Source of the DNA: an uncultured Treponema sp. | Lineage (GTDB): Bacteria; Spirochaetota; Spirochaetia; Treponematales; Treponemataceae | NCBI GenBank assembly: GCA_900319625.1 | Contig: ONPD01000002.1 | Location: 62,001 to 126,000 of the forward strand | DNA: 64,000 bases | Direction of reading: 5' to 3' | Part shown: positions 1 to 64,000 of the stretch, one piece after another | How positions within the stretch are numbered: the first letter of the stretch is position 1 | How the letters are laid out: each line of letters opens with the position of its first letter | Notes under the pieces: model-generated | Told to the model about the DNA's origin: nothing | The model's database searches: none | The model's input: the letters and a program-made list of their open reading frames with translations, nothing else | Position numbers and translations under genes: made by a program

Positions 1-29
1 ACACGGGGGAAAGTATTTTTTATAATTGT

Positions 30-353
30 TTATTCTTCATCTGGCGGATGTGTTGCTTCGTGTAAAGCAGTTACCGCAAGTTCTGTTCTGTACATATATT
101 CCAAAACGCTTTTACAGTAGCCGTATGGAAGTATAAGATATTCAATTGGTTTTTCAGGTTCCGTTACTTCCTGTTTGTTTTTATCCAGCGGTGTTATCTT
201 GATTTGTTCCGGGCTGGGTACGGCCGGAAAGTAAATTTTTTTAACAACCGTTGTTTCCGGCGTCAGTACGATTATTTCTCTTTCTGCCTTTTTCGGACTG
301 CTTGCGCAAGAGTTCAAGACCAGCATTAAAAGAACTAAAAGTATTGCTTTCAT
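30..353 (-). CDS. Putative outer-membrane spanin lipoprotein (Rz1-like)
   Basis: The predicted 107-aa protein starts with a hydrophobic signal and a lipobox (LNSC, lipidated Cys near residue 16). It is followed by a Ser/Pro/Lys-rich stretch, as expected for an outer-membrane spanin subunit. I chose the ATG at 353; an upstream start at 425 would add a basic extension with no role in export. About a third of the gene lies inside the inner-spanin gene in another frame, the nested Rz/Rz1 layout. Spanins join the two membranes and complete lysis after holin and endolysin have acted. The protein is longer than classical Rz1 and has no recognisable sequence family, so the call rests on lipobox, position and overlap. 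Confidence 0.6.
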   Translation of the reverse strand: MKAILLVLLMLVLNSCASSPKKAEREIIVLTPETTVVKKIYFPAVPSPEQIKITPLDKNKQEVTEPEKPIEYLILPYGYCKSVLEYMYRTELAVTALHEATHPPDEE

Positions 354-588
354 TAATCTTCTGCCGTAATTCTTCACTCTCTTTTTCTCCTTCCGCCATG
401 CTTTCGGCGATTTTTTCATTAACATTATTCACCGCTTCTGCTGCGGCTGCCTTTTCTTCCGCCTGTTTCTTTTCTGCTTCAAGATGGGCGATTTTTTTTT
501 CGTCCTTAGCCTGCTTATAAAGCACATAAAACAAGGCGCTGAAAAAAGCTCCAAGCGCACTAAGAATTGTCAGAAGTTTCTTTATCAT
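241..588 (-). CDS. Putative inner-membrane spanin (Rz-like)
   Basis: This 115-aa protein has one N-terminal membrane segment (about residues 4-24). A long Ala/Glu/Lys-rich coiled coil follows (about 25-85), then a basic tail. That is the i-spanin architecture: anchored in the inner membrane with a periplasmic coiled coil that meets the lipoprotein partner. The start at 588 follows a GGGTGT ribosome site and overlaps the end of the holin-like gene. The lipoprotein gene starts inside it in another frame. Function is inferred from topology and position in the lysis cassette. Confidence 0.6.
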   Translation of the reverse strand: MIKKLLTILSALGAFFSALFYVLYKQAKDEKKIAHLEAEKKQAEEKAAAAEAVNNVNEKIAESMAEGEKESEELRQKINESNTFSSFNAGLELLRKQSEKGRKRNNRTDAGNNGC

Positions 589-916
589 CTTTTACACCCA
601 TCTTTTTTAAAAAAGCTTCATACAAAAATGTACTGGCTCCCAGGATTACCAGCGTATAGTAAAATACTTCTTTCCAGCTGATAAAATTAGCAAATACAAG
701 AGTAATCGAGATAACAACACTCCAAAAAAGACTAAGCCATATTTTTTTATGGTCAAAGATTTTGATTTGTTTTTTTGTGGCTGTTTCGACAATATCCTCA
801 ATAAGACTTGCAATAAACAAGCTCCCGTAAGTAAGCATAATTACTGCAAAAACTGCAATGATAACACAACCTGGGATAAACTCCTTTATAGTATTAATAA
901 GACTACCAAAATCCAC
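560..916 (-). CDS. Holin-like membrane protein
   Basis: A 118-aa protein with three hydrophobic segments (about residues 14-38, 60-78 and 82-102), a charged loop after the first, and a polar C-terminus. It starts with GTG just after a GAGGTG ribosome site. It sits directly downstream of the M15 endolysin gene and overlaps the spanin gene, so it most likely forms the lysis pore in the inner membrane. No specific holin family was recognised; a small unrelated membrane protein remains possible. Confidence 0.6.
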   Translation of the reverse strand: MDFGSLINTIKEFIPGCVIIAVFAVIMLTYGSLFIASLIEDIVETATKKQIKIFDHKKIWLSLFWSVVISITLVFANFISWKEVFYYTLVILGASTFLYEAFLKKMGVKDDKETSDNS

Positions 917-935
917 TTTTTCACCTCTCTATTTT

Positions 936-1379
936 TTATACTTCAAAATGCGGACTGTCCTTGAAGTCCTTCCAGCGTCCGCCCCATTTCAGGCCGTTTG
1001 CCTCTCCAATTTCTCCCATGCGCTCCCAAACTCCTGCAGGTGCATTCCACCAGATTTTACCGTCCTTGCACGGCACAAAATCACAAGCCTTGCCGCTCAT
1101 GTGATTGCTCTGCAAAGTCTGAGTTTTGATAGTTGCCGCTTCGTCGCGCCCGATATCGTAAAGACCGGCTGCCGCATACATCCGTCTTACGTCTTCATAG
1201 CGCATACGACCGCAGGCGTAATAAGCCATCTGAACACTAAGGTCACGCAGGCTTTCATTTACGCATACCTTTTCAACCTTGCATTCTTTCAGCATTGAAT
1301 CATTATTCATTGCTTCAAGTGCCGTCTGGAATTTCTTCTGTACAGAATAATCCAGGTCGCTGATTTTTTTATGCAGCAT
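936..1379 (-). CDS. Endolysin, peptidase M15 (VanY/L-Ala-D-Glu type)
   Basis: This 147-aa single-domain peptidoglycan peptidase carries the M15 zinc-binding signature SNHMSGKACD (SxHxxGxAxD) near residues 93-102. A second metal-ligand region near the C-terminus reads WGGRWKDFKDSPHFE. It has no signal peptide and no separate wall-binding domain, so it would need the neighbouring holin to reach the wall. The start follows a strong AAGGGGG site. Length and motifs fit small phage M15 endolysins that cut within the peptide stem. Confidence 0.9.
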   Translation of the reverse strand: MLHKKISDLDYSVQKKFQTALEAMNNDSMLKECKVEKVCVNESLRDLSVQMAYYACGRMRYEDVRRMYAAAGLYDIGRDEAATIKTQTLQSNHMSGKACDFVPCKDGKIWWNAPAGVWERMGEIGEANGLKWGGRWKDFKDSPHFEV

Positions 1380-1389
1380 TTTTACCCCC

Positions 1390-1674
1390 TTATTTTTCAG
1401 CTACAAACTTTATTTTTCCCTGTAAAAGCAGGTCCATTTTTGCATTGAGTTCCGCAAGGTTTTTATTAATTTCCCGCGTGTCTCTGTCATTCACAATCTG
1501 CCTTGCCCTGATTTCCTGAATTTCGCGCGAATTGTTTTCAATTTTGTTCTGACATACTCCGAATGTTATACCGCAGCTTAAAATAGAAATTCCCAGTGAT
1601 ACTATAAGCCCGTAATTAATCTTCTTTTCTTCGCCCATGATTAAATTGTAAATCTTTGTAAAATCAAAAATCAT
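1390..1674 (-). CDS. Small membrane-anchored coiled-coil phage protein
   Basis: About 94 aa with a membrane helix near residues 23-43, then a charged coiled coil rich in Glu, Arg and Asn. ATG at 1674 follows AGGTG and is the preferred start; ATG at 1638 is an alternative. The topology resembles XhlA-type lysis accessory proteins, and it sits just upstream of the endolysin. I see no decisive family motif. Confidence 0.5.
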   Translation of the reverse strand: MIFDFTKIYNLIMGEEKKINYGLIVSLGISILSCGITFGVCQNKIENNSREIQEIRARQIVNDRDTREINKNLAELNAKMDLLLQGKIKFVAEK

Positions 1675-1684
1675 AAACACCTAT

Positions 1685-1714
1685 AAAAAAGGGGAAAGTT
1701 TTTACACTTTCCCC
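1685..1714 (-). terminator. Rho-independent terminator before the lysis cassette
   Basis: An 8-bp perfect stem (GGGGAAAG/CTTTCCCC, arms 1691-1698 and 1707-1714) is followed on the minus strand by a run of six Ts (1685-1690). It separates the structural genes from the lysis genes and could attenuate lysis-gene transcription. Confidence 0.75.
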
Positions 1715-1732
1715 AAAAATGAGAGTTTGAGC

Positions 1733-2050
1733 TTACATCATTCTTCTACGCAGGCTTTCTTCCCAAGAGTTAATCCAGTCATTATACAGCTCGCTGTAGA
1801 CGTCGGCCGTCGCAATGCTCGTGCCGTTCATGCTTGCTTCCTGTTCTGCTCTTGTCATAACGCTTTCAATGGCTCTCTTGCATTCCGCCATTTGTGCAAG
1901 GCGGGATTTTGCACGCGCGTACATTGCACTGGCGATTGAAGTTTCGCCCTCTGCTGCAATCTTTTCAGCATAATCTACCAGCATATCCGCGTCTTTAAGA
2001 TCGTCCATCTGAACTTTGAGTAACATTCCGGCTATCTTTTTGTAGTCCAT
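1733..2050 (-). CDS. Uncharacterised helical phage protein
   Basis: A 105-aa, mostly helical and charged protein, rich in Ala, Met and Glu, with no signal peptide or membrane segment. The ATG at 2050 follows a GGGGGTG site. It is the last gene before the 1.7-kb terminator. I recognise no family; its position after small virion-type genes suggests a minor structural or assembly role. Confidence 0.6.
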   Translation of the reverse strand: MDYKKIAGMLLKVQMDDLKDADMLVDYAEKIAAEGETSIASAMYARAKSRLAQMAECKRAIESVMTRAEQEASMNGTSIATADVYSELYNDWINSWEESLRRRMM

Positions 2051-2064
2051 AAGTCACCCCCGCG

Positions 2065-2544
2065 CTATTTTGCTGCCGGTGTCGAAGTTGCAAGTTTTGT
2101 ATCGATGTAGTTTTCAAGCTGGGTTGTCTGTGCAACCTGACTTGCTGCAAGCTGTGCTACAAGAATTTCCTTGTCCTTGTCGCTGATTTTGTCGCGCAAA
2201 GCCTGAATAGTCTGATCCTGGATAAGCTGGCGTGTAAGCTGTCCGTCTGCAAGGATTGTTGCCTTAATATCGCAACATGTAGTTGCCATTTCTCCGGCAA
2301 GATTTCCAAGTCCGTTCTGTACACCGGCAAAGCCCATGTTTACAGTGTTCGCAAGATTTCCAATACCGTTTCCGATATTCTGGAAAGTAATTGCGTCGTT
2401 TACATCGGCCCTTGTCAAAGCTCCCTGTACTGCTGCGTTATTTGCTCCGCCGCCCCAGGCACCAAAGCCGCCGCCCATCATCATAATGAAAAACAGAATT
2501 AAGATAATAATTCCGTTTCCCTCAAGAAAACTTCCGTTTTCCAT
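2065..2544 (-). CDS. Glycine-rich small phage protein with hydrophobic N-terminus
   Basis: ATG at 2544 follows an excellent AAGGAG site and gives 159 aa. A longer reading from 2592 would overlap the upstream gene. Residues 10-32 are hydrophobic and Gly/Met-rich. Residues 35-90 hold repeated Asn/Gly segments (NGIGN, NGLGN), and the C-terminal half is a helical coiled coil with two adjacent Cys near residue 90. Similar short glycine-rich proteins occur in many gut-phage structural modules, but their function is unknown to me. Confidence 0.65.
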   Translation of the reverse strand: MENGSFLEGNGIIILILFFIMMMGGGFGAWGGGANNAAVQGALTRADVNDAITFQNIGNGIGNLANTVNMGFAGVQNGLGNLAGEMATTCCDIKATILADGQLTRQLIQDQTIQALRDKISDKDKEILVAQLAASQVAQTTQLENYIDTKLATSTPAAK

Positions 2545-2563
2545 AGTTACTCCTTCCCGGACT

Positions 2564-2806
2564 TCATCGCCCGGATTTAATTTTATTTGCAAACACCGTC
2601 GCCAGTGTTTTTGCTTTATTTAGCATTACAGGCGGGACCTTACCGCTTGCAAGAAGCTCATTCAAAATAGCCTGCGGATCCTTTCCGCTGCTTTCAATCT
2701 GTTTTTTGAAGTTCATAAACTGCGACATAATATCGCCGTTGCCTGTATTCTGCCCCGCAAAACCGGCAGCCTTATTTTTCAATTTGTTTAGAATCGTGCT
2801 TGCCAT
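2564..2806 (-). CDS. Small uncharacterised phage protein
   Basis: An 80-aa basic helical protein. The ATG at 2806 has a GGAG site ten bases upstream and is preferred over the TTG at 2815. Its start overlaps the end of the upstream gene (2772), so the two are translated together. No motif is recognised. Confidence 0.6.
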   Translation of the reverse strand: MASTILNKLKNKAAGFAGQNTGNGDIMSQFMNFKKQIESSGKDPQAILNELLASGKVPPVMLNKAKTLATVFANKIKSGR

Positions 2807-3152
2807 TTGCCGCAATCTCCTTAATCATGTTCTTAAGTTCTTTGACGTCACCTGAAAGCCTGTCAAACTCCTTCTTGCTCACCGCCCCGGAAGCTTCTTC
2901 CAGTTCGATTTCTTCATACTTGAAACTGCGTGTAGTTGATTTTCCGATTTCGTCGCATTCTTTGATATAAAACACGTCGTCGTTTGCGTCGATAAGTACA
3001 ACACTTTCGCCCGGATTCAGATTAAAGCCACGTGCTTCATTAAGCCCCGCAACCGTAATAACTCCGCGCTTAGGCTGCTGGGCCGGCGCCTGATTATTTC
3101 CAGTCATTCCGGCAAGTAATGATGTAGCTATTGAATTATAGTCAAATCCCAT
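2772..3152 (-). CDS. Small phage protein with beta core and C-terminal coiled coil
   Basis: A 126-aa protein: a Gln/Pro-rich N-terminus, a small beta-type core (about residues 28-80, including NPGESVVLIDANDDVFYIKE), and a C-terminal coiled coil (about 90-126). Proteins of this plan are common small open frames in phage structural modules, and I assign no function. It starts the cluster downstream of the sigma-like gene, with a TTGT-TTATGA type element about 20 bases upstream. Confidence 0.65.
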   Translation of the reverse strand: MGFDYNSIATSLLAGMTGNNQAPAQQPKRGVITVAGLNEARGFNLNPGESVVLIDANDDVFYIKECDEIGKSTTRSFKYEEIELEEASGAVSKKEFDRLSGDVKELKNMIKEIAANGKHDSKQIEK

Positions 3153-3170
3153 ATTTTCAAACCTCTTGCC

Positions 3171-3186
3171 CTAATCATAAGACAAG
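3171..3186 (-). promoter_or_regulatory. Candidate prophage promoter element (variant copy)
   Basis: The minus strand reads CTTGTCTTATGATTAG, a one-base-longer variant of the CTTGTTTATGAC element found upstream of three other phage genes. It lies about 20 bases ahead of the start of the 126-aa gene. This is the weakest of the four copies. Confidence 0.3.
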
Positions 3187-3219
3187 AAAGAAAAAAGAGA
3201 ATTGAAAGAAAATGTAGAG

Positions 3220-3468
3220 TTATTGTAATTTTTGTGTAAGATAAATGCCGATTTTCCGCAAAGCCCGGCTCTTAATCAGCGCAACACTGTCCTGCGATAA
3301 ACAAAAAAGTTCCGCCATATCATAAAGCCTTTTGCCTTCCAGCTCCGTTTTTTCAACGATAGTCCTTTCCTGCACCGTCAAGTTTACCGCTTCCAAAAGC
3401 CCCAGCACCTTTGCTTTATCAACATCCGCCAGCGCAACTTTGGCCAGCTTTGCAATTCCTGTTATCAT
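3220..3468 (-). CDS. Sigma-70 region 4-like helix-turn-helix protein
   Basis: This 82-aa protein resembles the isolated DNA-binding region 4 of sigma factors. It has a hydrophobic LTVQERTIVE-like first helix, then a turn region (LYDMAELFCLS), then a recognition-helix pattern ending in SRALRKIG, as in RNA-polymerase sigma region 4. Phages use such small proteins as late transcription activators or regulators. The start is uncertain: the ATG at 3468 lies directly after a T-run of a terminator and has no clear ribosome site. The role is inferred from fold pattern only. Confidence 0.55.
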   Translation of the reverse strand: MITGIAKLAKVALADVDKAKVLGLLEAVNLTVQERTIVEKTELEGKRLYDMAELFCLSQDSVALIKSRALRKIGIYLTQKLQ

Positions 3469-3506
3469 AAAAAAAAAGTTTAACCCACAAGAAGCGGATT
3501 AAACTT
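3469..3506 (-). terminator. Rho-independent terminator after the DGR operon
   Basis: On the minus strand a 13-bp stem (outer 8 bp AAGTTTAA/TTAAACTT, inner part with two G-U pairs), a 5-base loop, and a run of at least seven Ts. It lies after the 48-aa ORF and so closes the RT transcript. Confidence 0.75.
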
Positions 3507-3532
3507 TTAAACACTACAGTTTTACTATAGTT

Positions 3533-3679
3533 TTATTGCAGTTTTTCGTCAGGTTTTTCTTTATCAAGAATAACCGTAAAAGAATATTTGGTGGGCAAAA
3601 CGTCTTTTTCTTCAATGCCGTAATAAGTTGCGATTATTTTCTTAAGGTCTTTTTTAGTCAAAACTATAGCCTCTTTCAT
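3533..3679 (-). CDS. 48-aa ORF coupled to the DGR reverse transcriptase
   Basis: A short Lys/Ile-rich open frame that begins MKEAIVLTKKDLKKII and ends DEKLQ. It starts three bases after the RT stop codon, with GGGG just upstream, and ends 27 bases before the terminator. A DLKKIIA-YYGIEEKDV segment looks like a compact helix-strand domain. Tight spacing and shared terminator make it part of the retroelement transcript. Function is unknown; it could be a passenger phage gene rather than a DGR component. Confidence 0.55.
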   Translation of the reverse strand: MKEAIVLTKKDLKKIIATYYGIEEKDVLPTKYSFTVILDKEKPDEKLQ

Positions 3680-3682
3680 TTT

Positions 3683-4834
3683 CTATGCCCCGTTCATATA
3701 GTTGTTTAGAAGGTTATTATAATAACTATCCATTCTTAAAATCCTATGATAGCAATTAAATTTTTTCAGTTTTTCTTTTCTCCATGATTTATATTCATAA
3801 TAGATTTTAATTAAATTCATTCCGTCAGAAAACTTCTTTTTCAAAACCCGCTTCTGCCTTTGAAATCCGTCTTTAGCAGGAATTTTCACTATCTTTCCGT
3901 TATCTTCAAAAATGTATTTTGTTTTTAAGAAAGTAAAGCCTTTTTCAAGCGGTCTTATGCAGGTTTTCTTCAAGTTGATATGTATTCCAAGTTTCTGACA
4001 TTTTTCTTTCACTTTTTCAAAAGTTTCAAGAAGCTTTGTTTTTGAACTGTCAATAATATAACTGTCATCATTATATCTGCCAGAATATTTATGACCTTTT
4101 ACCGTTTTGATTAAATGGTCTACTTCATTTGGATAAATCAGTCCGACACTTTGGGATAACTGACTTCCGATTCCCATTGATTTTTCAATAAACCTTTCGC
4201 CTTTAGTACAGGGATTTACACCTTCGTCTTTAAGAAGGTTCATAATTCCATAAGTCATTCTCTGTATTGTTTCTTCATCCCTGTCAGAAACATCTACAAG
4301 AAACATATCTATAAACTTATCGCATAGAGAAAGGACATATTCATCATCCGTCAATCCCCTTAAAATCTTTCTTACTTCGCTGTGCAAAATATTGTCATAA
4401 AACTTTGAAAAATCCATAAGAAGGATATAACCTTTCCAGGAATTACCGTTACTTTTATAGTATTTATTCAGGTGGACTGACAATCTTCTTCTAGTATGCC
4501 CGATACCTTTTCCTTTACGGCTTGCTCCGTTATCATAGCTGATTTTCTTTTCAATAAGCGGATTTAATTCCATATCGCAAAGAGTATGAAGCGTTATTCT
4601 GTCTTTTACAGAAACGGCTTTTACAAGCCTTGTATGTCCTCTTTCGTTGATAATAAATCGGTTTAATCTGTCTGGCTTATAATTCCCGTTTTGATGTTCT
4701 TCTTTTAATTCTATAAATTTTGAAAGCCTTGAACATTCCCAGGTCATTACGCTTTCTTTCCAGTCACTATTTGTTTTCGTCTTATTAAAAGAAGCGTTAA
4801 TTTTATTTAAGTCTGTAAAATCTTCTTTTCCCAT
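3683..4834 (-). CDS. Reverse transcriptase of a diversity-generating retroelement
   Basis: The enzyme copies TR RNA into cDNA with adenine-specific errors for transfer into the tail-protein gene. From the ATG at 4834 it is 383 aa, a usual DGR-RT length, and GCAGGAG lies about 11 bases upstream; ATG at 4882 would add 16 residues. Visible motifs are the metal-binding LMDFSKFYD (motif A), GIGSQLSQ at residues 221-228 (the DGR-type IGxxxSQ, in place of the QGxxxSP of other RTs) and the catalytic YNDD at 254-257. There is no maturase or group II domain. YNDD is a less common YxDD variant. The TR lies 140 bases upstream on the same transcript and the Avd-like gene precedes it. Confidence 0.95.
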   Translation of the reverse strand: MGKEDFTDLNKINASFNKTKTNSDWKESVMTWECSRLSKFIELKEEHQNGNYKPDRLNRFIINERGHTRLVKAVSVKDRITLHTLCDMELNPLIEKKISYDNGASRKGKGIGHTRRRLSVHLNKYYKSNGNSWKGYILLMDFSKFYDNILHSEVRKILRGLTDDEYVLSLCDKFIDMFLVDVSDRDEETIQRMTYGIMNLLKDEGVNPCTKGERFIEKSMGIGSQLSQSVGLIYPNEVDHLIKTVKGHKYSGRYNDDSYIIDSSKTKLLETFEKVKEKCQKLGIHINLKKTCIRPLEKGFTFLKTKYIFEDNGKIVKIPAKDGFQRQKRVLKKKFSDGMNLIKIYYEYKSWRKEKLKKFNCYHRILRMDSYYNNLLNNYMNGA

Positions 4835-4896
4835 AATAAAAAAAACTCCTGCCTTATAGTTGACATCAGCCGTAGCTGGCAACGTACAGAATAACT

Positions 4897-4914
4897 TTAA
4901 CTCTTTCGAGTTAA
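4897..4914 (-). other. GAAA-tetraloop hairpin between TR and RT
   Basis: On the minus-strand RNA a perfect 7-bp stem (TTAACTC/GAGTTAA) closes a GAAA loop, 60 bases after the TR end and before the RT start. A stable hairpin in the spacer could shape the TR RNA for priming or protein binding. That role is inference; the stem itself is plain in the sequence. Confidence 0.6.
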
Positions 4915-4974
4915 GATATGCACTCCTTCCTTTTCCGTTTAATTTCGTTCAAAAACTACTTTATGGATTAGATT

Positions 4975-5066
4975 CGGGGACGACAGCCATTCGAGTTACT
5001 AGCGTCGTTGTTGTTGGCATTGCCGTTGTCGTTGACATTGCAGGCGTTAGACGAACTGTTAATATT
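4975..5066 (-). repeat. DGR template repeat (TR)
   Basis: A non-coding 92-bp copy of the target's 3' end. On the minus (coding-sense) strand it would read largely as AAC/AAT codons (12 Asn codons in about 30). Aligned with VR at a constant offset of 722, all 20 differences are at TR adenines and no other base differs. The 14 bases at the 3' end (4975-4988) match VR exactly and are the likely IMH-type initiation region. The left limit could be a few bases further, since two more T-only differences occur at 4973-4974 before the match breaks. The first bases overlap the stop of the Avd-like gene. Confidence 0.95.
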
Positions 5067-5628
5067 CAGCGCATACCTTTTTATTTTCCTGCCTTTTTCT
5101 AAAATCCCTTGCGTCAGTTTTTCTCATTTTTTTCAAATTAGCTTTTTCTTTTTCAAGCATTTTGCATAACTGTTCGAGTGAATTTAAGTTAAGGTTGAAA
5201 ATATCAGCTATATAATCCAAATCCCTTATTAAGGCTTCATTGCTTGCAATAGCTGCATTTACATAAAGCCTTCTTTGCATTAATTCCCCCTCTGACTGCG
5301 GTATGTTTGAATTTGCCTTTACAACATTTCTGTGCAAATTAATGGCTTCATCAATCATACTGTTTCTTGCTTTTTCGATTATCCACGGGGGAAATTCTTC
5401 AAGAACCTTGCTATCACTCAAAGCAGGGTATTTGTCGCAAAGTTCTTTCAAGATTTCTTTATCTTCATCTGTAAGTTTTGCTACTTCAAAAAGATTCGAG
5501 ACTTTTCTCACTCTACTTCTTATGCCAAAATCACGCAAGCACCATTGTGTAATTATTCGCCTTAATCTGTGTGCATAAGCTACGGGCGAGTATTTATTAT
5601 CGTGCCTGTCTTTTGCTAGCATTGCCAT
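5059..5628 (-). CDS. avd: Avd-like accessory protein of the DGR
   Basis: A 189-aa helical protein placed between target and TR, the standard position of the accessory variability determinant that binds RT and TR RNA. The C-terminal half (about residues 95-175) is predicted helical and includes NSNIPQ, RRLYVNAAIASNEAL and a basic end with MRKTDARDFRKRQ. This resembles the helical-bundle accessory proteins found beside gut-phage DGR RTs. It is longer than classical Avd (about 125 aa): the first 90 residues form an extra region with a basic start (HRLRRIITQWCLRDFGIRSR). ATG at 5628 follows AAGGA. The stop codon falls inside the TR 5' end. Function is assigned mostly from locus position. Confidence 0.75.
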   Translation of the reverse strand: MAMLAKDRHDNKYSPVAYAHRLRRIITQWCLRDFGIRSRVRKVSNLFEVAKLTDEDKEILKELCDKYPALSDSKVLEEFPPWIIEKARNSMIDEAINLHRNVVKANSNIPQSEGELMQRRLYVNAAIASNEALIRDLDYIADIFNLNLNSLEQLCKMLEKEKANLKKMRKTDARDFRKRQENKKVCAEY

Positions 5629-5640
5629 ATTTAGTCCTTA

Positions 5641-5661
5641 CAAGCCCCACAAGGGGGCTTG
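5641..5661 (-). other. Hairpin/cruciform directly downstream of VR
   Basis: A perfect 8-bp inverted repeat (CAAGCCCC/GGGGCTTG) with a 5-base loop, starting one base after the target stop codon. DGRs such as that of BPP-1 have a GC-rich hairpin just past VR that helps target recognition, and this has the same place and size. It has no strong T-run, so a terminator role is less likely. Confidence 0.75.
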
Positions 5662-5662
5662 A

Positions 5663-7747
5663 TTAATTCAATTCTGGCTCACCGCCAAATAGGAAGCGGG
5701 GACGACAGCCAAGCGAGGCACTAGCGCCGAGGTGGTAGGCATGGCCGTTGTCGGCGACAAAGCAGGCGGCAGACGAACTGGTAACAGAAATCAGCCAGAA
5801 ATTATATTCAAGTCCTACTGCTAATTCTGGCATTAACCCAAATAAAGCTAACAATGTGCAGGCTGTTCCTGACTGATAGCCGTTGCCGAAAATAGAACTT
5901 CCATATATTTCTACTTCGGACATTGGAGAAAGGTATCTTAAAGCACTTGCCCAACCCCAAGTTGCATCTCCCTGTGGTTCAAGAGGATTAAACCCGATAA
6001 TTCGTGATGAGCCGAAGAAAGTATTAATTTTACCGAGAACGCTAGGGCCTTCCATTACAGCTTTAATGTTAGAAGAAGGATAACCGCCTGAAGTTGTATT
6101 AGTTGTATTCCATTGAGCCGAAGCCATAGAATAATCCGGCACGATAACAGCATGGTGTTTATCAACTTTCGTCGGATGACCCCTTTTCATATAAGCATCC
6201 AAATCGGCTATTCGGCAAACTCTGTTTGAATCATTTGTATCAATGAAATAGTCGCCCGTCCATACATCGCTGAATGAGCCGTCTGCAATCATATTAAAAA
6301 CTTCTTTGATTGTATAACCTAATCCGGGATATGTCGGTGCACCTGGAAAAGGCGTCGTCGGATAAAGCGTGTTCGGGTCACCATTCAAACAGCGGCCGCG
6401 GAAAATGTTACGGTGCATAACCGCAGAATTTAAATACCCGCTGATCACACTGAGCTTATTACAAAACTCATTAAGTGCAGTCAAAGCAAGCTCAACACTT
6501 GTCTTGTTCACACCGTCAATACTAAGCGGAGTTAAAAGCGTTTTCGGCTGCAGGTCCGGCAACGCCGCAAGTGCCTGTTGTACCTGCGTATCAGTAAATC
6601 CTGCAGCCTCAGCACGCTTAGCAGTATTATTCCATTTAAGGACTTTACCATCTGCCAGGTCCGCTTCCTCCGCACGTGTCAAAAGCGGCTGATTCTCTGA
6701 CGCGTCAATAGCGTTATCAGTTACGCTGATATAGTAAAGCAAAGTGTATTTTGTAAGCGCTTCAAGAGCCGCAATCAAGCCTGCATCACTTACGGCCGTA
6801 TCAAAGACAAAAGCACCGTCCGTTACAGAAAGAATTTCCTTCCAGTCCTCGCCGTCATAATGGAAGTAAGCGCTTTCCGATTCCAGCCAAACAACATTTT
6901 CAAGCGTAATCGAGTTTGCATTTGTAATGATGTGCTGCGGATAATTTTCTGCGGCGTTATGTGTCAATCCTGAATAATGTACGCCGTTGAATACACAAAG
7001 ATTCTGATAGGTAGTTGCAGTGTTGGAAGCGCTGTCCGCAACGCGCCAGGTGCCGTCTTTATCCACTGCAATAGTTGCCATTTTGCCGTTACCGTCATAG
7101 TTTACAACCGCAAGGCCGGCCGCACTTCCCGGTGCAATCCCGTGCGAAGCCGCAAGGCGTGCAATGTAATAATCCTGCGCCGTTGCCGTTTCCTGCTGGT
7201 CAATAGTAGTAACGCCTGCTACGTTCAAGTTTCCTTCAATGGAAACATCACCCTTGAAAGTCGAAGATTTGTCTACTTCTAAATCGTCTTTTACAGTTGT
7301 TTTCCCTGTAACTTCCAAAGTCCCGCCAACAGACTGATTTCCCGTTACGCTCTGATTACCGCCGATTGCGGCCGCCCCGGAAGTCTCAAGACTGGCACCT
7401 TCAAGCTTACCAGTAGCAGTTACACCACCGGTAACCGATGTATCACCGCCAAAACTTGCAGCCCCGGAAGTTTCCAGTGTGCCGGTAATAGAAGTATTCC
7501 CGTTTACGTCCAGTCCGTTTTCTGTGTCGATACTGTCTGTCTTAATTCCACCGTTAAATGTTTTCTTTCCGGAAAAAGCCTGAGCGCCGGTAGTAACATA
7601 TCCGCGTGCGCTTGCCGAAGCGTCCGGCGCACTTTTATGAAAGTTTTCAACGCTGATTCTGTGTGTTGTGCCGTCAGGGCCAGTAATCATAAGTTCATCG
7701 TTCTGATTTGCCGAAGTCTGTTCGGTCCAGGTTTTAGGTGTCTGCAT
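5663..7747 (-). CDS. DGR-diversified tail fibre / receptor-binding protein
   Basis: This 694-aa phage tail protein is the mutagenesis target. The N-terminal part (about 1-60) is probably the attachment region. Residues 60-190 are Gly/Thr/Ser-rich short repeats (GNTSITG, GGTLEVTG) typical of trimeric beta-helical fibres. A mixed middle follows. The C-terminal domain (about 450-694) ends in SVTSSSAACFVADNG...GCRPRFLFG, the C-type-lectin-like ending (RPRF-[LI]) of DGR targets. VR codes for residues 654-684. AAAGGAG precedes the ATG at 7747. By analogy with BPP-1 Mtd, variation here would change host receptor choice. The protein is nearly twice the length of Mtd. Confidence 0.93.
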   Translation of the reverse strand: MQTPKTWTEQTSANQNDELMITGPDGTTHRISVENFHKSAPDASASARGYVTTGAQAFSGKKTFNGGIKTDSIDTENGLDVNGNTSITGTLETSGAASFGGDTSVTGGVTATGKLEGASLETSGAAAIGGNQSVTGNQSVGGTLEVTGKTTVKDDLEVDKSSTFKGDVSIEGNLNVAGVTTIDQQETATAQDYYIARLAASHGIAPGSAAGLAVVNYDGNGKMATIAVDKDGTWRVADSASNTATTYQNLCVFNGVHYSGLTHNAAENYPQHIITNANSITLENVVWLESESAYFHYDGEDWKEILSVTDGAFVFDTAVSDAGLIAALEALTKYTLLYYISVTDNAIDASENQPLLTRAEEADLADGKVLKWNNTAKRAEAAGFTDTQVQQALAALPDLQPKTLLTPLSIDGVNKTSVELALTALNEFCNKLSVISGYLNSAVMHRNIFRGRCLNGDPNTLYPTTPFPGAPTYPGLGYTIKEVFNMIADGSFSDVWTGDYFIDTNDSNRVCRIADLDAYMKRGHPTKVDKHHAVIVPDYSMASAQWNTTNTTSGGYPSSNIKAVMEGPSVLGKINTFFGSSRIIGFNPLEPQGDATWGWASALRYLSPMSEVEIYGSSIFGNGYQSGTACTLLALFGLMPELAVGLEYNFWLISVTSSSAACFVADNGHAYHLGASASLGCRPRFLFGGEPELN
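5697..5788 (-). repeat. DGR variable repeat (VR)
   Basis: The 92-bp 3' part of the target gene, a partial copy of TR. Thirteen of about 30 codons encode a different residue from the TR reading, nearly all Asn in TR (to Ser, Thr, Ala, Phe, His, Tyr, Leu), plus one Asp to Gly and one Ile to Val. One Asn codon is unchanged. Changes sit in the first two positions of AAY codons, so stop codons cannot arise there. The fixed end GCRPR corresponds to the shared 14-bp GC-rich segment at 5697-5710. Confidence 0.95.
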
Positions 7748-7750
7748 TTT

Positions 7751-8128
7751 TTATTCTCCTTTCTTTTCAGTCCATGATTTAATCGGCTCTCCCTGCGCTG
7801 TCTGTTCGACAAACACCGGAAGCGGTTTGTTTTCATCCGGGATAACATCCTTAAATGAATTGTCAAAATCATCATCGATGTTAAAATCCTTAAACTTTGC
7901 CTTCAAAAGCTTATAAAACGGCGTCATTGCAAAATCAGCATTCAGAATAAAGCAGTCGCGCATAGATGGCTTTTTGCCACTTACCCGCGCTTCCTTATTA
8001 AGCCAGCTGTACACCGTTATCCTTAAAGTAATTCCCGTCTTATCGTCCGAAGAAATCCGCACGTCCTTTATCTTGTGATAGGTAAACTCCGCGCCGTACT
8101 CGTTTTCAACATTTCCTGCTATTGCCAT
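7751..8128 (-). CDS. Uncharacterised phage protein upstream of the DGR target
   Basis: A 125-aa soluble alpha/beta-type protein with Lys/Asp-rich segments, no signal and no membrane helix. It ends three bases before the target's ATG, and so is likely co-translated with the diversified tail protein. It might be a fibre chaperone or a minor tail protein, but no family was recognised. The start at 8128 lacks a strong ribosome site. A candidate promoter element lies about 32 bases upstream. Confidence 0.65.
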   Translation of the reverse strand: MAIAGNVENEYGAEFTYHKIKDVRISSDDKTGITLRITVYSWLNKEARVSGKKPSMRDCFILNADFAMTPFYKLLKAKFKDFNIDDDFDNSFKDVIPDENKPLPVFVEQTAQGEPIKSWTEKKGE

Positions 8129-8159
8129 ACCACAATGATAGTGCAGCCCTTTTTAATAG

Positions 8160-8171
8160 GTCATAAACAAG
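8160..8171 (-). promoter_or_regulatory. Candidate prophage promoter element
   Basis: The minus strand reads CTTGTTTATGAC, shared with 32095-32105 and nearly with 21079-21090. A sigma-70-like reading gives ATGACC and TATCAT 18 bases apart. It would serve the gene at 8128 and the DGR genes below it. Confidence 0.4.
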
Positions 8172-8222
8172 AAAGAAATAAAGAAAAATGTTTTTGTGCA
8201 GTCCTGCCGATAATTAGCAAAT

Positions 8223-8855
8223 ATGGAAATTGTTTTAATTATTTTAGGTTTTATAGCAATTCTGTTAAAACCAGTTTTAAGACTTATTAATAGTTATAGG
8301 AATGATTATATGTCAAAAGAAATTATTAAAAATCAAGCTACAAAAGAAATTGAAAAAATCATTGATTGTTCAATAAAAATAACTAAGAATATTCAGAAAT
8401 ACTACAATCTGCCTTATAATTTAGTTGTTTTTGAAAATATAATATTTTTATTATTTTTAAATGATTTAAAGCTTACTATAAGAAATATGCCTGAAAAATA
8501 TAAAGATTTAATTTTATCAGGTCTTTTTGGTGCTTTAGAAAAAACTAAAGCTCTTGATTATCAAAAATATAAAGATAACATATTAAATGTTATTGATTTG
8601 AGATTTCAAACTTATGCAAAAATCTATGAACAATATGATGTATTTGAAACTGGATTCCTTGAAAATGTTTTTAAATATCAAGCAGATTTATTTTTTGTAA
8701 TAGGTAAAGAAAAAATACTGTCAAATTATAATCCATTTCAAGATTCATCTGATTATCAGTTAAAAACAAAATGTACAAATACATCTTTAATAAATCTTAT
8801 TTCAACTAAGCTTGTTGATAATGTAGAACTTATTTTAGATTTTTATAAAGACTAA
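8223..8855 (+). CDS. Membrane-anchored cargo protein, function unknown
   Basis: A 210-aa protein on the strand opposite to the phage operons, with one N-terminal membrane helix (about residues 3-18). A cytoplasmic, Lys/Ile/Asn-rich, mainly helical body follows. The codons are clearly richer in A and T than those of the neighbouring phage genes, which points to separate acquisition. Together with the lipoprotein gene behind it, it forms a two-gene insert between tail fibre and DGR. Such inserts (morons) often act in the lysogen, for example against superinfection, but nothing in the sequence proves that. No clear ribosome site was seen. Confidence 0.65.
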   Translation: MEIVLIILGFIAILLKPVLRLINSYRNDYMSKEIIKNQATKEIEKIIDCSIKITKNIQKYYNLPYNLVVFENIIFLLFLNDLKLTIRNMPEKYKDLILSGLFGALEKTKALDYQKYKDNILNVIDLRFQTYAKIYEQYDVFETGFLENVFKYQADLFFVIGKEKILSNYNPFQDSSDYQLKTKCTNTSLINLISTKLVDNVELILDFYKD

Positions 8856-8867
8856 AATAAGTTTTTA

Positions 8868-8896
8868 TTGCCAAAAGCATTATTATGCTTTATAAC
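8868..8896 (+). promoter_or_regulatory. Sigma-70 promoter of the cargo lipoprotein gene
   Basis: TTGCCA (8868-8873) and TATAAC (8891-8896) are separated by exactly 17 bases. The start codon at 8906 is only about ten bases past the -10 box, so the message would have almost no leader. Confidence 0.6.
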
Positions 8897-8905
8897 AGAA
8901 TTGCT

Positions 8906-9394
8906 ATGAAAAAACTATTTTTCCTTTTATTTCCATTATTTTTATTTTCAAGTTGTGAATATATTGCGGATAAGATTTGGACTAAAGAAGATATTACCTA
9001 CATTAATAAATCGTCTTATGAAGTTATTTTTACGGATGAGGATAAAGCGCAATTTACATTACCTGCCGGAAGTAGCTGCACTGCAAAAGGGTACGGAAGC
9101 CCTAACGTCACTATAATTAATAACGTTCCTGTAAATTATTCCAAAGATTCGTATTCCGGCACTTTTACCGATATGACGCCTACAACTATTATTATAAAAA
9201 ATACAAAAAACGAAGCTGTTATATTCCGTTGTGGAAATAGTAAATATAACTATAAAGAAACGTTGCCGGCTTCTTCTGAAAAAACTTTGAAAGTATTTTC
9301 CTATGATGGTATTTCTGTCCTCTCTGAAAAACAAACATTCGCAATTTCTTTTACTACAAACACTGTAAATGAAATAATTTATATTTATATTTAA
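8906..9394 (+). CDS. Cargo lipoprotein, function unknown
   Basis: A 162-aa protein with a type II signal: MKKLFFLLFPLFLFSSC, with Cys at residue 17 following LFSS. The body is Thr/Ser/Asn-rich and likely beta-structured. ATG at 8906 is preferred over 8885 because it begins the signal peptide exactly. It has its own promoter and runs against the phage operons; its stop overlaps the convergent tail-fibre stop. A lipoprotein expressed from a prophage could alter the cell surface or block infection by related phages. This is inference from position and topology. Confidence 0.75.
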   Translation: MKKLFFLLFPLFLFSSCEYIADKIWTKEDITYINKSSYEVIFTDEDKAQFTLPAGSSCTAKGYGSPNVTIINNVPVNYSKDSYSGTFTDMTPTTIIIKNTKNEAVIFRCGNSKYNYKETLPASSEKTLKVFSYDGISVLSEKQTFAISFTTNTVNEIIYIYI

Positions 9395-11481
9395 ACTATT
9401 CTTAAATACCCATTTGTATCGCGCCATATTGTCCCTGAAGCAGCGGGCTGTCCTGTAGGAATATTAAGAAATTTTAGAGTTTTTGAACCTACAGGAATTA
9501 TAGATTTTGCCGTTACCGTATAAGGGTAGTCTACTGTTGTAATATCATCTACAAGCTTACTTTCGTCAACGTTTTCAACTCTTCTTGAGTTAAAACTAAC
9601 GGAGCCTAACGTATTCCCTTCTTGATCCTTAAAAGTAACGGTTACTATATAGTATAATACATATACAATAAATCTCTCAAAATCTATTCTTTTTTGATAA
9701 CTTACAGTAACACTATGATAATTGTATCCGGCGGTTTGTCCTTGTACTGCATATCCAAAAAAAGCATTAACAGCGGCAGCATTTTTAAACTCAAAAGATT
9801 CTCCTGCATTATGCGATATTACAGTCGTACTGCCCGGTTGTAAATTTGAGCAATATATAGTGCCATTTTCAATATTTCCCCTTATATATGAATTTTCACC
9901 AAGGGTAACGTTCCCCTTAATTTCTACGGTTTGATCAATAACAGTATTTCCACCAATAGCGCAATTTCCGCCTATATTTGTAGTCCCGATAATATTACAA
10001 TTTCCACCTATTTGTGTATTTCCATTTGCCCATATATTACCGTCTGCGTCAATCTTCAATCCGCTTTTTATCAGCTCTGTATTAATAAACTCTGTTTTCT
10101 TAGAAGTAATACTTCCGTTTGTATCAAGAATAATCGTTCTTACTGACAAACTGTTAAGTGCTGCCTGGTTGCCAAAGAATGAATTGGCAAAAAGTGTTGC
10201 AAAATATCCATCTGTAATATCATGCAAAGACAAAACATCTTCCAGGCAGGACATATAGTATTCCTGATTCTGCGGTTGCGTTGCGTCCAAAAACTGCCAG
10301 GCAGGAGTTGCGCCCTCAACGTATTTATAAATCTTTGAATACTGCCAGTTTACGCCGCCTGCTGTGTGGTTTGTTCCTGAATAAACAAAAAACTGGCCGT
10401 CCCTTGCGTTCTGCGGTACGGTAGCAAAAATTCCAAGATAGCGCTCTCCAACCGGGTTAAACTTTCCGCTTTCATCCACGACATTAACAATTTCATCCTG
10501 TACTACTCCCGGGAAGTGACCTGTAAGATTAGAATAATCGGCCATACATGTAAAATAACGCCAGTCGTTTTCTGCCACTTCGTGCCAGGCCGCATTTTGA
10601 TAGTAGTAAACTTTGTTAGCCGTAAAGTTATGATTACCAGTTCCGGGGGTTCCAAAAGTAAAAAGCGGTTCTCCGTTGGTGTAAAGCTGTTCACCGTTTG
10701 TATAAAGTTCCTCACAATCCAGGCTGGTTCCGTTCGTAAAAAGCCATTGTCCGTTTACATAAAGCACTTCGCCATTTGTATAAAGCGGCTCTGTAATGCT
10801 GAAATTGTCTGACGCTAAGAAAAACTGTCCTTCCTGAATGTAAAGTAATTCATCGGCAATATCGTCAAAAACCCCTAGATACTCTCCACCCTGAATAGTC
10901 CATTTGCCGCCCGTGTACTGGTAAAAGCGGCCGTGAAAAACCCTTACTTCGTTATCTTCTCCCACTTCGTCAAAAGATACCAAGACCTTCAGAAAGTAAT
11001 CATCATTCAGGTTAGAAGTAATTCTAGTCTGCGTCATTTTTTCAGAATAGTAATAGCTTGAAAATTGGCTGTTAAACTCATCGCGGTTCTGAAGAATAGT
11101 TGATGCTTCCATATCATCAAAAAGAGAAAGGGTAACAAAGAGATATTTTCTAAGCTCTTCGTAAGTCTGCACATAGTCATTCCACCAGTCAGTACCTGCA
11201 AGTCCCCTTTCGCCTGCCTGATAGAGGAGGGCAGCATAGCTTTGTGTAATTGCTTCCCATTCCTTTTTCAAAATCTTTTTTTCAACAGGCGTAATCTTTC
11301 CGTCATCAGAAAGCTTTGACCAGTAGTCAGTAACTTTCGATTCTGTGATGCTTGTTTCCTGCTGGATCATGTCTACGGAGCGTTTTATCTCCCTGATGTT
11401 TTTGGACTTAACTTCGCCTAAAACTTCAATACTTCCAAAAACAGCATGTTCGCCCGCGTGATTTGCCTGTCGTAATCTCAT
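9391..11481 (-). CDS. Tail fibre / tail-associated protein with two repeat regions
   Basis: A 696-aa protein. Residues 1-120 are helical. Residues about 230-280 hold tandem LYTNGE-type units (LYTNGE, LYVNGQ, LFTNGT, then LYTNGE twice). Residues about 474-534 form left-handed-helix-like turns (GNTQIGGNCNIIG, GGNCAIGGNT, LGENSYIRGN). The C-terminal end ASGTIWRDTNGYLRIV is a common close of phage tail fibres. AAGGAA precedes the ATG at 11481. It lies between the giant ejection protein and the cargo genes, so it is probably the fibre that links the tail to the diversified receptor-binding protein. Confidence 0.8.
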   Translation of the reverse strand: MRLRQANHAGEHAVFGSIEVLGEVKSKNIREIKRSVDMIQQETSITESKVTDYWSKLSDDGKITPVEKKILKKEWEAITQSYAALLYQAGERGLAGTDWWNDYVQTYEELRKYLFVTLSLFDDMEASTILQNRDEFNSQFSSYYYSEKMTQTRITSNLNDDYFLKVLVSFDEVGEDNEVRVFHGRFYQYTGGKWTIQGGEYLGVFDDIADELLYIQEGQFFLASDNFSITEPLYTNGEVLYVNGQWLFTNGTSLDCEELYTNGEQLYTNGEPLFTFGTPGTGNHNFTANKVYYYQNAAWHEVAENDWRYFTCMADYSNLTGHFPGVVQDEIVNVVDESGKFNPVGERYLGIFATVPQNARDGQFFVYSGTNHTAGGVNWQYSKIYKYVEGATPAWQFLDATQPQNQEYYMSCLEDVLSLHDITDGYFATLFANSFFGNQAALNSLSVRTIILDTNGSITSKKTEFINTELIKSGLKIDADGNIWANGNTQIGGNCNIIGTTNIGGNCAIGGNTVIDQTVEIKGNVTLGENSYIRGNIENGTIYCSNLQPGSTTVISHNAGESFEFKNAAAVNAFFGYAVQGQTAGYNYHSVTVSYQKRIDFERFIVYVLYYIVTVTFKDQEGNTLGSVSFNSRRVENVDESKLVDDITTVDYPYTVTAKSIIPVGSKTLKFLNIPTGQPAASGTIWRDTNGYLRIV

Positions 11482-11490
11482 AACCTTTCC

Positions 11491-14400
11491 TTACTCTCCA
11501 AGTATATCACCCATAAACCCGTACACGTCACCAACTCCGCGCTTTAAGTTCACGTCGCCTTCTTTGAACGGTTTACCCAAAAGCTTGTAAATCTCTTTAG
11601 TTCCTGATACAGGTGCGCCAAGTCCAAGTCCGATTCCTTCTGCCGTAAGTGCAGCAGCTTTCTTGAAGTCGCCTTTAGTTGCCTTTGTAAGCGCGTTCAA
11701 AAGCTTTGTTGCTGTCGGTGTCATATCCGTTCCGCTGGAAGCAAAGTTACGTTTACCAGTTATTGCTATATCCATAAAGTTTGTAAACTCACTTCCTAGC
11801 ATAGGAATAGCGTCGGTAAACTGTGTTGTAGAGTAGAAAATAAGGTTTCTAAGCGCCTGCAAGTCCTTGTCCTCGCCGTCGTCGCCCATAAGTCCGTCCA
11901 TAACACTGTTCATAAAGATTCCGGCCAAAACATACCCAAAGACAGTTCCCGCAATTCGCGCAAATTCCTTCTGTCTTACCGCATAAGGAATATCGTAGCG
12001 GATATTCTGCCATATAACGTTGAGTGAGGTTTGGAATTGCAGGAATGCTTTCATAGCTTCTGATTTGCCTTTAAACATTGGCGCTAAGTCAGAAAGTCGG
12101 GAAGAAGGCTGACACTGGCGCGTACAGTCGTCCGCATACTGAATGGACAGAAGTTCCAGATCGTCCGTGTATTCCTGATAGGCCTTAGCCTTAATTTTAT
12201 CTTCCGTCAGATAGCCTTCTGATTCAGGCTCTAAACCAGCGTTTTTTTCTGTAAGTTCTGCAATTCTGTTTTGTATCTTTGCTTCGTTTGCTTTCTGTAG
12301 TCTTGCATACTCTTTTTTATAGCAGGCATACCAGCCCGGCGCAACGCAGGCCCAGTCGATCCACTCTAAGCCCTGCATACCCATTGCAGTAATTTTACTC
12401 CAATTCTTATCAAGCTTACTCTTTGCGTTTTCCTTCACTTCATCAACAAGATCTTTCATAGGGTCAAAGCTTCTTGTTTTCATAAACACCGACTTTTCTT
12501 TAATTGTGTCATAAATCTTTTTACCCGGTGTAAGACATTCGACACAAGCTGCCAAGTATTCTGCTGGATTTACAAACTGCATATATGGCCATGGGGATGT
12601 TAATCCCTGCTTAATAATACCTGAGGCTTTCCAGCCAAGATAAGCCGGTGCAGTTCTTCCGCGTAATGTGTGCAAAAACTCCGAGCCTGCTTCGATTATC
12701 TTTCCTGCATTAGGGTTAGCAACTTCACTTATATAATTGTCAATGTATTCAACTGCATATTTACCATATCTTGATTCGATAATACCTCTTGTATATGTAG
12801 AATCCCGTCCGGTATAAACATCACGCAATAATTTTACATAAGGTGCATAAGCTATAAAATGTTCCGTTCTTTCAACCGAACTAGCCCAAGTCTTAAATAA
12901 ACCCGTCTGTACCGGCTTTTGATTCAGCGGTGATATTTTCTTTCGCTGCTGGGTCATACCTTTGTTTACTCCGGCTCTGTCCTGTCCGTAAGCTCTTAAT
13001 AAATCTTCCTGTACCTGCTTTTCGTTTGTTTCGCCGTTTGCTTCAAGTCTTACAAGTGGTACATAACAGTTTACACGGTTAACCGGTAAGTTGAATTCAT
13101 TAATGCTTACTTCGTTCATTCGTTCGTACTGATCCGCATAGTCATTCTGAATAACCTGCATAAGCGCATAGAATTTAGGATTTTCTTCAAGAAACTTATT
13201 TGCAGCTTTCAGAACAGTAGACCAGCGCTCTTTACACAAGCTGATATACTGCTGTGCGCCCGGTGTGCGGTTTATTAAATCTTCCATTTCTGCGTCTTTC
13301 AGGTCTTTATCAAGCTCAGCCCAAGCCTGCTTTTGTTCCTGTGTTGCGCTATCGCTTCCCATAACTCCGAACATAACGGCATTGCGGCTTGTCGGTGCAA
13401 AATCATCATTTGCGGCAAGCCCTGTTAATCCGTCTGCGACTTTGCTTTCATCTTCTTCAAAATCCTTGTCGGCAGCTAAGAAGTATAAAAGTTCATCTAC
13501 ACTAAACTTTGTACCAAGTTCCTTAACTTCAACTATGCTGGCAAGTTCAAACTCGTTGATTTTGTTGTCTTTCATCATGCCTTTTACGGCTTCGCTTCTT
13601 TTTACAATAGATCGCTGTTTTGAACTAAAACAGTCGTTTTCCTGCCTGTAAAGAAGCTGATAGTTTGCGCCTTCTTTGTTTCCATCAAGTATTCGTGCAA
13701 CGCGAAGCATATTTGCGTCGTCATATCCATTAAATAATCTGTCTAGTTTTGCTAAAAATCCACTTTTCTTTGCAGCTTCCGTACCCTTAAAGTCTTTTGA
13801 CTTTCCAAGTATTTTTGCAATTTTCTTTTCTTTTTTTGCCTTAATCTCCGGCGGATCATCATCATTGATTACAATTCCCGTATTTCTTACGGTGTCTTCA
13901 ATCAATTTTCGATAGCCTTGCGCTTCTCGTTTTCTTGCAAGTATTTTAGCCTTGCGGAGTTCTACACCTTCCTTATGTAAATTATTTACTACCTGCGCAA
14001 GCCTTAAGAGGTCGTCAGTGGTCCAGGTTACGAAAGACTGATTAACAATTTTGTCAAACAATTCGTCGCCTACTGCGTCTTTTACCATTTGGCCTATTTC
14101 GTTAGAAAACTCCAAAACGTAAGTTTTTTCCGTCTGCTGTTTACCGTTGGCGTCCATAACCGGATAGCCTTCTTCATCATATACAGGGCGTTCAACTTCT
14201 TTTGTAGTTATATCAAGCTGTAAAGTTTTTCGTCTTTCTTCTGCAAGCTCTGCAAGATTAAGCCACCTTACCCAGTTTTCTTTTGGTAGATGTTTAATAG
14301 CATAGCTTTCTTCTGCTATTCCCCAGCTTTCAAAGTCTTCAAGTTTGGTTGCGTTTTCCAGCGACTTATAAAAATCCTGAAATACCTGAGTATCATTTTT

Positions 14401-17400
14401 CTGTGCGCGAAGATATCTTAAAATCTGCTCTTTATAGTCACTATCTGTAAGTATCTGTGTAAGAATTGTTTTTAATACCGGGTTTTTACGTCCTATCCAG
14501 CGGTTTATACCACCTATGATATTAGGCTCTATCATTCTTTGAATTGCAATAATTTTTCTTGCATTTGCAAAATCAACTTTGCTTAAATCAACTTTTCGTA
14601 AAGTTCTCTTTACAAGATTTAGCCTTATTTTTTTTATTTCATCAACGCGATTCTTTTCTTCTGTTATTTCCTGTACTTCTGCCTTAATCTTTGCAGCCTG
14701 TTCCTGTGCGTCAAGAATTTCCTTAAGGTCATCTGTAATTTCCAAGCTGTCTTTAAGGTCAGAAAACTTTCTGAAAACTTCGTGGTAAGATGTTTCCATA
14801 TCTTCCAATTCACGCTGATAACGTTCTGTAAGCCTTAAGCCCTTCTTAAGAGGATTTGCAATTCGTTCCTGAACAGTTTTTGAAACGTTTTCTTTTCGAT
14901 TCTGTAAGTCAAGTAACTTCTCGTGAGTTCTGACAAGCAGCTTTCTTTCCTCGTTTGCAATGTGCATATAAGCGTTATTAACTTTATTGATCAGGCGTTC
15001 GAGTTCCTTTTGTCTGTCATTATCTTTTTTTTCAAGGCTCTTAAAATAGTTATCCAGTTCGTTATCAAGAGGAATAACACCGGCTTTAATTTTTACCTTC
15101 ATATCGTGATTATGCAATTCTTCTGCGATATTCTTTAATTTTTGTGGTGATTGAAATTCAAGATCATCAGGCATTGCAATATCGTAATAACGTTTTTCGT
15201 GCTTAGCATACTGTCTGTAAAGTTCAGCAGCTCTTGTATCAAGTTCGTTTACGCGGAAGCGTTTCTGCTGCATGATAGAAGCGTAAATATCTCTGTATTC
15301 ACGTACCTTATAGCGGTCTGTAAGTTCTGACATAATGCGCTTTCTAAGTCCCGGTTCAAGCTCTTTCCCTGCTTCAACTGCGTTTATTGCTGTTCGCCAG
15401 TTTCCTGAATTAAGCTTAAATTCAATAAATTCTTTTAATAATTCTATGCGTTCTCGTTCTCTTGCGCCTTCTTCGTCCATGTGCGCCCATTCTTCTGACG
15501 ATAAATCTTCTTTGGTAATTGCAGCAATCATTTTTAAGAAGTTATCCAATACGGCAGGATCCTTTCTTACGTAAGAAATAAAAATATCGTCCATAAGTTC
15601 CGGCGTGTCTGCGTTCTCTTCTTCCGCTGCGGCTTTCTGTTCTGTCTGCTGCTCTTCGTCTTTCTTTACGCTCTGCGCCATGTTCCAGGTATCTTTATAC
15701 CAGTTCTCGTCTGCTGTGTATGGCACGGCCGTATCTTCTTCCAGTCGCTTTCCGTGCTGCTCGTAAAATTCCATAAAGTCCTGCCAGCTGTCAAAATCTC
15801 TTGCGTCCTTATAAAGTTCTTCCTGTGTCTGAAATAAAAGATGATCAATAATCTTTGCGTCTTCATCATTAAAGATTACATAGTTATAAGCGCCGTTCCC
15901 GTTTCCGTGAATAGTTCCGGCCGGGTATTTGATTCCGGCGTAACCTAGTGAGTGTAAAAACTTACTGGCTTCCTTTTCATTCCCTAATATAATGCTTAAT
16001 GCTTCATATAAATCTTCATTAGTTCCTTTGCCTGTTTTAGACTGATTATTAATTGTATATAATAATTTACCTTCCATTGGTAAATCTTTTATATGATTTG
16101 GCAGCCAATAAGTTATATTTTTGTTTTTTTCTTCAAGAGCTTTTGCTATTTTTCTTACATTTCTTACACCAGCTTTCTTATCCCATTCTAAATATCCGTC
16201 GTCCGGGATTTCAACGGTGTAAAGATTAGTAGCGTTTATACTATCAAGTTTAGATAATTTCCCACTTGCTTTATTATCAATATATGGGTTATCCGGTTCT
16301 GCTTTAAAGTCTTTAATTTGTTGTTCAAGATAAGCTTTATACTTTGTTTTATCAAAATCGAAACTTCGCAAGTCCTCAAATATTTCTCGTTCAAGAGTGC
16401 CGCGTTCATAAGGATTATCAGCATATTTATCAAACTGTTTGCGGTTTCTTTCCGCATAATCCCGTGCAATTTCTTCGCTGTCTGTCAAATAAGTTCCATA
16501 TCCAAAAGACATGCTGCCTTCGCCAGAAAGTCCATACTGTTCTGTATTAAACTTATCAAAGTTTGCGCCCGATCCGTGGTAAACTGTCTGAAAGAGGATA
16601 ATTTTATCAACTGGCGACACGTCTTCCGTTTCTTTAAGAAGCTTGTTTACTCGCTCTGCAGGTGAAAGCTTCATACGTGTTTCAACGTTACGGCTTTCTG
16701 TTTCTCCTGCAAGTCTTAAATATGCTTCTCCCGGTGTTATCCATTCGCCGCTATCCGTCTGATATTTTCCTAACTGACTTGCTTCCTCTGTTGCTTCCTC
16801 TTCTTTTAGTTTATATTTTTTGTACTCCTCATAGTCAGGGTGTTCCATTTGCTGTTTTTCAAGATAATCAAACCAGCTGTCTAATGTTTCTTCGCCTGAA
16901 CGTATCTTAGGCATAAAGTCCTGTAACAACTTGTCCGCATTTATATCTGCGTTTATTCTGTCTTTTATTTCATCTGCTTTATCCCGATTTCTGTTAGCCG
17001 TACCTATAAGAACGTCTTTATACATTCTTATATCTTCTTCACTCATAAGCGGCTTAAACTCTTCTTTATTGCCGCCTCTTGCAAAGCCTTCTATCCGTTG
17101 TATAGCGTGTTGTATTTCGTGGGCTAAAATACTTTCTATTTTTTCCGGTGCTGCAATATCAGTTTCAATAATGTTAGAGCTGATAGAAATAACATTAGTA
17201 TCTTTGTTGTAACTTCCGTCAATTCCGCTTGATAATGGCATAAAAGCAACTTCAATATTTTTAAGTTGCGGATAAGCTGTAAATAGTTCATTGGCTTTTA
17301 TTACATCACTTAAGTTAAAGTTTTTTCCTCTATACCCTTCGTCAATCTTATCAAAATAAAAATCTCTGTTAATTATTAAATCAGGTATTTCAAACTTCCA

Positions 17401-20400
17401 TTTGCCGTCGTTGCCTTTCTCCCAGCCTGTAGCCAGCCTGATTTCCTTAGCGTCTTTGTTTGCAGTTTCCATTTCCTTAGCAATGGCAAGATTCTGCATA
17501 CGGCTTACGCCTTCCGCAACTTCCTCGTTTTTATCAAGGTTTGCAGCTCCAATTTCACCTGCAATCTGGAATAATGTTTTATTGACATTTTCATTTGTTG
17601 TGGTATTATCGTTATTAGCGGTGTTTGCAAGAGTAGCAGTGTCATTCTTGCTGCCGTTTTCGGTTCCGGCAATGTCTGTCCTACTGTCGGAAACATCGCT
17701 ATCTTTTTCAAAAGCTGTTAATAACCAATTCTTATTTTTACCATTCCAAGTTAATCGAACACCTGCTTTGTGTGTTTTACTTTCAAGTTGTACTCTGTTT
17801 TTACTTCTATCAGTAACAGTCATACTATCAAGTATTTCCTGCAAGTTTGCTAAAACTTCCGGGTGATATTTTGCCAACTTTGAAAGCCCGTAACCGTCAC
17901 TATGACCAGTTCCTTCTTCTCCCCATACTAAATCAATGTCGCCAATATCTTTGTGATGTAAAGCGCCTATTGCTTCGCCGCCCTGTTGACTAATTAGGAA
18001 GGCTATAGCCTGATTTGGCCGTCCTTTAAAACAATCGTATATATTGCCAAAATCACCTTTTCCGATTGGAATAATCTTTGACTTTTGAAACAACATATCG
18101 CCCAAGCTTTCAAAGCTTTCGTCTTCATCTTCCCCATAAGCGCTTTCGCTTGCAGCGTCTACAATAGCGCCGGCCTTTGCCTGCTGTGTTTCATCAGGAT
18201 TTTTTAATACTTCTGCGACTTCCTCTTTCTGTTCATCAGTAAGATTAAGATTCTCAAGCGCATTATCAATAGCGTTATTTTCTGTTTCAGATTCCTCATT
18301 TGTTACCTCATCAAGTTTCTTTTCTGCTTCTGTAACTTTATCTGCATTTTCTTCCGCATATTCTGTTACTTCTGATTTTTCCTCGCGCTCTGCTGCTTCT
18401 GCCTTCTTTGCGTCTTCTGCTTCCTTCTGTGCAGCAGCCTGCTTTGCTTCTTCGTCGGCCTTCATCTTTGCGCGGTAGGCTCTATCTTCTTCCTCTGCGG
18501 CCTTTTCAGCCTTTGCCATAATGCTGTCGTCACCGGCTAAAAGCTGGTTATAAACTTCTTCAATCTCCGGTGTAAAATCAATGTGCTTTTTAAGCGCATT
18601 AAAAGCACGTGCCAAAAACTCCGCAAACTTCTGAAAGATGTTTTTAAGCTCTTCGCTTTCGGCTCTTCCGGTCTTAAGCCAGTCCTGAAAGCCGTATGCA
18701 AAAGCTTCTGCCGCGCTGTCTGTGTGGCCGTCTGCAAAAGTAAACTTGCTTCCGATCCAGTCCCCGTCGATTACGTTAAAAGCCTTTTCCGCCTGCGCCT
18801 TTAAGTCGCCTGTTAATTGCGACTGGAATACGTGCGCAAGTTCGTGTACCCAGGTAGAGAAGTCCGCATTTTCTCCTGCATAAATAACGGCCTTTACTTC
18901 CTGCCCGAAGCGCTTCCATTCCATAGCGCCGGCCTTTCCTGTGGTAGTGTCGCCCTGTGCTGCTACTGCGTCTTCAAACTCTTTTTCAGTCGCAAAAATA
19001 CGGCTGCTGAAAGTCTTGTCTACATAATCAGATAAACTCATTCCCATTCGCTTAGCAGCACTTTCCAAAAGTGCAATACCAGCCGCAACCTGTTTATTTG
19101 ACAATTCCTTTTTGACATAAGAAACATTGCCATTTTCATCTGTTACCTGCTCAATGCTATAAATATTCTGCCTTAATTCAGTAGCAACACGCTTTCTTGT
19201 CTGAATATCTGAAATATCTTCATCAGAATAATAAGAAAGTCCGGCCTTCTTTCCGTTCGGGTTATTTTCAATCAGGCTTTCCTTTATTTTCTGTGCAGCA
19301 GGCTTTATTGTATTCCATTCGATTTTATAGCCTGCATACTTACGGCTAAATTCGTCAAACAATTCGCCCCGCAAACCTTCGCGCCCGTCCGCCATTTTGA
19401 ATGCGTCAATCGTTACTGTTTTGTCCGCTTCGTTTGCGGTGTAGTTGATATATCCGTAGCGGTTGTCTTTTTCTTTTGATCTGTCGCCAGCTCTGAAAGT
19501 TCCGCTTATACTTCCGTCCTCGTTTTTTGTTTCGTCGTCCTGAATATCCAGGCGGCCTTCTTCGTTTCGTGCAACGTCGTCCAGCGGCTCTTCTTCACCT
19601 TGCTCGTTTACCTCGCGTTCTTCGGCTCCTTCTGCATAGTCTGTTGTTTCAAGAATTTCTTTTGCTTTTTCGTTTATTGCTTCTTCTTTTCTCTGCTGTG
19701 CGCGTTCCCATATTTCGCGGGTAGTAGACTTAAGGTTTTCTTCTCCCATTCCTTCAAAAATAGGATTTTCTTTTACAAGATTGTGGAAGGCTTCCGGGCT
19801 TTCAACGGCTTCTGCTGTTTCTTTTACCTTTTTAAACTCCTTAATTTCTGCTCGTGTGTTTAGTCCTGCAGGAATAAAACCAAGAGAAAGTGCGCCAAGT
19901 ACGCCGCCCCGGAAGGCTTCTGCAACTTGCTTTACAATGTGTTTTGCGTCGTCGTCGGGAATATCGTAACCGTCAAGTGCGGCCATAACTTCCTGTCCTG
20001 CAATAGAAGTAAGCTCCTGCAAAAACTCTTCTGTACCTTCGCCCAAAACGTTTTTACCATGCTGTGCAAGATAATTCAAAACAAGTTTCTTTCCAGCGCC
20101 AAAATGAAATCGCTTAAATACCTTCTGTCCGATTTTTTCTACAGCCTTTTCAGCTGCGTTTTTAGCAGCTTTTTTCCCCATAACGCGGGCCGTGCCTTTT
20201 ACGATTCCGCTTGTAATACCCAGGTCTGCTTCTATAAGTCCCTGAATACCGCCGCTTATCATAGAAATAGTTCGGGCTGTTTCCGGTGTAGCGCCATTTG
20301 CCAGCGCGTCTATATATTCCTGTCCGCTAGAAAGATAAGAAGAGGTAAGAAAGGCTGCTCCGGTTCCCACAGCCGGTGCAATAAAGTTTCCGATGATACC

Positions 20401-21030
20401 AGCACCCGCAACGGCTCCTGTAAATGGCAAACTCTGCGCACCGGCTTCAAGGGCCTCCATAACCCAGCTTCTAGGCGCATTGTCCTGTAAAAGTTGATTG
20501 CGCTTGTAAATTGTGTCAATTTCAGCCATAAGCGCATTTGCCATTTCTGTATCATTTTCGCGGTGTGCTTTCATCAGTTTATGGCCAAGCTCACCAAGCT
20601 TTACGTTATTTTTACCCAACGTAAACATATCGCTTAAAGCTTCATAGCGTGCCTTCTGTCCTGTAAGTTTTGTAAACTGTGCTTCATTAAAAGCATCAAC
20701 ATTTTTGTAAGCTTCATCAAGCGGCATACCGTACATCTGCGCATACTTAACAGCACTTCCGATTCTGTAAGCTTCTTCCTGTGCCTGTTCCGGGCTTTCA
20801 GCTTTTCCGATTATCTGATTGAATACACTGTAGTATTCGTCAGGGACTTCAACGCCATAACGGTTCCAGTTTCCATAATGCTGTTCTTTTGCCTGATTAT
20901 AGCTTTCTGTTTTTTTATCCCAAAATCCGCCTTCTGTTTTTCCGGTTGTATCTGCCTGCTGTGTTTTCTGTTCTTCCTGTTTCTTGTTCCAATACTCACT
21001 TTTCTGTGTAGGCATAAAAAAATCTGACAT
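11491..21030 (-). CDS. Giant polyvalent ejection protein with ART, PBECR nuclease and metallopeptidase domains
   Basis: The ATG at 21030 follows AAGGAG ten bases upstream and gives 3,179 aa; a TTG at 21069 is less likely. It sits where T7-type phages place the largest internal virion protein, so it is probably injected with DNA. Visible parts, numbered from this ATG, are a Gly/Ala-rich hydrophobic stretch near 190-280 and HELAH at 729-733. A PBECR-like (Barnase/EndoU/ColicinE5) domain spans about 985-1110, with HHKDIGDIDLVWG from 1025. An LPD23-like segment (RLATGWEKG) is followed by HEIQH at 1304-1308. An ADP-ribosyltransferase-like domain starts at YHGSG (1484-1488) and includes GYGTYLTDS. 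Long coiled coils (about 1850-2250) and a C-terminal LPD38-like region with hydrophobic helices (about 2780-3080) complete it. Polyvalent proteins are known to carry such effectors; activity here is inferred. Confidence 0.88.
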   Translation of the reverse strand: MSDFFMPTQKSEYWNKKQEEQKTQQADTTGKTEGGFWDKKTESYNQAKEQHYGNWNRYGVEVPDEYYSVFNQIIGKAESPEQAQEEAYRIGSAVKYAQMYGMPLDEAYKNVDAFNEAQFTKLTGQKARYEALSDMFTLGKNNVKLGELGHKLMKAHRENDTEMANALMAEIDTIYKRNQLLQDNAPRSWVMEALEAGAQSLPFTGAVAGAGIIGNFIAPAVGTGAAFLTSSYLSSGQEYIDALANGATPETARTISMISGGIQGLIEADLGITSGIVKGTARVMGKKAAKNAAEKAVEKIGQKVFKRFHFGAGKKLVLNYLAQHGKNVLGEGTEEFLQELTSIAGQEVMAALDGYDIPDDDAKHIVKQVAEAFRGGVLGALSLGFIPAGLNTRAEIKEFKKVKETAEAVESPEAFHNLVKENPIFEGMGEENLKSTTREIWERAQQRKEEAINEKAKEILETTDYAEGAEEREVNEQGEEEPLDDVARNEEGRLDIQDDETKNEDGSISGTFRAGDRSKEKDNRYGYINYTANEADKTVTIDAFKMADGREGLRGELFDEFSRKYAGYKIEWNTIKPAAQKIKESLIENNPNGKKAGLSYYSDEDISDIQTRKRVATELRQNIYSIEQVTDENGNVSYVKKELSNKQVAAGIALLESAAKRMGMSLSDYVDKTFSSRIFATEKEFEDAVAAQGDTTTGKAGAMEWKRFGQEVKAVIYAGENADFSTWVHELAHVFQSQLTGDLKAQAEKAFNVIDGDWIGSKFTFADGHTDSAAEAFAYGFQDWLKTGRAESEELKNIFQKFAEFLARAFNALKKHIDFTPEIEEVYNQLLAGDDSIMAKAEKAAEEEDRAYRAKMKADEEAKQAAAQKEAEDAKKAEAAEREEKSEVTEYAEENADKVTEAEKKLDEVTNEESETENNAIDNALENLNLTDEQKEEVAEVLKNPDETQQAKAGAIVDAASESAYGEDEDESFESLGDMLFQKSKIIPIGKGDFGNIYDCFKGRPNQAIAFLISQQGGEAIGALHHKDIGDIDLVWGEEGTGHSDGYGLSKLAKYHPEVLANLQEILDSMTVTDRSKNRVQLESKTHKAGVRLTWNGKNKNWLLTAFEKDSDVSDSRTDIAGTENGSKNDTATLANTANNDNTTTNENVNKTLFQIAGEIGAANLDKNEEVAEGVSRMQNLAIAKEMETANKDAKEIRLATGWEKGNDGKWKFEIPDLIINRDFYFDKIDEGYRGKNFNLSDVIKANELFTAYPQLKNIEVAFMPLSSGIDGSYNKDTNVISISSNIIETDIAAPEKIESILAHEIQHAIQRIEGFARGGNKEEFKPLMSEEDIRMYKDVLIGTANRNRDKADEIKDRINADINADKLLQDFMPKIRSGEETLDSWFDYLEKQQMEHPDYEEYKKYKLKEEEATEEASQLGKYQTDSGEWITPGEAYLRLAGETESRNVETRMKLSPAERVNKLLKETEDVSPVDKIILFQTVYHGSGANFDKFNTEQYGLSGEGSMSFGYGTYLTDSEEIARDYAERNRKQFDKYADNPYERGTLEREIFEDLRSFDFDKTKYKAYLEQQIKDFKAEPDNPYIDNKASGKLSKLDSINATNLYTVEIPDDGYLEWDKKAGVRNVRKIAKALEEKNKNITYWLPNHIKDLPMEGKLLYTINNQSKTGKGTNEDLYEALSIILGNEKEASKFLHSLGYAGIKYPAGTIHGNGNGAYNYVIFNDEDAKIIDHLLFQTQEELYKDARDFDSWQDFMEFYEQHGKRLEEDTAVPYTADENWYKDTWNMAQSVKKDEEQQTEQKAAAEEENADTPELMDDIFISYVRKDPAVLDNFLKMIAAITKEDLSSEEWAHMDEEGARERERIELLKEFIEFKLNSGNWRTAINAVEAGKELEPGLRKRIMSELTDRYKVREYRDIYASIMQQKRFRVNELDTRAAELYRQYAKHEKRYYDIAMPDDLEFQSPQKLKNIAEELHNHDMKVKIKAGVIPLDNELDNYFKSLEKKDNDRQKELERLINKVNNAYMHIANEERKLLVRTHEKLLDLQNRKENVSKTVQERIANPLKKGLRLTERYQRELEDMETSYHEVFRKFSDLKDSLEITDDLKEILDAQEQAAKIKAEVQEITEEKNRVDEIKKIRLNLVKRTLRKVDLSKVDFANARKIIAIQRMIEPNIIGGINRWIGRKNPVLKTILTQILTDSDYKEQILRYLRAQKNDTQVFQDFYKSLENATKLEDFESWGIAEESYAIKHLPKENWVRWLNLAELAEERRKTLQLDITTKEVERPVYDEEGYPVMDANGKQQTEKTYVLEFSNEIGQMVKDAVGDELFDKIVNQSFVTWTTDDLLRLAQVVNNLHKEGVELRKAKILARKREAQGYRKLIEDTVRNTGIVINDDDPPEIKAKKEKKIAKILGKSKDFKGTEAAKKSGFLAKLDRLFNGYDDANMLRVARILDGNKEGANYQLLYRQENDCFSSKQRSIVKRSEAVKGMMKDNKINEFELASIVEVKELGTKFSVDELLYFLAADKDFEEDESKVADGLTGLAANDDFAPTSRNAVMFGVMGSDSATQEQKQAWAELDKDLKDAEMEDLINRTPGAQQYISLCKERWSTVLKAANKFLEENPKFYALMQVIQNDYADQYERMNEVSINEFNLPVNRVNCYVPLVRLEANGETNEKQVQEDLLRAYGQDRAGVNKGMTQQRKKISPLNQKPVQTGLFKTWASSVERTEHFIAYAPYVKLLRDVYTGRDSTYTRGIIESRYGKYAVEYIDNYISEVANPNAGKIIEAGSEFLHTLRGRTAPAYLGWKASGIIKQGLTSPWPYMQFVNPAEYLAACVECLTPGKKIYDTIKEKSVFMKTRSFDPMKDLVDEVKENAKSKLDKNWSKITAMGMQGLEWIDWACVAPGWYACYKKEYARLQKANEAKIQNRIAELTEKNAGLEPESEGYLTEDKIKAKAYQEYTDDLELLSIQYADDCTRQCQPSSRLSDLAPMFKGKSEAMKAFLQFQTSLNVIWQNIRYDIPYAVRQKEFARIAGTVFGYVLAGIFMNSVMDGLMGDDGEDKDLQALRNLIFYSTTQFTDAIPMLGSEFTNFMDIAITGKRNFASSGTDMTPTATKLLNALTKATKGDFKKAAALTAEGIGLGLGAPVSGTKEIYKLLGKPFKEGDVNLKRGVGDVYGFMGDILGE

Positions 21031-21078
21031 AAAGTAAAAACTCCTTATATCAGATTTTAGATTGCGCAATGCTGATTT

Positions 21079-21090
21079 GTTATAAACAAG
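21079..21090 (-). promoter_or_regulatory. Candidate prophage promoter element
   Basis: The minus strand reads CTTGTTTATAAC, followed 18 bases after ATAACA by TAAAAT. It lies about 50 bases ahead of the giant protein's start and just past the stop of the preceding gene. Confidence 0.4.
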
Positions 21091-21092
21091 AT

Positions 21093-23303
21093 TTAACTTT
21101 TAAGAATAAGATTAAAATGCGCCGTCTTCTCGCTGCTTCTTACCCAGTCTTCGTATTTAATACCAAACTTATTAAAGAATTCCTCTTCCGTCATTTTATC
21201 TTTCTTTACATTCTTTGCAGCTTTATTAATTGCATTTTCTGTGTCCTGTAAATAAATCTGCCTTGTTGTCTGATTGCCATTTGATGTATTCCATTCTTCG
21301 CTGGAAACTTTTCCCGAAGCCTGCATAGCTTTAGGAATATCAGTCTTACCTGCAATGTTTGTATTTGTATCTTCAACACGGCCATGCTTAAGGTCTACTA
21401 CGGCTGCATGCGCCTGCTTCTCTGCTTCTTTAGCCTGCTGTTTTGCTTCTGCTCTTGCTTCTTTTCCGCCTTTCAAATTGCCTTCGATGGTTTCTTCTGG
21501 ATTGTGATAGTTCTGCAGAATAAAGCCTTTGTCACCTTCTTTTGGAATAACTACCCATGCTTCATTCTTGTAAGTAATAACCGGAGTAGAAGTAACATCA
21601 TCATGCAATGGATCCGGCTTATAGAAGAAGTCAATTTTTCCATAATCATCTTCGGAAATACCGCGTGTTGCTGCAAAAGCGTTTTTAAGAACATCCACAA
21701 CGCCGCCTTTTGCTTCAAGCTCTGCTTTTTTTCCAAAAGTATTTCCGTTGTAGGTGTAAAGGAAGTCGCCTTCGCTGACAAGTCTTGCAGCTTTTGCAAC
21801 GTCAGTTTCGCTCTTTGCATTGAATGTCTTAAGAAGCTTTCCTTTTTTATCAAGCTCTAGGAATTTTGTTTTTGAAAGGATTACATCGTTTTTTGTCTTA
21901 TTAAATCTTTCTACAAGTTCTTCGTCTGATTCATTTGCATTAGATCCCAATACAGTATCTACCCACAAGTTAGAAAGCTGAATAACTGTGTTGTCGTCAT
22001 AATCATCAGGATTCTTTTTTATATCATCAACAAGCGGTTTTATTTGAGTATCAAAAACAAGTTTAAGTGCCGGACGGGATTTTATAACCAGGTCATACAT
22101 CTGGTTTCCCAATGTATCTTCGGAAGCACTGCTAAAATACTTCTGCCCCCAGGTCTTTTGACGTTCTGCAAGGTTTTTGTCCTTATTTTCTTTATAATTT
22201 TCATAGTGCCAGCTATCAAAAAGAGTTTGCGACATAATCCTTTTTCCGTCGTGATAGTTTACTATCTGTCCGTTTCTTACAAGCTCTACAGCAATATCAG
22301 GCGCTGATTTTATAAAATCCTCAAACTTATCATAATCAACTCCACTTCCACCGGCTCCACTGCCACTTCCTGATTTTCCGCTTGACAAAAATAAATCAAA
22401 AACTTTTGAATAATGCTCTGTTCTGCTTTCATCAAGCTGCAAGCCTTTGAATGAATTAAGAAGCATCTGTCCTTGTCGTGCAATGGTCTGCCGTTTTTCC
22501 CAAGTGTCCTGCTGTAACATCTGCTTTTCAATATTTGCAAGCTGTAAGCCGTTCTTGTTCTGCATATCACGCAAAGCAGCGTTATAGCTTTGCTCCATTA
22601 TTTTATTTATCTGCTCATCCAAGGCTTTTGTGTCAAACTCTGCCGGAAGTCCTTTTATGTCTGTATGCTGTAAACTAAAGTCTACATTATCAAAGTCGCT
22701 CTTAAACTCTTCATAAGTTTTACCATTCTTAATTCCGTCGGCTTTTGACTGTTCAAAAACTGTAAGCTTAGCGTCAACATAACAGTTTTTATAGTTCATT
22801 TCTTTCTGCTGCTGGTATTCAAGCGGGTTTAAGTCGCCGCTTTCATATAAGCTTCTGTCAAGTTCGTTGTAAATATTAAGAAGGTCTGCGCCGTGGTGCA
22901 GCTGTTTTGCGTTCTGCTTTGCTGTCTGAACATCTGCTATACGTTTCTGCGACTGGCGCTGCTCCGCCATCTGTCCAACTTTTGCGCTAACTCCTACGCG
23001 ATGTTGTTCCATAATGGCTTCAAACTGCTGGGCCTGCAAATTATTACGGCAATAGTACGGGCTGTTCTTGTCACTCATTCCGCTTTTTACGCGGGTGAAA
23101 AAGTCGTTTATTTGTGTATTCCATTCTTCATCATTAGAGGATTGTCTTATTTGTGCCAGCTCATTATTAATATCCGTCTGCAGCTGAATTTCTTTTGTCT
23201 GTGTAGAAAGTCTTGCCTGTTCCTGGAATTCCTTGTCCAATGTCGTTGCGATTGTACTTGCGCTGTGTAATATGTCACCAAAGTTTCTGCTAAAGCTTCC
23301 CAT
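21093..23303 (-). CDS. Internal virion / ejection protein (T7 gp15-like position)
   Basis: A 736-aa, mainly helical, Gln/Lys/Asp-rich protein without signal or membrane segments, with a Gly/Ser linker near residues 312-325. It sits between a smaller internal-protein candidate and the giant polyvalent protein, the position of the second T7 ejection protein. GAGGTAA precedes the ATG at 23303. Sequence alone shows no catalytic motif, so the call rests on order, size and composition. Confidence 0.65.
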   Translation of the reverse strand: MGSFSRNFGDILHSASTIATTLDKEFQEQARLSTQTKEIQLQTDINNELAQIRQSSNDEEWNTQINDFFTRVKSGMSDKNSPYYCRNNLQAQQFEAIMEQHRVGVSAKVGQMAEQRQSQKRIADVQTAKQNAKQLHHGADLLNIYNELDRSLYESGDLNPLEYQQQKEMNYKNCYVDAKLTVFEQSKADGIKNGKTYEEFKSDFDNVDFSLQHTDIKGLPAEFDTKALDEQINKIMEQSYNAALRDMQNKNGLQLANIEKQMLQQDTWEKRQTIARQGQMLLNSFKGLQLDESRTEHYSKVFDLFLSSGKSGSGSGAGGSGVDYDKFEDFIKSAPDIAVELVRNGQIVNYHDGKRIMSQTLFDSWHYENYKENKDKNLAERQKTWGQKYFSSASEDTLGNQMYDLVIKSRPALKLVFDTQIKPLVDDIKKNPDDYDDNTVIQLSNLWVDTVLGSNANESDEELVERFNKTKNDVILSKTKFLELDKKGKLLKTFNAKSETDVAKAARLVSEGDFLYTYNGNTFGKKAELEAKGGVVDVLKNAFAATRGISEDDYGKIDFFYKPDPLHDDVTSTPVITYKNEAWVVIPKEGDKGFILQNYHNPEETIEGNLKGGKEARAEAKQQAKEAEKQAHAAVVDLKHGRVEDTNTNIAGKTDIPKAMQASGKVSSEEWNTSNGNQTTRQIYLQDTENAINKAAKNVKKDKMTEEEFFNKFGIKYEDWVRSSEKTAHFNLILKS

Positions 23304-23309
23304 TTTTTT

Positions 23310-24197
23310 TTACCTCATACCGATTGCAAGTTTTGTATTGTTTTTTAGCATTTTGGATGTATTAACTGATGTTTTAAAATTCATTACATCACTCTTAACC
23401 ATATCTGTAATATTCTTGCCGTCAACATAACTCTGAGCCATACCACCAAAGAAAGCTTTAAAACCACCCCAAAAACTGTTTCTGTCGTCAATCTCATCTT
23501 GTATTTTTTTGCGATTATATCTCCAGCTTTCTTCCATCTGATTAAGGTTATTCTTATAGATATTATAGTTACTGCCACCTTCTGCATAAGAATTAACTAA
23601 ATCCAGCGCATTCTGCCGTGTTGTATCAGCTTCAACGCGGTTACCAAAAATATCAACCTTATATCCTGCAAGATTTGTAAGAAGCTTTCCAAGCTGGTTG
23701 CTTTCTGTAGTTCTTGCTGCGTCCTGACTGAACTGCAACTGCTGGGAATTAACAGCGCTTTCCATTTCAACGGCTTCTGATAAACTGCTTCCGGCTCTGA
23801 TTCCGCTTCCGGCAAGTCCTGCAAGGCTTGCGCCTGCGCTTTTTCCAGCACCCATTGCCTGAATATTCCAGTCCAAAACATTCTGATTCTGACTTAAATA
23901 TAAACTGTCAATAGTAGCATTAATATCCTGACTTACAGAAGATTCTGTAATGTCCTGCCCTAAATCAGATATATCAGCCTGTATATTTGCCTGATTTGCA
24001 TTTTTTTCGGCTTCCGCCTTTGCTGCGGCAAATTTCTCCTCTACATCTTTTTTGTTGTATTGATAAAGTTTATCAAGATAATCCCGATAATCTTCGAGCT
24101 TATCCGCCATTTCATAGTTATTTACAAGCGATGTAACACCGCCTGTAAGAGCCATAGCCAATGTAGCAATGGCCATTCCGCCTGTTACTGGATCCAT
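23310..24197 (-). CDS. Internal virion protein (T7 gp14-like position)
   Basis: A 295-aa protein with an N-terminal hydrophobic Ala/Gly-rich segment (about 5-28), then helical, Gln/Asn-rich sequence with a Gly/Ala/Ser stretch near 115-140. Small ejection proteins that open the envelope channel look like this and sit directly after the nozzle gene. GGAAGGAA lies just upstream of ATG 24197. No direct sequence motif was recognised. Confidence 0.65.
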   Translation of the reverse strand: MDPVTGGMAIATLAMALTGGVTSLVNNYEMADKLEDYRDYLDKLYQYNKKDVEEKFAAAKAEAEKNANQANIQADISDLGQDITESSVSQDINATIDSLYLSQNQNVLDWNIQAMGAGKSAGASLAGLAGSGIRAGSSLSEAVEMESAVNSQQLQFSQDAARTTESNQLGKLLTNLAGYKVDIFGNRVEADTTRQNALDLVNSYAEGGSNYNIYKNNLNQMEESWRYNRKKIQDEIDDRNSFWGGFKAFFGGMAQSYVDGKNITDMVKSDVMNFKTSVNTSKMLKNNTKLAIGMR

Positions 24198-24210
24198 CTA
24201 TATTCCTTCC

Positions 24211-26511
24211 TTACGCCGTCTGCGCGTCAACACTTAAAATATTAACTGCCCGCGGTTCGTCCGCTTCCAGCTCAAAAGTAACGTCCCTGTCTGTCACTCC
24301 AGGGTAGGTGATCTTTCCGATTCCTGAATACGGCAAGCTTGTAATTGTCGTAAACTTCTCGTCTGCTACGCCCGTGCATTTCATAACCGGCATATAACTG
24401 TCTAAAAAGCGCACAAGAAGCGCCGTAATGCGCCGCTGCTCCTTCTGATTTATAACCGGCATACTTTTAATATAACTTCTGAACTTATATCCGATATAAA
24501 CAGTGTCGTTTTCCCCGATAAATCCCGAAGGAATATTGTCATAATCGCAAGTCTTATTCTGCGTCTGATTAAACAAAATCGCGCCTGTCGTGTAGCCGTC
24601 TGCAGGATCCTGCGCCTGAGAGTTATATTCCTTAAAGCTATCAAGGTAAACTTGCTTTCCTAAATCCAGCTTTTCAAGAAAATACCTTCCGCCGTCTTCC
24701 ACCACAAAGAAAACTAAATCATACTCATCATCGCCGCGTGTAACTGCGCAGTTCTTGATTTTTCCGTGGGTAGAAATTCTTCCCCATGCCATAATCCCGT
24801 TTGTTTTATCGTAAAGCATTTCCGCTGCCGTTCCGTCGGCCCTTACAATAATCAAACGTGAATAAGGATTTGTCATGTAGTCAAAATCAACGGCCTTACT
24901 CTCGCGCAAAATATGATCTGCAAGAAGCGCAATATTATTAGTCTGAAAAGCGTTTACAGCATAGTCATTATTGTAGTAAAACTCCCGGATTCCTTTCTTA
25001 CCCTGAGCAAAATAAACTGTCGCAGTTTCTACTGCCTGCCCCTGTATTTCATCACTTCCATATCGGCCCTGCATCGAAGCGGTTACGTTCAGGGCTGAAA
25101 TATCAGCCGCAACGCTCCATATACTTGATTCTGTTCCGATTGCCAAAAACTTGTTTGAGCTTAAAAACATAATGCTGTCGTTCTGGTCACTTGCAAGTTC
25201 AAAGAATAATCCGCAATCGGCTGTAGTTATGTTGTTTGAATTTACTACAATGTCGTAATCTTCTGCACTGGCTGTTTCTGAACTTCTCCATAGCTGCAGG
25301 GTTAAAACCTGATTTTCAAGCGTTGTCTTTATAACTTCCTTCTGTTCTTCAACTTCCTGCCCCTTATCATCAGTTTTCTTTTCCGTAATGATTTCAGTTT
25401 CATCAAAAACAATCTTTGCAGTATTGATGGTAAGGGTATTGCTAGTTGCCGCAAGCACTTTAGTTCCCACCGGAATTTTGTTTCCCGTAACGTAATAGTC
25501 CGTAATCGGATAGGAAAGCCCGCCTGTAGTAAAATCTGCCGTTACGTTCCTTAAAACAGTCTGTCCCGTTGCTTCATTTACGTCTTCCTTCCTTATATCG
25601 CAGGTAAAAACATGTAAATCAGCGTCTTTCACGGCACGGCTTACGGTTACATACTTTTTATAGGTTGAAAACTCGTTGTAACGTTCTTTTGTTTCATCCG
25701 GTGCCGCACTTGCCCATACCTTCTGAGGTTCGTTTCTTGTTGAAGCAAAAAACAGACGGTTATTGAAGAAAGCAACACATCCAGGGTATTTATTTTGAGC
25801 ATCAAAAAGCGCCGTATCAACATTCGGATCAGTTCCGTACAAAGCCCATCCGTCGTTGTATTCGTATAGTTTTCCGTTAAGAACAGCGTAAAACTTTGTA
25901 ATTCCGAGCGGAAATTCCTTTGTTGTAAGCTGGCTTCCGTTTGCAACCGGCATGTAATAAGTAAACTTTCCGTGTCCGTCGCTTGTAGATTCCTTAAGCG
26001 GTAGTGTATCAACCGGTATCATAACATAGTCAAAATCATCATCAAGCTGTACATCCGGGTAAAAGTCAAACTCCATTTTAGAAGCCGTAAAATACTGCGG
26101 ACTTCCGGCATGCCATTGAATGGCATAAGGCGGGAAGTCGCGGTGTGCAAAAATCATTGTGTCATAGTTCTGTGCGTAATGCAGTTCTTTAATGACTGCC
26201 AGGCTATTCCAGACAGTTTCAATAGTCTGCAGGATAACCAGGCTTCCGTCGCTCTGCTGTTTCCATACAGCTAAACTCTGTGCTTTCAGTTCAAAAATAA
26301 AAACTGTGTCCTTATTCACAATAAACGGGATTATGCGGTTATTGCCTGAAAGCTCTGCAACTCTTTCAGTCCCGCTTCTTCTTTTAATTCCGCCAGTTGG
26401 AATAATTTCAAAGTTTTCAATTCTTGCAGCCCCCTGATAATACTGTCTTATATCAGTGCGGCCGTTAAGGTTTTGAGAAAGTTCTCCTGACGCAAAGTTA
26501 GTTATAAGCAT
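24211..26511 (-). CDS. Tail nozzle protein (T7 gp12-like, tail tubular protein B)
   Basis: A 766-aa mostly beta protein. The opening is typical of short-tail nozzle or stabilisation proteins: NFASGELSQNLNGRTDIRQY, then NFEIIPTGGIKRRSGT with the conserved RRxGT. In the virion it forms the distal tail tube through which DNA leaves. It is preceded directly by the adaptor gene and followed by the ejection proteins. GGGGGAAG precedes the ATG at 26511. Confidence 0.88.
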   Translation of the reverse strand: MLITNFASGELSQNLNGRTDIRQYYQGAARIENFEIIPTGGIKRRSGTERVAELSGNNRIIPFIVNKDTVFIFELKAQSLAVWKQQSDGSLVILQTIETVWNSLAVIKELHYAQNYDTMIFAHRDFPPYAIQWHAGSPQYFTASKMEFDFYPDVQLDDDFDYVMIPVDTLPLKESTSDGHGKFTYYMPVANGSQLTTKEFPLGITKFYAVLNGKLYEYNDGWALYGTDPNVDTALFDAQNKYPGCVAFFNNRLFFASTRNEPQKVWASAAPDETKERYNEFSTYKKYVTVSRAVKDADLHVFTCDIRKEDVNEATGQTVLRNVTADFTTGGLSYPITDYYVTGNKIPVGTKVLAATSNTLTINTAKIVFDETEIITEKKTDDKGQEVEEQKEVIKTTLENQVLTLQLWRSSETASAEDYDIVVNSNNITTADCGLFFELASDQNDSIMFLSSNKFLAIGTESSIWSVAADISALNVTASMQGRYGSDEIQGQAVETATVYFAQGKKGIREFYYNNDYAVNAFQTNNIALLADHILRESKAVDFDYMTNPYSRLIIVRADGTAAEMLYDKTNGIMAWGRISTHGKIKNCAVTRGDDEYDLVFFVVEDGGRYFLEKLDLGKQVYLDSFKEYNSQAQDPADGYTTGAILFNQTQNKTCDYDNIPSGFIGENDTVYIGYKFRSYIKSMPVINQKEQRRITALLVRFLDSYMPVMKCTGVADEKFTTITSLPYSGIGKITYPGVTDRDVTFELEADEPRAVNILSVDAQTA

Positions 26512-27249
26512 TTATACTTCCCCCAGTCCCAGCTCTTCAATCCACCAGCGGTTACCCTTAGTCTTATTTCGCGCCATTTCCGCGCTCTTTTTCTGCGCAT
26601 TGTTTGCAATAATCTGCGCTTCATTAAACAGCATCTGATATTTCTGTGTGTCGCCGGTGAGTTTCAAAACAACACTTGCCGCTAAGTCACATTCAATGTA
26701 TGCACTTAACTGCGGGTCAAACTTCGGCTCATCATAAAAATTATAGTCCTCTTCAATAAGCGTGTAATAGGTCTGTTCGCTGTCCCAGCTTTCAGCCTTA
26801 ACGTAAGCATCTTCATCCAGGTAATAGTATTTGCTCAGGTCAGCTTCAACCGGCTCTGAAACTTTTTCGTATTTTCTCTTTCCGGAAAAGTAATTTGTGA
26901 TGTAGATAAGTACAGCGTCTGCGGTGTCCGTATAAATAAATCCGCCTTCTACAATGTAGCTGTCATTACCTACAAGTCCTACAACCTTTGCACAATCTGC
27001 CGGAAGTGCATACATAAAATCATAAGTTGTAAGATTTTCTTCTGTATCAATGTCGATTACTTCAAGTCGCGCTCTTTTCTTCTGGCTGGTCCAGTCGTAA
27101 GAAGAAAGCGCCTGTAAAATAGTTGCGTGGTAAAAGTCTTTTACAACCCTTACGCGGTTGCTTGTTCCTTCTTCCCATTCAGATTCAGTAATAGGCTCTT
27201 CGCCGGCCTTTGCAAAAGCTCTTGCAACTATGTCTTTATTAATATTCAT
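26512..27249 (-). CDS. Adaptor / tail tubular protein A (T7 gp11-like)
   Basis: A 245-aa protein whose start MNINKDIVARAFAKAGEEPI and later segment ALSSYDWTSQKKRARL match the helical adaptor family that joins portal and nozzle. A longer reading from 27312 adds 21 residues of unrelated sequence. The ATG at 27249 begins the conserved helix and is preferred. Its stop abuts the nozzle gene start. Confidence 0.85.
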   Translation of the reverse strand: MNINKDIVARAFAKAGEEPITESEWEEGTSNRVRVVKDFYHATILQALSSYDWTSQKKRARLEVIDIDTEENLTTYDFMYALPADCAKVVGLVGNDSYIVEGGFIYTDTADAVLIYITNYFSGKRKYEKVSEPVEADLSKYYYLDEDAYVKAESWDSEQTYYTLIEEDYNFYDEPKFDPQLSAYIECDLAASVVLKLTGDTQKYQMLFNEAQIIANNAQKKSAEMARNKTKGNRWWIEELGLGEV

Positions 27250-27315
27250 AACATGCCAACCTAAAATAAAATATGGGCACGGCACGTTTCCGCACCGCGC
27301 CCCGTAAAACAAAAG

Positions 27316-27498
27316 CTAATCCAGCTTTACAAAGTGGCCATTGTCACCAACCGGCGGTTTTACCGATTCCGGAAGCTCTACCACGCTGTCAGCGTGATAA
27401 AGCCTGTCATTCCAGTAACATGTAGTTTTTACCCTGTATTTAACAGTTTTTTCTGTTTTGCCGGCGTCTTTTGCTGTTGCGTTCTGATTATCAACCAT
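27316..27498 (-). CDS. Small conserved phage protein downstream of the cement gene
   Basis: A 60-aa protein. After a charged N-terminus comes VKYRVKTTCYWNDRLYHADSVVELPESVKPP, a small beta domain seen in short phage proteins near capsid genes. GGGAG precedes the ATG. It may be a head decoration or completion protein; function unknown. Confidence 0.65.
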   Translation of the reverse strand: MVDNQNATAKDAGKTEKTVKYRVKTTCYWNDRLYHADSVVELPESVKPPVGDNGHFVKLD

Positions 27499-27501
27499 AC
27501 A

Positions 27502-27882
27502 TTACACTCCCAGATAAACATCCATACAGGCAGAAATTTTACCTGCAGTATGAGTGCCAACGCCTGTAACGGCTGCACGCATGTACTTGTAATTCCAGTT
27601 CTGTGGAATATGAACATCAAAGTTTGCATCCTTTGTAAGTTTTGCTTCCAGGATAACTGGAGACTCAGCAACAGTAACATAAGTTGAGTTATCGTTACTT
27701 CCCTGTACCAGAAGCTGTACGGAAGTTCCGCCAGCAGCGGCAGTTTCAACAATAAAGTTTACTGCTCTGTAAGAAGGGTCTGCCTTGTCAATTTTAAGAA
27801 CATTACCAAGTGCGTCAGTGCCGGCACTTCCAAGAGTAACCGAGCCAAAATTAAGGGCAGCATCAAATCTTGATTTCTGCAT
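27502..27882 (-). CDS. Capsid cement protein (Bbp16-like)
   Basis: A 126-aa beta-rich protein with FIVETAAAGGTSVQLLVQGS in the middle and YKYMRAAVTGVGTHTAGKIS near the end. The pattern matches the BPP-1 Bbp16 family of jelly-roll capsid cement proteins that lock capsomers together. It follows the major capsid gene, the expected place. GGAG precedes the ATG. Together with the Bbp19-like gene it ties this prophage to BPP-1-type phages. Confidence 0.7.
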   Translation of the reverse strand: MQKSRFDAALNFGSVTLGSAGTDALGNVLKIDKADPSYRAVNFIVETAAAGGTSVQLLVQGSNDNSTYVTVAESPVILEAKLTKDANFDVHIPQNWNYKYMRAAVTGVGTHTAGKISACMDVYLGV

Positions 27883-27931
27883 ATTTGCATCTCCTTTAAT
27901 CAGTTAAGCCCCGCATACGCAGGGCATATTT

Positions 27932-28921
27932 TTAGACTACCTGTGATTCAGTCATCAGGATAGAAGGACACTTACGGATTCTTCCATCTCCAATTTTCAA
28001 AACGTCATTACCCCAAGGGTCAGAAGAAGGGTAAATAACGTTAGACTTCTGGTTAGCTGTCCAGTTAAGAATACCCTTGATAACCGGGTTACATGCGATT
28101 GTGATTGTTCCGCCGCCAACAGCAAGATTGTCAATATTTTTAGAAATATATTCAGCAATCTTTTCACCGATGTTGTTAGCAGTCTTATCAATGTTTGCAA
28201 GACGGATAACAGATTTTGAGTGACGAACAGCAAGACCGCGTGCAATGCGGTAATGAGTTTCGTAGCCCATATAACTTTTTCCGTTTCCATCTTCAATTTT
28301 ATGGCGTCCAAGATCTTCAACTTCAACACCAAAAGTCTTGTGTCCTTTAGGGTAGATAAGATGAGCCTTATCGCGCGCCCATTTGATAAGGTAAATTGAT
28401 GTAAGGTTGTTGCCAGTACCGCCCATGTCAATAACAGTTTCGCCGTTAATCTTGTTAAGACGAGTTGCAAAACCATTAGTATAATGAGGATCTGCATTGT
28501 GATTACCGTAAAGGATATCGTCAGTCATATCCTGGCTGAGACCTTCAATAAAAGCTGCCTGCTCGCTCATAAGCAGCTCTGCTCTGTGGTTAGCATTGTC
28601 AAAGCCAGCTTCATCAATAAGCTGTGCATCAACCTGAGAGAAGATTTCAATGTTAGAAATTACATCTTCAATAGTCTTTGTCTGGCTAGAAGCTTTTCCA
28701 ACACCTTCATTGTAGCCTCTGTGCTCACCGTGAGGGAGTGCAGTTCTTACAAGTGTTGAATGAACTGTGCCTTTATTTGCCTCAATCAAAGGTGCATCCA
28801 AAAGCAGCTCGTCAAGTCTTGCAAGCTCTTCGATAATCATACGGCAATCAGGATTACTGCCGTTAAGACGTTTTGCCACTTCAAGAGAAGTAAGCTGGTC
28901 TGTTAAACTCAAAACAGCCAT
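27932..28921 (-). CDS. Major capsid protein (HK97-fold, BPP-1-like)
   Basis: A 329-aa protein in the capsid slot between scaffold and cement genes. The early part includes DAPLIEANKG and YNEGVGKASSQTKT, and the rest is mixed alpha/beta (YPKGHKTFGVEVEDLG, then SVIRLANIDKT). This composition is typical of podovirus major capsid proteins of BPP-1 type. AAGGAG lies just upstream of ATG 28921. There is no N-terminal propeptide sign, consistent with a separate scaffold protein. Confidence 0.85.
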   Translation of the reverse strand: MAVLSLTDQLTSLEVAKRLNGSNPDCRMIIEELARLDELLLDAPLIEANKGTVHSTLVRTALPHGEHRGYNEGVGKASSQTKTIEDVISNIEIFSQVDAQLIDEAGFDNANHRAELLMSEQAAFIEGLSQDMTDDILYGNHNADPHYTNGFATRLNKINGETVIDMGGTGNNLTSIYLIKWARDKAHLIYPKGHKTFGVEVEDLGRHKIEDGNGKSYMGYETHYRIARGLAVRHSKSVIRLANIDKTANNIGEKIAEYISKNIDNLAVGGGTITIACNPVIKGILNWTANQKSNVIYPSSDPWGNDVLKIGDGRIRKCPSILMTESQVV

Positions 28922-28933
28922 ATAGAATTCTCC

Positions 28934-29770
28934 TTATTTTTTATTTTTGTAGAATGAGAAGGCACCGCCTTCTGAAATAGATTTATAATCGTCAGTTTTA
29001 CCGCCGGTATTACCTGGCGATCCCGCCTCAGCATTCATTTCACCAAGATTAATGAACATCTTTACGACTTCATAATCTCCCAAAAGTCCGGCCTTATCGA
29101 GTTTTGCCGCTAAGCTCTGTCCGCCGTAAGCCGCAACGCCTCTCTTAAGCATTTCTATCTTTACCGGATAGTCCTTGCCGTACTCCTTCTGGAGTGCTGA
29201 CTGTGTTTCGTGCACCTGTGCCTCAAAAGCGGCTTTCTGCTGCTCTGCGGCGTTTTTCATCGCACTTGTTCCCACTTCCTTAAGGCTCTGGTAAAGTGCC
29301 TTAGCCTGTGCGTCAGTGAGGTTATTCTTAAAGGCCATTTCACGGAAAAGTTTTGCGTCGTCCCCTTCAATAGAATACTTGTCGGCACTTTCAGGCTTAC
29401 CAAGATTTTTATAAAAGGTTTCGATTTCCTCTGCGCTTGCGTTTTCCCCAGGTTTCACAATGCTATTCCCCAGTTTGCCCTCAAGCTCCAGGTAAGATTT
29501 AGCAAGGTCGCCGACTTTCCCAAATTTCTTGAGTTTTTCAGCTGCTCCCGCATCCTTTGTAATGTCGCCAATCTGCTCCATCCAAGCCGGATTCGGTACA
29601 TCCCCGCCGCCTTTATTTCCGTCTGCATTAGGCTTATTCCCTGCGCCGTTATCCCCACCGTTTCCGGCAGGTTTTGGATCAGGTTCAGCTCCCTGCATTC
29701 CGCCCATAATGTTCTTAATGTCATTAGCTCCGGCATCTGGTGCCGGTGTCTGCTGTGTTTCTCCGTCCAT
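28934..29770 (-). CDS. Capsid scaffolding protein
   Basis: A 278-aa acidic protein. The first 65 residues are low-complexity and Pro/Gly/Asn/Asp-rich; the remainder is helical with Lys/Ala/Glu/Gln-rich coiled-coil segments. Placement between portal-side small genes and the major capsid gene, with this composition, is the standard scaffold pattern. It would guide procapsid assembly and then leave. GGAGAT precedes ATG 29770. Confidence 0.8.
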   Translation of the reverse strand: MDGETQQTPAPDAGANDIKNIMGGMQGAEPDPKPAGNGGDNGAGNKPNADGNKGGGDVPNPAWMEQIGDITKDAGAAEKLKKFGKVGDLAKSYLELEGKLGNSIVKPGENASAEEIETFYKNLGKPESADKYSIEGDDAKLFREMAFKNNLTDAQAKALYQSLKEVGTSAMKNAAEQQKAAFEAQVHETQSALQKEYGKDYPVKIEMLKRGVAAYGGQSLAAKLDKAGLLGDYEVVKMFINLGEMNAEAGSPGNTGGKTDDYKSISEGGAFSFYKNKK

Positions 29771-29780
29771 GTTTTATCTC

Positions 29781-30095
29781 CTATTTATTACTCAGTTTTT
29801 CTTCATAAAGTATACGAGCTGCAAGAATTTCTTCGTATACTTTCATAGCATTAAGCTGGATAATAAGATAATGTTTCTGAACATCATCCAGAGCTTCAAA
29901 CTTTTCTGATTCAATAAAATCACCAAGTTTATTGATTTTTTCATCCAGTTCTTTAAGCTCAATTCTCATGCGACCAAGATAATCTGGCTTAAAACATTTC
30001 TTTTCGCCTGTAGTATCAACCATTCCGTTTTCTTCTGAGCCGCAGCAAACGCCGTCGGTTACTTTGTTTTCACATTCAGTACAGTCTTTTTCCAT
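29781..30095 (-). CDS. Small phage protein with Cys-rich start and coiled coil
   Basis: A 104-aa protein. Five cysteines lie in the first 40 residues (KDCTECENK, VCCGSE, KKCF), then a coiled coil beginning YLGRMRIELKELDEKINKL. ATG 30095 follows AAGGAG and is preferred over an earlier start. The coiled-coil part resembles a common phage protein family of unknown role. The clustered cysteines could bind a metal. Confidence 0.65.
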   Translation of the reverse strand: MEKDCTECENKVTDGVCCGSEENGMVDTTGEKKCFKPDYLGRMRIELKELDEKINKLGDFIESEKFEALDDVQKHYLIIQLNAMKVYEEILAARILYEEKLSNK

Positions 30096-30097
30096 GT

Positions 30098-30409
30098 TTA
30101 ATTCTCCTTTCTGCAATCGAAAATTGCATCACTTATCTGCATATCATTATTGCATCCAAGTCTTTTAAAAATCATAAACTTTGCATAATTATTTAATGCA
30201 ATTTGTCTCTCATTTTCGATTCTGTGATTGAAGAATTCCAAGTCATACAAAAGCTGATGCAAAACAATTTTTCCATCGGGCGTACCAAAAACACGGCGAA
30301 AACACTCAGTCATTCTTTTGTCACGCTCTATGATTATTCTTTTTTTCTCTTCATCATCTTCATCAAGTGTACTGAATATTTTTTCATATTCCATTTCTAA
30401 ATTAGCCAT
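30098..30409 (-). CDS. Bbp19-like phage protein
   Basis: A 103-aa helical protein with the block FRRVFGTPDGKIVLHQLL, then an FFNHRIENERQIALNNYAKF segment. It matches the Bbp19-like family named after Bordetella phage BPP-1. Its start overlaps the portal gene's last codons (30402-30409), so it is translated together with the portal. Its role in the virion is unknown; the position next to the portal suggests a head or portal accessory. Confidence 0.75.
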   Translation of the reverse strand: MANLEMEYEKIFSTLDEDDEEKKRIIIERDKRMTECFRRVFGTPDGKIVLHQLLYDLEFFNHRIENERQIALNNYAKFMIFKRLGCNNDMQISDAIFDCRKEN

Positions 30410-32063
30410 TCATTCCCCCTGTAAGCTGTTTGTTAATCTGATCCATCATAGACCCCTGTTGTGCAGCTTCACCCATCTTGTTTGCGTTCTGCATGAGTGT
30501 CTGAGCCATTGCCATCTGCTGCTGCTGTGCGGCCGCCTGCTGTTCCGCCTTAATGCGTTCCTCACGGATTTTCTTAACGTCATCATCTTCGCGGATAACA
30601 TTCTGAGGCATTTTCATACCTTCCATAGTGCTCTTCATAAGCTGGTCGCCGTCAATAAAATCACCAGCATTAGGAAACATCTGCATGATAGGACCGACTG
30701 CGCTAAGAGCCTGGAGAGTTCCGCCCATCTGGTGATATTTCTGCTGATTCTGAGCAAGAGGCCCCGTAAAGTCAATTTTGATTATCGCCTTACTTTGCAT
30801 CAAAGCCATAGGCGGCGGCGGTAAAAGCTGCGCCCTCATAAGCAGGCTGAAACTTCTTGAAATAACGTTGGAAAGGAATTCATTAAGATTAACTATAAAA
30901 GTCGAAAGTGTAGCCGCCTTTTCTCCCTGCAACTCCATAACCTCAGTAGCAGTCATATTGCCCTGACGTTCCTGCAGCGCAAGGAAGTAATCAACATAAA
31001 ACCAGTCCTTAACGTCCTTATCGTAGTTTGCAAGCTCCTGTAAAGTGATAGGATAATTTTCTCCGGTTCTCAGTGCTTCAAGAGTGCTGTTTTGAGTAGG
31101 CTTATAAGTAATTCCCCTTGGACTTAAGTCAATATCGTGCATGTCTTCGCTTGCAAGCATAGGCGGTTCCGCAGAAGTCTGTGCAATCTGCAGGCTTGTT
31201 TTCTTAATTATGTTCAAGGCTTTTATTTCATTAAGTGCATCCTGAGAAGGACTTGAGCCGTAAGCAAAGCCTGAATATTTCTCCCACGTAAAAACCGCAA
31301 AGGGGAATTCATTGTAGCCCGATTCTGATAATATCCATCTGTTTGTAAGGTCAATGTAAACACAGGCGTAAGGCATGTTTTTTGAGTTCTTGAATTCAGG
31401 CTTGTACTCAGTACGCGGATAAACGCACATCAGAATTTCGCAGTCATCATTCCAGTGTGTAGTTTCCTTTACCTTTTCCCTCATGTTTTCGTGTACGTTT
31501 TCTTCACCGAAAAAGTCAACGATGTTTTTAAGCTTGTCAGAATACCAGCGGAAACAGGTGTCTATCTCTCCGTAAGGGTTTACATCAAAATAAAGCTGAT
31601 TAGGCGGATAGTGAATGAAACGAAGCCTGCTGTTTTTAATATCCTCGTCAATAAAAAGTGCACCGTGTCCTATGCAGGTACAGTCACTTACGGCCGGATT
31701 TGTTTCCCGGTAAAAGTTAGTACGGTTGAACATGGCAAGCATGATTTTCTCGCAGTCCTCAAGCCAGTCTTTAACGCCGTATTCATTTAAAAGAGAGTTA
31801 TCTTCAAGTCCCAGCTTAAACCATACAAGGGAAGGGCTTACGGCATAACCTACAATTCCTGCATCCAAAGTCTTCTTGTAACCGTAAGCCTTTGAAGTAA
31901 AACGCTTAGGACGTGTCGGCACGTCGCCAACCTTTTTCCATTCATAAACAATATTGTTAGAAAACTTCTGGGCTTCCGTCCAGTCATCTTCAAACTTAGC
32001 GCGGTTATCCTTAAGCTGCTGCCATCTGGTTTCAAGTTCCTTTATTAATTCTTGCTTTTCCAT
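30402..32063 (-). CDS. Portal protein (head-tail connector, T7 gp8-like)
   Basis: This 553-aa protein forms the twelve-fold ring through which DNA enters and leaves. The N-terminal helical part (TRWQQLKDNRAKFEDDW) and the FTSKAYGYKKTLDAGIVGY segment fit the podovirus connector family, as do YGSSPSQDALNEIKALNIIK and ERQGNMTATEVMELQGEKAA further on. A Gln/Ala/Met-rich C-terminal tail (about 505-553) is typical too. The ATG at 32063 has no clear ribosome site and lies very close to a candidate -10 box, so the leader may be very short. A terminator and promoter pair upstream mark the start of the late structural operon. Confidence 0.9.
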   Translation of the reverse strand: MEKQELIKELETRWQQLKDNRAKFEDDWTEAQKFSNNIVYEWKKVGDVPTRPKRFTSKAYGYKKTLDAGIVGYAVSPSLVWFKLGLEDNSLLNEYGVKDWLEDCEKIMLAMFNRTNFYRETNPAVSDCTCIGHGALFIDEDIKNSRLRFIHYPPNQLYFDVNPYGEIDTCFRWYSDKLKNIVDFFGEENVHENMREKVKETTHWNDDCEILMCVYPRTEYKPEFKNSKNMPYACVYIDLTNRWILSESGYNEFPFAVFTWEKYSGFAYGSSPSQDALNEIKALNIIKKTSLQIAQTSAEPPMLASEDMHDIDLSPRGITYKPTQNSTLEALRTGENYPITLQELANYDKDVKDWFYVDYFLALQERQGNMTATEVMELQGEKAATLSTFIVNLNEFLSNVISRSFSLLMRAQLLPPPPMALMQSKAIIKIDFTGPLAQNQQKYHQMGGTLQALSAVGPIMQMFPNAGDFIDGDQLMKSTMEGMKMPQNVIREDDDVKKIREERIKAEQQAAAQQQQMAMAQTLMQNANKMGEAAQQGSMMDQINKQLTGGMNG

Positions 32064-32071
32064 ACTACAAT

Positions 32072-32105
32072 TTTATATTGCAGTAAATTAGCAAGTCATA
32101 AACAA
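32072..32105 (-). promoter_or_regulatory. Candidate promoter of the portal operon
   Basis: The minus strand carries TTGTTTATGAC (32095-32105), the element shared with 8160 and 21079. A sigma-70-like pair follows: ATGACT (32094-32099) and TATAAA (32072-32077), 16 bases apart. It lies directly after a terminator, the usual layout for a new transcript. Confidence 0.5.
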
Positions 32106-32107
32106 AT

Positions 32108-32149
32108 AAAAAAAAATCCGCCGGCAAGTATTGCAGCAACTTACCGGCG
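32108..32149 (-). terminator. Rho-independent terminator upstream of the portal gene
   Basis: On the minus strand an 11-bp stem beginning CGCCGG (arms 32119-32129 and 32139-32149, one G-U pair), a 9-base loop and a run of nine Ts (32108-32116). It ends the packaging/methylase transcript before the portal operon. Confidence 0.85.
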
Positions 32150-32161
32150 AAAAATGGGTTA

Positions 32162-32263
32162 TTATTTAATAATCTCCGCAATAGGAGAGGGCCTTTTTCC
32201 TGCGCCCCAACAGTTCCTTATATCGGGATAAACTCCCTTAAAATACTTTACCCATACGGGCAA
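32162..32263 (-). CDS. Possible 33-aa ORF (weak)
   Basis: An open frame from a TTG codon whose peptide (PVWVKYFKGVYPD, then NCWGAGKRPSP) looks more protein-like than random. There is no ribosome site or ATG, and the frame stays open upstream into the end of the neighbouring gene. It could be a remnant of a longer gene. Confidence 0.2.
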   Translation of the reverse strand: MPVWVKYFKGVYPDIRNCWGAGKRPSPIAEIIK

Positions 32264-32270
32264 GCTACTT

Positions 32271-32540
32271 TTATTCTTTAATTTCTTTTGTTATTAATAC
32301 TCTGTCTGTATCTAAAGTGAGTACAAAAGGTATTCCTTTAATTGTGCCTCTATTAACTCTTTCTGTTGGTGTATCAACTTCAAATTGAATTTCATTACCG
32401 ATTATGCTTTCTTTCAATAAATCGCGATATGAATTAATGCTTAATTCAATTTGAATTCCATAGCCTTCTTTTTTAAGTCCTAATCTTTCTAATTCCTTTG
32501 CAGCTTTTAAGCTTTGTTCATATAATTTATTATAATTCAT
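32271..32540 (-). CDS. Small uncharacterised phage protein
   Basis: An 89-aa protein with an N-terminal helix (YEQSLKAAKELERLG) and a beta-type C-terminal half. ATG 32540 with GAGG six bases upstream is preferred over the TTG at 32579. Codons are richer in A and T than in neighbouring phage genes. No family was recognised. Confidence 0.55.
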   Translation of the reverse strand: MNYNKLYEQSLKAAKELERLGLKKEGYGIQIELSINSYRDLLKESIIGNEIQFEVDTPTERVNRGTIKGIPFVLTLDTDRVLITKEIKE

Positions 32541-32631
32541 ATTATACCTCGCTCTTTTATCGGCTATTTTTTCTTGCAATCTGATTACAGATTTCTTCCG
32601 CTTTTATCCTTTTTACCAATTAATAATATTG

Positions 32632-32727
32632 TCATTTCTTAATCTCCTTCTTAAGCACGTGCCAGTATATGGCCGTTGCGCCCCATAGTCCTACCGTCAA
32701 AACAATAGATAAAATCAATTCTGCCAT
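32632..32727 (-). CDS. 31-aa single-span membrane peptide
   Basis: A short ORF that starts one base after the MazG-like gene's stop. It encodes a hydrophobic span (LILSIVLTVGLWGATAIYW) with a Lys-rich end. The very tight spacing suggests real translational coupling. Function unknown. Confidence 0.45.
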   Translation of the reverse strand: MAELILSIVLTVGLWGATAIYWHVLKKEIKK

Positions 32728-32728
32728 A

Positions 32729-33073
32729 TTATTTCTTTTCTCCAAAAATCTCTCTTGCTGTCATTGTTTCTTTGAACTTCTCACAAACTGCCGCAACCTG
32801 GACCGCTTCTTCTGCACAGCTTAAAGCAAACTGCCTTATAATCTCCAGCTGATCATACAAGCGCTCGTTATCATCACTCCTTATCATAATCCAAAGCGCT
32901 TCAAGCTGTACGCCCATTCTTTGAACTTCTTCTGAACACTCCTGAACTTCTTCCAAAAGCACTCCGTACCCTTCGTGTGTACTATGGTATTTCATTCCAT
33001 GCTCTTTTGTAATTTTTCTAAATTCATCCAAAACTGCTTTATTAATTCTGTCTGTTGCTTTTATGTCTATCAT
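32729..33073 (-). CDS. MazG-like nucleotide pyrophosphohydrolase-type protein
   Basis: A 114-aa helical protein. HEGYGVLLEEVQECSEEV carries the EExxE metal-binding pattern of MazG-type all-alpha NTP pyrophosphatases, and EEAVQVAAVCEKF provides the second helix. In several phage versions this second helix, as here, lacks the full ExxD. Phage MazG proteins adjust nucleotide or (p)ppGpp pools; activity here is uncertain. It lies downstream of the methylase gene in the same transcript. Confidence 0.6.
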   Translation of the reverse strand: MIDIKATDRINKAVLDEFRKITKEHGMKYHSTHEGYGVLLEEVQECSEEVQRMGVQLEALWIMIRSDDNERLYDQLEIIRQFALSCAEEAVQVAAVCEKFKETMTAREIFGEKK

Positions 33074-33109
33074 TTTTTTTCTTCTCCCTAATTAAATGGA
33101 TCCCAAGTT

Positions 33110-33793
33110 TTAATCTCCAAAATTAAGTAGTCCCTGCTCCTTAAACTTATTAAACCGGGCTTCTTCTCTTTCAAAATAAATATGATTTTTCTCACATCCG
33201 TAAAAATCATATCCATATTCCCAAGCAGCTATACGGCTACTTCCACTTCCTAAATGGCTGTCAAATATCTTAAAACCTTTTTGTGCAAAACGGCTTAAAA
33301 GATATTTGTATAACTCAACCGGTTTTTGAGTCGGGTGGATTTTTTTTTCACAGTTATATCCAGCATTTATTAACCTGATTAATTTTGCAGGCTTGTCATA
33401 ACTGGTCCAAGCAAGTTCTATCTGTGAAAAATTTTCCCACGGCTGAACTTTATCCCATACAACGATACAACGTGTAGGATTTAAATTAAAATAATTTCCT
33501 CCCCATATAATTTGATTTTTAGATACTCTAAATAATTCTTGAAAGTAATCTTCTCCGGGTGGATTTTCATCCCAGCTACAATCTGAATTATTCAAAAATC
33601 TATTTTTAAGTTTTCCTGCGCCTCCATTTAGTCGTTTTCTTTTAGTGTAAACTCCACCACTGTAGCCGGCGCCTCTTCCCATCTTAGGCGCATTTATTCC
33701 ATAAGGTGGATCCACTATTGCTAAGTCAAAAAACTTATCAGGAATATTTTTCATATACTCCATACAATCCATATTAAAAACTTCGCTTATCAT
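33110..33793 (-). CDS. Phage DNA methyltransferase (N6-adenine or N4-cytosine)
   Basis: A 227-aa enzyme. The catalytic motif IV is DPPY (IVDPPYGINAPK, near residue 30). The AdoMet-binding motif I is near the C-terminus (IFDSHLGSGSSRIAA), so the order is beta-class. HPTQKPVELY is the conserved segment before motif I. The ATG at 33793 overlaps the large terminase stop as TAATG, so translation is coupled. No restriction enzyme is nearby, which suggests protection of phage DNA from host restriction or a regulatory role. Whether it methylates adenine or cytosine cannot be told from sequence here. Confidence 0.88.
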   Translation of the reverse strand: MISEVFNMDCMEYMKNIPDKFFDLAIVDPPYGINAPKMGRGAGYSGGVYTKRKRLNGGAGKLKNRFLNNSDCSWDENPPGEDYFQELFRVSKNQIIWGGNYFNLNPTRCIVVWDKVQPWENFSQIELAWTSYDKPAKLIRLINAGYNCEKKIHPTQKPVELYKYLLSRFAQKGFKIFDSHLGSGSSRIAAWEYGYDFYGCEKNHIYFEREEARFNKFKEQGLLNFGD

Positions 33794-35187
33794 TAAAACG
33801 GATCCCACTCCTTAGTTTGCCTTTGCGGTCTCCAGCTTCCATTTACTTTGCGTAAATGTGTAGTAGGGTGCATAACAAAGTCACTCATTACCGCATAGCG
33901 AAATTCATCGTAAACGTGGTCTTCCAACTTTGTATCTATATCCTCCGGGTGATTTGGATTAGGTGTAAGCATAGGAATTGTCCTGATAAACGCCTTGCAG
34001 GTATTAAATACCTGGAACATCGGCGTTCCGTTCTGGTCTACCGTCTGCTTAAAAATTTGATCCACCATAACAAGCCCGTTTATGCGGTCATTGTTTGCCG
34101 GAACCATATTAAATCCAACGTCTGCAAAATCCTGCATAATACACTGATTATTTTCCTCGCTCCATATTGCAGGATCCGCAACCATATCTTTAATTCCTTC
34201 AAGGCTTGCAAACTCCCACGCTTCCTGAGCAAGTACCCTAGATTCCTTTTTTACCCCAGTGTTGTATTCATCCTGCTTACAGCCGTAAAGCTCGCGATAA
34301 CGTATCAAACGTCCCTGAGAATTAACCGCATAAAAGCCGATAGAATACGGCTTAGCCCATCCCCAGTCCATCGCACAGAAGCGGAACCACATTCCCTGTT
34401 CAAGAATAAACGGTTTGCATACATGTATGTTCGGTCTAAAACTTTCCAAAACCTGTCCCTCAAATACGCTCCAGTCTCCAAAACGCAAAGCACGTGCAAT
34501 ATGACTTGGAAGGCTTAACAGCTTCTTTTCATAATCAGGGTCATTCTGCATTAACACCTGATTATCATTCAAAGTAGAAGGAATAAAGCAGGCTGTATCA
34601 CGGCTTTTTATTCCGTTTAATTCAGTTTCAATGTAGAAAATCTGATTCGGAATATGGTCATCCATAAAACGCTGCTTAATCCATCCGTGGCCGACTCCGC
34701 CCGGATTTCCCGTACCTCGTATATAACTTGGTACACCGTGCGCACTACGTAAACGTGACTTCATCATAAGCCAGCAGTAAGGCGTAGGATAATTGCCTAA
34801 CTCGTCAATTCCTACCCACGTATACTGATGTCCTATGTAATGCTTCACATCTTTCTCATTTTCCAGATAGCGCATTTTTAGCGTCGCACGATTTGGAAAA
34901 ATCCATATATTTGAGCCTTCCTTAGAGCCTTTTCCGACGAAACGTGCGCCCTGCGGTGTAAACAGTTCGTTAGCTCTATCCATAAGCTCTTCCAGCTCGT
35001 CATAGGTCTGTCGGAAAAGAATACCACGCCAAAACCGGCCGTACAGATCCGCACCCTGCATATAATCACCTATAAGCCAGTCACTTTTCCCTCCGCCGGC
35101 CGCTCCGCCGTAAAATAATTCCGTCGCCGGACACCTTAAGGCAAGCTCCTGTTTCGGCTGCGGCTTCCAGTACACTTCATAGCTCAT
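33793..35187 (-). CDS. terL: Terminase large subunit
   Basis: A 464-aa packaging ATPase and nuclease. Walker A is GGAAGGGKS (about residues 27-35). Walker B is in YTWVGIDELG (about 125-134). The nuclease acidic residues include the Asp in CAMDWGWAKP and the ED and DE pairs of EDHVYDEFRYAVMSD near the C-terminus. Length and motifs are full. It is coupled to the 71-aa gene before it (ATGA overlap) and to the methylase after it (TAATG). It pumps DNA into the procapsid through the portal. Confidence 0.95.
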   Translation of the reverse strand: MSYEVYWKPQPKQELALRCPATELFYGGAAGGGKSDWLIGDYMQGADLYGRFWRGILFRQTYDELEELMDRANELFTPQGARFVGKGSKEGSNIWIFPNRATLKMRYLENEKDVKHYIGHQYTWVGIDELGNYPTPYCWLMMKSRLRSAHGVPSYIRGTGNPGGVGHGWIKQRFMDDHIPNQIFYIETELNGIKSRDTACFIPSTLNDNQVLMQNDPDYEKKLLSLPSHIARALRFGDWSVFEGQVLESFRPNIHVCKPFILEQGMWFRFCAMDWGWAKPYSIGFYAVNSQGRLIRYRELYGCKQDEYNTGVKKESRVLAQEAWEFASLEGIKDMVADPAIWSEENNQCIMQDFADVGFNMVPANNDRINGLVMVDQIFKQTVDQNGTPMFQVFNTCKAFIRTIPMLTPNPNHPEDIDTKLEDHVYDEFRYAVMSDFVMHPTTHLRKVNGSWRPQRQTKEWDPF

Positions 35188-35399
35188 AAGCCTTTCTCCA
35201 GTGTTATAACGCCCTTAAAATGCTTCTTAAGTTTTTTGTAAACAAATTCCTTGCAATCTGAATAATGCTCACATTTATCCACCGGACGTTTCGACCAGCC
35301 AAGTTTCATGCAGCAGCGGCAGCGCCAGTAAAAAGCAAGACAATTCTGCATGATTTCCTTTTCTACCTGTATTACCCGCATATCAACCGGTTTATCCAT
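35184..35399 (-). CDS. Small Cys-rich phage protein between terminase subunits
   Basis: A 71-aa protein with cysteines in NCLAFYWRCRCCMKLGW and KCEHYSDCKEF, which could hold a zinc ion. The ATG at 35399 follows AAGGGGAA; a TTG six bases earlier is less likely. Its stop overlaps the large terminase start (ATGA). Function unknown; position suggests packaging or regulation. Confidence 0.65.
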   Translation of the reverse strand: MDKPVDMRVIQVEKEIMQNCLAFYWRCRCCMKLGWSKRPVDKCEHYSDCKEFVYKKLKKHFKGVITLEKGL

Positions 35400-35431
35400 A
35401 CGCAAATTCCCCTTAGAGCTACCAAAGTACG

Positions 35432-36034
35432 CTAATCCTTGCAGTCTTTCTCAGCAAGTTTGTTCCATTCTTCAACCGAAGCCGATTTAGGCACCATCTC
35501 AATAACTTTCAGCTTTTCTTCCACCAGCACTTCCGGCTTAATCAGGTTCAGATAGCGCAGGTACATCTGCATGTATTTTGACCTGTCTACAAGTTCGATT
35601 TTCAGCCCGAACTTTGTCGGCTCTATGCTCTTTATACACTTCGCTTTCTCTCCCAGCTGTGACAAGTCTTTTACCGTCAACGTGCCGTTGGCCTTTACAA
35701 TCTCCGCAGGGTTGAAGTCCGCAAGAAGCATTAAATCCTTAAGAAGCTTGTAGCCGTTCTTCTCGTCCAGGTCAGCCTGACTTTCCCTCAAGAGTTTTGC
35801 AACTGCAATCTTGATGTGTTCACGGCTCATAAGTCGGCTAGAACAGGCTTCGCAAACTTCGTTACTCCGCTCTTTAATCTTCCCGGTTCTCTTGTCGCGC
35901 TCCTTGTAGACCGCCTTGTAACTTGCCGTCGCGTTCAGGAAGGTAAGGTCATCGGTACAGAAATGCAGCACAAAAAGCCTTTCTTTGTGTTTCAATTCTA
36001 CATCCCATGTCTTTTCTTCTTCCTGCTGCAACAT
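35432..36034 (-). CDS. Terminase small subunit (probable)
   Basis: A 200-aa protein. The N-terminal half contains LTFLNATASYKAVY, resembling the NATxA...AGY DNA-binding core of small terminases. The middle and C-terminal part (LLADFNPAEIVKANGTLTVKDLSQLG, SKYMQMYLRYLNLIKPE) fits the small-subunit family. It lies two genes upstream of the large subunit. It would recognise the packaging site. The ribosome site is weak and the call is moderate. Confidence 0.7.
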   Translation of the reverse strand: MLQQEEEKTWDVELKHKERLFVLHFCTDDLTFLNATASYKAVYKERDKRTGKIKERSNEVCEACSSRLMSREHIKIAVAKLLRESQADLDEKNGYKLLKDLMLLADFNPAEIVKANGTLTVKDLSQLGEKAKCIKSIEPTKFGLKIELVDRSKYMQMYLRYLNLIKPEVLVEEKLKVIEMVPKSASVEEWNKLAEKDCKD

Positions 36035-36051
36035 CCTTTACTTACCGCCTC

Positions 36052-37518
36052 TTAAAATATATCGCCCACGTTTTCGCTGGATTCTTCCAGCCCCCTCGCT
36101 TCGCGCTGCTCCTTTGCCTTAGCCGCAAGAAGCTTCGCAACGTGCGCCGGGTCATCCGGGCTTATATTATATTTTAGGAGTTCAGCTTCGCTTTCGTCAT
36201 AAACGGCCTTACGGTCCGCTTCCGCTTCTTTCTGTGCCTGCATTTCCGCCCTGATAAACTGATTATCAGCTTGTTTTGCTGCAAGTATCTTCCCAGCATA
36301 CTGCATTAAACACTGCCAGGCGTGCGGTTTAATCATTTCAGAAGGCAATAGGGAAATGTCTTTCCAGTACGGATTGCGCTTGCCTTCGTGCATTCGCTTA
36401 AACTCGGTGCATATAACACTGGCCACGGCTTCCGGCGTGTTCACATCATCACTCACTTTTAAGATCTTAGCGTTAAGAGTTTTGATAGCAGCAGCGGCCT
36501 GACTTGCGTTATACCCATAGCAATTCTTAGCAAAAAACTCATTCAGATAGCCCGAAACGTCCTCGCACTCTATACTTTCATTACCTGAGTTTGCAATCGA
36601 CAATGCCTGCTCCGCAAGCTCATCAAGATTACCCGTACAGTCAGATTCCGTCTCTGTCTTTGTTTGAGTCTCTTCTGTCTGTTCTCCTGAATCTTTTCCG
36701 GCCCACGGCTGATGTTTCTGTTCGCAATTTTGCGTAGCCGGACTGTCAAAAGGTCCGGCGGAGCAAAATTGCTCTTTCTCAGTCTTATCTTTCTCTTCTT
36801 GTGTGTGTGTTTCTTTCTTACTCTTATCTAAAATTTCTTTCTTTCTTTCTGTCTCCTCGCCGTTGACGACATTTTTTTTGTTTTTGTCGTCAAAAATATT
36901 TTTGGCGACATTTTTTGCAATTTTGTCATTTTCGGGGCAAAAAAAATCGTCGCGCTGCGCCATTTCCTGCGCATTGCTGCCGGAGCTTTTCGGGGCTTCG
37001 TTCTGTCGCTCTTCCGTCTGCTCGCAGGCGGTTGTTTCGTCCGGTCGCATTGAACCGGTTGGAAAGTCCGCCGTTACGGCCTGTTCTTTTTCCTCTGTCA
37101 TTTCAAAATCTTTTACTTCAAAATCTGCGGTTATAGCCTGCTGTTTTGATTCAATCATTTTCAAAACAATCTGGCGCCGCTGTTCCATAGTACGCGGAGG
37201 GTCTTTTGCGTTGTATTCCCAGTTGCAGAATCCGCATATAAAACTGTCTTCGCGCACCCTGTAAATAATGCGCCTTTTACGGAGCATATTTGCAATCTTA
37301 AAAACAATAGACGGCTTATCAACGCGCATAAGCTGCGCAAAAATTACGCCGTCATCCAGGTCAAACATACCGTCTTCATCCGCTTTCCTGAGCGCAGTTA
37401 TATAGAACATATAAGGCGCAAAAGCATATTCGGGTGGTAACTGTTTTTCTACATTAAAAAAATCCTCGTCTGTCAGTAAGTCAGTCGGGAGTTTTTTCCA
37501 AGCCGCCGTGTTAAGCAT
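36052..37518 (-). CDS. Putative phage replication initiation / replisome-organiser protein
   Basis: A 488-aa protein in three parts. Residues 1-110 resemble a winged-helix replication domain (WKKLPTDLLTDEDFF...LRKADEDGMF). Residues 110-310 are an acidic, Glu/Gln/Thr-rich disordered linker. Residues 315-488 are a helical C-terminal domain (SGYLNEFFAKNCYGYNASQAAAAIK). This plan resembles phage O/DnaD-type initiators that load the host helicase. AAGGAA lies upstream of the ATG. No helicase, primase or polymerase gene is in the window, so the phage would rely on host replication or genes outside. Confidence 0.5.
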   Translation of the reverse strand: MLNTAAWKKLPTDLLTDEDFFNVEKQLPPEYAFAPYMFYITALRKADEDGMFDLDDGVIFAQLMRVDKPSIVFKIANMLRKRRIIYRVREDSFICGFCNWEYNAKDPPRTMEQRRQIVLKMIESKQQAITADFEVKDFEMTEEKEQAVTADFPTGSMRPDETTACEQTEERQNEAPKSSGSNAQEMAQRDDFFCPENDKIAKNVAKNIFDDKNKKNVVNGEETERKKEILDKSKKETHTQEEKDKTEKEQFCSAGPFDSPATQNCEQKHQPWAGKDSGEQTEETQTKTETESDCTGNLDELAEQALSIANSGNESIECEDVSGYLNEFFAKNCYGYNASQAAAAIKTLNAKILKVSDDVNTPEAVASVICTEFKRMHEGKRNPYWKDISLLPSEMIKPHAWQCLMQYAGKILAAKQADNQFIRAEMQAQKEAEADRKAVYDESEAELLKYNISPDDPAHVAKLLAAKAKEQREARGLEESSENVGDIF

Positions 37519-37533
37519 TTTTTTTTTAATTCC

Positions 37534-37893
37534 TTAAAAACTGTTGATTTTATCTAAAACTTCATGATTGATTCCGTCACCGTAATCTTCCTCGTCATAA
37601 AGTTTGTAAAGTCCTCTTGAAACTTCATAAACCGGGTAGTGGAGAGATAAAGTTGTTATCACCTGAGCAACCCCGTAGTGACTTACGCCGCTTAATTCTT
37701 CGATCTGCGAAAATGTCAAAGGGTGCTTCTGCATTTCTGCGAAAATAAGGTTGTAATCAACTTTTTTTTTCCGGGGCTTTTTTTCCACCTCGAAGCTGAA
37801 ATCAAACTCCTGCTGATACCAGCGCTTTTTTTCCACCTCGAAGCTGAAATCAAACTCCTGCTGATACCAGCGCTTTTCTCCCACCTCTCCCAT
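37534..37893 (-). CDS. Winged-helix protein with a duplicated 16-residue segment
   Basis: A 119-aa protein. The first 40 residues contain two perfect tandem copies of a 16-residue unit (KRWYQQEFDFSFEVEK), and the C-terminal part (residues 48-110) is a small winged-helix DNA-binding domain (LTFSQIEELSGVSHYGVAQVITTL). It lies among the early or accessory genes and may regulate phage transcription. The duplication is exact at the DNA level (48-bp period), so it is recent or under active slippage. No clear ribosome site was seen. Confidence 0.6.
   Translation of the reverse strand: MGEVGEKRWYQQEFDFSFEVEKKRWYQQEFDFSFEVEKKPRKKKVDYNLIFAEMQKHPLTFSQIEELSGVSHYGVAQVITTLSLHYPVYEVSRGLYKLYDEEDYGDGINHEVLDKINSF
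37776..37877. repeat. 48-bp tandem duplication inside a coding region
   Basis: Just over two perfect copies of a 48-bp unit, in frame (16 codons). The copies match at an offset of 48 from 37776 to 37877 and break at the T-run ends. The unit has a run of seven Ts, which favours slippage. Confidence 0.9.
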
Positions 37894-37896
37894 AGA

Positions 37897-38340
37897 CTAC
37901 ATCGGTAAATCCTGCTGTGCGCGTTCTCCTTCAAGATAGTTCAGACACCTTTGCTGTAACTCACTTATGTTTTTGTAAACATTTACCAAAGCATTTTCTT
38001 CTTCGTCCTCTTCCGTAATTTTCAGATAAGCATCACCCTTAAGAAGTGAAATTCCTACACCCGCGTACTGCGCGTTAAACTTTGTCTGGAATGTAAGCTT
38101 TACAGATTGTTTTTCAGTGTTTGCAAAAGTAATGCTGTCAACAATAAAAACTGTCTGCTTTTCTCCGTCAAAGCCCAGGTAAGAGTTAAGGTTTTCCCTA
38201 AGCTTCTGTAAGTTTTCCCGGAAAGGCTTGTTGAATTCCTCATTGCTCTCAAGAAGTTTTCCATCGTTTCCTTCGGAATACTTGATTGAAATAAGAAACG
38301 TCTTTTTAAAAGTAACCTTGTTTACGATTTTTTCTGCCAT
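37897..38340 (-). CDS. Uncharacterised phage protein
   Basis: A 147-aa alpha/beta protein with Lys/Glu-rich strands and no membrane segment. ATG 38340 follows GGGGGAA; a longer reading from 38409 overlaps the PcfJ-like gene and is rejected. It lies between the PcfJ-like gene and the winged-helix gene, perhaps as a single-stranded-DNA-binding or annealing-type early protein, but I see no defining motif. Confidence 0.55.
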   Translation of the reverse strand: MAEKIVNKVTFKKTFLISIKYSEGNDGKLLESNEEFNKPFRENLQKLRENLNSYLGFDGEKQTVFIVDSITFANTEKQSVKLTFQTKFNAQYAGVGISLLKGDAYLKITEEDEEENALVNVYKNISELQQRCLNYLEGERAQQDLPM

Positions 38341-38357
38341 AGTTCCCCCTGATATTT

Positions 38358-39614
38358 TTAAGCTGATTTTTTCATGCTGAATAATTCTTCCGGAATGTCT
38401 GAAAGCCATGTGTTAAAAGCATTCTTGACTTCTTCGCTCGGTAAACAGTTTTTCCGGTCAAGCTCGTTTGCGTAAAACTGGCCGATTTTCTTTTTTTCAA
38501 AAATTTCAGCAGTTGCAACCGGCTCTGAATCTTTTTGAATGAAAACAATAATTTCTTTTTCAGCAGCCATTTTTTTATAATAGCCCGCTGCACAAATGCA
38601 CTGATTCAATGCTTTAGCGTGCCTCTCCCATTCGTTCATTTCAGAAGAAACAAAAATCTCAAATCCGTCTATCTTTTTTGAGAATTCACTAAAACGACCC
38701 GCTATCTTTTTTAAATCTTCAAATGTTTTAGATTCTATTTCTTTCTGTTTTGCCAGTGCGGCAAGCCTTTTAGCTTCCCTTATATTGTTTACTTCTCTCA
38801 CAACCTTATTATGAGCTTTATTAAGGTCTTTAGGGAATTTCCAGTAAGGGTCCTTCATGTTTTTTCCGGCTTCTTTCGCCATGCGGTAGTAATCGCAGTA
38901 GTGTTCATATATTAAAAATTTATGATGATGTACCAGAGTATCACTTTTTATTACACCTTCTAAATATCTGAAAATCGGATAAGAAATTCCGACATATACA
39001 CCGATTTCATGCTGAAAGTCTTTCCACTCTTTGTAATTTTCCTCACAAAATCCGTACTTTTCGTAAAATTTCAGCTTCTCAAATGTAACGGAATTGTCCT
39101 TACATTTTTTCATAATTGCCAGATACTTCTGCTTCTTACTTTTTGAAAGTTTCAAAAAAGCCCTGTTGTATGCCAGGTTAAAATAAGAACCAGCAAGAAG
39201 GAATTCAATGTCAGGATATTTTTTCCAAAGAGAAAATGTTTTCATCAAGGATTCTGTAGTTTTTGGAGTATACTTTTTAAGACAGTATGAGAAATTCGGG
39301 TATCGGCTTACTATCAGGTCTGAAAGCCTTCTTACATTTAATTCCCTCATACCTTCTCTAAGGTCACAAGGCATAAAAATACTGCAGGATTGTTTCAGCT
39401 CAAACCATTTTTCTTTTTCAACTCCATCTTCTCCTGGAATACTCATAAGCCAGCCGCAGCCATAAATGCAGTCATAATTCCTTACAAATTTCTGTCCTAA
39501 GTCGTTCTCTTTAAAAATTGCTACGGCAACACCTTTCCAAAATCCTTTTACAAGTCTTGTTACAATTCCTTTTTCAATAAAGAATAATTCTTCAAAATGT
39601 TCAGCTCTGTGCAT
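38358..39614 (-). CDS. PcfJ-like protein
   Basis: A 418-aa protein. It contains HHHKFLIYEHYCDYYRMAKE and YWKFPKDLNKAHNKV in the middle. Its C-terminal half has LNQCICAAGYYKKMA, then a beta segment (EIIVFIQKDSEPVATAEIF) and FYANELDRKNCLPSEE, the layout of the PcfJ family. PcfJ was first named in the conjugative plasmid pCF10 and is found with PcfK in many mobile elements; its biochemical role is not settled. It follows the PcfK-like gene by three bases and so forms a pair with it. Confidence 0.75.
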   Translation of the reverse strand: MHRAEHFEELFFIEKGIVTRLVKGFWKGVAVAIFKENDLGQKFVRNYDCIYGCGWLMSIPGEDGVEKEKWFELKQSCSIFMPCDLREGMRELNVRRLSDLIVSRYPNFSYCLKKYTPKTTESLMKTFSLWKKYPDIEFLLAGSYFNLAYNRAFLKLSKSKKQKYLAIMKKCKDNSVTFEKLKFYEKYGFCEENYKEWKDFQHEIGVYVGISYPIFRYLEGVIKSDTLVHHHKFLIYEHYCDYYRMAKEAGKNMKDPYWKFPKDLNKAHNKVVREVNNIREAKRLAALAKQKEIESKTFEDLKKIAGRFSEFSKKIDGFEIFVSSEMNEWERHAKALNQCICAAGYYKKMAAEKEIIVFIQKDSEPVATAEIFEKKKIGQFYANELDRKNCLPSEEVKNAFNTWLSDIPEELFSMKKSA

Positions 39615-39617
39615 TTC

Positions 39618-40142
39618 TTAATCCCCCATAAAATCAAACAGTAAGCCGTTGCCGTCCTTGTCGTATTTCACAGGCTCTTCATTTTTTACAAGAATTTCAT
39701 CCTCTCCACCTTCCGTTTCCTGATTGTCGCATGGCTCTGTTTTTTCTCCGGAAATTTCTTCCTTTATGTCTTTTTCCATCTGTTCGCAAACTTCCGAAGC
39801 GCCTTTGCTTTCCGTAATGTCTGCTACCGGCTCATTTTCATCTTCCGGATTCTTCTGTTTTTCTGATTTCTGCTTAGGAAGAATTTCAAGGAAATAATCG
39901 CGTGCCATCTTAAAAACAAGCTCACTATCCAAAACAACATGATTACCGCCGCCAGACCTCATATTTTTCGCACAGTTCACAATGAAGTTATAGCACTCAT
40001 CCATTTTGTCAGCCTTATAGGCTTCTTTAATTGCTGCGTCCTTACTGCAAAGCTCTTCTAAATAATTCTGAATACATGTTTTTTGATTTGTGACAACCTG
40101 TCCGAACTGTTTAATATATTTTTTGTAGTCTTTATCTGTCAT
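39618..40142 (-). CDS. PcfK-like protein
   Basis: A 174-aa protein. Residues 1-95 are helical with FIVNCAKNMRSGGGNHVVLDSE and VFKMARDYFLEI, resembling the PcfK family. Residues 95-174 are acidic and Glu/Asp-rich, a likely disordered tail ending in LLFDFMGD. It overlaps the upstream small gene by about 11 bases and precedes the PcfJ-like gene directly. The two are usually found together, which supports both calls. Confidence 0.65.
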   Translation of the reverse strand: MTDKDYKKYIKQFGQVVTNQKTCIQNYLEELCSKDAAIKEAYKADKMDECYNFIVNCAKNMRSGGGNHVVLDSELVFKMARDYFLEILPKQKSEKQKNPEDENEPVADITESKGASEVCEQMEKDIKEEISGEKTEPCDNQETEGGEDEILVKNEEPVKYDKDGNGLLFDFMGD

Positions 40143-40401
40143 GATTTATCCCAGCCTTTTCTTTTGTTGCTTCAAGTTCTTTGTTTTCTACAAATGACCT
40201 AAGTATTTTTAAATTTCCATAATCACGTGAAGAAGTCTTTTCTTCTGCCTTTGCGGCGCTTAGTTCTTCGCTTCGCTGGTGATAGCCACGTGCGGCATGA
40301 TAGTAAATGTTTGCAAGTGAATGGTTTTTAAGTTTGCGTAAAGCTGCTTCTGCACGCTGGCACAAGTATTCCATCTCAAGGTAAAAGTTATAATTCGTCA
40401 T
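40132..40401 (-). CDS. Small early phage protein
   Basis: An 89-aa helical, charged protein (ALRKLKNHSLANIYYHAARGY). It is the first gene of the minus-strand block: AGGAG lies shortly upstream of ATG 40401. No family is recognised. Its place at the right end suggests an early or regulatory role. Confidence 0.6.
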   Translation of the reverse strand: MTNYNFYLEMEYLCQRAEAALRKLKNHSLANIYYHAARGYHQRSEELSAAKAEEKTSSRDYGNLKILRSFVENKELEATKEKAGINHDR

Positions 40402-40671
40402 AGTCCTAAAACTCCTATAAAAGACTGCCTGTCACATATCATCTGGAACAACAGCGCATAGATTTATCCGAGTAAACGCCGTCTTTCATATATGCCGCCG
40501 CATCAGGCTTAGGCTGCCGCTTTCCCCCGCAAGGTTTCCGACGAACCTTCCCTGCGATTTCCCGCGACATTTCCCCAAAGGAGAATTTGTAAAAATATCC
40601 CTCTTTCGAGGTTTTATATTTTCACTCCATACGGAGTTACTTGCCGATTTATAACTTTTTACCTTTCGGGT
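40402..40671. other. Gene-free stretch with clustered small hairpins near the phage-host junction
   Basis: No convincing gene. Several short hairpins lie in close order: AAGGTT/AACCTT at about 40530-40550, CTC/GAG with a TTTC loop, CTCC/GGAG with an ATAC loop, and TTTTTACC/GGTAAAAA at about 40655-40676. The stretch may hold a structured RNA or attachment-site sequence. A 78-aa minus-strand frame here runs through the adjacent terminator and is not supported. Confidence 0.4.
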
Positions 40672-40714
40672 AAAAAAAAACCGCGTCATCTGCCATCTTG
40701 ACAACGCGGTTTTT
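40672..40714. terminator. Bidirectional rho-independent terminator
   Basis: An 11-bp stem (AAAAACCGCGT/ACGCGGTTTTT, arms 40676-40686 and 40704-40714) with T-runs available on both strands. It insulates the phage block from the host genes. Confidence 0.85.
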
Positions 40715-40906
40715 CGATCCACTACAAAGCAAATCAGAAAGATGGCAAATCTGATTAACTCTGAACCACAAAAAGAACATTCGACATATTCCCTTTGTGA
40801 AGTTAATTCGAGATTACCACTCTTTAACTACACTCCGCCCTTTTCTATCTTGAAAAATTCTTCTATAAAAGTTAATCTATGTAATTAAAATTAGATAAGT
40901 AAAGCT

Positions 40907-40934
40907 AAAAAATTGCTGCATCGCAATTTTTTTT
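40907..40934. terminator. Bidirectional terminator upstream of phosphofructokinase
   Basis: A 10-bp stem (AAAAAATTGC/GCAATTTTTT) with a six-base loop and T-runs on both sides, 59 bases before the phosphofructokinase start. The stretch from 40715 to 40906 shows no gene. Confidence 0.7.
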
Positions 40935-40992
40935 AACGCTTTGCTATAGAACACCGGCGGCTCTGACCGGCCGCCTTACACAGGAGTAGGCT

Positions 40993-42399
40993 ATGGCTGA
41001 AGAAAAATATGATTTTACTATCGAAAATCTGGGAAAGTGTACGGTAAACTCACCTATTAAGCTTTCCGCCGTTTTCGGAGATGGAACTGCTAACTATGTT
41101 ACAGATGATTCTTATATCATCAATCAGATTAACGTATACGACAGAACAAAGCCTGTCGTTCTTGATTCTTCAAATTTGATTGAAAAAGCAGGTCCTCGCC
41201 AGAAGATATATTTTGATCCAGCTCACGTTCGTGCAGGTATTTGTACATGTGGAGGTCTCTGCCCTGGTCTTAACGACGTTATCCGTGCTATCGTTCGCTG
41301 TTTGAACACACGTTACGGCGTAAAAACTGTAAAGGGTTACCGCTTTGGTTACCACGGATTCTTCCCTGAGGAAGGTTATGCTCCTCTTGATCTTGACCGC
41401 TACACAATTGATGATATTCATAAGATTGGTGGTACTTACCTTGGAACAAGCCGCGGTGGCGGACAGCGTGTAAAAGAGATCGTTGACTGCCTTGAGCGTG
41501 ATAATATCAATATGCTTTTCATCATTGGTGGTGATGGAACTCAGCGCGGGTCTTATGATATTGCCTGCGAAGTTGAAAGCCGCGGACTTAAATGCGCTGT
41601 TGTTGGTATTCCAAAGACTGTAGATAACGACCTTATGTTCATTGACCGCTCTTTCGGTTTCGAAACTGCCGTTCAGCGCGCTAAAGAAGCTGTTGCTGCC
41701 GTTCATATGGAAGCTGCAAGCCAGATTAATGGTATTGGTCTTGTAAAAATCATGGGACGCGAAGCCGGCTTTATCGCAACAGAGGCTGCTCTTGCAAGCC
41801 ATGAAACAAACTTCTGTCTGATTCCTGAAGTTCCATTTGAAATGGAAGGTGAAAACGGCTTCTTAGCTTGTCTTGAACGCCGTCTTGCAAAACGCGGACA
41901 CGCTGTAATCGTAGTTTCTGAAGGTGCAGGACAGGATTTGCTTGAAAGTACAGGCGCTACTGATGCTTCCGGCAACAAAAAACTTTCTGATATCGGTGTA
42001 TTCCTTAAATCTCAGATTGAAAAATACTTCAAAGAAAAGAAGATTGAAATCAATCTCAAATATATCGACCCTTCTTACCAGGTTCGCGCTTCTGTTACAA
42101 CAGCGGCTGACTCAATTTACTGTGAGCGTCTTGGAAACAACGCCGTTCACGCAGCAATGGCTGGTAAAACAAAGTGTGTAATCGGTCTTGTTCACGACAA
42201 GTTCGTTCACCTGCCAATTAAGGCTGTAACAGCTCACCGTAACGCAGTTGACCCTGAAGGTTCACTCTGGCGCGATGCTTTGGATGCTACTGGTCAGCCA
42301 ATCCTGATGGTAAACGATATGGAAAAAGCTCAGGCTAAGATGGCTGCCGCTTTGGCAGGTGCTAAATCTAAGCCAAGTGAACAGAAGAAAGGTAAATAA
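40993..42399 (+). CDS. pfkA: 6-phosphofructokinase (plant/trypanosome-type, probably ATP-dependent)
   Basis: A 468-aa glycolytic enzyme that phosphorylates fructose 6-phosphate. GGDGTQRGS carries Gly where PPi-dependent enzymes have Asp (GGDD), which favours [13 protein letters not shown] carries the substrate-site Lys and catalytic Asp region typical of the PPi-like sequence clade that includes plant and trypanosome ATP enzymes. MGREAGFIA and the N-terminal extension of about 85 residues also fit that clade. AGGAG precedes the ATG. A GC-rich hairpin (GGCGGC/GCCGCC) lies in the leader and a terminator follows. The phosphoryl donor remains a prediction. Confidence 0.9.
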
Positions 42400-42424
42400 A
42401 AAGAGATACTTTCATATGTAAGGA

Positions 42425-42452
42425 AATGCGGAGCGGAACTGCTCCGCATTTT
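42425..42452 (+). terminator. Terminator after phosphofructokinase
   Basis: A 10-bp stem (AATGCGGAGC/GCTCCGCATT, arms 42425-42434 and 42441-42450) followed by Ts. A good TATAAT box for the next gene lies at 42475-42480 without a clear -35. Confidence 0.8.
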
Positions 42453-42528
42453 ATTTATATTTAAGTTATTTAATTATAATAAAGTTTTTTCTTGTTTTTT
42501 CCTTTCTTATGCATAATAATTACTTATT

Positions 42529-44097
42529 ATGTTATTAAAAGTTTTCTTACTAATCGCCTTTTTTGTAATCTTTATTCAAGTTGGTATAAAGTGCCGCGGC
42601 ACTGGTAAAAATGTAAACGGCTATGTTCTTGGCGGCCGCGCAGTTGGTCCCTGGCTTACAGCCTTTGCATATGGTACATCGTATTTTTCTGCCGTAATTT
42701 TTGTCGGTTACGCAGGTCAGTTCGGCTGGAACTTTGGTGTGGCTTCCACCTGGATAGGTCTTGGAAACGCCTTTATCGGTTCTTTGATGCCCTGGGCAAT
42801 TCTTGGCCGCCGTACCCGCATTATGACCCAGCATTTGAATTCAAAAACAATGCCCGACTTCTTTGGAAACCGCTTTGGATCAAAAGGACTTAAAATTGCC
42901 GCTTCTGCAATCACTTTCCTCTTTCTGATTCCTTATACCGCTTCGCTTTTCAACGGACTTTCACGACTTTTCCGTATGGCCTTTAATGTTGACTATTCTG
43001 TCTGTGTCATCGTGATGGCTGTATTGACCGCAGTTTACGTAATTATCGGCGGTTATATGGCAACGGCCGTAAATGATTTTATTCAGGGAATTATCATGCT
43101 GGTTGGAATTGTTGCCGTAGTTCTTTCTGTTCTTTCTAAAAACGGCGGCTTTATGCAGTCACTTGCCCTTATGAGTGAGATTCCTTCTCCTGTTATGAAG
43201 GGTGTTTATGTTTCCTTCTTTGGACCGGAGCCCTTCTATCTTCTTGTAGTAGTTCTTTTGACTTCTCTTGGAACCTGGGGACTTCCTCAGATGGTAGGAA
43301 AATTCTACGCAATCAAAAATGAAAGATCAATTAAAATCGGAACTGTAATTTCTACCTTCTTCGCTACAATTGTTGCCGGCGGCTGTTACTTCCTGGGCGG
43401 TTTTGGACGCCTTTTCACAACTGCTGATCTGGTAAAAGCCCAGGGCTTTGACTCTATCATTCCGACTATGCTTTCCGGCCTTGGAGACTTTTTGATTGCC
43501 GTTGTCCTGATTCTGGTTTTGTCTGCATCTATGTCGACCCTTTCTTCCCTTGTTTTGACTTCAAGCTCAACCCTGACTCTTGATTTTATCAATTCCTTCA
43601 GAAAAAAGGATGCTTCAGAAAAACAGAATCTTGTAGTTCTCCGTCTTTTTGTTGCAATTTTCATTCTGATTTCTGCTGTAATCGCAATTGTTCAGGCAAA
43701 ATCCCGCGTAACCTTCATTGCCCAGCTGATGGGAATTTCCTGGGGTGCTCTTTCAGGTTCCTTCCTGGCTCCTTTCTTCTATGGTCTTTACTGGAAAAAA
43801 GTTACAAAGCCTGCCGTTGCAGTTTCCTTCATTTTTGGAACAGTATTGATGATTGTTCAGCTTTTGATTTCTATGAAACTTATTGCTGTTAGTGGCCCTG
43901 TTCTGACTCTGATTTTTAAGAATTCGCTTTATTCTGGTGTATTCTCAATGCTTTCTTCTTTAATCATAGTTCCACTTGTAAGTGCCTTTACCCAGAAAGG
44001 GGTGCCGTCAGATGTTGATAAGATGTTTGACTGCTATAATACCACAGTTATGGTTCCTGCCAGTGAGATTTTGATTGATTCAGAGGAAGGAAAATAA
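42529..44097 (+). CDS. Sodium:solute symporter family (SSS) transporter
   Basis: A 522-aa inner-membrane protein with about 13 hydrophobic segments. GGRAVGPWLTAFAYGTSYFS and LPQMVGKFYAIKNE fit the SSS family (proline/pantothenate/sugar symporters), as do the conserved sodium-site helix with SASMSTLSSLVLTSSS and GISWGALSGSFLAPF. Substrate cannot be told. It stands alone between phosphofructokinase and the J-domain gene. The ATG has no strong ribosome site. Confidence 0.9.
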   Translation: MLLKVFLLIAFFVIFIQVGIKCRGTGKNVNGYVLGGRAVGPWLTAFAYGTSYFSAVIFVGYAGQFGWNFGVASTWIGLGNAFIGSLMPWAILGRRTRIMTQHLNSKTMPDFFGNRFGSKGLKIAASAITFLFLIPYTASLFNGLSRLFRMAFNVDYSVCVIVMAVLTAVYVIIGGYMATAVNDFIQGIIMLVGIVAVVLSVLSKNGGFMQSLALMSEIPSPVMKGVYVSFFGPEPFYLLVVVLLTSLGTWGLPQMVGKFYAIKNERSIKIGTVISTFFATIVAGGCYFLGGFGRLFTTADLVKAQGFDSIIPTMLSGLGDFLIAVVLILVLSASMSTLSSLVLTSSSTLTLDFINSFRKKDASEKQNLVVLRLFVAIFILISAVIAIVQAKSRVTFIAQLMGISWGALSGSFLAPFFYGLYWKKVTKPAVAVSFIFGTVLMIVQLLISMKLIAVSGPVLTLIFKNSLYSGVFSMLSSLIIVPLVSAFTQKGVPSDVDKMFDCYNTTVMVPASEILIDSEEGK

Positions 44098-44143
44098 TTT
44101 TTTTGATTGAAACTTTTTAGTATTCTGTTTATTTTAAGTATAT

Positions 44144-44698
44144 ATGACTGATTACTATGAAGTGCTTGGTGTTTCAAAAAACGCCACGGCAGATGAAATC
44201 AAAAAAGCATACAGAAATCTCGCCTTCAAATATCACCCGGACAGAAATGCGGGTGATAGCGCAGCAGAAGAAAAATTCAAACAGATAAATGCCGCCTACG
44301 ATGTGCTGGGAGATGAGGCAAAACGCCGTAATTATGATCTTGGTTATTCGGATTATAACGCTTACGGTTCTCAGTCTTCCGGCGCAGAGCAGGCTCAGTA
44401 TGAGCAGGATCCTTTCTATCAGTGGTTTAATCAGGGAGCAGGAAACAGCCGCTCTTACGGAAATTATAACGGCTGGAATTATACTTACCGCCGTCGTTCT
44501 CAAAAACACCATACCCGGCGCGACTGGTGGTCAATGCTTTTGTCAAAAGCCGCCCAGACATTCTTCGGCCTTTTATTTTTCCGCTATGCAGTATATTTAT
44601 TACCTTTCGGCTTTTTCATCTGGCTAGGTGTAATGAGCAACGGCATCACCGGCATTTTCACCGCGGTAAGAGGATTAGTTAGGAGTTATAGTAAGTAG
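44144..44698 (+). CDS. Membrane-anchored J-domain protein
   Basis: A 184-aa protein. Residues 1-65 form a complete J domain with the HPD tripeptide (YHPDRN). A Tyr/Gly/Ser-rich linker follows, and one or two hydrophobic helices lie at about 140-170. It lacks the zinc-finger and client-binding domains of DnaJ, so it is a class III (DnaJ-like) co-chaperone that would recruit DnaK to the membrane. Confidence 0.85.
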
Positions 44699-44732
44699 AG
44701 GGGAGAAGGAAAAGTCTTAGGGAGTGAAGTTT

Positions 44733-44764
44733 GAAGCAAAAAATGCGGGAGCATTTTTTGCTTC
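44733..44764. terminator. Bidirectional terminator between convergent genes
   Basis: A perfect 14-bp stem (GAAGCAAAAAATGC/GCATTTTTTGCTTC) with a GGGA loop between the J-domain gene and tyrS, which converge here. Confidence 0.85.
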
Positions 44765-44771
44765 GGAAGGT

Positions 44772-46007
44772 TTACTTTACATTACCAACGAAGTACTTTT
44801 TCTTACCGCGTCTGATAATAATTATTTCCCCTTCAATCGCCATATCCTTAGTAATGACTTTTGCCGGGTCATTGATTACTTCACCGTTTACGCTGATGGC
44901 ATTTCCACTGATGAACTCGCGGGCCTCTCGCTTTGACGATGCAATCTTATTGTTTACAAGAAGGTCTACAAGAGCAAGCTCTTCTGCAAAGTCAAAAGAA
45001 GGAACGCTCTTCATTCCGGATTTAATGTCTTTTACAGAAAGACCTTTGAAGTCTCCAGCAAAGAGCTTCTGGCTTACGTTTACAGCGTTATCAGCTTCTG
45101 CCTGACCGTGAATGTCTTTCACAACTTCCCAGGCAAGGGTCTTCTGAGCAATGCGGGTTTCCGGCGCTGCCTGCTGCTGAGCATAAATATCTTCAATCTG
45201 TTCTTTAGAAAGGAAGGTGAATACTTTGAGGTATTCCAGAACCTTAGAGTCATCAGAGTTGATAAGATACTGGTAGATTTCGTAAGGAGAAGTCTTATCC
45301 TTATCAAGCCAGAGAGCATTACCTTCGGATTTGCCGAATTTCTTTCCGCTTGGGTCAAGAATCAAAGGCATTGTAAAGGCATAAGCAGTCTTATCAAGGT
45401 TTTTGCGGATTAAATCAACGCCTGTTGTGATGTTGCCCCACTGGTCAGAACCTGCAACCTGCATGATGCAGTTCTTTTCCTGGTAAAGGTGCATAAAGTC
45501 GTAGCCCTGCAAGAGCATGTAAGAGAACTCTGCAAAGGTAATACCTGTTTCCAGACGGCGGCGGATAATATCCTTATCCAGCATGTAGTTTACGTTGATG
45601 TACTTACCGATGTCTCGAAGGAAGTTCAGAAATGTGTAATCCTTCATCCAGTCGTAGTTATCAACAAGTTCTGCAGTTGGAACAAGAGTTTTAATCTGAT
45701 TACGGATTCCGTTGATGTTTGCGTTTACTCTTTCTTCGCTGATGATTTCGCGTTCTGCTGTTGGGCGAGGGTCACCAATACGACCTGTAGCACCACCGCA
45801 CAAAAGAACCGGATGATGTCCTGCGTTTGCAAGGCGTTTTGCCATACAAAGAGAAGAGTAGTGACCTAAATGCAATGAATCTGCTGTAGGGTCAGTTCCC
45901 CAGTAAAAAGAAAATGGGGCTCCGTCCAGAACCTTCTGTAAATCTGCTTCTTCGCCTGCAACGTCTTTAATAAGGCCGCGCCATTTTAAGTCTTCGAATA
46001 ATGTCAT
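44772..46007 (-). CDS. tyrS: Tyrosyl-tRNA synthetase
   Basis: A 411-aa class I synthetase that charges tRNA-Tyr. The HIGH-like motif is LHLGHYSS, the KMSKS-like loop is KFGKSEG, and the substrate-site segment is QVAGSDQWGNI. A C-terminal S4 RNA-binding domain (about residues 345-411, SKREAREFI, GNAISVNGEVI) is present. The ATG at 46007 lies one base after the infA stop; a GTG at 46019 would overlap infA and is less likely. It forms an operon with infA. Confidence 0.96.
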   Translation of the reverse strand: MTLFEDLKWRGLIKDVAGEEADLQKVLDGAPFSFYWGTDPTADSLHLGHYSSLCMAKRLANAGHHPVLLCGGATGRIGDPRPTAEREIISEERVNANINGIRNQIKTLVPTAELVDNYDWMKDYTFLNFLRDIGKYINVNYMLDKDIIRRRLETGITFAEFSYMLLQGYDFMHLYQEKNCIMQVAGSDQWGNITTGVDLIRKNLDKTAYAFTMPLILDPSGKKFGKSEGNALWLDKDKTSPYEIYQYLINSDDSKVLEYLKVFTFLSKEQIEDIYAQQQAAPETRIAQKTLAWEVVKDIHGQAEADNAVNVSQKLFAGDFKGLSVKDIKSGMKSVPSFDFAEELALVDLLVNNKIASSKREAREFISGNAISVNGEVINDPAKVITKDMAIEGEIIIIRRGKKKYFVGNVK

Positions 46008-46008
46008 A

Positions 46009-46227
46009 TTAACGCTCACGGAAAATGATTCTTCCCTTGTTCAAATCATAAGGAGAAAGGGCAACCTTTACGCTGTCGCCTGGAACGATTCTGATGTAAT
46101 GCTTTCTCATTTTGCCCGAAAGGTGAGCCAGAATAATGTGACCGTTCTGCAATTCTACACGGAATGTTGTGTTAGGAAGTGCCTCTTTTACAATTCCTTC
46201 AACTTCAATAGCTTCTTCTTTTGCCAT
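46009..46227 (-). CDS. infA: Translation initiation factor IF-1
   Basis: A 72-aa protein of one S1/OB-fold domain, full length for IF-1, with [30 protein letters not shown], and PYDLNKGRI at the end. It binds the 30S A site during initiation. The pairing with tyrS in one operon differs from the common ribosomal-protein context. A good promoter lies upstream on the minus strand. Confidence 0.96.
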
Positions 46228-46260
46228 GATTTACCTTTAAAAAAATAGATTAGAAAAAAG

Positions 46261-46289
46261 TTGTCTTTTCAACTTTTTGCGATTATATT
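46261..46289 (+). promoter_or_regulatory. Promoter of the dksA-like gene
   Basis: TTGTCT (46261-46266) and TATATT (46284-46289) with a 17-base spacer. The -35 box overlaps a 9-bp inverted repeat (46255-46263/46270-46278) that could be an operator or a hairpin. Confidence 0.6.
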
Positions 46290-46318
46290 AGTATATACAA
46301 ATTAAAAATTATTGACAA
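46290..46318 (-). promoter_or_regulatory. Promoter of the infA-tyrS operon
   Basis: The minus strand has TTGTCA (46313-46318) and TATACT (46290-46295) with a 17-base spacer. It directly abuts the divergent dksA-like promoter. Confidence 0.65.
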
Positions 46319-46337
46319 CACGAGAAGTGAGGGGATT

Positions 46338-46694
46338 ATGACTCAGGAATTTATCAACGAAATGGAAGCTTTGCTCCGTGAACAGAAAAAAACAATATTG
46401 GAATCTTTGGCCAGCCAGAGTGACGAAATGCGCGATTTAGTAAAATCGGTAGAGAGCGGAGACGAGGCTGATGTTGCGGCAGATGCAATCGACAGAACTT
46501 TGCTTACATCTCTGGGTTCTCAGGATGCAAACCGCCTTAAGCTGATTCAGAACACTTTTGAAAGAATCAGCCAGGGTAAATATGGTTACTGCGTTGCCTG
46601 TGGTAAAGAAATTCCGGAAGAGCGTCTTCGTGCCCTGCCTTATGCCCTTATGTGCGTAAACTGTGCAAGTGCAGAAGAAAGAAGAAATCGCTAA
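46338..46694 (+). CDS. dksA: DksA/TraR-type zinc-finger regulator
   Basis: A 118-aa protein: a long N-terminal coiled coil (about 1-70) and a C4 zinc finger (CVACGKEIPEERL, CVNC). The coiled-coil tip carries an acidic DEADVAADAID region. Such proteins bind the RNA polymerase secondary channel and work with ppGpp. GAGGGG precedes the ATG. It is shorter than E. coli DksA (151 aa), so the precise role is less sure. Confidence 0.85.
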   Translation: MTQEFINEMEALLREQKKTILESLASQSDEMRDLVKSVESGDEADVAADAIDRTLLTSLGSQDANRLKLIQNTFERISQGKYGYCVACGKEIPEERLRALPYALMCVNCASAEERRNR

Positions 46695-47551
46695 ATAATG
46701 ATATGAAGGTTGTTGGGAAGTGTTAATTCCTGATAACCTGTATTTTTAGCCAGTGCAAGGGCGCGGTCAAAAGCCGCGTCGATTTTTTCTGCCTGATGAC
46801 AGTCTGAGTTTATGCAGACAGGAACGCCAAGTTCATATAAAAGATTCAAAAAATATTCCGAAGGATAGACGTCGTCCATATTGCCGCGGGCGATGGCACC
46901 GGTGTTTATTTCGGCAATTACTCCGGCCTTTGCAATCGCTTTTGCCGTGAGTTTTACTTCTTCCTTATAAAAATCATCCTTTTCATCAAAAATGCCCAGG
47001 ACGCAGTTTCTCATACGGATTAAATCCGGGTGGCCTATAATGTCAAAATTGCCTTTTTCCAGCATCTGGCGCTCTGCTTCAAAGTAGTCGTGTACGTAGG
47101 AACGTGAATCAAGTGTGGACCAATCGCCGCCCTTGGTGTAGAAGTTTGCAATATTTGCGCGGACAGAGTCCGCGCTGTCATCAACCGTAAAATTTCCGCC
47201 TTCCTTTACAATGTAGTGAATTGAGCCAATCAGAAAATCCGGCTGGAAATCTTTGTAATCACCCTTTTTGTCCGGCGATGTGATATTTGGAATGTAGTCG
47301 GCTTCAAAGCCAAGCTGGATATCGATTTTATCTTTATAAGCTTCCTTGAGGCGGCGGATTTCTGCGCAGTATGCTTCAACGTTATTTACCGGAATATGCC
47401 AGGAACTTGAAAATGGGTACATGCTGTGACTTGAAAAACCCAGAATATCAATATTATGGGCAATAGCTGACTGAACCATCTCTTCTGCTGTGCTGTGGCC
47501 GTCGCAGAAGGTGGTGTGGGTGTGGAAGTTTGCTTTTTTTATGATCTTCAT
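46691..47551 (-). CDS. hisK: Histidinol-phosphatase, PHP family
   Basis: A 286-aa metal-dependent phosphatase that makes histidinol from its phosphate. It starts with FHTHTTFCDGH and carries other PHP metal ligands: FEADY, GSIHYI, GHPDLIR, and NSDCHQ near the C-terminus. Length and motifs fit the HisK type. It converges with the dksA-like gene (4-bp overlap of ends). The gene is away from hisB and hisG, so histidine genes are scattered here. Confidence 0.85.
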   Translation of the reverse strand: MKIIKKANFHTHTTFCDGHSTAEEMVQSAIAHNIDILGFSSHSMYPFSSSWHIPVNNVEAYCAEIRRLKEAYKDKIDIQLGFEADYIPNITSPDKKGDYKDFQPDFLIGSIHYIVKEGGNFTVDDSADSVRANIANFYTKGGDWSTLDSRSYVHDYFEAERQMLEKGNFDIIGHPDLIRMRNCVLGIFDEKDDFYKEEVKLTAKAIAKAGVIAEINTGAIARGNMDDVYPSEYFLNLLYELGVPVCINSDCHQAEKIDAAFDRALALAKNTGYQELTLPNNLHIII

Positions 47552-47554
47552 AAT

Positions 47555-48787
47555 TTATTTACCAAGTATGGAAAGAGCTTTCTGAACAAGAACCTGAGGC
47601 TTCTGAGGCTTTACCAGATAGCTTTTTGCACCTGAACTCAAAACCTTGATGATAAATTCCCGCTGAAGTCCCTGTGAGTAAACAAGAACCGGCGGTGCAG
47701 AAGGTTCATCCTGAAGGGCTCTCAAAACATTAAGTCCTGTCTGGTCCTTAAGAAGAACCTCATGGATTACAAGGTTAAAGTTTTCATCCTGCCATGAGTT
47801 CAAAAAATCCTGACCTGAAGTATAAGGAACACAATCGGCACCTATTTCAACAAAAGCGTTTTTGATTTCGTTAAGAGTATCAAGGTTATCATCGATGATT
47901 GCAATTTTAAGAACGGTTCCCGTTTTTTTGTTAAGAGCCTCTGAAGAAAATCTGGTGTCTACAGCGTCATTCTTGTCATAAGATGTTTCCGGCTGAGTAA
48001 GGATTTTATCAGTAATCAAATCAGAAACATTTGATGATCCGCCGGTTTCTACAAGGGAGCTCAAAACGCGCGGAAGGTTTGTTGAAAGTTCAATGTCAGT
48101 ATATTTCTGGTGGCCGTCTATAAAATCCCTCATATAAGGACTTAATGAAAGAATTTTTACATTATTATTTTTAATTCTCGGGCAGGAAATGATGTTATCA
48201 AGCAGGAATTCCAGATTGTAGCCGTCAACAAAACTCAGTTCAAGGTTTGTAAGCATTACGACGATTTTTGGAATGTCGATATTTTCGTGCTCAATCATTT
48301 CTGAAAGCTTGTAGCGCAGAAGTGCCAGCTTTTCACGGTTCAGACCTAGGGCAAGTTCAACAAAAATTACATCGTGGTTACGGTGAAGGTCGAGAACGCA
48401 GGGAGAATCATCCATAGCCAGTGGTGTGCCAAGCACTTTTCCGATTGATTCCAGCAGCATATCGAACTGAATTGGTTTTTCAAAATATTTGATTACGCCA
48501 TATTTTGCCAGTGATGCAATATAAGCTCTGTCCTGAATAGGGCCTGTAATGATTGTCGGAATAGAATTTGTATTCGGGTCAGCCAGTTTTTTTTCAAGAA
48601 ATTCGTGTTCTTCCGGAATCCCGATTCCCATATCAAAAATAATCAGGTTGGGAAGATTTGTAATCATCTTTGTAAATGAATCTTTGTGTTCCTGAGTGAG
48701 AACGACTTCAATCTGTTCTTCAGAAAGCTTTTGCCTCAGGTAATCACGGAAAAGAGGATTTTCATTGATGATCAGAACTTTTTTCAT
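47555..48787 (-). CDS. Two-receiver response regulator (pseudo-receiver at the C-terminus)
   Basis: A 410-aa protein from ATG 48787. Residues 1-120 form a receiver domain with the phospho-acceptor Asp in NLIIFDMG and the KP of KYFEKPIQ. The middle (about 125-260) is a separate alpha/beta domain of unknown type. Residues about 285-410 form a second receiver (IAIIDDN... SYLVKPQ) in which the acceptor site reads VIHEVLLK, with Glu in place of Asp. There is no output domain, so it probably signals through protein contacts. A longer start at 48919 is not supported. It is divergent from groEL. Confidence 0.75.
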   Translation of the reverse strand: MKKVLIINENPLFRDYLRQKLSEEQIEVVLTQEHKDSFTKMITNLPNLIIFDMGIGIPEEHEFLEKKLADPNTNSIPTIITGPIQDRAYIASLAKYGVIKYFEKPIQFDMLLESIGKVLGTPLAMDDSPCVLDLHRNHDVIFVELALGLNREKLALLRYKLSEMIEHENIDIPKIVVMLTNLELSFVDGYNLEFLLDNIISCPRIKNNNVKILSLSPYMRDFIDGHQKYTDIELSTNLPRVLSSLVETGGSSNVSDLITDKILTQPETSYDKNDAVDTRFSSEALNKKTGTVLKIAIIDDNLDTLNEIKNAFVEIGADCVPYTSGQDFLNSWQDENFNLVIHEVLLKDQTGLNVLRALQDEPSAPPVLVYSQGLQREFIIKVLSSGAKSYLVKPQKPQVLVQKALSILGK

Positions 48788-48935
48788 AGTAAATATTTTA
48801 TCATATTTTACCGGAAAATTACATAAAATTTTTACTTGCCGATAGAAGAGTTTTTTTATATCTTTAATAGCAAACAGTAAAATAAACCGCGGGAAAAGTT
48901 GATTTTCCTCCGGTCGCATATAGGAGATTTATAAA

Positions 48936-50561
48936 ATGGCTAAACAGTTATTGTTTAATGAAGATGCACGCAAAAAGCTGCTTTCTGGTGTAGAGCAGAT
49001 TTCTAAAGCTGTAAAAACAACACTTGGTCCTTGCGGACGTATGGTTATGATGGACAAAAAATACGGTTCGCCAGTAATTACAAAGGACGGTGTTTCTGTT
49101 GCAAAGGAAATCGAACTTGCAGATCCATTTGAAAACATGGGTGCTCAGTTCGTTCGCGAAGTTGCTTCAAAAACAAATGACGATGCCGGTGACGGTACAA
49201 CAACTGCAACTGTTCTTTCTTACGCTTTGGTACGCGAAGGTGTTAAATCGGTTGCTGCCGGTATGACTCCAATTGAAATTAAACGCGGTATTGATAAGGC
49301 TGTAAAAATTGCCGTTGATGAAATTAAAAAGAACGCAAAACCTGTAAAGGGTGCTGATGATATTACAAACATCGCTACAATTTCTGCAAACAACGACCCA
49401 GAAATTGGTAAGATGCTTGCTGATGCTATCGAAAAGGTAGGAAAAGACGGTGTTATCACTGTAGAAGAATCAAAGAACATGGAAATGACTGTTGATACTG
49501 TAGAAGGTATGCAGTTTGACCGCGGATATATTTCATCATACTTCGTAACAGACCGCGAGCGCATGGAAGCTGATTTTGATGACGCTTACGTTTTGATTTA
49601 CGACAAGAAGATTTCTGCTATGAAAGATCTTCTTCCAATTCTTGAGAAGGTAGCAAACGCTGGTAAGGCTCTCGTAATCATCTGTGAAGATGTTGAAGGT
49701 GAAGCTCTTACAACTTTGGTTTTGAACACAATCCGTGGAACAATCAAAGTTTGTGCTGTAAAGGCTCCAGGCTTTGGTGACCGCAGAAAGGATATGCTCC
49801 AGGATATCGCTATTTTGACTGGAGCTACTGTAGTTTCTGAAGAAGTTGGTCTTAAGCTTGAAACTTGCGGAACTGAAGTTCTTGGTAAGGCTAAGTCTAT
49901 TAAGATTGACAAGGACAACACAACAATCGTTGGTGGTGCAGGCGCTTCTAAGGCTATTAAAGACCGTGTTGCAGAAATCAAGACTGCTATCGAAAAGTCT
50001 ACATCTAGCTACGACAAAGAGCAGCTTCAGAAACGCCTTGCTAAACTTGCAGGCGGTGTAGCTGTAATCAATGTTGGTGCTAACACAGAAACAGAAATGA
50101 AGGAAATGAAGTTCCGTGTAGAAGATACAATCGCTGCTACTCGTGCTGCCCTGGAAGAAGGTATTGTTCCTGGTGGTGGACTTGCTTTGATTGAAGCTTC
50201 TAAGGCTCTTGAAACAATCCCTGCTGATTTGACAGAAGACGAAAAAGTAGGATTCAAGATTGTTCGCCGTGCATTGGAAGAACCAATCCGCCAGATTGCA
50301 GAAAATGCCGGTCTTGACGGTGCAGTAATCGCTGAACGCGCTAAGAACGAAAAGAAGGGTGTTGGTTTCAACGCCCGCACAAACGAGTGGGTAAACATGC
50401 TCGAAGCCGGAATCATCGACCCAGCTAAGGTTACATGTTCAGCTTTGAAGAATGCCGCTTCTGTTGCCGGAACTCTCCTTACAACAGAATGTGCAATTAC
50501 AGACATCCCAGAGCCAAAAGCACCTGCTGCACCAGCTCCTGACATGGGTGGTATGTATTAA
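48936..50561 (+). CDS. groL: Chaperonin GroEL
   Basis: The 541-aa, 60-kDa chaperonin subunit, full length. Signatures include [32 protein letters not shown] [14 protein letters not shown], and the C-terminal tail ending MGGMY. It assembles into a double ring that folds proteins with GroES. groES is not beside it, so it must lie elsewhere. TAGGAG precedes the ATG. The 148-base leader holds no CIRCE inverted repeat, so HrcA control is not apparent. Confidence 0.98.
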
Positions 50562-50586
50562 TAAGAAGTCTTAATTGACTGAAGAA

Positions 50587-50619
50587 AGCGGTTCGTCGTA
50601 AGGCGGGCCGCTTTTTTTT
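50587..50619 (+). terminator. Terminator after groEL
   Basis: A 9-bp stem with two G-U pairs (AGCGGTTCG/CGGGCCGCT) and an 8-base loop, followed by eight Ts. Confidence 0.85.
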
Positions 50620-50693
50620 GCCTCTGTTTTTATAGTTCCAAAAGTTGAAGGCTGCCTTTTTCGATGTTACAATTATAAAAATGGAGAAAAAGT

Positions 50694-51179
50694 ATGGCAG
50701 ACACATTGATTGTTTATTTTTCACTTGAAGGTAATGTTGATTTTGTTTCGCGGGAGCTTGCAAAAGAGCTTGGTGCTGATTTATACCGCTTGCAGACGGT
50801 AAAAGAATATCCTAAAAAGGGCTTGATGAAGTTTGTTCACGGCGGTCGGGATACAATTAAGGGCTTTAAGCCGGAGTTGAAAGGGCAGTTGCCGGATTTG
50901 TCTGCATATAAGACTATTCTTGTGGGTGCGCCAGTTTGGGCAAGTAAACCGGCGGCTCCTTTGAACACATTTTTTGATGGGGCAGATTTTTCCGGTAAAA
51001 GCGTAAGTTTATTTGCATCGAGTGCGGGCGGAAACTCAAAGAAATGCCTTTCCATTATGCGGGAAATTGCAGGAAAAAAAGGCGGCACTGTAAAGGCGGA
51101 AGAAGAATTTACAAATCCTCTTAAAGACCCGGAAAAAACAATCGCCCAGGTAAAGGCTTTTGCGGAAAGAATAAAATGA
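50694..51179 (+). CDS. Flavodoxin-family protein
   Basis: A 161-aa soluble protein of the flavodoxin fold. The phosphate-binding loop region is IVYFSLEGNVD near the N-terminus, and GAPVWASKPAAPLNTF is the second FMN-contact segment. Resembles Flavodoxin_4-type reductases rather than classical electron-carrier flavodoxin. GGAG precedes the ATG. The end overlaps the next gene by four bases (ATGA), so the two are co-translated. Confidence 0.85.
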   Translation: MADTLIVYFSLEGNVDFVSRELAKELGADLYRLQTVKEYPKKGLMKFVHGGRDTIKGFKPELKGQLPDLSAYKTILVGAPVWASKPAAPLNTFFDGADFSGKSVSLFASSAGGNSKKCLSIMREIAGKKGGTVKAEEEFTNPLKDPEKTIAQVKAFAERIK

Positions 51180-51820
51180 AAAATGGTAAGCAGCCAGATC
51201 CGATGACGATTCATCCGATTGCGAATTACGATAAAGAAATCTATGTGAAGCCTACGCTGAAAAATCCGCAGATTATTGTGGGGGATTTTACTTATATTGC
51301 AGATTCTGATTTTGAAAGTCATGTTACGCACTTATATGAGTGGAACGGGGACAAGCTCATAATCGGTAAGTTCTGCCAGATTGCTGCGGGGGTTGAGTTT
51401 GTAATGAACGGTGCAAATCATCAGATGAATGCGGTCACGACTTTTCCCTTTTTCACGCTTGAGGGCTGGAACGCGAATCCACCTGTTCAAAGCGACATGC
51501 CGCTAAAAGGTGACACAGTAATTGAAAATGATGTTTGGATTGGTCAGAATGCTGTGATTTTACCAGGTGTGCATATTGGTGACGGTGCGTTTATCGGTGC
51601 GAATGCAGTTGTTGGATGCAATGTTGAGCCCTATTCGGTTGTGGTCGGAAATCCTGCCCGTAAAATTCGAAAACGTTTTGATGACCAATTGATTGAACTT
51701 CTCGAAAAATTCAAATGGTGGGATAAATCGATTGAAGAAATTGATTCGCTGCTTCCGATTTTGACGAGCGGAAATCTGGAAATGGTGAGAGAAGAATTGA
51801 AGAAACGGCTGGGCATGTAA
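51176..51820 (+). CDS. Vat/CatB-like hexapeptide-repeat acetyltransferase
   Basis: A 214-aa acyltransferase of the xenobiotic (Vat/CatB) type. Residues include KLIIGKFCQIAAGVEF, MNGANHQM with the catalytic-type His, GDTVIENDVWIGQNAVILPG and GNPARKIRKRF, all following the streptogramin A acetyltransferase pattern; the KWWDKSIEEI segment near the end is also shared. It would use acetyl-CoA. Close relatives on chromosomes are not always resistance genes, so the substrate is open. It is coupled to the flavodoxin gene. Confidence 0.85.
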   Translation: MKNGKQPDPMTIHPIANYDKEIYVKPTLKNPQIIVGDFTYIADSDFESHVTHLYEWNGDKLIIGKFCQIAAGVEFVMNGANHQMNAVTTFPFFTLEGWNANPPVQSDMPLKGDTVIENDVWIGQNAVILPGVHIGDGAFIGANAVVGCNVEPYSVVVGNPARKIRKRFDDQLIELLEKFKWWDKSIEEIDSLLPILTSGNLEMVREELKKRLGM

Positions 51821-51965
51821 AATCGGTTAGCGATTGGAGTGGCGGGCGATTGGCTTTTTGCTTCCGCTTTTGAAGGAAGGGACTTTTCACGAAAAGCTTG
51901 GAGACGGAACGCTTTATATTCTTCTTGATTTTGAAAAAAAGGATAATTTTTACTATATTAAAGAT

Positions 51966-53294
51966 ATGAATATTGCAGTAGATTTTTCGAACATTTTTGT
52001 TTTAGTTTTTCTTTTTGGAACTTTGATAACTTTTTTAATCAATCAGTTTCTGGAATTTATTGATTATCGGGCCCGCGTAAAAAATGGCGGCAAGCTTCCC
52101 GAGATTTTGCAGAAAATTCCGCTTTCAGCTCAAACTTTTGATGGTGAAAAGCTTAAAAAAATCTGCGAATACGAAAACGCAAAATATTTTGCCTGGATTC
52201 CGTCGTCAATCTGCAGTTTGCTGCTTGAACTTGCACTTGTTGTCTTCGGTTTTTATCCTTTTGTTTTGAACTTTTTGACTGAGATTTTCGGTCAGCCAGC
52301 AGCAATTGGCAGTACTTTTACCATTTTCTTTTTCTTTATGATAATTGCTGGAATTCCTTCTTCAATTCTGGGCCTTCCTTTTTCTCTTTACCGCGAGTTT
52401 GTCGTAGAAAAGAAATTCGGCTTTTCAAAAATGACTGTAAAGCTCTGGCTTTCTGATATGATTAAGGGGATTTTAGTTTCTCTGATTCTTTCAGCTCTCC
52501 TTACAATTGCCGCAGCAGTCTTTTTTGTAAAGTTTACTGCAAGCTGGTGGGCAATTCTTTCTGCCGTGCTGATTGCCTTTACCTTTATCATGCAGATTGT
52601 TTACCCTAAGTTTATAGCGCCTCTTTTCAATAAATTCACACCGCTTGAAGAAGGCGAAGTAAAAGAAAAAATCACAGCTGTGCTGAACAAGGTCGGTTTT
52701 AAGAACGGGGGACTTTTTGTAATGGATGCTTCCCGCCGAAGCGGTCATTCAAATGCATATTTCAGCGGCTTTGGAAAAACAAAGCGAATCGTTCTTTACG
52801 ATACACTCTTAAAATCTCTGACTGCTGATGAACTTGCGGCAGTTCTGGGACACGAACTTGGACATTTCAAACTTCACCATATCACAAAGCGGCTTTTTAT
52901 TATGATTCCGCTTGAGTTTGTTGTAATGTTCATTCTGTACAAGCTTGCAAACTTTACTTCGCTTTACCAGGGCTTCGGCTTTGCTTCGGTAACGGCACAG
53001 AATATTTCCAGCTTCCAGTTTATCGGCCTTTTCCTTGCAATTACAATTTATTCTGCCCTAAGTGAGATTTTAAGTCCGCTTGTAAATCTTTCTTCAAGAA
53101 AGCAGGAATATCAGGCGGATGCCTTCAGTGCAAAAGTTCTAGAGTCGTCAGAGCCTTTAATCACAGGTCTTATCAAACTGAACAGCGATAACCTTTCTGA
53201 GTTGATTCCGCCAAAGATTTATGTTTTCTGGAATTATTCGCATCCGACTCTGGTAGAAAGAATAGAAAAGCTAGAGGCAAAGCTTCAGGCCTAG
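51966..53294 (+). CDS. M48 membrane metallopeptidase (CAAX/Ste24-like)
   Basis: A 442-aa integral membrane zinc peptidase with about six hydrophobic segments. The zinc motif is HELGH (LGHELGHFKLHH) and the third ligand is in a later segment, SSRKQEYQADAFS. It resembles Ste24/HtpX-type enzymes that trim membrane proteins. ATG 51966 begins at the first membrane helix; a longer frame from 51834 is mostly charged and probably not translated. The end overlaps the convergent barrel gene by 24 bases. Confidence 0.85.
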   Translation: MNIAVDFSNIFVLVFLFGTLITFLINQFLEFIDYRARVKNGGKLPEILQKIPLSAQTFDGEKLKKICEYENAKYFAWIPSSICSLLLELALVVFGFYPFVLNFLTEIFGQPAAIGSTFTIFFFFMIIAGIPSSILGLPFSLYREFVVEKKFGFSKMTVKLWLSDMIKGILVSLILSALLTIAAAVFFVKFTASWWAILSAVLIAFTFIMQIVYPKFIAPLFNKFTPLEEGEVKEKITAVLNKVGFKNGGLFVMDASRRSGHSNAYFSGFGKTKRIVLYDTLLKSLTADELAAVLGHELGHFKLHHITKRLFIMIPLEFVVMFILYKLANFTSLYQGFGFASVTAQNISSFQFIGLFLAITIYSALSEILSPLVNLSSRKQEYQADAFSAKVLESSEPLITGLIKLNSDNLSELIPPKIYVFWNYSHPTLVERIEKLEAKLQA

Positions 53295-53993
53295 CGAAAT
53301 AATCATTGCCTGAGCGCCCTCTCCACTTGCGAAGAAACCGGCCGGTAGATAGATGTTCATTGTTGGGCCTGCCTTCAGGTGGTCTGTAAAGGTGTAAAGC
53401 CAGCTGCCGCCAAGTGAAAAGTAGAGAAAGCGGGCATTCTGCCAGAACCAGCTGTTGATCTCGTCCATATCGCTGCCGGCGCTGCCTGTGTAGCCGGAAT
53501 CACTTTCCTTAACGCCGCCCGCAAGAATTCCAAAGCGCATTAAAAGGGCCGCACCTGCTTGTACCTGGAAGCGTGATTTTTCTGAGGCAAAAATCTGAAA
53601 AACCGCCGGAATATCCAGAAGAAAGCTGATTGTCTGAGAGGTGCGGTTTTCAATTTCGGCAGGGAGAGCTTTTCCGTCATACCAGAGGTGATACATCATA
53701 AAAAAACTGAGGGTCGGCTGGATTGCAAATCTTGCTGCCTTTGGGAAGAGAAACCCGATTCCCAGCGGATAAATTATCGGGGAAGGGGCGCTTACAAGAG
53801 TGCTTTCCGGGTTTATGTAAACTGCGGGAGTGAATTGCAGTAAAAAATCAATTGAAGAAAAAAAAGATTTGTTTGAAGGATTTTCTTCAGCCGGCACGGA
53901 AGCCTGATTTGCATCGGTATCTTCCTGCGCGGCAAGTCCGCCTAAGCCCAGAGAAAAAATTACTGCTGTGATGAGAAAAAGTTTTTTCATCAA
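53271..53993 (-). CDS. Predicted outer-membrane beta-barrel protein
   Basis: A 240-aa protein with a type I signal peptide (MKKLFLITAVIFSLGLGGLAAQ). The body has alternating hydrophobic strands rich in Phe, Leu, Ile and Gly, and a final strand ending in Leu (IISLGLKLCL). This suggests an eight-strand barrel or a periplasmic beta protein. No family was recognised. It sits at the start of a minus-strand group with two lipoproteins. Confidence 0.6.
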   Translation of the reverse strand: MMKKLFLITAVIFSLGLGGLAAQEDTDANQASVPAEENPSNKSFFSSIDFLLQFTPAVYINPESTLVSAPSPIIYPLGIGFLFPKAARFAIQPTLSFFMMYHLWYDGKALPAEIENRTSQTISFLLDIPAVFQIFASEKSRFQVQAGAALLMRFGILAGGVKESDSGYTGSAGSDMDEINSWFWQNARFLYFSLGGSWLYTFTDHLKAGPTMNIYLPAGFFASGEGAQAMIISLGLKLCL

Positions 53994-53998
53994 TAATA

Positions 53999-55297
53999 TT
54001 ATAACTTAGAATAGAGAGTTTTGTTCAAATTTATTTCAACAAAACCTGCGCGCCCGGTTTTAAAGAATGAAGTTTCTTCCCAGGCGGCGTAGAGGCTTGT
54101 GCCTGAAATTACGAAATCTGAATAAACAAAATCGTCCGGTAATTTTGGAAGGCGGATTGCAACGGGCTTTCCTCCGCGGAGAATGTGCTTTCCCGGAAGT
54201 GCCCCCTCCAGAAAGAGAGTTCCGTCTTCAAAAAGCGCTGCGGACCAGGTCTGCGCCAGAATTGCGGTGGCGTAAAGCTCGCGGGCTGAAGCGGCATTTT
54301 CGCGCGGGGAGGCGGCAGCTCCGCTTTCCCCGGTGCTGCTTCCGCTTCCCCCGGTGGCACCTGCCGGGCCTGATGAGGCATTGCCCCCCGCCGGCGCCCA
54401 TCCGTTCTGAGCCACATTCTTATAATTTCTCCAGGAGCATCCACCGGAGTTTTTTACGTCAATCGAAAAATTTGTGCGCTTTGAAAATCCTGCCAGCATC
54501 TTTTTGATTCTTTCCGGCGCCAGTTTATATTCCAGCTGCTCTTTTTTTGCACGGAATTCGTCCTGATTTGATTCCCATTGCGAAATGTTTGCCTTTGCAT
54601 TTACCGGGCTGAGGGTCAAAAGAGACTGAATCGGTTTCCAGTTTATGTAATTAAATTCGGTTTTTGTATCAGAAATCGTTTTAATGCAGCAGGTCCAGTT
54701 GATGCCGTCCCAGTAATAATCGACAACCTCGGAGTTTTTTTCTTTTGTGAGGTTATTGCAGTTGATAATCGGGTAGGCGATTTTAGAAGCCGGGTCAAAC
54801 TGAATCAAAAAGAGATGCTGGCTGTCTTCTGCACTGTATTTAAAATCCTTGATTGTGTCGTTAAAAAATGCGCTCTTAAAAACTGAAAATATAGGGGTTT
54901 CATTCAGAAAAATAAGATTTCCCGCAGTCCTGTCAGTAAAAATATTTTCATCTTTGGAAAGCTGTTTTTCTTCGCCATTAAAGCTGATTATTCCAAGCCG
55001 GTTGATTACGGCAAAGGCCTTGTTTTCGCCTGCTGTCGTTGCACAGTTTGCGCTTGAAATTCTTATTGCTTCAGTCCAGGGAATAAAGGCTGTCTGGGGA
55101 ACATTCTGAACTGTAGCAACTTTCTTAAAGCCTTCCCGGGTAAAATAATACCAGGTATGGGAGCCGTTCGATTCGCCCGCAGAAATCTGAGGAATATTAT
55201 CAAATTTTTTATCTGCAATGCTTTTTTCCTTACAGGCTGTCAAACAAAGCAATAAAGTAAAAGAAAAAAAACAAAGAAATCTATTCAGAATGCGCAT
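53999..55297 (-). CDS. Putative lipoprotein, Treponema-type
   Basis: A 432-aa protein with a lipobox (LTAC, Cys near residue 22). The body is mixed, with a low-complexity Gly/Ser/Ala segment (about residues 305-345) whose DNA is notably GC-rich. No domain was recognised. Its start overlaps the end of the next upstream lipoprotein gene, and it ends six bases before the barrel gene start, so the three form an operon. Confidence 0.7.
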   Translation of the reverse strand: MRILNRFLCFFSFTLLLCLTACKEKSIADKKFDNIPQISAGESNGSHTWYYFTREGFKKVATVQNVPQTAFIPWTEAIRISSANCATTAGENKAFAVINRLGIISFNGEEKQLSKDENIFTDRTAGNLIFLNETPIFSVFKSAFFNDTIKDFKYSAEDSQHLFLIQFDPASKIAYPIINCNNLTKEKNSEVVDYYWDGINWTCCIKTISDTKTEFNYINWKPIQSLLTLSPVNAKANISQWESNQDEFRAKKEQLEYKLAPERIKKMLAGFSKRTNFSIDVKNSGGCSWRNYKNVAQNGWAPAGGNASSGPAGATGGSGSSTGESGAAASPRENAASARELYATAILAQTWSAALFEDGTLFLEGALPGKHILRGGKPVAIRLPKLPDDFVYSDFVISGTSLYAAWEETSFFKTGRAGFVEINLNKTLYSKL

Positions 55298-56162
55298 AAT
55301 CTTCTATATATATCGGCATATATGTGTAGTCTGCTGATACTTTTTTTGAAGATGTTGCTGTGAGTCTTGCGCCATATGTGTTGTCTATTAAAAATGTCTG
55401 GGGAGTTTTTTTCTTTAAGAAGATAAGTCCAAGTTTTTCTATGATGTCATTTTCCGGAATGTAGCTGGAAAGGATTTTGCTTTGCGGCAGATTTATGCTT
55501 TCTAGATTTACGGAATAAATATACTTTGTTTTCAGGTAATTTGAATCAAAGGTCGCAAAACTGAGGTTATCCAGCAGTGTGGAAGTGTCAATCTGCCAGG
55601 GATTATAAAATTTTGAATCTTCAGAGCTTTTTTCACCATTTGAAATAATCTTCTGCTGAAATTTCTTCCAGTTGAATTCCATAAGGAATTTTTCCATTTC
55701 AGAAGCTGATGTTCCTGACAGATTTTTTCCTTCTATTAATTTTTCGATAATATCTGCGGTAAATCCTTCTTCCCAGGAAAGAGTAAGGCAGAGTGACGAA
55801 CAGTCGTCATTTACCTCAAGGGAATGAGGATAGACTGTACCTGCCGGTTTGAAAAACTGGGTTTCACTTCCGTCGGAAAGTAAAGTAATCGGACAGGCAG
55901 TAATGCTTAGGGGGCTGTTTACTTTTGGAGTGATTGTGAAGGATGAACTTTGGGCGGGCAGGTAGAAGCTGCTGATTTTTTTGGCTGTGGAGACCTTGAT
56001 TTTCCAGCGGGACAGGGGCGGGTAGGGGGCAGCGGAGTTTGTAAGATAATCCCACGATGGAAGAATGACTTCGATTTTTTCTTCATCAGACGCCAAATCT
56101 GATTTGCAGGCCGGAAGCAAAAAGCAAAGAATTATATAGAAACAAAAAGATATTTTTCTCAT
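55281..56162 (-). CDS. Putative lipoprotein
   Basis: A 293-aa protein from ATG 56162, which begins the signal peptide; a longer start at 56198 is unlikely. The lipobox is LPAC. The body is mainly beta-structured and Ser/Thr/Lys-rich. It overlaps the next lipoprotein gene by 17 bases and may work with it at the cell surface or periplasm. No family was recognised. Confidence 0.7.
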   Translation of the reverse strand: MRKISFCFYIILCFLLPACKSDLASDEEKIEVILPSWDYLTNSAAPYPPLSRWKIKVSTAKKISSFYLPAQSSSFTITPKVNSPLSITACPITLLSDGSETQFFKPAGTVYPHSLEVNDDCSSLCLTLSWEEGFTADIIEKLIEGKNLSGTSASEMEKFLMEFNWKKFQQKIISNGEKSSEDSKFYNPWQIDTSTLLDNLSFATFDSNYLKTKYIYSVNLESINLPQSKILSSYIPENDIIEKLGLIFLKKKTPQTFLIDNTYGARLTATSSKKVSADYTYMPIYIEDYAHSE

Positions 56163-56213
56163 ATCTATATAATTCGATTTTTTTGCAAATTCCGGCAATG
56201 TTTTAAAAAAAAT

Positions 56214-56663
56214 CTATTCAAATTTTGCGATTTCTGACTGGCAGAGCTGGTCGCAGACTTCGTTGTACTGAATGCCGGCGTGACCTTTTACCCAGTTCCA
56301 GGTTACGGTCAGCTGGGCATTTAATTCGTCTAGCTGCACCCAGAGGTCCTGATTTTTTACAGGCTTTTTGTCGGCAGTTTTCCAGCCCTTTGCCTTCCAG
56401 GATTTTATCCAGGTGGTGATGCCGTTTTTTACGTACTGGCTGTCGATATTCACTGTGACCGGGCGGCCTGCAAAGGTTGGGGTGTTTTTTACAACGCTGA
56501 GGCCTGCGATTGCGGCGCAGAGTTCCATGCGGTTGTTTGTGGTAAGTTTTTCGCCGCCGGAAAGCTGTTTTGCAACTCCGTCAGCAATTACAACAATTCC
56601 CCAGCCGCCAGGCCCAGGGTTCCCGTGGCAGCCGCCATCTGTATATATTACAATTTCGTTCAT
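56214..56663 (-). CDS. rnhA: Ribonuclease HI
   Basis: A 149-aa enzyme that cuts RNA in RNA-DNA hybrids. The catalytic acidic residues lie in YTDGGCHGNPG, NNRMEL, NIDSQYV, and the C-terminal GHAGIQYNEVCDQL. Length is usual for RNase HI. The expected N-terminal and basic-loop parts (WIKSWKAKGWKTADKK) are present. Confidence 0.95.
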   Translation of the reverse strand: MNEIVIYTDGGCHGNPGPGGWGIVVIADGVAKQLSGGEKLTTNNRMELCAAIAGLSVVKNTPTFAGRPVTVNIDSQYVKNGITTWIKSWKAKGWKTADKKPVKNQDLWVQLDELNAQLTVTWNWVKGHAGIQYNEVCDQLCQSEIAKFE

Positions 56664-56678
56664 AATTTATCCTTAAGG

Positions 56679-56743
56679 AGGGGAAAGCCTTCCCCTCGCT
56701 CCAAAGTCCTCGCTTCGCTGCGGTCTTTTCCGCTACCCCTTCT
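56679..56743. repeat. Dispersed palindromic intergenic repeat, copy 1
   Basis: Starts with the 18-bp near-palindrome AGGGGAAAGCCTTCCCCT (56679-56696), has a central CTTCGCTGCGG hairpin-like part, and ends CTACCCCTTCT (56733-56743), just at the SGNH gene stop. A related copy lies inverted at 58291-58340. Confidence 0.7.
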
Positions 56744-57436
56744 TTAGGCTTCCTTACGTAATTCAGGAATCGCTTTAATCCATATATCGGCCATAAACTT
56801 GTAGCCTTTTTCATTCGGATGGATTCCGTCCTGACACATAAGGTCGTCAAACTTTCCGCTTTCAAGCATAGCTTCCCGCATATTTACATACTGCACCTTG
56901 TTCTTTTTTGCAAAGTCTAAAAGTGCCTCGTCGTATTCTTTCTGATTTTTGAAAGGCTTTTCCTTGTCGCCGCCTAAAAAGTCCAGAATATTCTGGGCAT
57001 TATGTCCGTTGGTGATGTGCTTGAACCAGCGTTCTGCACACAAGGCAGGACTTATCATAATTACCGGTGTTATTTTATGTTCACGGAGAGTTTCTATCAT
57101 TTCTGAATAAATGCGGATAAAATCTGCCGGAGGGGTACGCTGAATATGAGCTTCGTTTGGATTTTCGCTGACAAGAGCCCAGTCGTAATCGCTGTCGTTG
57201 CCGCAGAATTCTACGATGCAGAAGTCGGCAGTTTCGCCACGTTCAAGCATTTTGTTGAGTTTGCGCTGGCCTTTGGAAATAACGTTGCCAAAAACTGACT
57301 GGTTGTCCATTTCAAAGCCGAGTGCCTTCTGGGCCAGGTTCAGGCTTGAATCTTCTATAATATCAAAAAGATGGCCGCTGGCTGTGCCGGTAACAGCACC
57401 TTTAAGGATGGAATCTCCAATTACAATAATTTTCAT
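56744..57436 (-). CDS. SGNH/GDSL-family hydrolase
   Basis: A 230-aa esterase-type protein. The block I motif is IVIGDSILKG (catalytic Ser), block III is FCGNDSDYDW with GND, and block V is DGIHPNEKGY (catalytic Asp and His). ATG 57436 follows GGAG and is preferred to 57454. There is no signal peptide, so it acts in the cytoplasm on an unknown ester substrate. The nested repeat element lies directly upstream. Confidence 0.9.
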   Translation of the reverse strand: MKIIVIGDSILKGAVTGTASGHLFDIIEDSSLNLAQKALGFEMDNQSVFGNVISKGQRKLNKMLERGETADFCIVEFCGNDSDYDWALVSENPNEAHIQRTPPADFIRIYSEMIETLREHKITPVIMISPALCAERWFKHITNGHNAQNILDFLGGDKEKPFKNQKEYDEALLDFAKKNKVQYVNMREAMLESGKFDDLMCQDGIHPNEKGYKFMADIWIKAIPELRKEA

Positions 57437-57453
57437 AAAAATGTCTCCTACCA

Positions 57454-57609
57454 ATAAAAAATGCTCCCAGTCAGGTAGTGAGGTTCAAAACCGCGCGATA
57501 TCGCGCTACATGCTGATTGTTGCAAAGAAACTATAAAATTGACCGCTCTCGCGGTCGCAACAATCAGAATGTTTTTGCCCCTCACTCCCTTCCTTCGCGC
57601 ATTTTTTAT
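57454..57609. repeat. Nested inverted-repeat element (candidate structured RNA or small mobile repeat)
   Basis: Four collinear stem pairs enclose one another: ATAAAAAATGC/GCATTTTTTAT (57454-57464/57599-57609); GGTAGTGAGG/CCTCACTCCC with one mismatch (57474-57483/57580-57589); CTGATTGTTGC/GCAACAATCAG (57513-57523/57557-57567); GACCGC/GCGGTC (57541-57546/57551-57556). A 14-bp palindrome GCGCGATATCGCGC sits at 57493-57506. It occupies nearly all of the space between hisB and the SGNH gene. Confidence 0.8.
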
Positions 57610-57634
57610 GATAATGCTTTATTTATTATTGTAA

Positions 57635-58246
57635 TTAAATAACGCCTTTTGTGCTAGGAACAGTTCCGCCGCGGCGTTCGTCGATTTCTACGGCGGCGCG
57701 GATGGCGCGGGATACGGCCTTGAAAGCGCCTTCGATTTTGTGGTGGTCGCTGCGGCCGCGGATTACGTCTATGTGGAGGTTGCAGGATGCGGCATTTACG
57801 AAGCCCTGCCAGAAATCTTCAAAGCAGTCGGTCTGGAAGCTGCCTTCCTTGCCGTTCTGAACAGAAACAAGAGGGATTCCTGTGAGGTTTGCGTTATTTA
57901 CAAGGTATGGGCGGCCGCCAAAATCTACGGCTGCCTGAACAAGACTTTCGTCCATAGGGTAGATGAAAAATCCTGAGCGGAAAATGCCTGCGCAGTCGCC
58001 CAGTGCCTTTTTAAAGCATTCACCAAGAACAATTCCTGTATCTTCGATTGTGTGGTGCTGGTCAACTTCAAGGTCGCCCGAAATGCTTCCGCTAAGGTCA
58101 AAAAGTCCGTGCTTGCAGAAGCTCTTAAGCATATGGTCAAAGAATCCGATTGGATTTTTTACGTCGCATTTGCCAGTGCCGTCCAGGTTGAGTGTGAGCT
58201 CAATCTGAGTTTCGCCGGTAGTTCTTTTTACTGTAGCAGTTCGCAT
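57635..58246 (-). CDS. hisB: Imidazoleglycerol-phosphate dehydratase
   Basis: A 203-aa histidine-biosynthesis enzyme with the metal-binding motifs DQHHTIEDTGI-like VDQHHTIEDTGIVLG and SDHHKIEGAFKA, and FDHMLKSFCKHG. Length is usual for the monofunctional enzyme. GGAGG precedes the ATG. It follows hisG on the same strand with one intergenic repeat between them. Confidence 0.96.
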   Translation of the reverse strand: MRTATVKRTTGETQIELTLNLDGTGKCDVKNPIGFFDHMLKSFCKHGLFDLSGSISGDLEVDQHHTIEDTGIVLGECFKKALGDCAGIFRSGFFIYPMDESLVQAAVDFGGRPYLVNNANLTGIPLVSVQNGKEGSFQTDCFEDFWQGFVNAASCNLHIDVIRGRSDHHKIEGAFKAVSRAIRAAVEIDERRGGTVPSTKGVI

Positions 58247-58290
58247 TTTATCCTCCAGGTTGATAACGGGGCGTTGCGGGGTGTCCCCGC

Positions 58291-58340
58291 AGAAGGGGTA
58301 GCCCGCAACGAAGTGCGGGCGCAGGGGAAGGCTTTCCCCT
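58291..58340. repeat. Dispersed palindromic intergenic repeat, copy 2 (inverted)
   Basis: The reverse complement of the copy at 56679: it begins AGAAGGGGTAG (58291-58301), has a CCCGCA/TGCGGG hairpin in the middle and ends with AGGGGAAGGCTTTCCCCT (58323-58340). A further GCGGGG/CCCCGC hairpin lies just before it, in the hisG-hisB gap. Confidence 0.7.
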
Positions 58341-59211
58341 ACAACATTACCTTACGCAGTTCGTATTCTACAATATCACTTGCACCAAGCTTCTGAAGTT
58401 TTGGGAGCAAGGTAGGAACTTCGCTCTTTTTAACGGCGATTTTGATTGCGTAACCGTTACCGCCGAACAAAGGAGAAACGGTCGGGCTCTTCATAGAAGG
58501 AATTCCCTTGATAAGAGTATCAAAATTTTCGTTTGAGCAGTTCATTTCAAGCATTACGCGGTTGCGGGCGTTCAAAACGGTTTCAAAGAGCATTTTGAGC
58601 TCCATGATTTTCTGCTTTTTCTCAGGGTCTTCCATTGCCTTTTTAGAAGCGTACATTCTGGTAGAAGATTCCATCAGAGTGTCGACAATCTTAAGGCGGT
58701 TTGCGCGCAGACTTGAACCTGTAGAAGTGTTGTCTACAAGAATCTGAGCGAGAGCTTCATCGTTGTCCTGAACAAAGCCTTCGCTGGTTCCCCAGGTGCG
58801 GAAAATTGTTCCGTCAATTTTTTTGTCTTCGATGTATTTCTTTGTAAGGGCCTGATATTCGGTTGCGATTGTAACATGGCCTTTAAGAAGCTTGTCGTAA
58901 TCAACTGTGTCAGGGATAGCGGCTACAATACGTACAGGGTCAAAACCAAGATCCATGATTTCTACAACGTCGTCCTGAACGCCGTTTTCGTAAACCCAGT
59001 CTTTTCCGCTGAAGCCAACGTCAGCCTTGTTCTGAGCCAAAAGGGCACTTGTAATCTGAGGCTTTACAACCTGGAAGGCAAGGTCATCCTGATTTGTGAT
59101 TGGAAAATAAGTGCGGTCAGGAAGATAAATTGAAATTCCTACGTCGCTCAAGAGTGAGTAAACTGATTCGTAGATTCTTCCTTTTGCAAGAAGGATTTTA
59201 AGTTTTTCCAT
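58339..59211 (-). CDS. hisG: ATP phosphoribosyltransferase (long form)
   Basis: A 290-aa first enzyme of histidine biosynthesis, which joins ATP and PRPP. VDNTSTGSSLRANRLK is the PRPP-binding loop region and a C-terminal regulatory-type domain (about 210-290) is present. The long form carries its own histidine-sensing domain and needs no HisZ. GGAG precedes the ATG, and a promoter lies upstream on the minus strand. Confidence 0.95.
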   Translation of the reverse strand: MEKLKILLAKGRIYESVYSLLSDVGISIYLPDRTYFPITNQDDLAFQVVKPQITSALLAQNKADVGFSGKDWVYENGVQDDVVEIMDLGFDPVRIVAAIPDTVDYDKLLKGHVTIATEYQALTKKYIEDKKIDGTIFRTWGTSEGFVQDNDEALAQILVDNTSTGSSLRANRLKIVDTLMESSTRMYASKKAMEDPEKKQKIMELKMLFETVLNARNRVMLEMNCSNENFDTLIKGIPSMKSPTVSPLFGGNGYAIKIAVKKSEVPTLLPKLQKLGASDIVEYELRKVML

Positions 59212-59248
59212 ATCATTTCTCCAAAAATGTATAAATATACATAATTAT

Positions 59249-59278
59249 ATAATATTTATACAAAAAATACTATATCAA
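59249..59278 (-). promoter_or_regulatory. Promoter of hisG
   Basis: The minus strand has TTGATA (59273-59278) and TATTAT (59249-59254), 18 bases apart, about 40 bases before the start codon. Confidence 0.5.
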
Positions 59279-59336
59279 AATAATTTGTGTTTTTTTATAT
59301 CCTATATTAGAATTATATTATTATAAAATAATTTGG

Positions 59337-60851
59337 GTGTGGGGAATATCAGCTGCTTATGAAAATATGCAGCGGAGGTCTTTTTTGTTAAGCGTCACTC
59401 AGTCTCGATTATTTGATGAGAACGTTGGAAAAGTGAATTCTATGATTTGTAAAATCATGGCCTTTTCGGTTCTTGTTCCTTTATCTTTTATTATTTTTAC
59501 CCTGGCAGGATTGTGGAATGTACCTCATTCATATTCTATACTCCTCGCTGTTTATTCGCTTTTTGTCACCATAATCCTCTTCCTCTTAAATCGAACTTCT
59601 TCACTTCAGTCATTTACGACTTATGCGGGACTGATCTGTTCTATGCTTTTTGTTGCCCTCTTGGGTGTAAAAAGTGTTATTGTTATTACAATTTCCTATG
59701 CCTTCATTCCGGTTTTAAGCTGTTTTTATTACAACGTAAAGCTTACCCGCATTATGAATCTGATAAATTTTCTGTCAGTAATAGCGGTTACCTGGTTCCG
59801 TTCCCAGACTATTCTTGAAATTTATGTCTGGGTAGACAGTGTCGAGAACAGTCCTTTACGCTGGTTTATTACCAATTCAATCGGAATTACGGTTGAATCC
59901 TTCTTTGTTTATATGATTACAGTTGCTCTGGCAAAACGAACCGGAAAAACACTGCAGAATCTTCTTTTAAGCTCGGATGAAAGAAATTCTGCTATCGATG
60001 AACTTAGAAAACGTAATAAATATATAGTAAAAATTAATTCAGAGATTGAGGATGCAAATAAGCATCTTAAGATGACTCAATATGAAATCATCCGCTTTGT
60101 TTCTCAGGTTTTGGGTAGTCACGACCTTTTTACCGGCCGTCACCTGATGCATACAAAAAAATACGTGGAAATTATTGCGAGGGAACTCAGGGATAACGGC
60201 TACTATAAGGATGAGCTTACTGATGAAAAAATTGTGCTTTATTCTACTGCAGCTCTTCTTCACGATATAGGTAAGGTTCATATTCCGGAAGGAGTCCTGA
60301 ACAAAATCGGAAAGTTTACCCCGGAAGAATATGAGATTATGAAGATTCATCCGATTGAAGGAAAAAAGCTTCTGGAATACCTTCCGATTATTAATGACGG
60401 TGTTTTCAATGAGATTGCCGTTCAGATGGCTTTCTGCCATCATGAAAAATGGGATGGAAGCGGCTATCCAAGTGGCCTGAAAGGAAAGGAAATTCCTCTC
60501 TGTGCAAGAATTATGGCAGCAGCTGATGTTCTGGATGCCCTTATCAGTCAGCGTCTTTACAAGGAGCCTATGCCGGTTGAAGAAGCAATGGAGGTTTTTG
60601 AACGTTCAAAGGGCCTCCACTTTGAGCCTTGTATTGTAGAAGCTGTTGTAAAACTTAAAAATCTTATTAAGATTATTGATGAAGATTTTAAGACGAGCGA
60701 AGCTTCTACAAATAACGAAGAACTTGAATGGTGGATGCGCTATCATTCAAATGTCGAGGCTAAATCTTTGAAGGTGGAACTCCATACGGATTTTATTCAG
60801 GCAAGTGCAGTTGAGGCAAACGGTCTGAATCCTGATTTCAACAAAAATTAG
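59337..60851 (+). CDS. HD-GYP domain protein with N-terminal membrane sensor
   Basis: A c-di-GMP phosphodiesterase-type protein of 504 aa (GTG 59337). A TTG at 59385 with GGAGG close upstream would give 488 aa and is a good alternative. Residues about 35-200 hold six hydrophobic segments forming a sensor module, followed by a coiled coil. The HD-GYP domain (about 250-445) has LLHDIGKVHIPEGVLNK, HPIEGKKLL, HHEKWDGSGYP and ARIMAAADVLDAL; all HD-GYP residues are present. It would break down c-di-GMP in response to a membrane signal. Confidence 0.92.
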   Translation: MWGISAAYENMQRRSFLLSVTQSRLFDENVGKVNSMICKIMAFSVLVPLSFIIFTLAGLWNVPHSYSILLAVYSLFVTIILFLLNRTSSLQSFTTYAGLICSMLFVALLGVKSVIVITISYAFIPVLSCFYYNVKLTRIMNLINFLSVIAVTWFRSQTILEIYVWVDSVENSPLRWFITNSIGITVESFFVYMITVALAKRTGKTLQNLLLSSDERNSAIDELRKRNKYIVKINSEIEDANKHLKMTQYEIIRFVSQVLGSHDLFTGRHLMHTKKYVEIIARELRDNGYYKDELTDEKIVLYSTAALLHDIGKVHIPEGVLNKIGKFTPEEYEIMKIHPIEGKKLLEYLPIINDGVFNEIAVQMAFCHHEKWDGSGYPSGLKGKEIPLCARIMAAADVLDALISQRLYKEPMPVEEAMEVFERSKGLHFEPCIVEAVVKLKNLIKIIDEDFKTSEASTNNEELEWWMRYHSNVEAKSLKVELHTDFIQASAVEANGLNPDFNKN

Positions 60852-60915
60852 AATTATTGTAAAAACTCCCGCAAACGGGTAAAATGTAATATCTTAAAAT
60901 CAGAGGTATTACAAT

Positions 60916-61401
60916 ATGGAAGAAATTTTAGATTTACTTCGCCAGAATGCACGACTTTCTGCCGCGGATATCGCCGCGCTCACAAAAAAGACAGAGGAAG
61001 AGGTTTGTGCGATTATCAAAAAACTGGAAGATGACGGAGTTATTCTGAAATACGCGGCCATTGTAAATCCAGAAAAAGATAAGGAGAACCGCGATAAGGT
61101 TCTTGCAGAAATTCAGATTCAGGTTCAGCCACAGCGCGAACACGGATTTGATATGATTGCTGACCGCATTTACCGCTTCCCTCAGGTAAAATCACTTTAC
61201 CTTATGAGCGGCGGCTACGATCTGCGCGTTACAATCGAAGGCGACTCTTTGAAAGATGTTGCACTTTTTGTTTCTGAAAAGCTTTCTACTCTGGAAGGCG
61301 TTCGTTCAACTAAGACTAATTTTGTTTTGAAAAAATATAAAGAAAACGACGTTGTTTATGTTGAAGATGAGCGCGACCGAAGAGAAGGAATTCAGGCTTA
61401 A
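60916..61401 (+). CDS. Lrp/AsnC-family transcription regulator
   Basis: A 161-aa protein with an N-terminal helix-turn-helix (LLRQNARLSAADIAALTKKTEEEV) and a C-terminal RAM-type ligand domain (about 75-150, MSGGYDLRVTIEG). Such regulators sense amino acids. The aminotransferase gene starts 46 bases later on the same strand, so control of that gene is likely. AGAGG precedes the ATG. Confidence 0.9.
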   Translation: MEEILDLLRQNARLSAADIAALTKKTEEEVCAIIKKLEDDGVILKYAAIVNPEKDKENRDKVLAEIQIQVQPQREHGFDMIADRIYRFPQVKSLYLMSGGYDLRVTIEGDSLKDVALFVSEKLSTLEGVRSTKTNFVLKKYKENDVVYVEDERDRREGIQA

Positions 61402-61446
61402 TTCTTGAGGAGATTTATTTCTCCCGCTTATTTATGGATATAAACA

Positions 61447-62616
61447 ATGAACAGTCGAACAGATAAATTTTCTACTAAAATAGTTAACACACAGGGCTCA
61501 AAAATCCGTAAGTTTTTTGAACTCTGTATCGGACATGATGATATTATTTCCCTGGGTGTAGGTGAGCCAGACTTTCCAACCCCTTGGATTATCCGCGAGG
61601 AAGCTTTTTATCACCTTGAAAAGGGCCACACTTCCTACACTTCAAACTGGGGTTTGATTGAACTCCGCGAAGAAGTAAGCAAATACCTTGCCCGCTTTGG
61701 AATGGACTACAATCCAAAAAATGAGATTCTCCCAACCGTCGGTGCTTCAGAAGCTGTAGATCTGGTTCTGCGCTCAATCCTCAATCCTGGTGATGAACTG
61801 ATTGTCTGCGAACCTTGCTACGTTTCTTATCAACCTCTTGGTGATCTTTGCGATGCAAAGGTAATTCACCTGGATACAAGTAAGACAAACTTTGTTCCAA
61901 CTGCAGAACTGATTGAAAGCGTAATCACACCAAAAACTAAGGCAATTATGATCTGCTCTCCAAGTAACCCTACGGGAAAAACAATTCCCGCAGAAGAACT
62001 TGCAAAGATTGCAGAAGTTGTAAAAAAGCACGAAATCTGGTGTATAAGTGATGAGATTTACTGCGAGTTGATTTACGACGGCCGCAAGCATGTTTCAATT
62101 GGTTCTTTCCCTGGAATGAAGGATTACGCAATCATTTTGAACGGTTTTTCAAAGGCCTTTGCCATGACAGGCTGGCGTATCGGTTATATTGCTGCTCCAG
62201 CTGACCTTTTGCAGAACTGCTGTAAGCTTCACGGTTACAATTCAATCTGTCCTCCAATCTTCAGTCAGTACGCTGCTGCAGAAGGACTTCGCAATGCCTG
62301 GTCTGAAGTTGAAAAAATGCGCGTAAGCTACCAGCAGCGCCGTAACCTTATGCACAAGGCTTTTCTTGATATGGGACTTCCTTGCGTTGAGCCGGAAGGT
62401 GCCTTCTACATGTTCCCGGATATCCGTTCCACAGGAATGGCAAGTGAAGACTTTGCAAAAGCCCTGCTTGAAAAGAAAAAGGTTGCCGTAGTTCCTGGAA
62501 CTGCCTTCGGTGACGCCGGTGAAGGCTTTATCCGCTGCTGTTACGCAACTGACATAAACAAAATTAAAATTGCCATGACAAAAATCGCTGAGTTTATAAA
62601 GGAAATTAAGCAATGA
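61447..62616 (+). CDS. Class I/II pyridoxal-phosphate aminotransferase
   Basis: A 389-aa fold-type I enzyme. The PLP-binding Lys is in LNGFSKAFAMTGWRIGY. GEPDFPTPW, the Asn/Pro segment SNPTGKTI, and the C-terminal Arg in FIRCCYA match the class. It fits the MalY/AlaT/aspartate-type group; the amino-acid substrate is not clear. The end overlaps the TPR gene by 4 bases. Confidence 0.9.
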   Translation: MNSRTDKFSTKIVNTQGSKIRKFFELCIGHDDIISLGVGEPDFPTPWIIREEAFYHLEKGHTSYTSNWGLIELREEVSKYLARFGMDYNPKNEILPTVGASEAVDLVLRSILNPGDELIVCEPCYVSYQPLGDLCDAKVIHLDTSKTNFVPTAELIESVITPKTKAIMICSPSNPTGKTIPAEELAKIAEVVKKHEIWCISDEIYCELIYDGRKHVSIGSFPGMKDYAIILNGFSKAFAMTGWRIGYIAAPADLLQNCCKLHGYNSICPPIFSQYAAAEGLRNAWSEVEKMRVSYQQRRNLMHKAFLDMGLPCVEPEGAFYMFPDIRSTGMASEDFAKALLEKKKVAVVPGTAFGDAGEGFIRCCYATDINKIKIAMTKIAEFIKEIKQ

Positions 62617-63968
62617 TTATTTCTATTCTGATAGTCCTGATTATATCTATTCTCTTAATTGGAATCCTTGTTGTAATTTCAACAACTTCCAGAACAAAGA
62701 CTCCAAAGGATGTTACAGGACGAATTCAGAAAAAGGGAAAGTCTGTAATTTTAAAGGAAGCTGAAAAAAAACTGGCCCGCAATCCGCGTGATATAACCGC
62801 CTTGCGGGAGCTTGGCAATATTTATTTTGAAGAAAAAAACTGGGAAAAAGCTTACGGAGTTTACAAAAGACTTTTTGAAATTTCAGCCTCAGATTCGGAA
62901 GTAAATATTGCTGAAGCTGCCCTCCGAATGGGTATTGCGGCTTACAAGCTTGGACGTTTTGATGATTCTCTCAGCGCCCTTATGATTTCCTATAAGAAAA
63001 ATCCGGAATCTTACGAATGTAACCTGTATCTTGGAAAGGGACTTTACGAAAAACAGGTTTACGATAAGGCAATTGCCTGCCTTAAAAAGGTAAAGCTTCT
63101 TCGCCCTGACAGCTCTGAAGCTGATATGATTCTTGGTATGAGCTTTTTTAAGCTGCAGAAATTCCGCGAAGCACTGCCGTTTTTGAAAAAGGTTATCGAT
63201 GAAAATCCTGCAAACAAGGAAGTTCTCTATTATCTGGCAGTTTCTATGATGGAAGTTGGAATGAGCGATAAAGCCCTTAAGGTTTTCATTCATCTTCGTC
63301 CGGATCCTTTGTTTGGTCCTCAGTCTTGTCTTGAAGCCGGAAAAATCCATGAGCGTTCAAAGGATTATAATTCAGCAATTCAGGATTATGAAATTGCCCT
63401 TAAGCTTCCTAGCGTTCCTGACCAGATTTTAGTTCAGATTCGTTATCGTGCGGCCCTTACCTACATTGCAATGAACAATATTGCAAAGGGACTTGCTATG
63501 CTTAAGCAGGTTCAGGCAATCAAACCAAATTACAAGGATGTTGATGCCCTGCTTGCCCGCTATTCAGAGCTTAATCAGAATAAGAACCTGCAGGTTTATA
63601 TGATGGCGGGAACAAGTGAATTTATTGCCCTCTGTCGAAACTTCATCACAAAATACTATGAAGATGCTGTTGTAAAGGTAACTGATACGGAGCCTAATCA
63701 GGATTCGGTTGATATTACCTGTGAAATTGAGCATCCTAAGTGGCAGGCAAAGCAGCTTTTCCGCTTTTACAGAAGCCAGTCAACTCTGAGTGATATTTCC
63801 GTTCGTGAAGCCCACGGAAAAATGCGTGATACAAAATGTGATAAGGCAATCTGTGTAACTTTGGGAAATTTCTCTGAAAGTGCCCATAAATTTATTGAAG
63901 GCCGCCCTATTGATTTGATGGAAAAAGACGAGCTTTCAAAGCGTCTTCTCAGAATCAGTATGATTTAG
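62613..63968 (+). CDS. Membrane-anchored TPR-repeat protein
   Basis: A 451-aa protein with one N-terminal membrane helix (about 1-24) and at least six tetratricopeptide repeats (about 50-330), with patterns such as ALRELGNIYFEEKNWEKAY and SYECNLYLGKGLYEKQVYDKA. The C-terminal part is a separate mixed domain. TPRs hold protein complexes together; partners are unknown. ATGA overlap with the aminotransferase couples translation. Confidence 0.85.
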   Translation: MIISILIVLIISILLIGILVVISTTSRTKTPKDVTGRIQKKGKSVILKEAEKKLARNPRDITALRELGNIYFEEKNWEKAYGVYKRLFEISASDSEVNIAEAALRMGIAAYKLGRFDDSLSALMISYKKNPESYECNLYLGKGLYEKQVYDKAIACLKKVKLLRPDSSEADMILGMSFFKLQKFREALPFLKKVIDENPANKEVLYYLAVSMMEVGMSDKALKVFIHLRPDPLFGPQSCLEAGKIHERSKDYNSAIQDYEIALKLPSVPDQILVQIRYRAALTYIAMNNIAKGLAMLKQVQAIKPNYKDVDALLARYSELNQNKNLQVYMMAGTSEFIALCRNFITKYYEDAVVKVTDTEPNQDSVDITCEIEHPKWQAKQLFRFYRSQSTLSDISVREAHGKMRDTKCDKAICVTLGNFSESAHKFIEGRPIDLMEKDELSKRLLRISMI

Positions 63969-63987
63969 GAAGCTTGCCAGGCATTTT

Positions 63988-64000
63988 ATGAATATCTGTC
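63988..64000 (+). CDS. Start of a further gene, cut by the window edge
   Basis: An ATG with a few codons (MNIC) begins 20 bases after the TPR gene's stop. Only 13 bases are present, so nothing can be said about the product. Confidence 0.25.

Follow-up and report, generated by a model that had tools for sequence, protein, structure and literature searches.

The mechanism of diversity-generating retroelements (DGRs) has been worked out mostly on Bordetella phage BPP-1. In its mtd/avd/TR/brt cassette, the target gene with its variable repeat (VR) is followed by a hairpin, an accessory gene, the template repeat (TR), a spacer and the reverse transcriptase (RT), and sequence change is adenine-specific. 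The spacer is a Phage_DGR RNA, the accessory protein belongs to the bAvd family (PF22296), and the hairpin has a GAAA tetraloop. The BPP-1-type consensus (PMC3240598) is a GC-rich stem of 7-10 bp with a 4-nt GRNA loop after the VR. The DGR of Treponema denticola (TvpA), also with an adenine-biased TR/VR pair, is described in PMC4891356 as chromosomal, with up to seven target genes of the FGE-sulfatase type and an HRDC accessory protein encoded between TR and RT.

The 64,000-nucleotide stretch of DNA analyzed here (the window) very probably carries a complete DGR in a predicted prophage of a likely Treponema-related genome, likely diversifying a predicted tail fibre and representing a lineage apart from BPP-1 and T. 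denticola. The TR/VR pattern, the gene order, the RT motifs and clade, the accessory family, the hairpin, the 3' discriminator and the prophage setting are all read from the sequence.

Roseburia phage Shimadzu (LR596903) shares with the window the RT clade, the accessory family, the adenine-type TR/VR pair, a 5-nt hairpin loop and an A/C pair at the 3' end of the repeats. Its target lies beside tail genes, and its accessory protein is annotated as 'Avd'. It differs in having a contractile-type body (baseplate J), a YMDD motif where the window RT has YNDD, and a full-length RT-2 spacer RNA (144.9 bits), whereas the window has a short form.

Template and variable repeats

The TR (4975..5066) and VR (5697..5788), on the minus strand like all genes and cassette elements below, were aligned along the coding strand over 92 positions at a constant offset of 722. 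All 20 differences fell on TR adenines, of which there are 29, and none of the 63 other bases was changed (hypergeometric p 1.2e-13); the computed alignment thus reproduced the adenine-only signature of the first-pass annotation. Adenine was replaced by C nine times, by T six times and by G five times. In an unguided repeat search, the pair headed the list of direct-repeat families (81% over 88 nt). In its own genome, the single other strong match of the TR was its own VR, next to three 18-nt matches at E 0.5.

The VR spans codons 654-683 of the 694-codon target plus two bases, and the 5' end of the TR overlaps the accessory gene's final codons. Each of the 17 TR codons that contain adenine has C or T as its third base, so that a stop codon cannot arise by any change. 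About 10^17 protein variants are encodable by the TR adenines. Pairs of the same kind were detected in 13 of the 14 larger loci scanned, including this one. The scan gave no TR/VR pair for L086 and L111, and none for L099 (genome G400) even with looser settings, RT-2 and an RT being present there. With a TR/VR pair, an adjacent DGR-type RT and a VR in the target 3' end, the DGR is complete and its elements lie in canonical order (target, VR, hairpin, accessory gene, TR, RT), as had been proposed.

Reverse transcriptase and accessory protein

The RT (3683..4834, 383 aa as read from ATG, with an in-frame TTG at 4882 as a possible alternative start) matched PF00078 (RVT_1, E 8.5e-15) and phrog_1423 (E 2.7e-53). 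Among PDB sequences, its sole match at E 0.001 was the BPP-1 DGR RT (8ub7_A, E 1.7e-8). The protein contains the motifs IGSQLSQ and YNDD, retaining the two catalytic aspartates and the SQ motif, and keeps R and I at the positions of Brt R74 and I181. It is the one RT found in its own genome at the Pfam cut-off.

In a tree of a selection among the RT matches, built without the short L057 and without P0097, a duplicate of L012, the window RT grouped at 100/100 with other DGR RTs from phages. The RT of T. denticola and Brt of BPP-1 were placed together on the opposite side, and a constraint joining the window's group to Brt was rejected (p-AU 8e-10). The first-pass annotation had suggested a BPP-1-type DGR that would link BPP-1 with T. 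denticola. This suggestion was not borne out: the RT clade, spacer RNA, accessory family and hairpin loop all differ from those of BPP-1, and what likeness there is to BPP-1 concerns the phage body and is distant. The locus was not of the T. denticola type either, the shared GTDB family notwithstanding. At the sequence level the lineage is distinct from both, and it is marked by RT-2 between TR and RT, an accessory family of its own and A-for-C at the TR 3' end.

In all 12 subclade loci an ORF stands at the position of the accessory gene (5059..5628, 189 aa). The gene had been described as Avd-like; the ORF is indeed where it was placed, but sequence similarity to Avd is not detectable for the accessory family of this lineage. 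The protein did not match PF22296 even at E 1, whereas the Avd proteins of BPP-1 and L108 did. No Pfam, PHROGs or NCBIfam family was assigned at E 0.001, and no HRDC domain matched. The accessory-family profile did not recover Avd, and a profile from 15 accessory proteins reached a best E of 0.13 against PDB sequences, with Avd absent. The predicted structure, a weak model, is all-helical, and, on comparison of folds, an Avd-like one (the Avd / S23 four-helix bundle) is possible.

Spacer RNA

The spacer between TR and RT (4826..4973) resembles a short form of the Rfam RT-2 RNA (RF03077). It aligned end to end with the model (1-222) at 29.7 bits (E 3.2e-4 in 4.7 kb), below the gathering score of 40. 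At 14 other loci, RT-2 matches above the cut-off were found at the same place; L112, with its spacer cut off, was left out of this count. The clade mates L011, L012 and L086 gave no RT-2 match. A 25.2-bit match in L098 (genome G382), with no RT nearby, was taken as chance. In a comparison of 11 spacers, those of the window and L010 lacked the 3' third of RT-2, and the RNAalifold covariation term was only -0.17. The Phage_DGR RNA (RF03022) was not detected in the window at E 1, while BPP-1 scores 104.7 bits.

The DGR itself is of a known kind, though a distinct variant; the new lead, as far as the literature searched shows, is RT-2 as a spacer RNA of DGRs. In that literature no link between RT-2 and DGRs was found, and the one mention of RF03077 was a table row in the Rfam 15 paper (PMC11701678).

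Hairpin and 3' discriminator

A hairpin, CAAGCCCC[CTTGT]GGGGCTTG (5641..5661), follows the VR at a distance of 35 nt and is flanked by the stop codon of the target and the start of the accessory gene. Its stem was matched by 2 of 200 shuffles, and the best hairpin after the TR had 4 bp only. The 8-bp stem is within the range of the BPP-1-type consensus, but the 5-nt loop CTTGT departs from it. Loops of 5 nt occur in the window's RT subclade. They do not mark the whole RT-2 lineage, since the loops of the sister phages L109, L110 and L114 are 4 nt long (GTCA, GGAA and GAAA, respectively), two of them GRNA. For the hairpins of L037, L038 and L100, the stem was matched by 12-21 of 200 shuffles. 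A role of the window hairpin as a terminator was discarded, as no T run follows it.

Directly 3' of the 92 aligned positions there are two further A differences (TR ..CGAATC, VR ..CGCTTC), which place AATC (4971..4974) on the TR side opposite CTTC (5693..5696) on the VR side. Of the 12 subclade loci, 11 have a TR-side A opposite a VR C, as do five of five further loci; the one subclade exception, L049, has GCTTCC in TR and VR alike. Because relatives show the same A/C pair, the two differences look like a fixed 3' discriminator (IMH*-like in the TR, IMH-like in the VR) rather than mutagenesis.

Predicted prophage and target gene

The genome (2.56 Mb, 19 contigs, 83.75% complete) likely belongs to a Treponema-related host, kin to Treponema ruminis, and the DGR carrier is a predicted podovirus-like prophage. 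The prophage assignment made from the first reading held: a 40.4-kb IMG/VR provirus, identical in sequence, contains the cassette, and tail proteins, major head protein, portal and terminase large subunit are encoded at 24211..35187 (phrog_376, phrog_394, phrog_212, phrog_332, phrog_979; PF12236). A candidate right attachment site (40833..40850, unstranded) repeats over 18 bp, in direct orientation, a sequence at C10:59524 to the left of the window and is the only common word of at least 14 bases between the two flanks searched. The cassette sits between tail and lysis genes, inside these candidate repeats.

The gene order of the prophage is similar to that of BPP-1: seven of 29 proteins (RT included) have collinear matches among 24 proteins from BPP-1, with 23-33% identity except for one 63% stretch of 127 aa. 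Identity was 23.5% for the RT to Brt and 22.7% for the portal, for which marine podophages outscored BPP-1. Relatives of the window DGR are carried by other phage bodies.

The target (5663..7747, 694 aa) is a predicted tail fibre. A tail-type function, proposed earlier, is supported by its C-terminal half, which shares 55-57% identity with P0126-P0129; the tail collar domain PF07484 is present in three of them. A neighbouring fibre-like protein (9391..11481, 696 aa) has phrog_5070 in common with it. As to a possible C-type lectin fold of the variable domain, the target matched no PDB sequence, and its AF2 model (7-row alignment, pLDDT 35) was not used for fold assignment.

Proposed mechanism and alternatives

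We infer that the cassette is transcribed and at present active in homing, that its target product is displayed on the tail, and that the spacer and the accessory protein have roles in the process. By analogy with BPP-1, an RNA would start at the accessory gene's end, pass through the TR and reach into the RT-2-type spacer, which is predicted to recruit RT and accessory protein and to prime cDNA synthesis. The RT likely copies TR RNA with random bases opposite adenines, and the cDNA then likely replaces the VR at the 3' end of the predicted tail-fibre gene. Hairpin and 3' C-for-A difference would designate the VR rather than the TR as the copy to be overwritten, leaving the TR a clean master copy. 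Tail tips bearing new binding surfaces would be the outcome.

The TR/VR pair might instead be the trace of past homing by a DGR that is now inactive, in line with the unchanged VR of the phage's one other record, the short spacer with its low RT-2 score, and YNDD in place of YMDD. We regard this as unlikely, as the RT, accessory and target frames are open, the catalytic residues and SQ motif are kept, and non-adenine positions show no drift. Somewhat less likely still is a BPP-1-type DGR that merely diverged along with a BPP-1-like phage body. The gene order and the similar identities of RT and portal would fit, but the RT clade with its AU test, the different spacer RNA family, the failure of the accessory profile to find Avd, the relatives on other phage bodies and the portal scores argue against it. 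DGR-type RTs are frequent in the GTDB family, with 51 of 274 genomes matching Brt (a few of these being RT-2-clade loci), which could point to a cellular DGR beside phage genes, one that, like the T. denticola DGR, diversifies a surface protein of the bacterium. The position of the cassette between tail and lysis genes, within the provirus and candidate attachment repeats, and the collar domains in target relatives make this very improbable.

Beyond the preferred reading of a phage-borne DGR of separate lineage, we consider it reasonably probable that RT-2 is the priming and assembly RNA of that lineage, which co-evolves with its own accessory family and moves between short- and long-tailed phage bodies of treponemes and Firmicutes. 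In the window prophage it would have arrived independently at the position next to the tail-fibre genes where, in a similar phage body, the unrelated DGR of BPP-1 sits. A second coherent part set (RT clade, spacer RNA, accessory family, 3' discriminator) appears to do the job of BPP-1's, and the window branch adds a different hairpin loop. This opens to testing which features mutagenic homing cannot do without; neither a GRNA tetraloop nor a recognisable Avd sequence seems to be among them. It also proposes a role for Rfam family RT-2, suggests movement of DGR cassettes between phage bodies, and places phage-borne DGRs alongside chromosomal ones in spirochaetes.

Variation among related loci

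A comparison of VRs between strains, recommended in the first-pass annotation, gave no second isolate with a differing VR: the only identical record, L007, which is probably the same strain, carries the same VR. Viral contigs searched for VR variants of the window phage yielded just this record and two distant phages, and a TR-derived pattern matched only the own genome among 196 genomes of the genus. Adenine-site variation was seen among related targets. In four of them, 14 of 17 columns at TR-adenine codons were variable (codons assigned from the window TR, not from those proteins' own TRs), against 29 of 226 elsewhere, namely one of 13 other VR columns and 28 of 213 outside the VR (Fisher 1.9e-9).

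Adenine-specific differences between TR and VR

The template repeat (TR, 4975-5066) and the variable repeat (VR, 5697-5788) lie on the minus strand and form a gap-free alignment, every position being shifted by 722. They differ at 20 of 92 positions, with changes at 20 of the 29 TR adenines versus none of the 63 other bases (p 1.2e-13), so that the computed alignment returns exactly the counts put forward in the first-pass annotation. The VR corresponds to codons 654-683 of a 694-aa ORF, the target. All 17 TR codons with an adenine end in C or T, so that no adenine change can create a stop codon, and together they permit about 10^17 protein variants. The genome of origin (19 contigs, 83.75% complete) contains one VR and, at the Pfam cut-off, one reverse transcriptase (RT).

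The reverse transcriptase and its lineage

The RT was assigned to PF00078 and phrog_1423, and a PDB sequence search with it matched solely the RT of the Bordetella phage BPP-1 diversity-generating retroelement (DGR). Its catalytic site reads YNDD. R and I are retained at the positions of R74 and I181 of the BPP-1 RT (Brt), residues with a part in adenine infidelity. At E 1e-10, matches were found in 17 of 200 genus genomes and 18 of 274 family genomes (own genome counted), and 13 of the 14 larger loci, including that of the window, contained TR/VR-like pairs. The BPP-1 RT as query had matches in 51 of the 274 family genomes, some at the same loci.

A tree was built from 50 selected RTs. The window belongs there to a 21-row group (support 100/100), together with RTs of treponemes, Roseburia and Acutalibacter phages and two viral contigs. 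The BPP-1 and T. denticola RTs are among the remaining 29 rows; the latter was tentatively recognized in a genome of the same GTDB family by its position (2303252-2304115), which agrees with the T. denticola coordinates printed in PMC4891356. Forcing the window's group to join Brt made the tree 98 log units worse (p-AU 8e-10). The exact place of BPP-1 is less sure than the 21/29 split because its branch is long. When 12 phage records were added (62 rows), the 21 rows and four phages formed a 25-row group (100/99), nested in a 28-row group (100/97).

L045 (G170:C17) carries a DGR of another type, whose TR matches VRs at two places. At G177:C8:109084-110023 (L030, L032), RT matches are split over two open frames while TR, VR and the RT-2 RNA are present; this cassette is possibly decayed.

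A spacer RNA between TR and RT

The Rfam RNA RT-2 (RF03077) was found above the cut-off directly upstream of the RT in 14 loci besides the window's (L010, L014, L015, L030, L048, L049, L053, L109, L110, L111, L114, the Roseburia phage Shimadzu (L085), and loci in genomes G400 and G554; the G170 and G259 matches are L015 and L053 and were counted once). In 12 of the 14, a TR could be identified immediately ahead of RT-2. The window's own match (29.7) does not reach the cut-off of 40 and spans the full model; the 3' third of RT-2 is missing in the window and in L010. Among the 15 rows of the 25-row group with a testable spacer, 12 (window included) matched RT-2, and the spacers of L011, L012 and L086 did not. 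In the 12 added phage records, RT-2 was present in 4 of 4 inside this group and 0 of 7 testable ones outside. At the gathering cut-off it was not found around 20 further treponeme RTs and six more (L075-L080), all found through likeness to the BPP-1 RT.

The TR-to-RT gap of BPP-1 matches Phage_DGR (RF03022). According to PMC12875486, this spacer folds, recruits RT-Avd and provides an internal adenine from which cDNA is primed. By analogy, RT-2 may likewise recruit RT and accessory protein and prime cDNA.

Phage DGRs, and viral clades among DGRs, are already known (PMC8144416), and the string "spirochaet" does not occur in the main text of that paper. In the titles and abstract openings of the open-access literature searched, there was no report of a treponeme-phage DGR or of RT-2 as a DGR RNA.

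Accessory protein, hairpin and TR 3' end

No Pfam, PHROGs or NCBIfam family matched the window's accessory protein. An ORF is present between VR and TR in all 12 loci of the surrounding subclade, and these ORFs align as a single family. With hhalign, the window set gave 99.3% against eight others versus 0.5% against BPP-1 Avd. A profile built from the 12 sequences recovered, at 18-62 bits, all five accessory ORFs of additional phages in the 28-row group, and had no match to BPP-1 Avd, the L105 ORF or the Avd of L108, which belongs to bAvd (PF22296). The best structural neighbours of a weak AF2 model were an S23-family bundle, 2gsc, and BPP-1 Avd, making remote homology to Avd plausible. In P0123, a 219-aa accessory relative, the reading frame continues into the apparent TR.

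When the loop length was limited to 3-8 nt, the top hairpin downstream of the VR carried a 5-nt loop for 13 of the 14 VRs in the subclade (CTTGT in the window, L033, L039 and L100); L049, the exception, has a 5-nt-loop hairpin too. The identical script returned a GAAA loop for BPP-1. Loops are only 4 nt long in the sister phages L109, L110 and L114, so the 5-nt loop is specific to the window's branch. L034 and L035 each combine a single TR with two VRs about 5-6 kb apart (3906-4000 and 10150-10244; 9588-9682 and 14384-14474), with a 5-nt-loop hairpin at each VR.

The 3' end of the TR carries an A where the VR has a C in 11 of the 12 subclade loci and in all five further loci; the pair is absent in L104, L105 and L107. 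Since mutagenesis would randomise the VR base at this site, the constancy of the C suggests that TR-to-VR transfer stops immediately ahead of it.

Target protein and natural variation

Four relatives of the target (P0126-P0129) share its C-terminal part (55-57%) and have unrelated N-termini, so the variable domain, judged from these alignments, looks like a module on differing fibre stalks. Three of the four contain a tail collar domain. With the window's TR as reference in place of their own, the four proteins vary in 14 of 17 columns at TR-adenine codons, in 1 of 13 columns at the remaining VR codons and in 28 of 213 columns beyond the VR (adenine-codon columns versus all others, Fisher p 1.9e-9). 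This pattern indicates that such targets diversify in nature, though not that the window copy is active at present. In the distant phages L048 (3135-3267) and L049 (4533-4663), TR cores share 91-97% identity with that of the window across 35-55 nt, and the DNA outside is not alignable.

Prophage setting

The window corresponds to positions 62001-126000 of contig C10. An 18-bp direct repeat, a candidate attachment site (C10:59524 and window 40833), flanks about 43 kb. The prophage contains an endolysin gene (936) and genes for terminase, a T7-type portal (PF12236) and major head and tail proteins; host genes restart with phosphofructokinase (40993). No integrase was identified. A 40.4-kb IMG/VR provirus is 100% identical over 10,834 compared bases and is probably the same strain.

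At E below 0.01, and with a partial terminase, seven of 29 prophage proteins matched one of the 24 BPP-1 proteins compared, without any change of order. The portal is closest to those of a Rhodobacteraceae phage and Pelagibacter phages (30-32%), with BPP-1 lower (22.7%). Related DGRs also occur in other phage bodies, with a tape-measure tail (L033), a baseplate wedge (L037), a different terminase type (L035) or baseplate J (Shimadzu). We regard exchange of the DGR cassette between phage bodies as the likeliest reading; the slot common with BPP-1 may merely reflect siting of DGRs beside tail-fibre genes.

A 3192-aa polyvalent protein (11491-21069) combines nuclease-like domains of the LPD23 and PBECR1 types with a weak match to ART-PolyVal, and shares 63% identity with BPP-1 bbp10 across 127 aa. 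PcfJ- and PcfK-like genes (38358-40142) occupy the right end of the prophage, outside the IMG/VR boundary. The candidate left attachment site, which lies to the left of the window, is adjoined by a 426-aa ORF (L046:3652-4932) that has no Pfam match and by eye resembles a DDE transposase.
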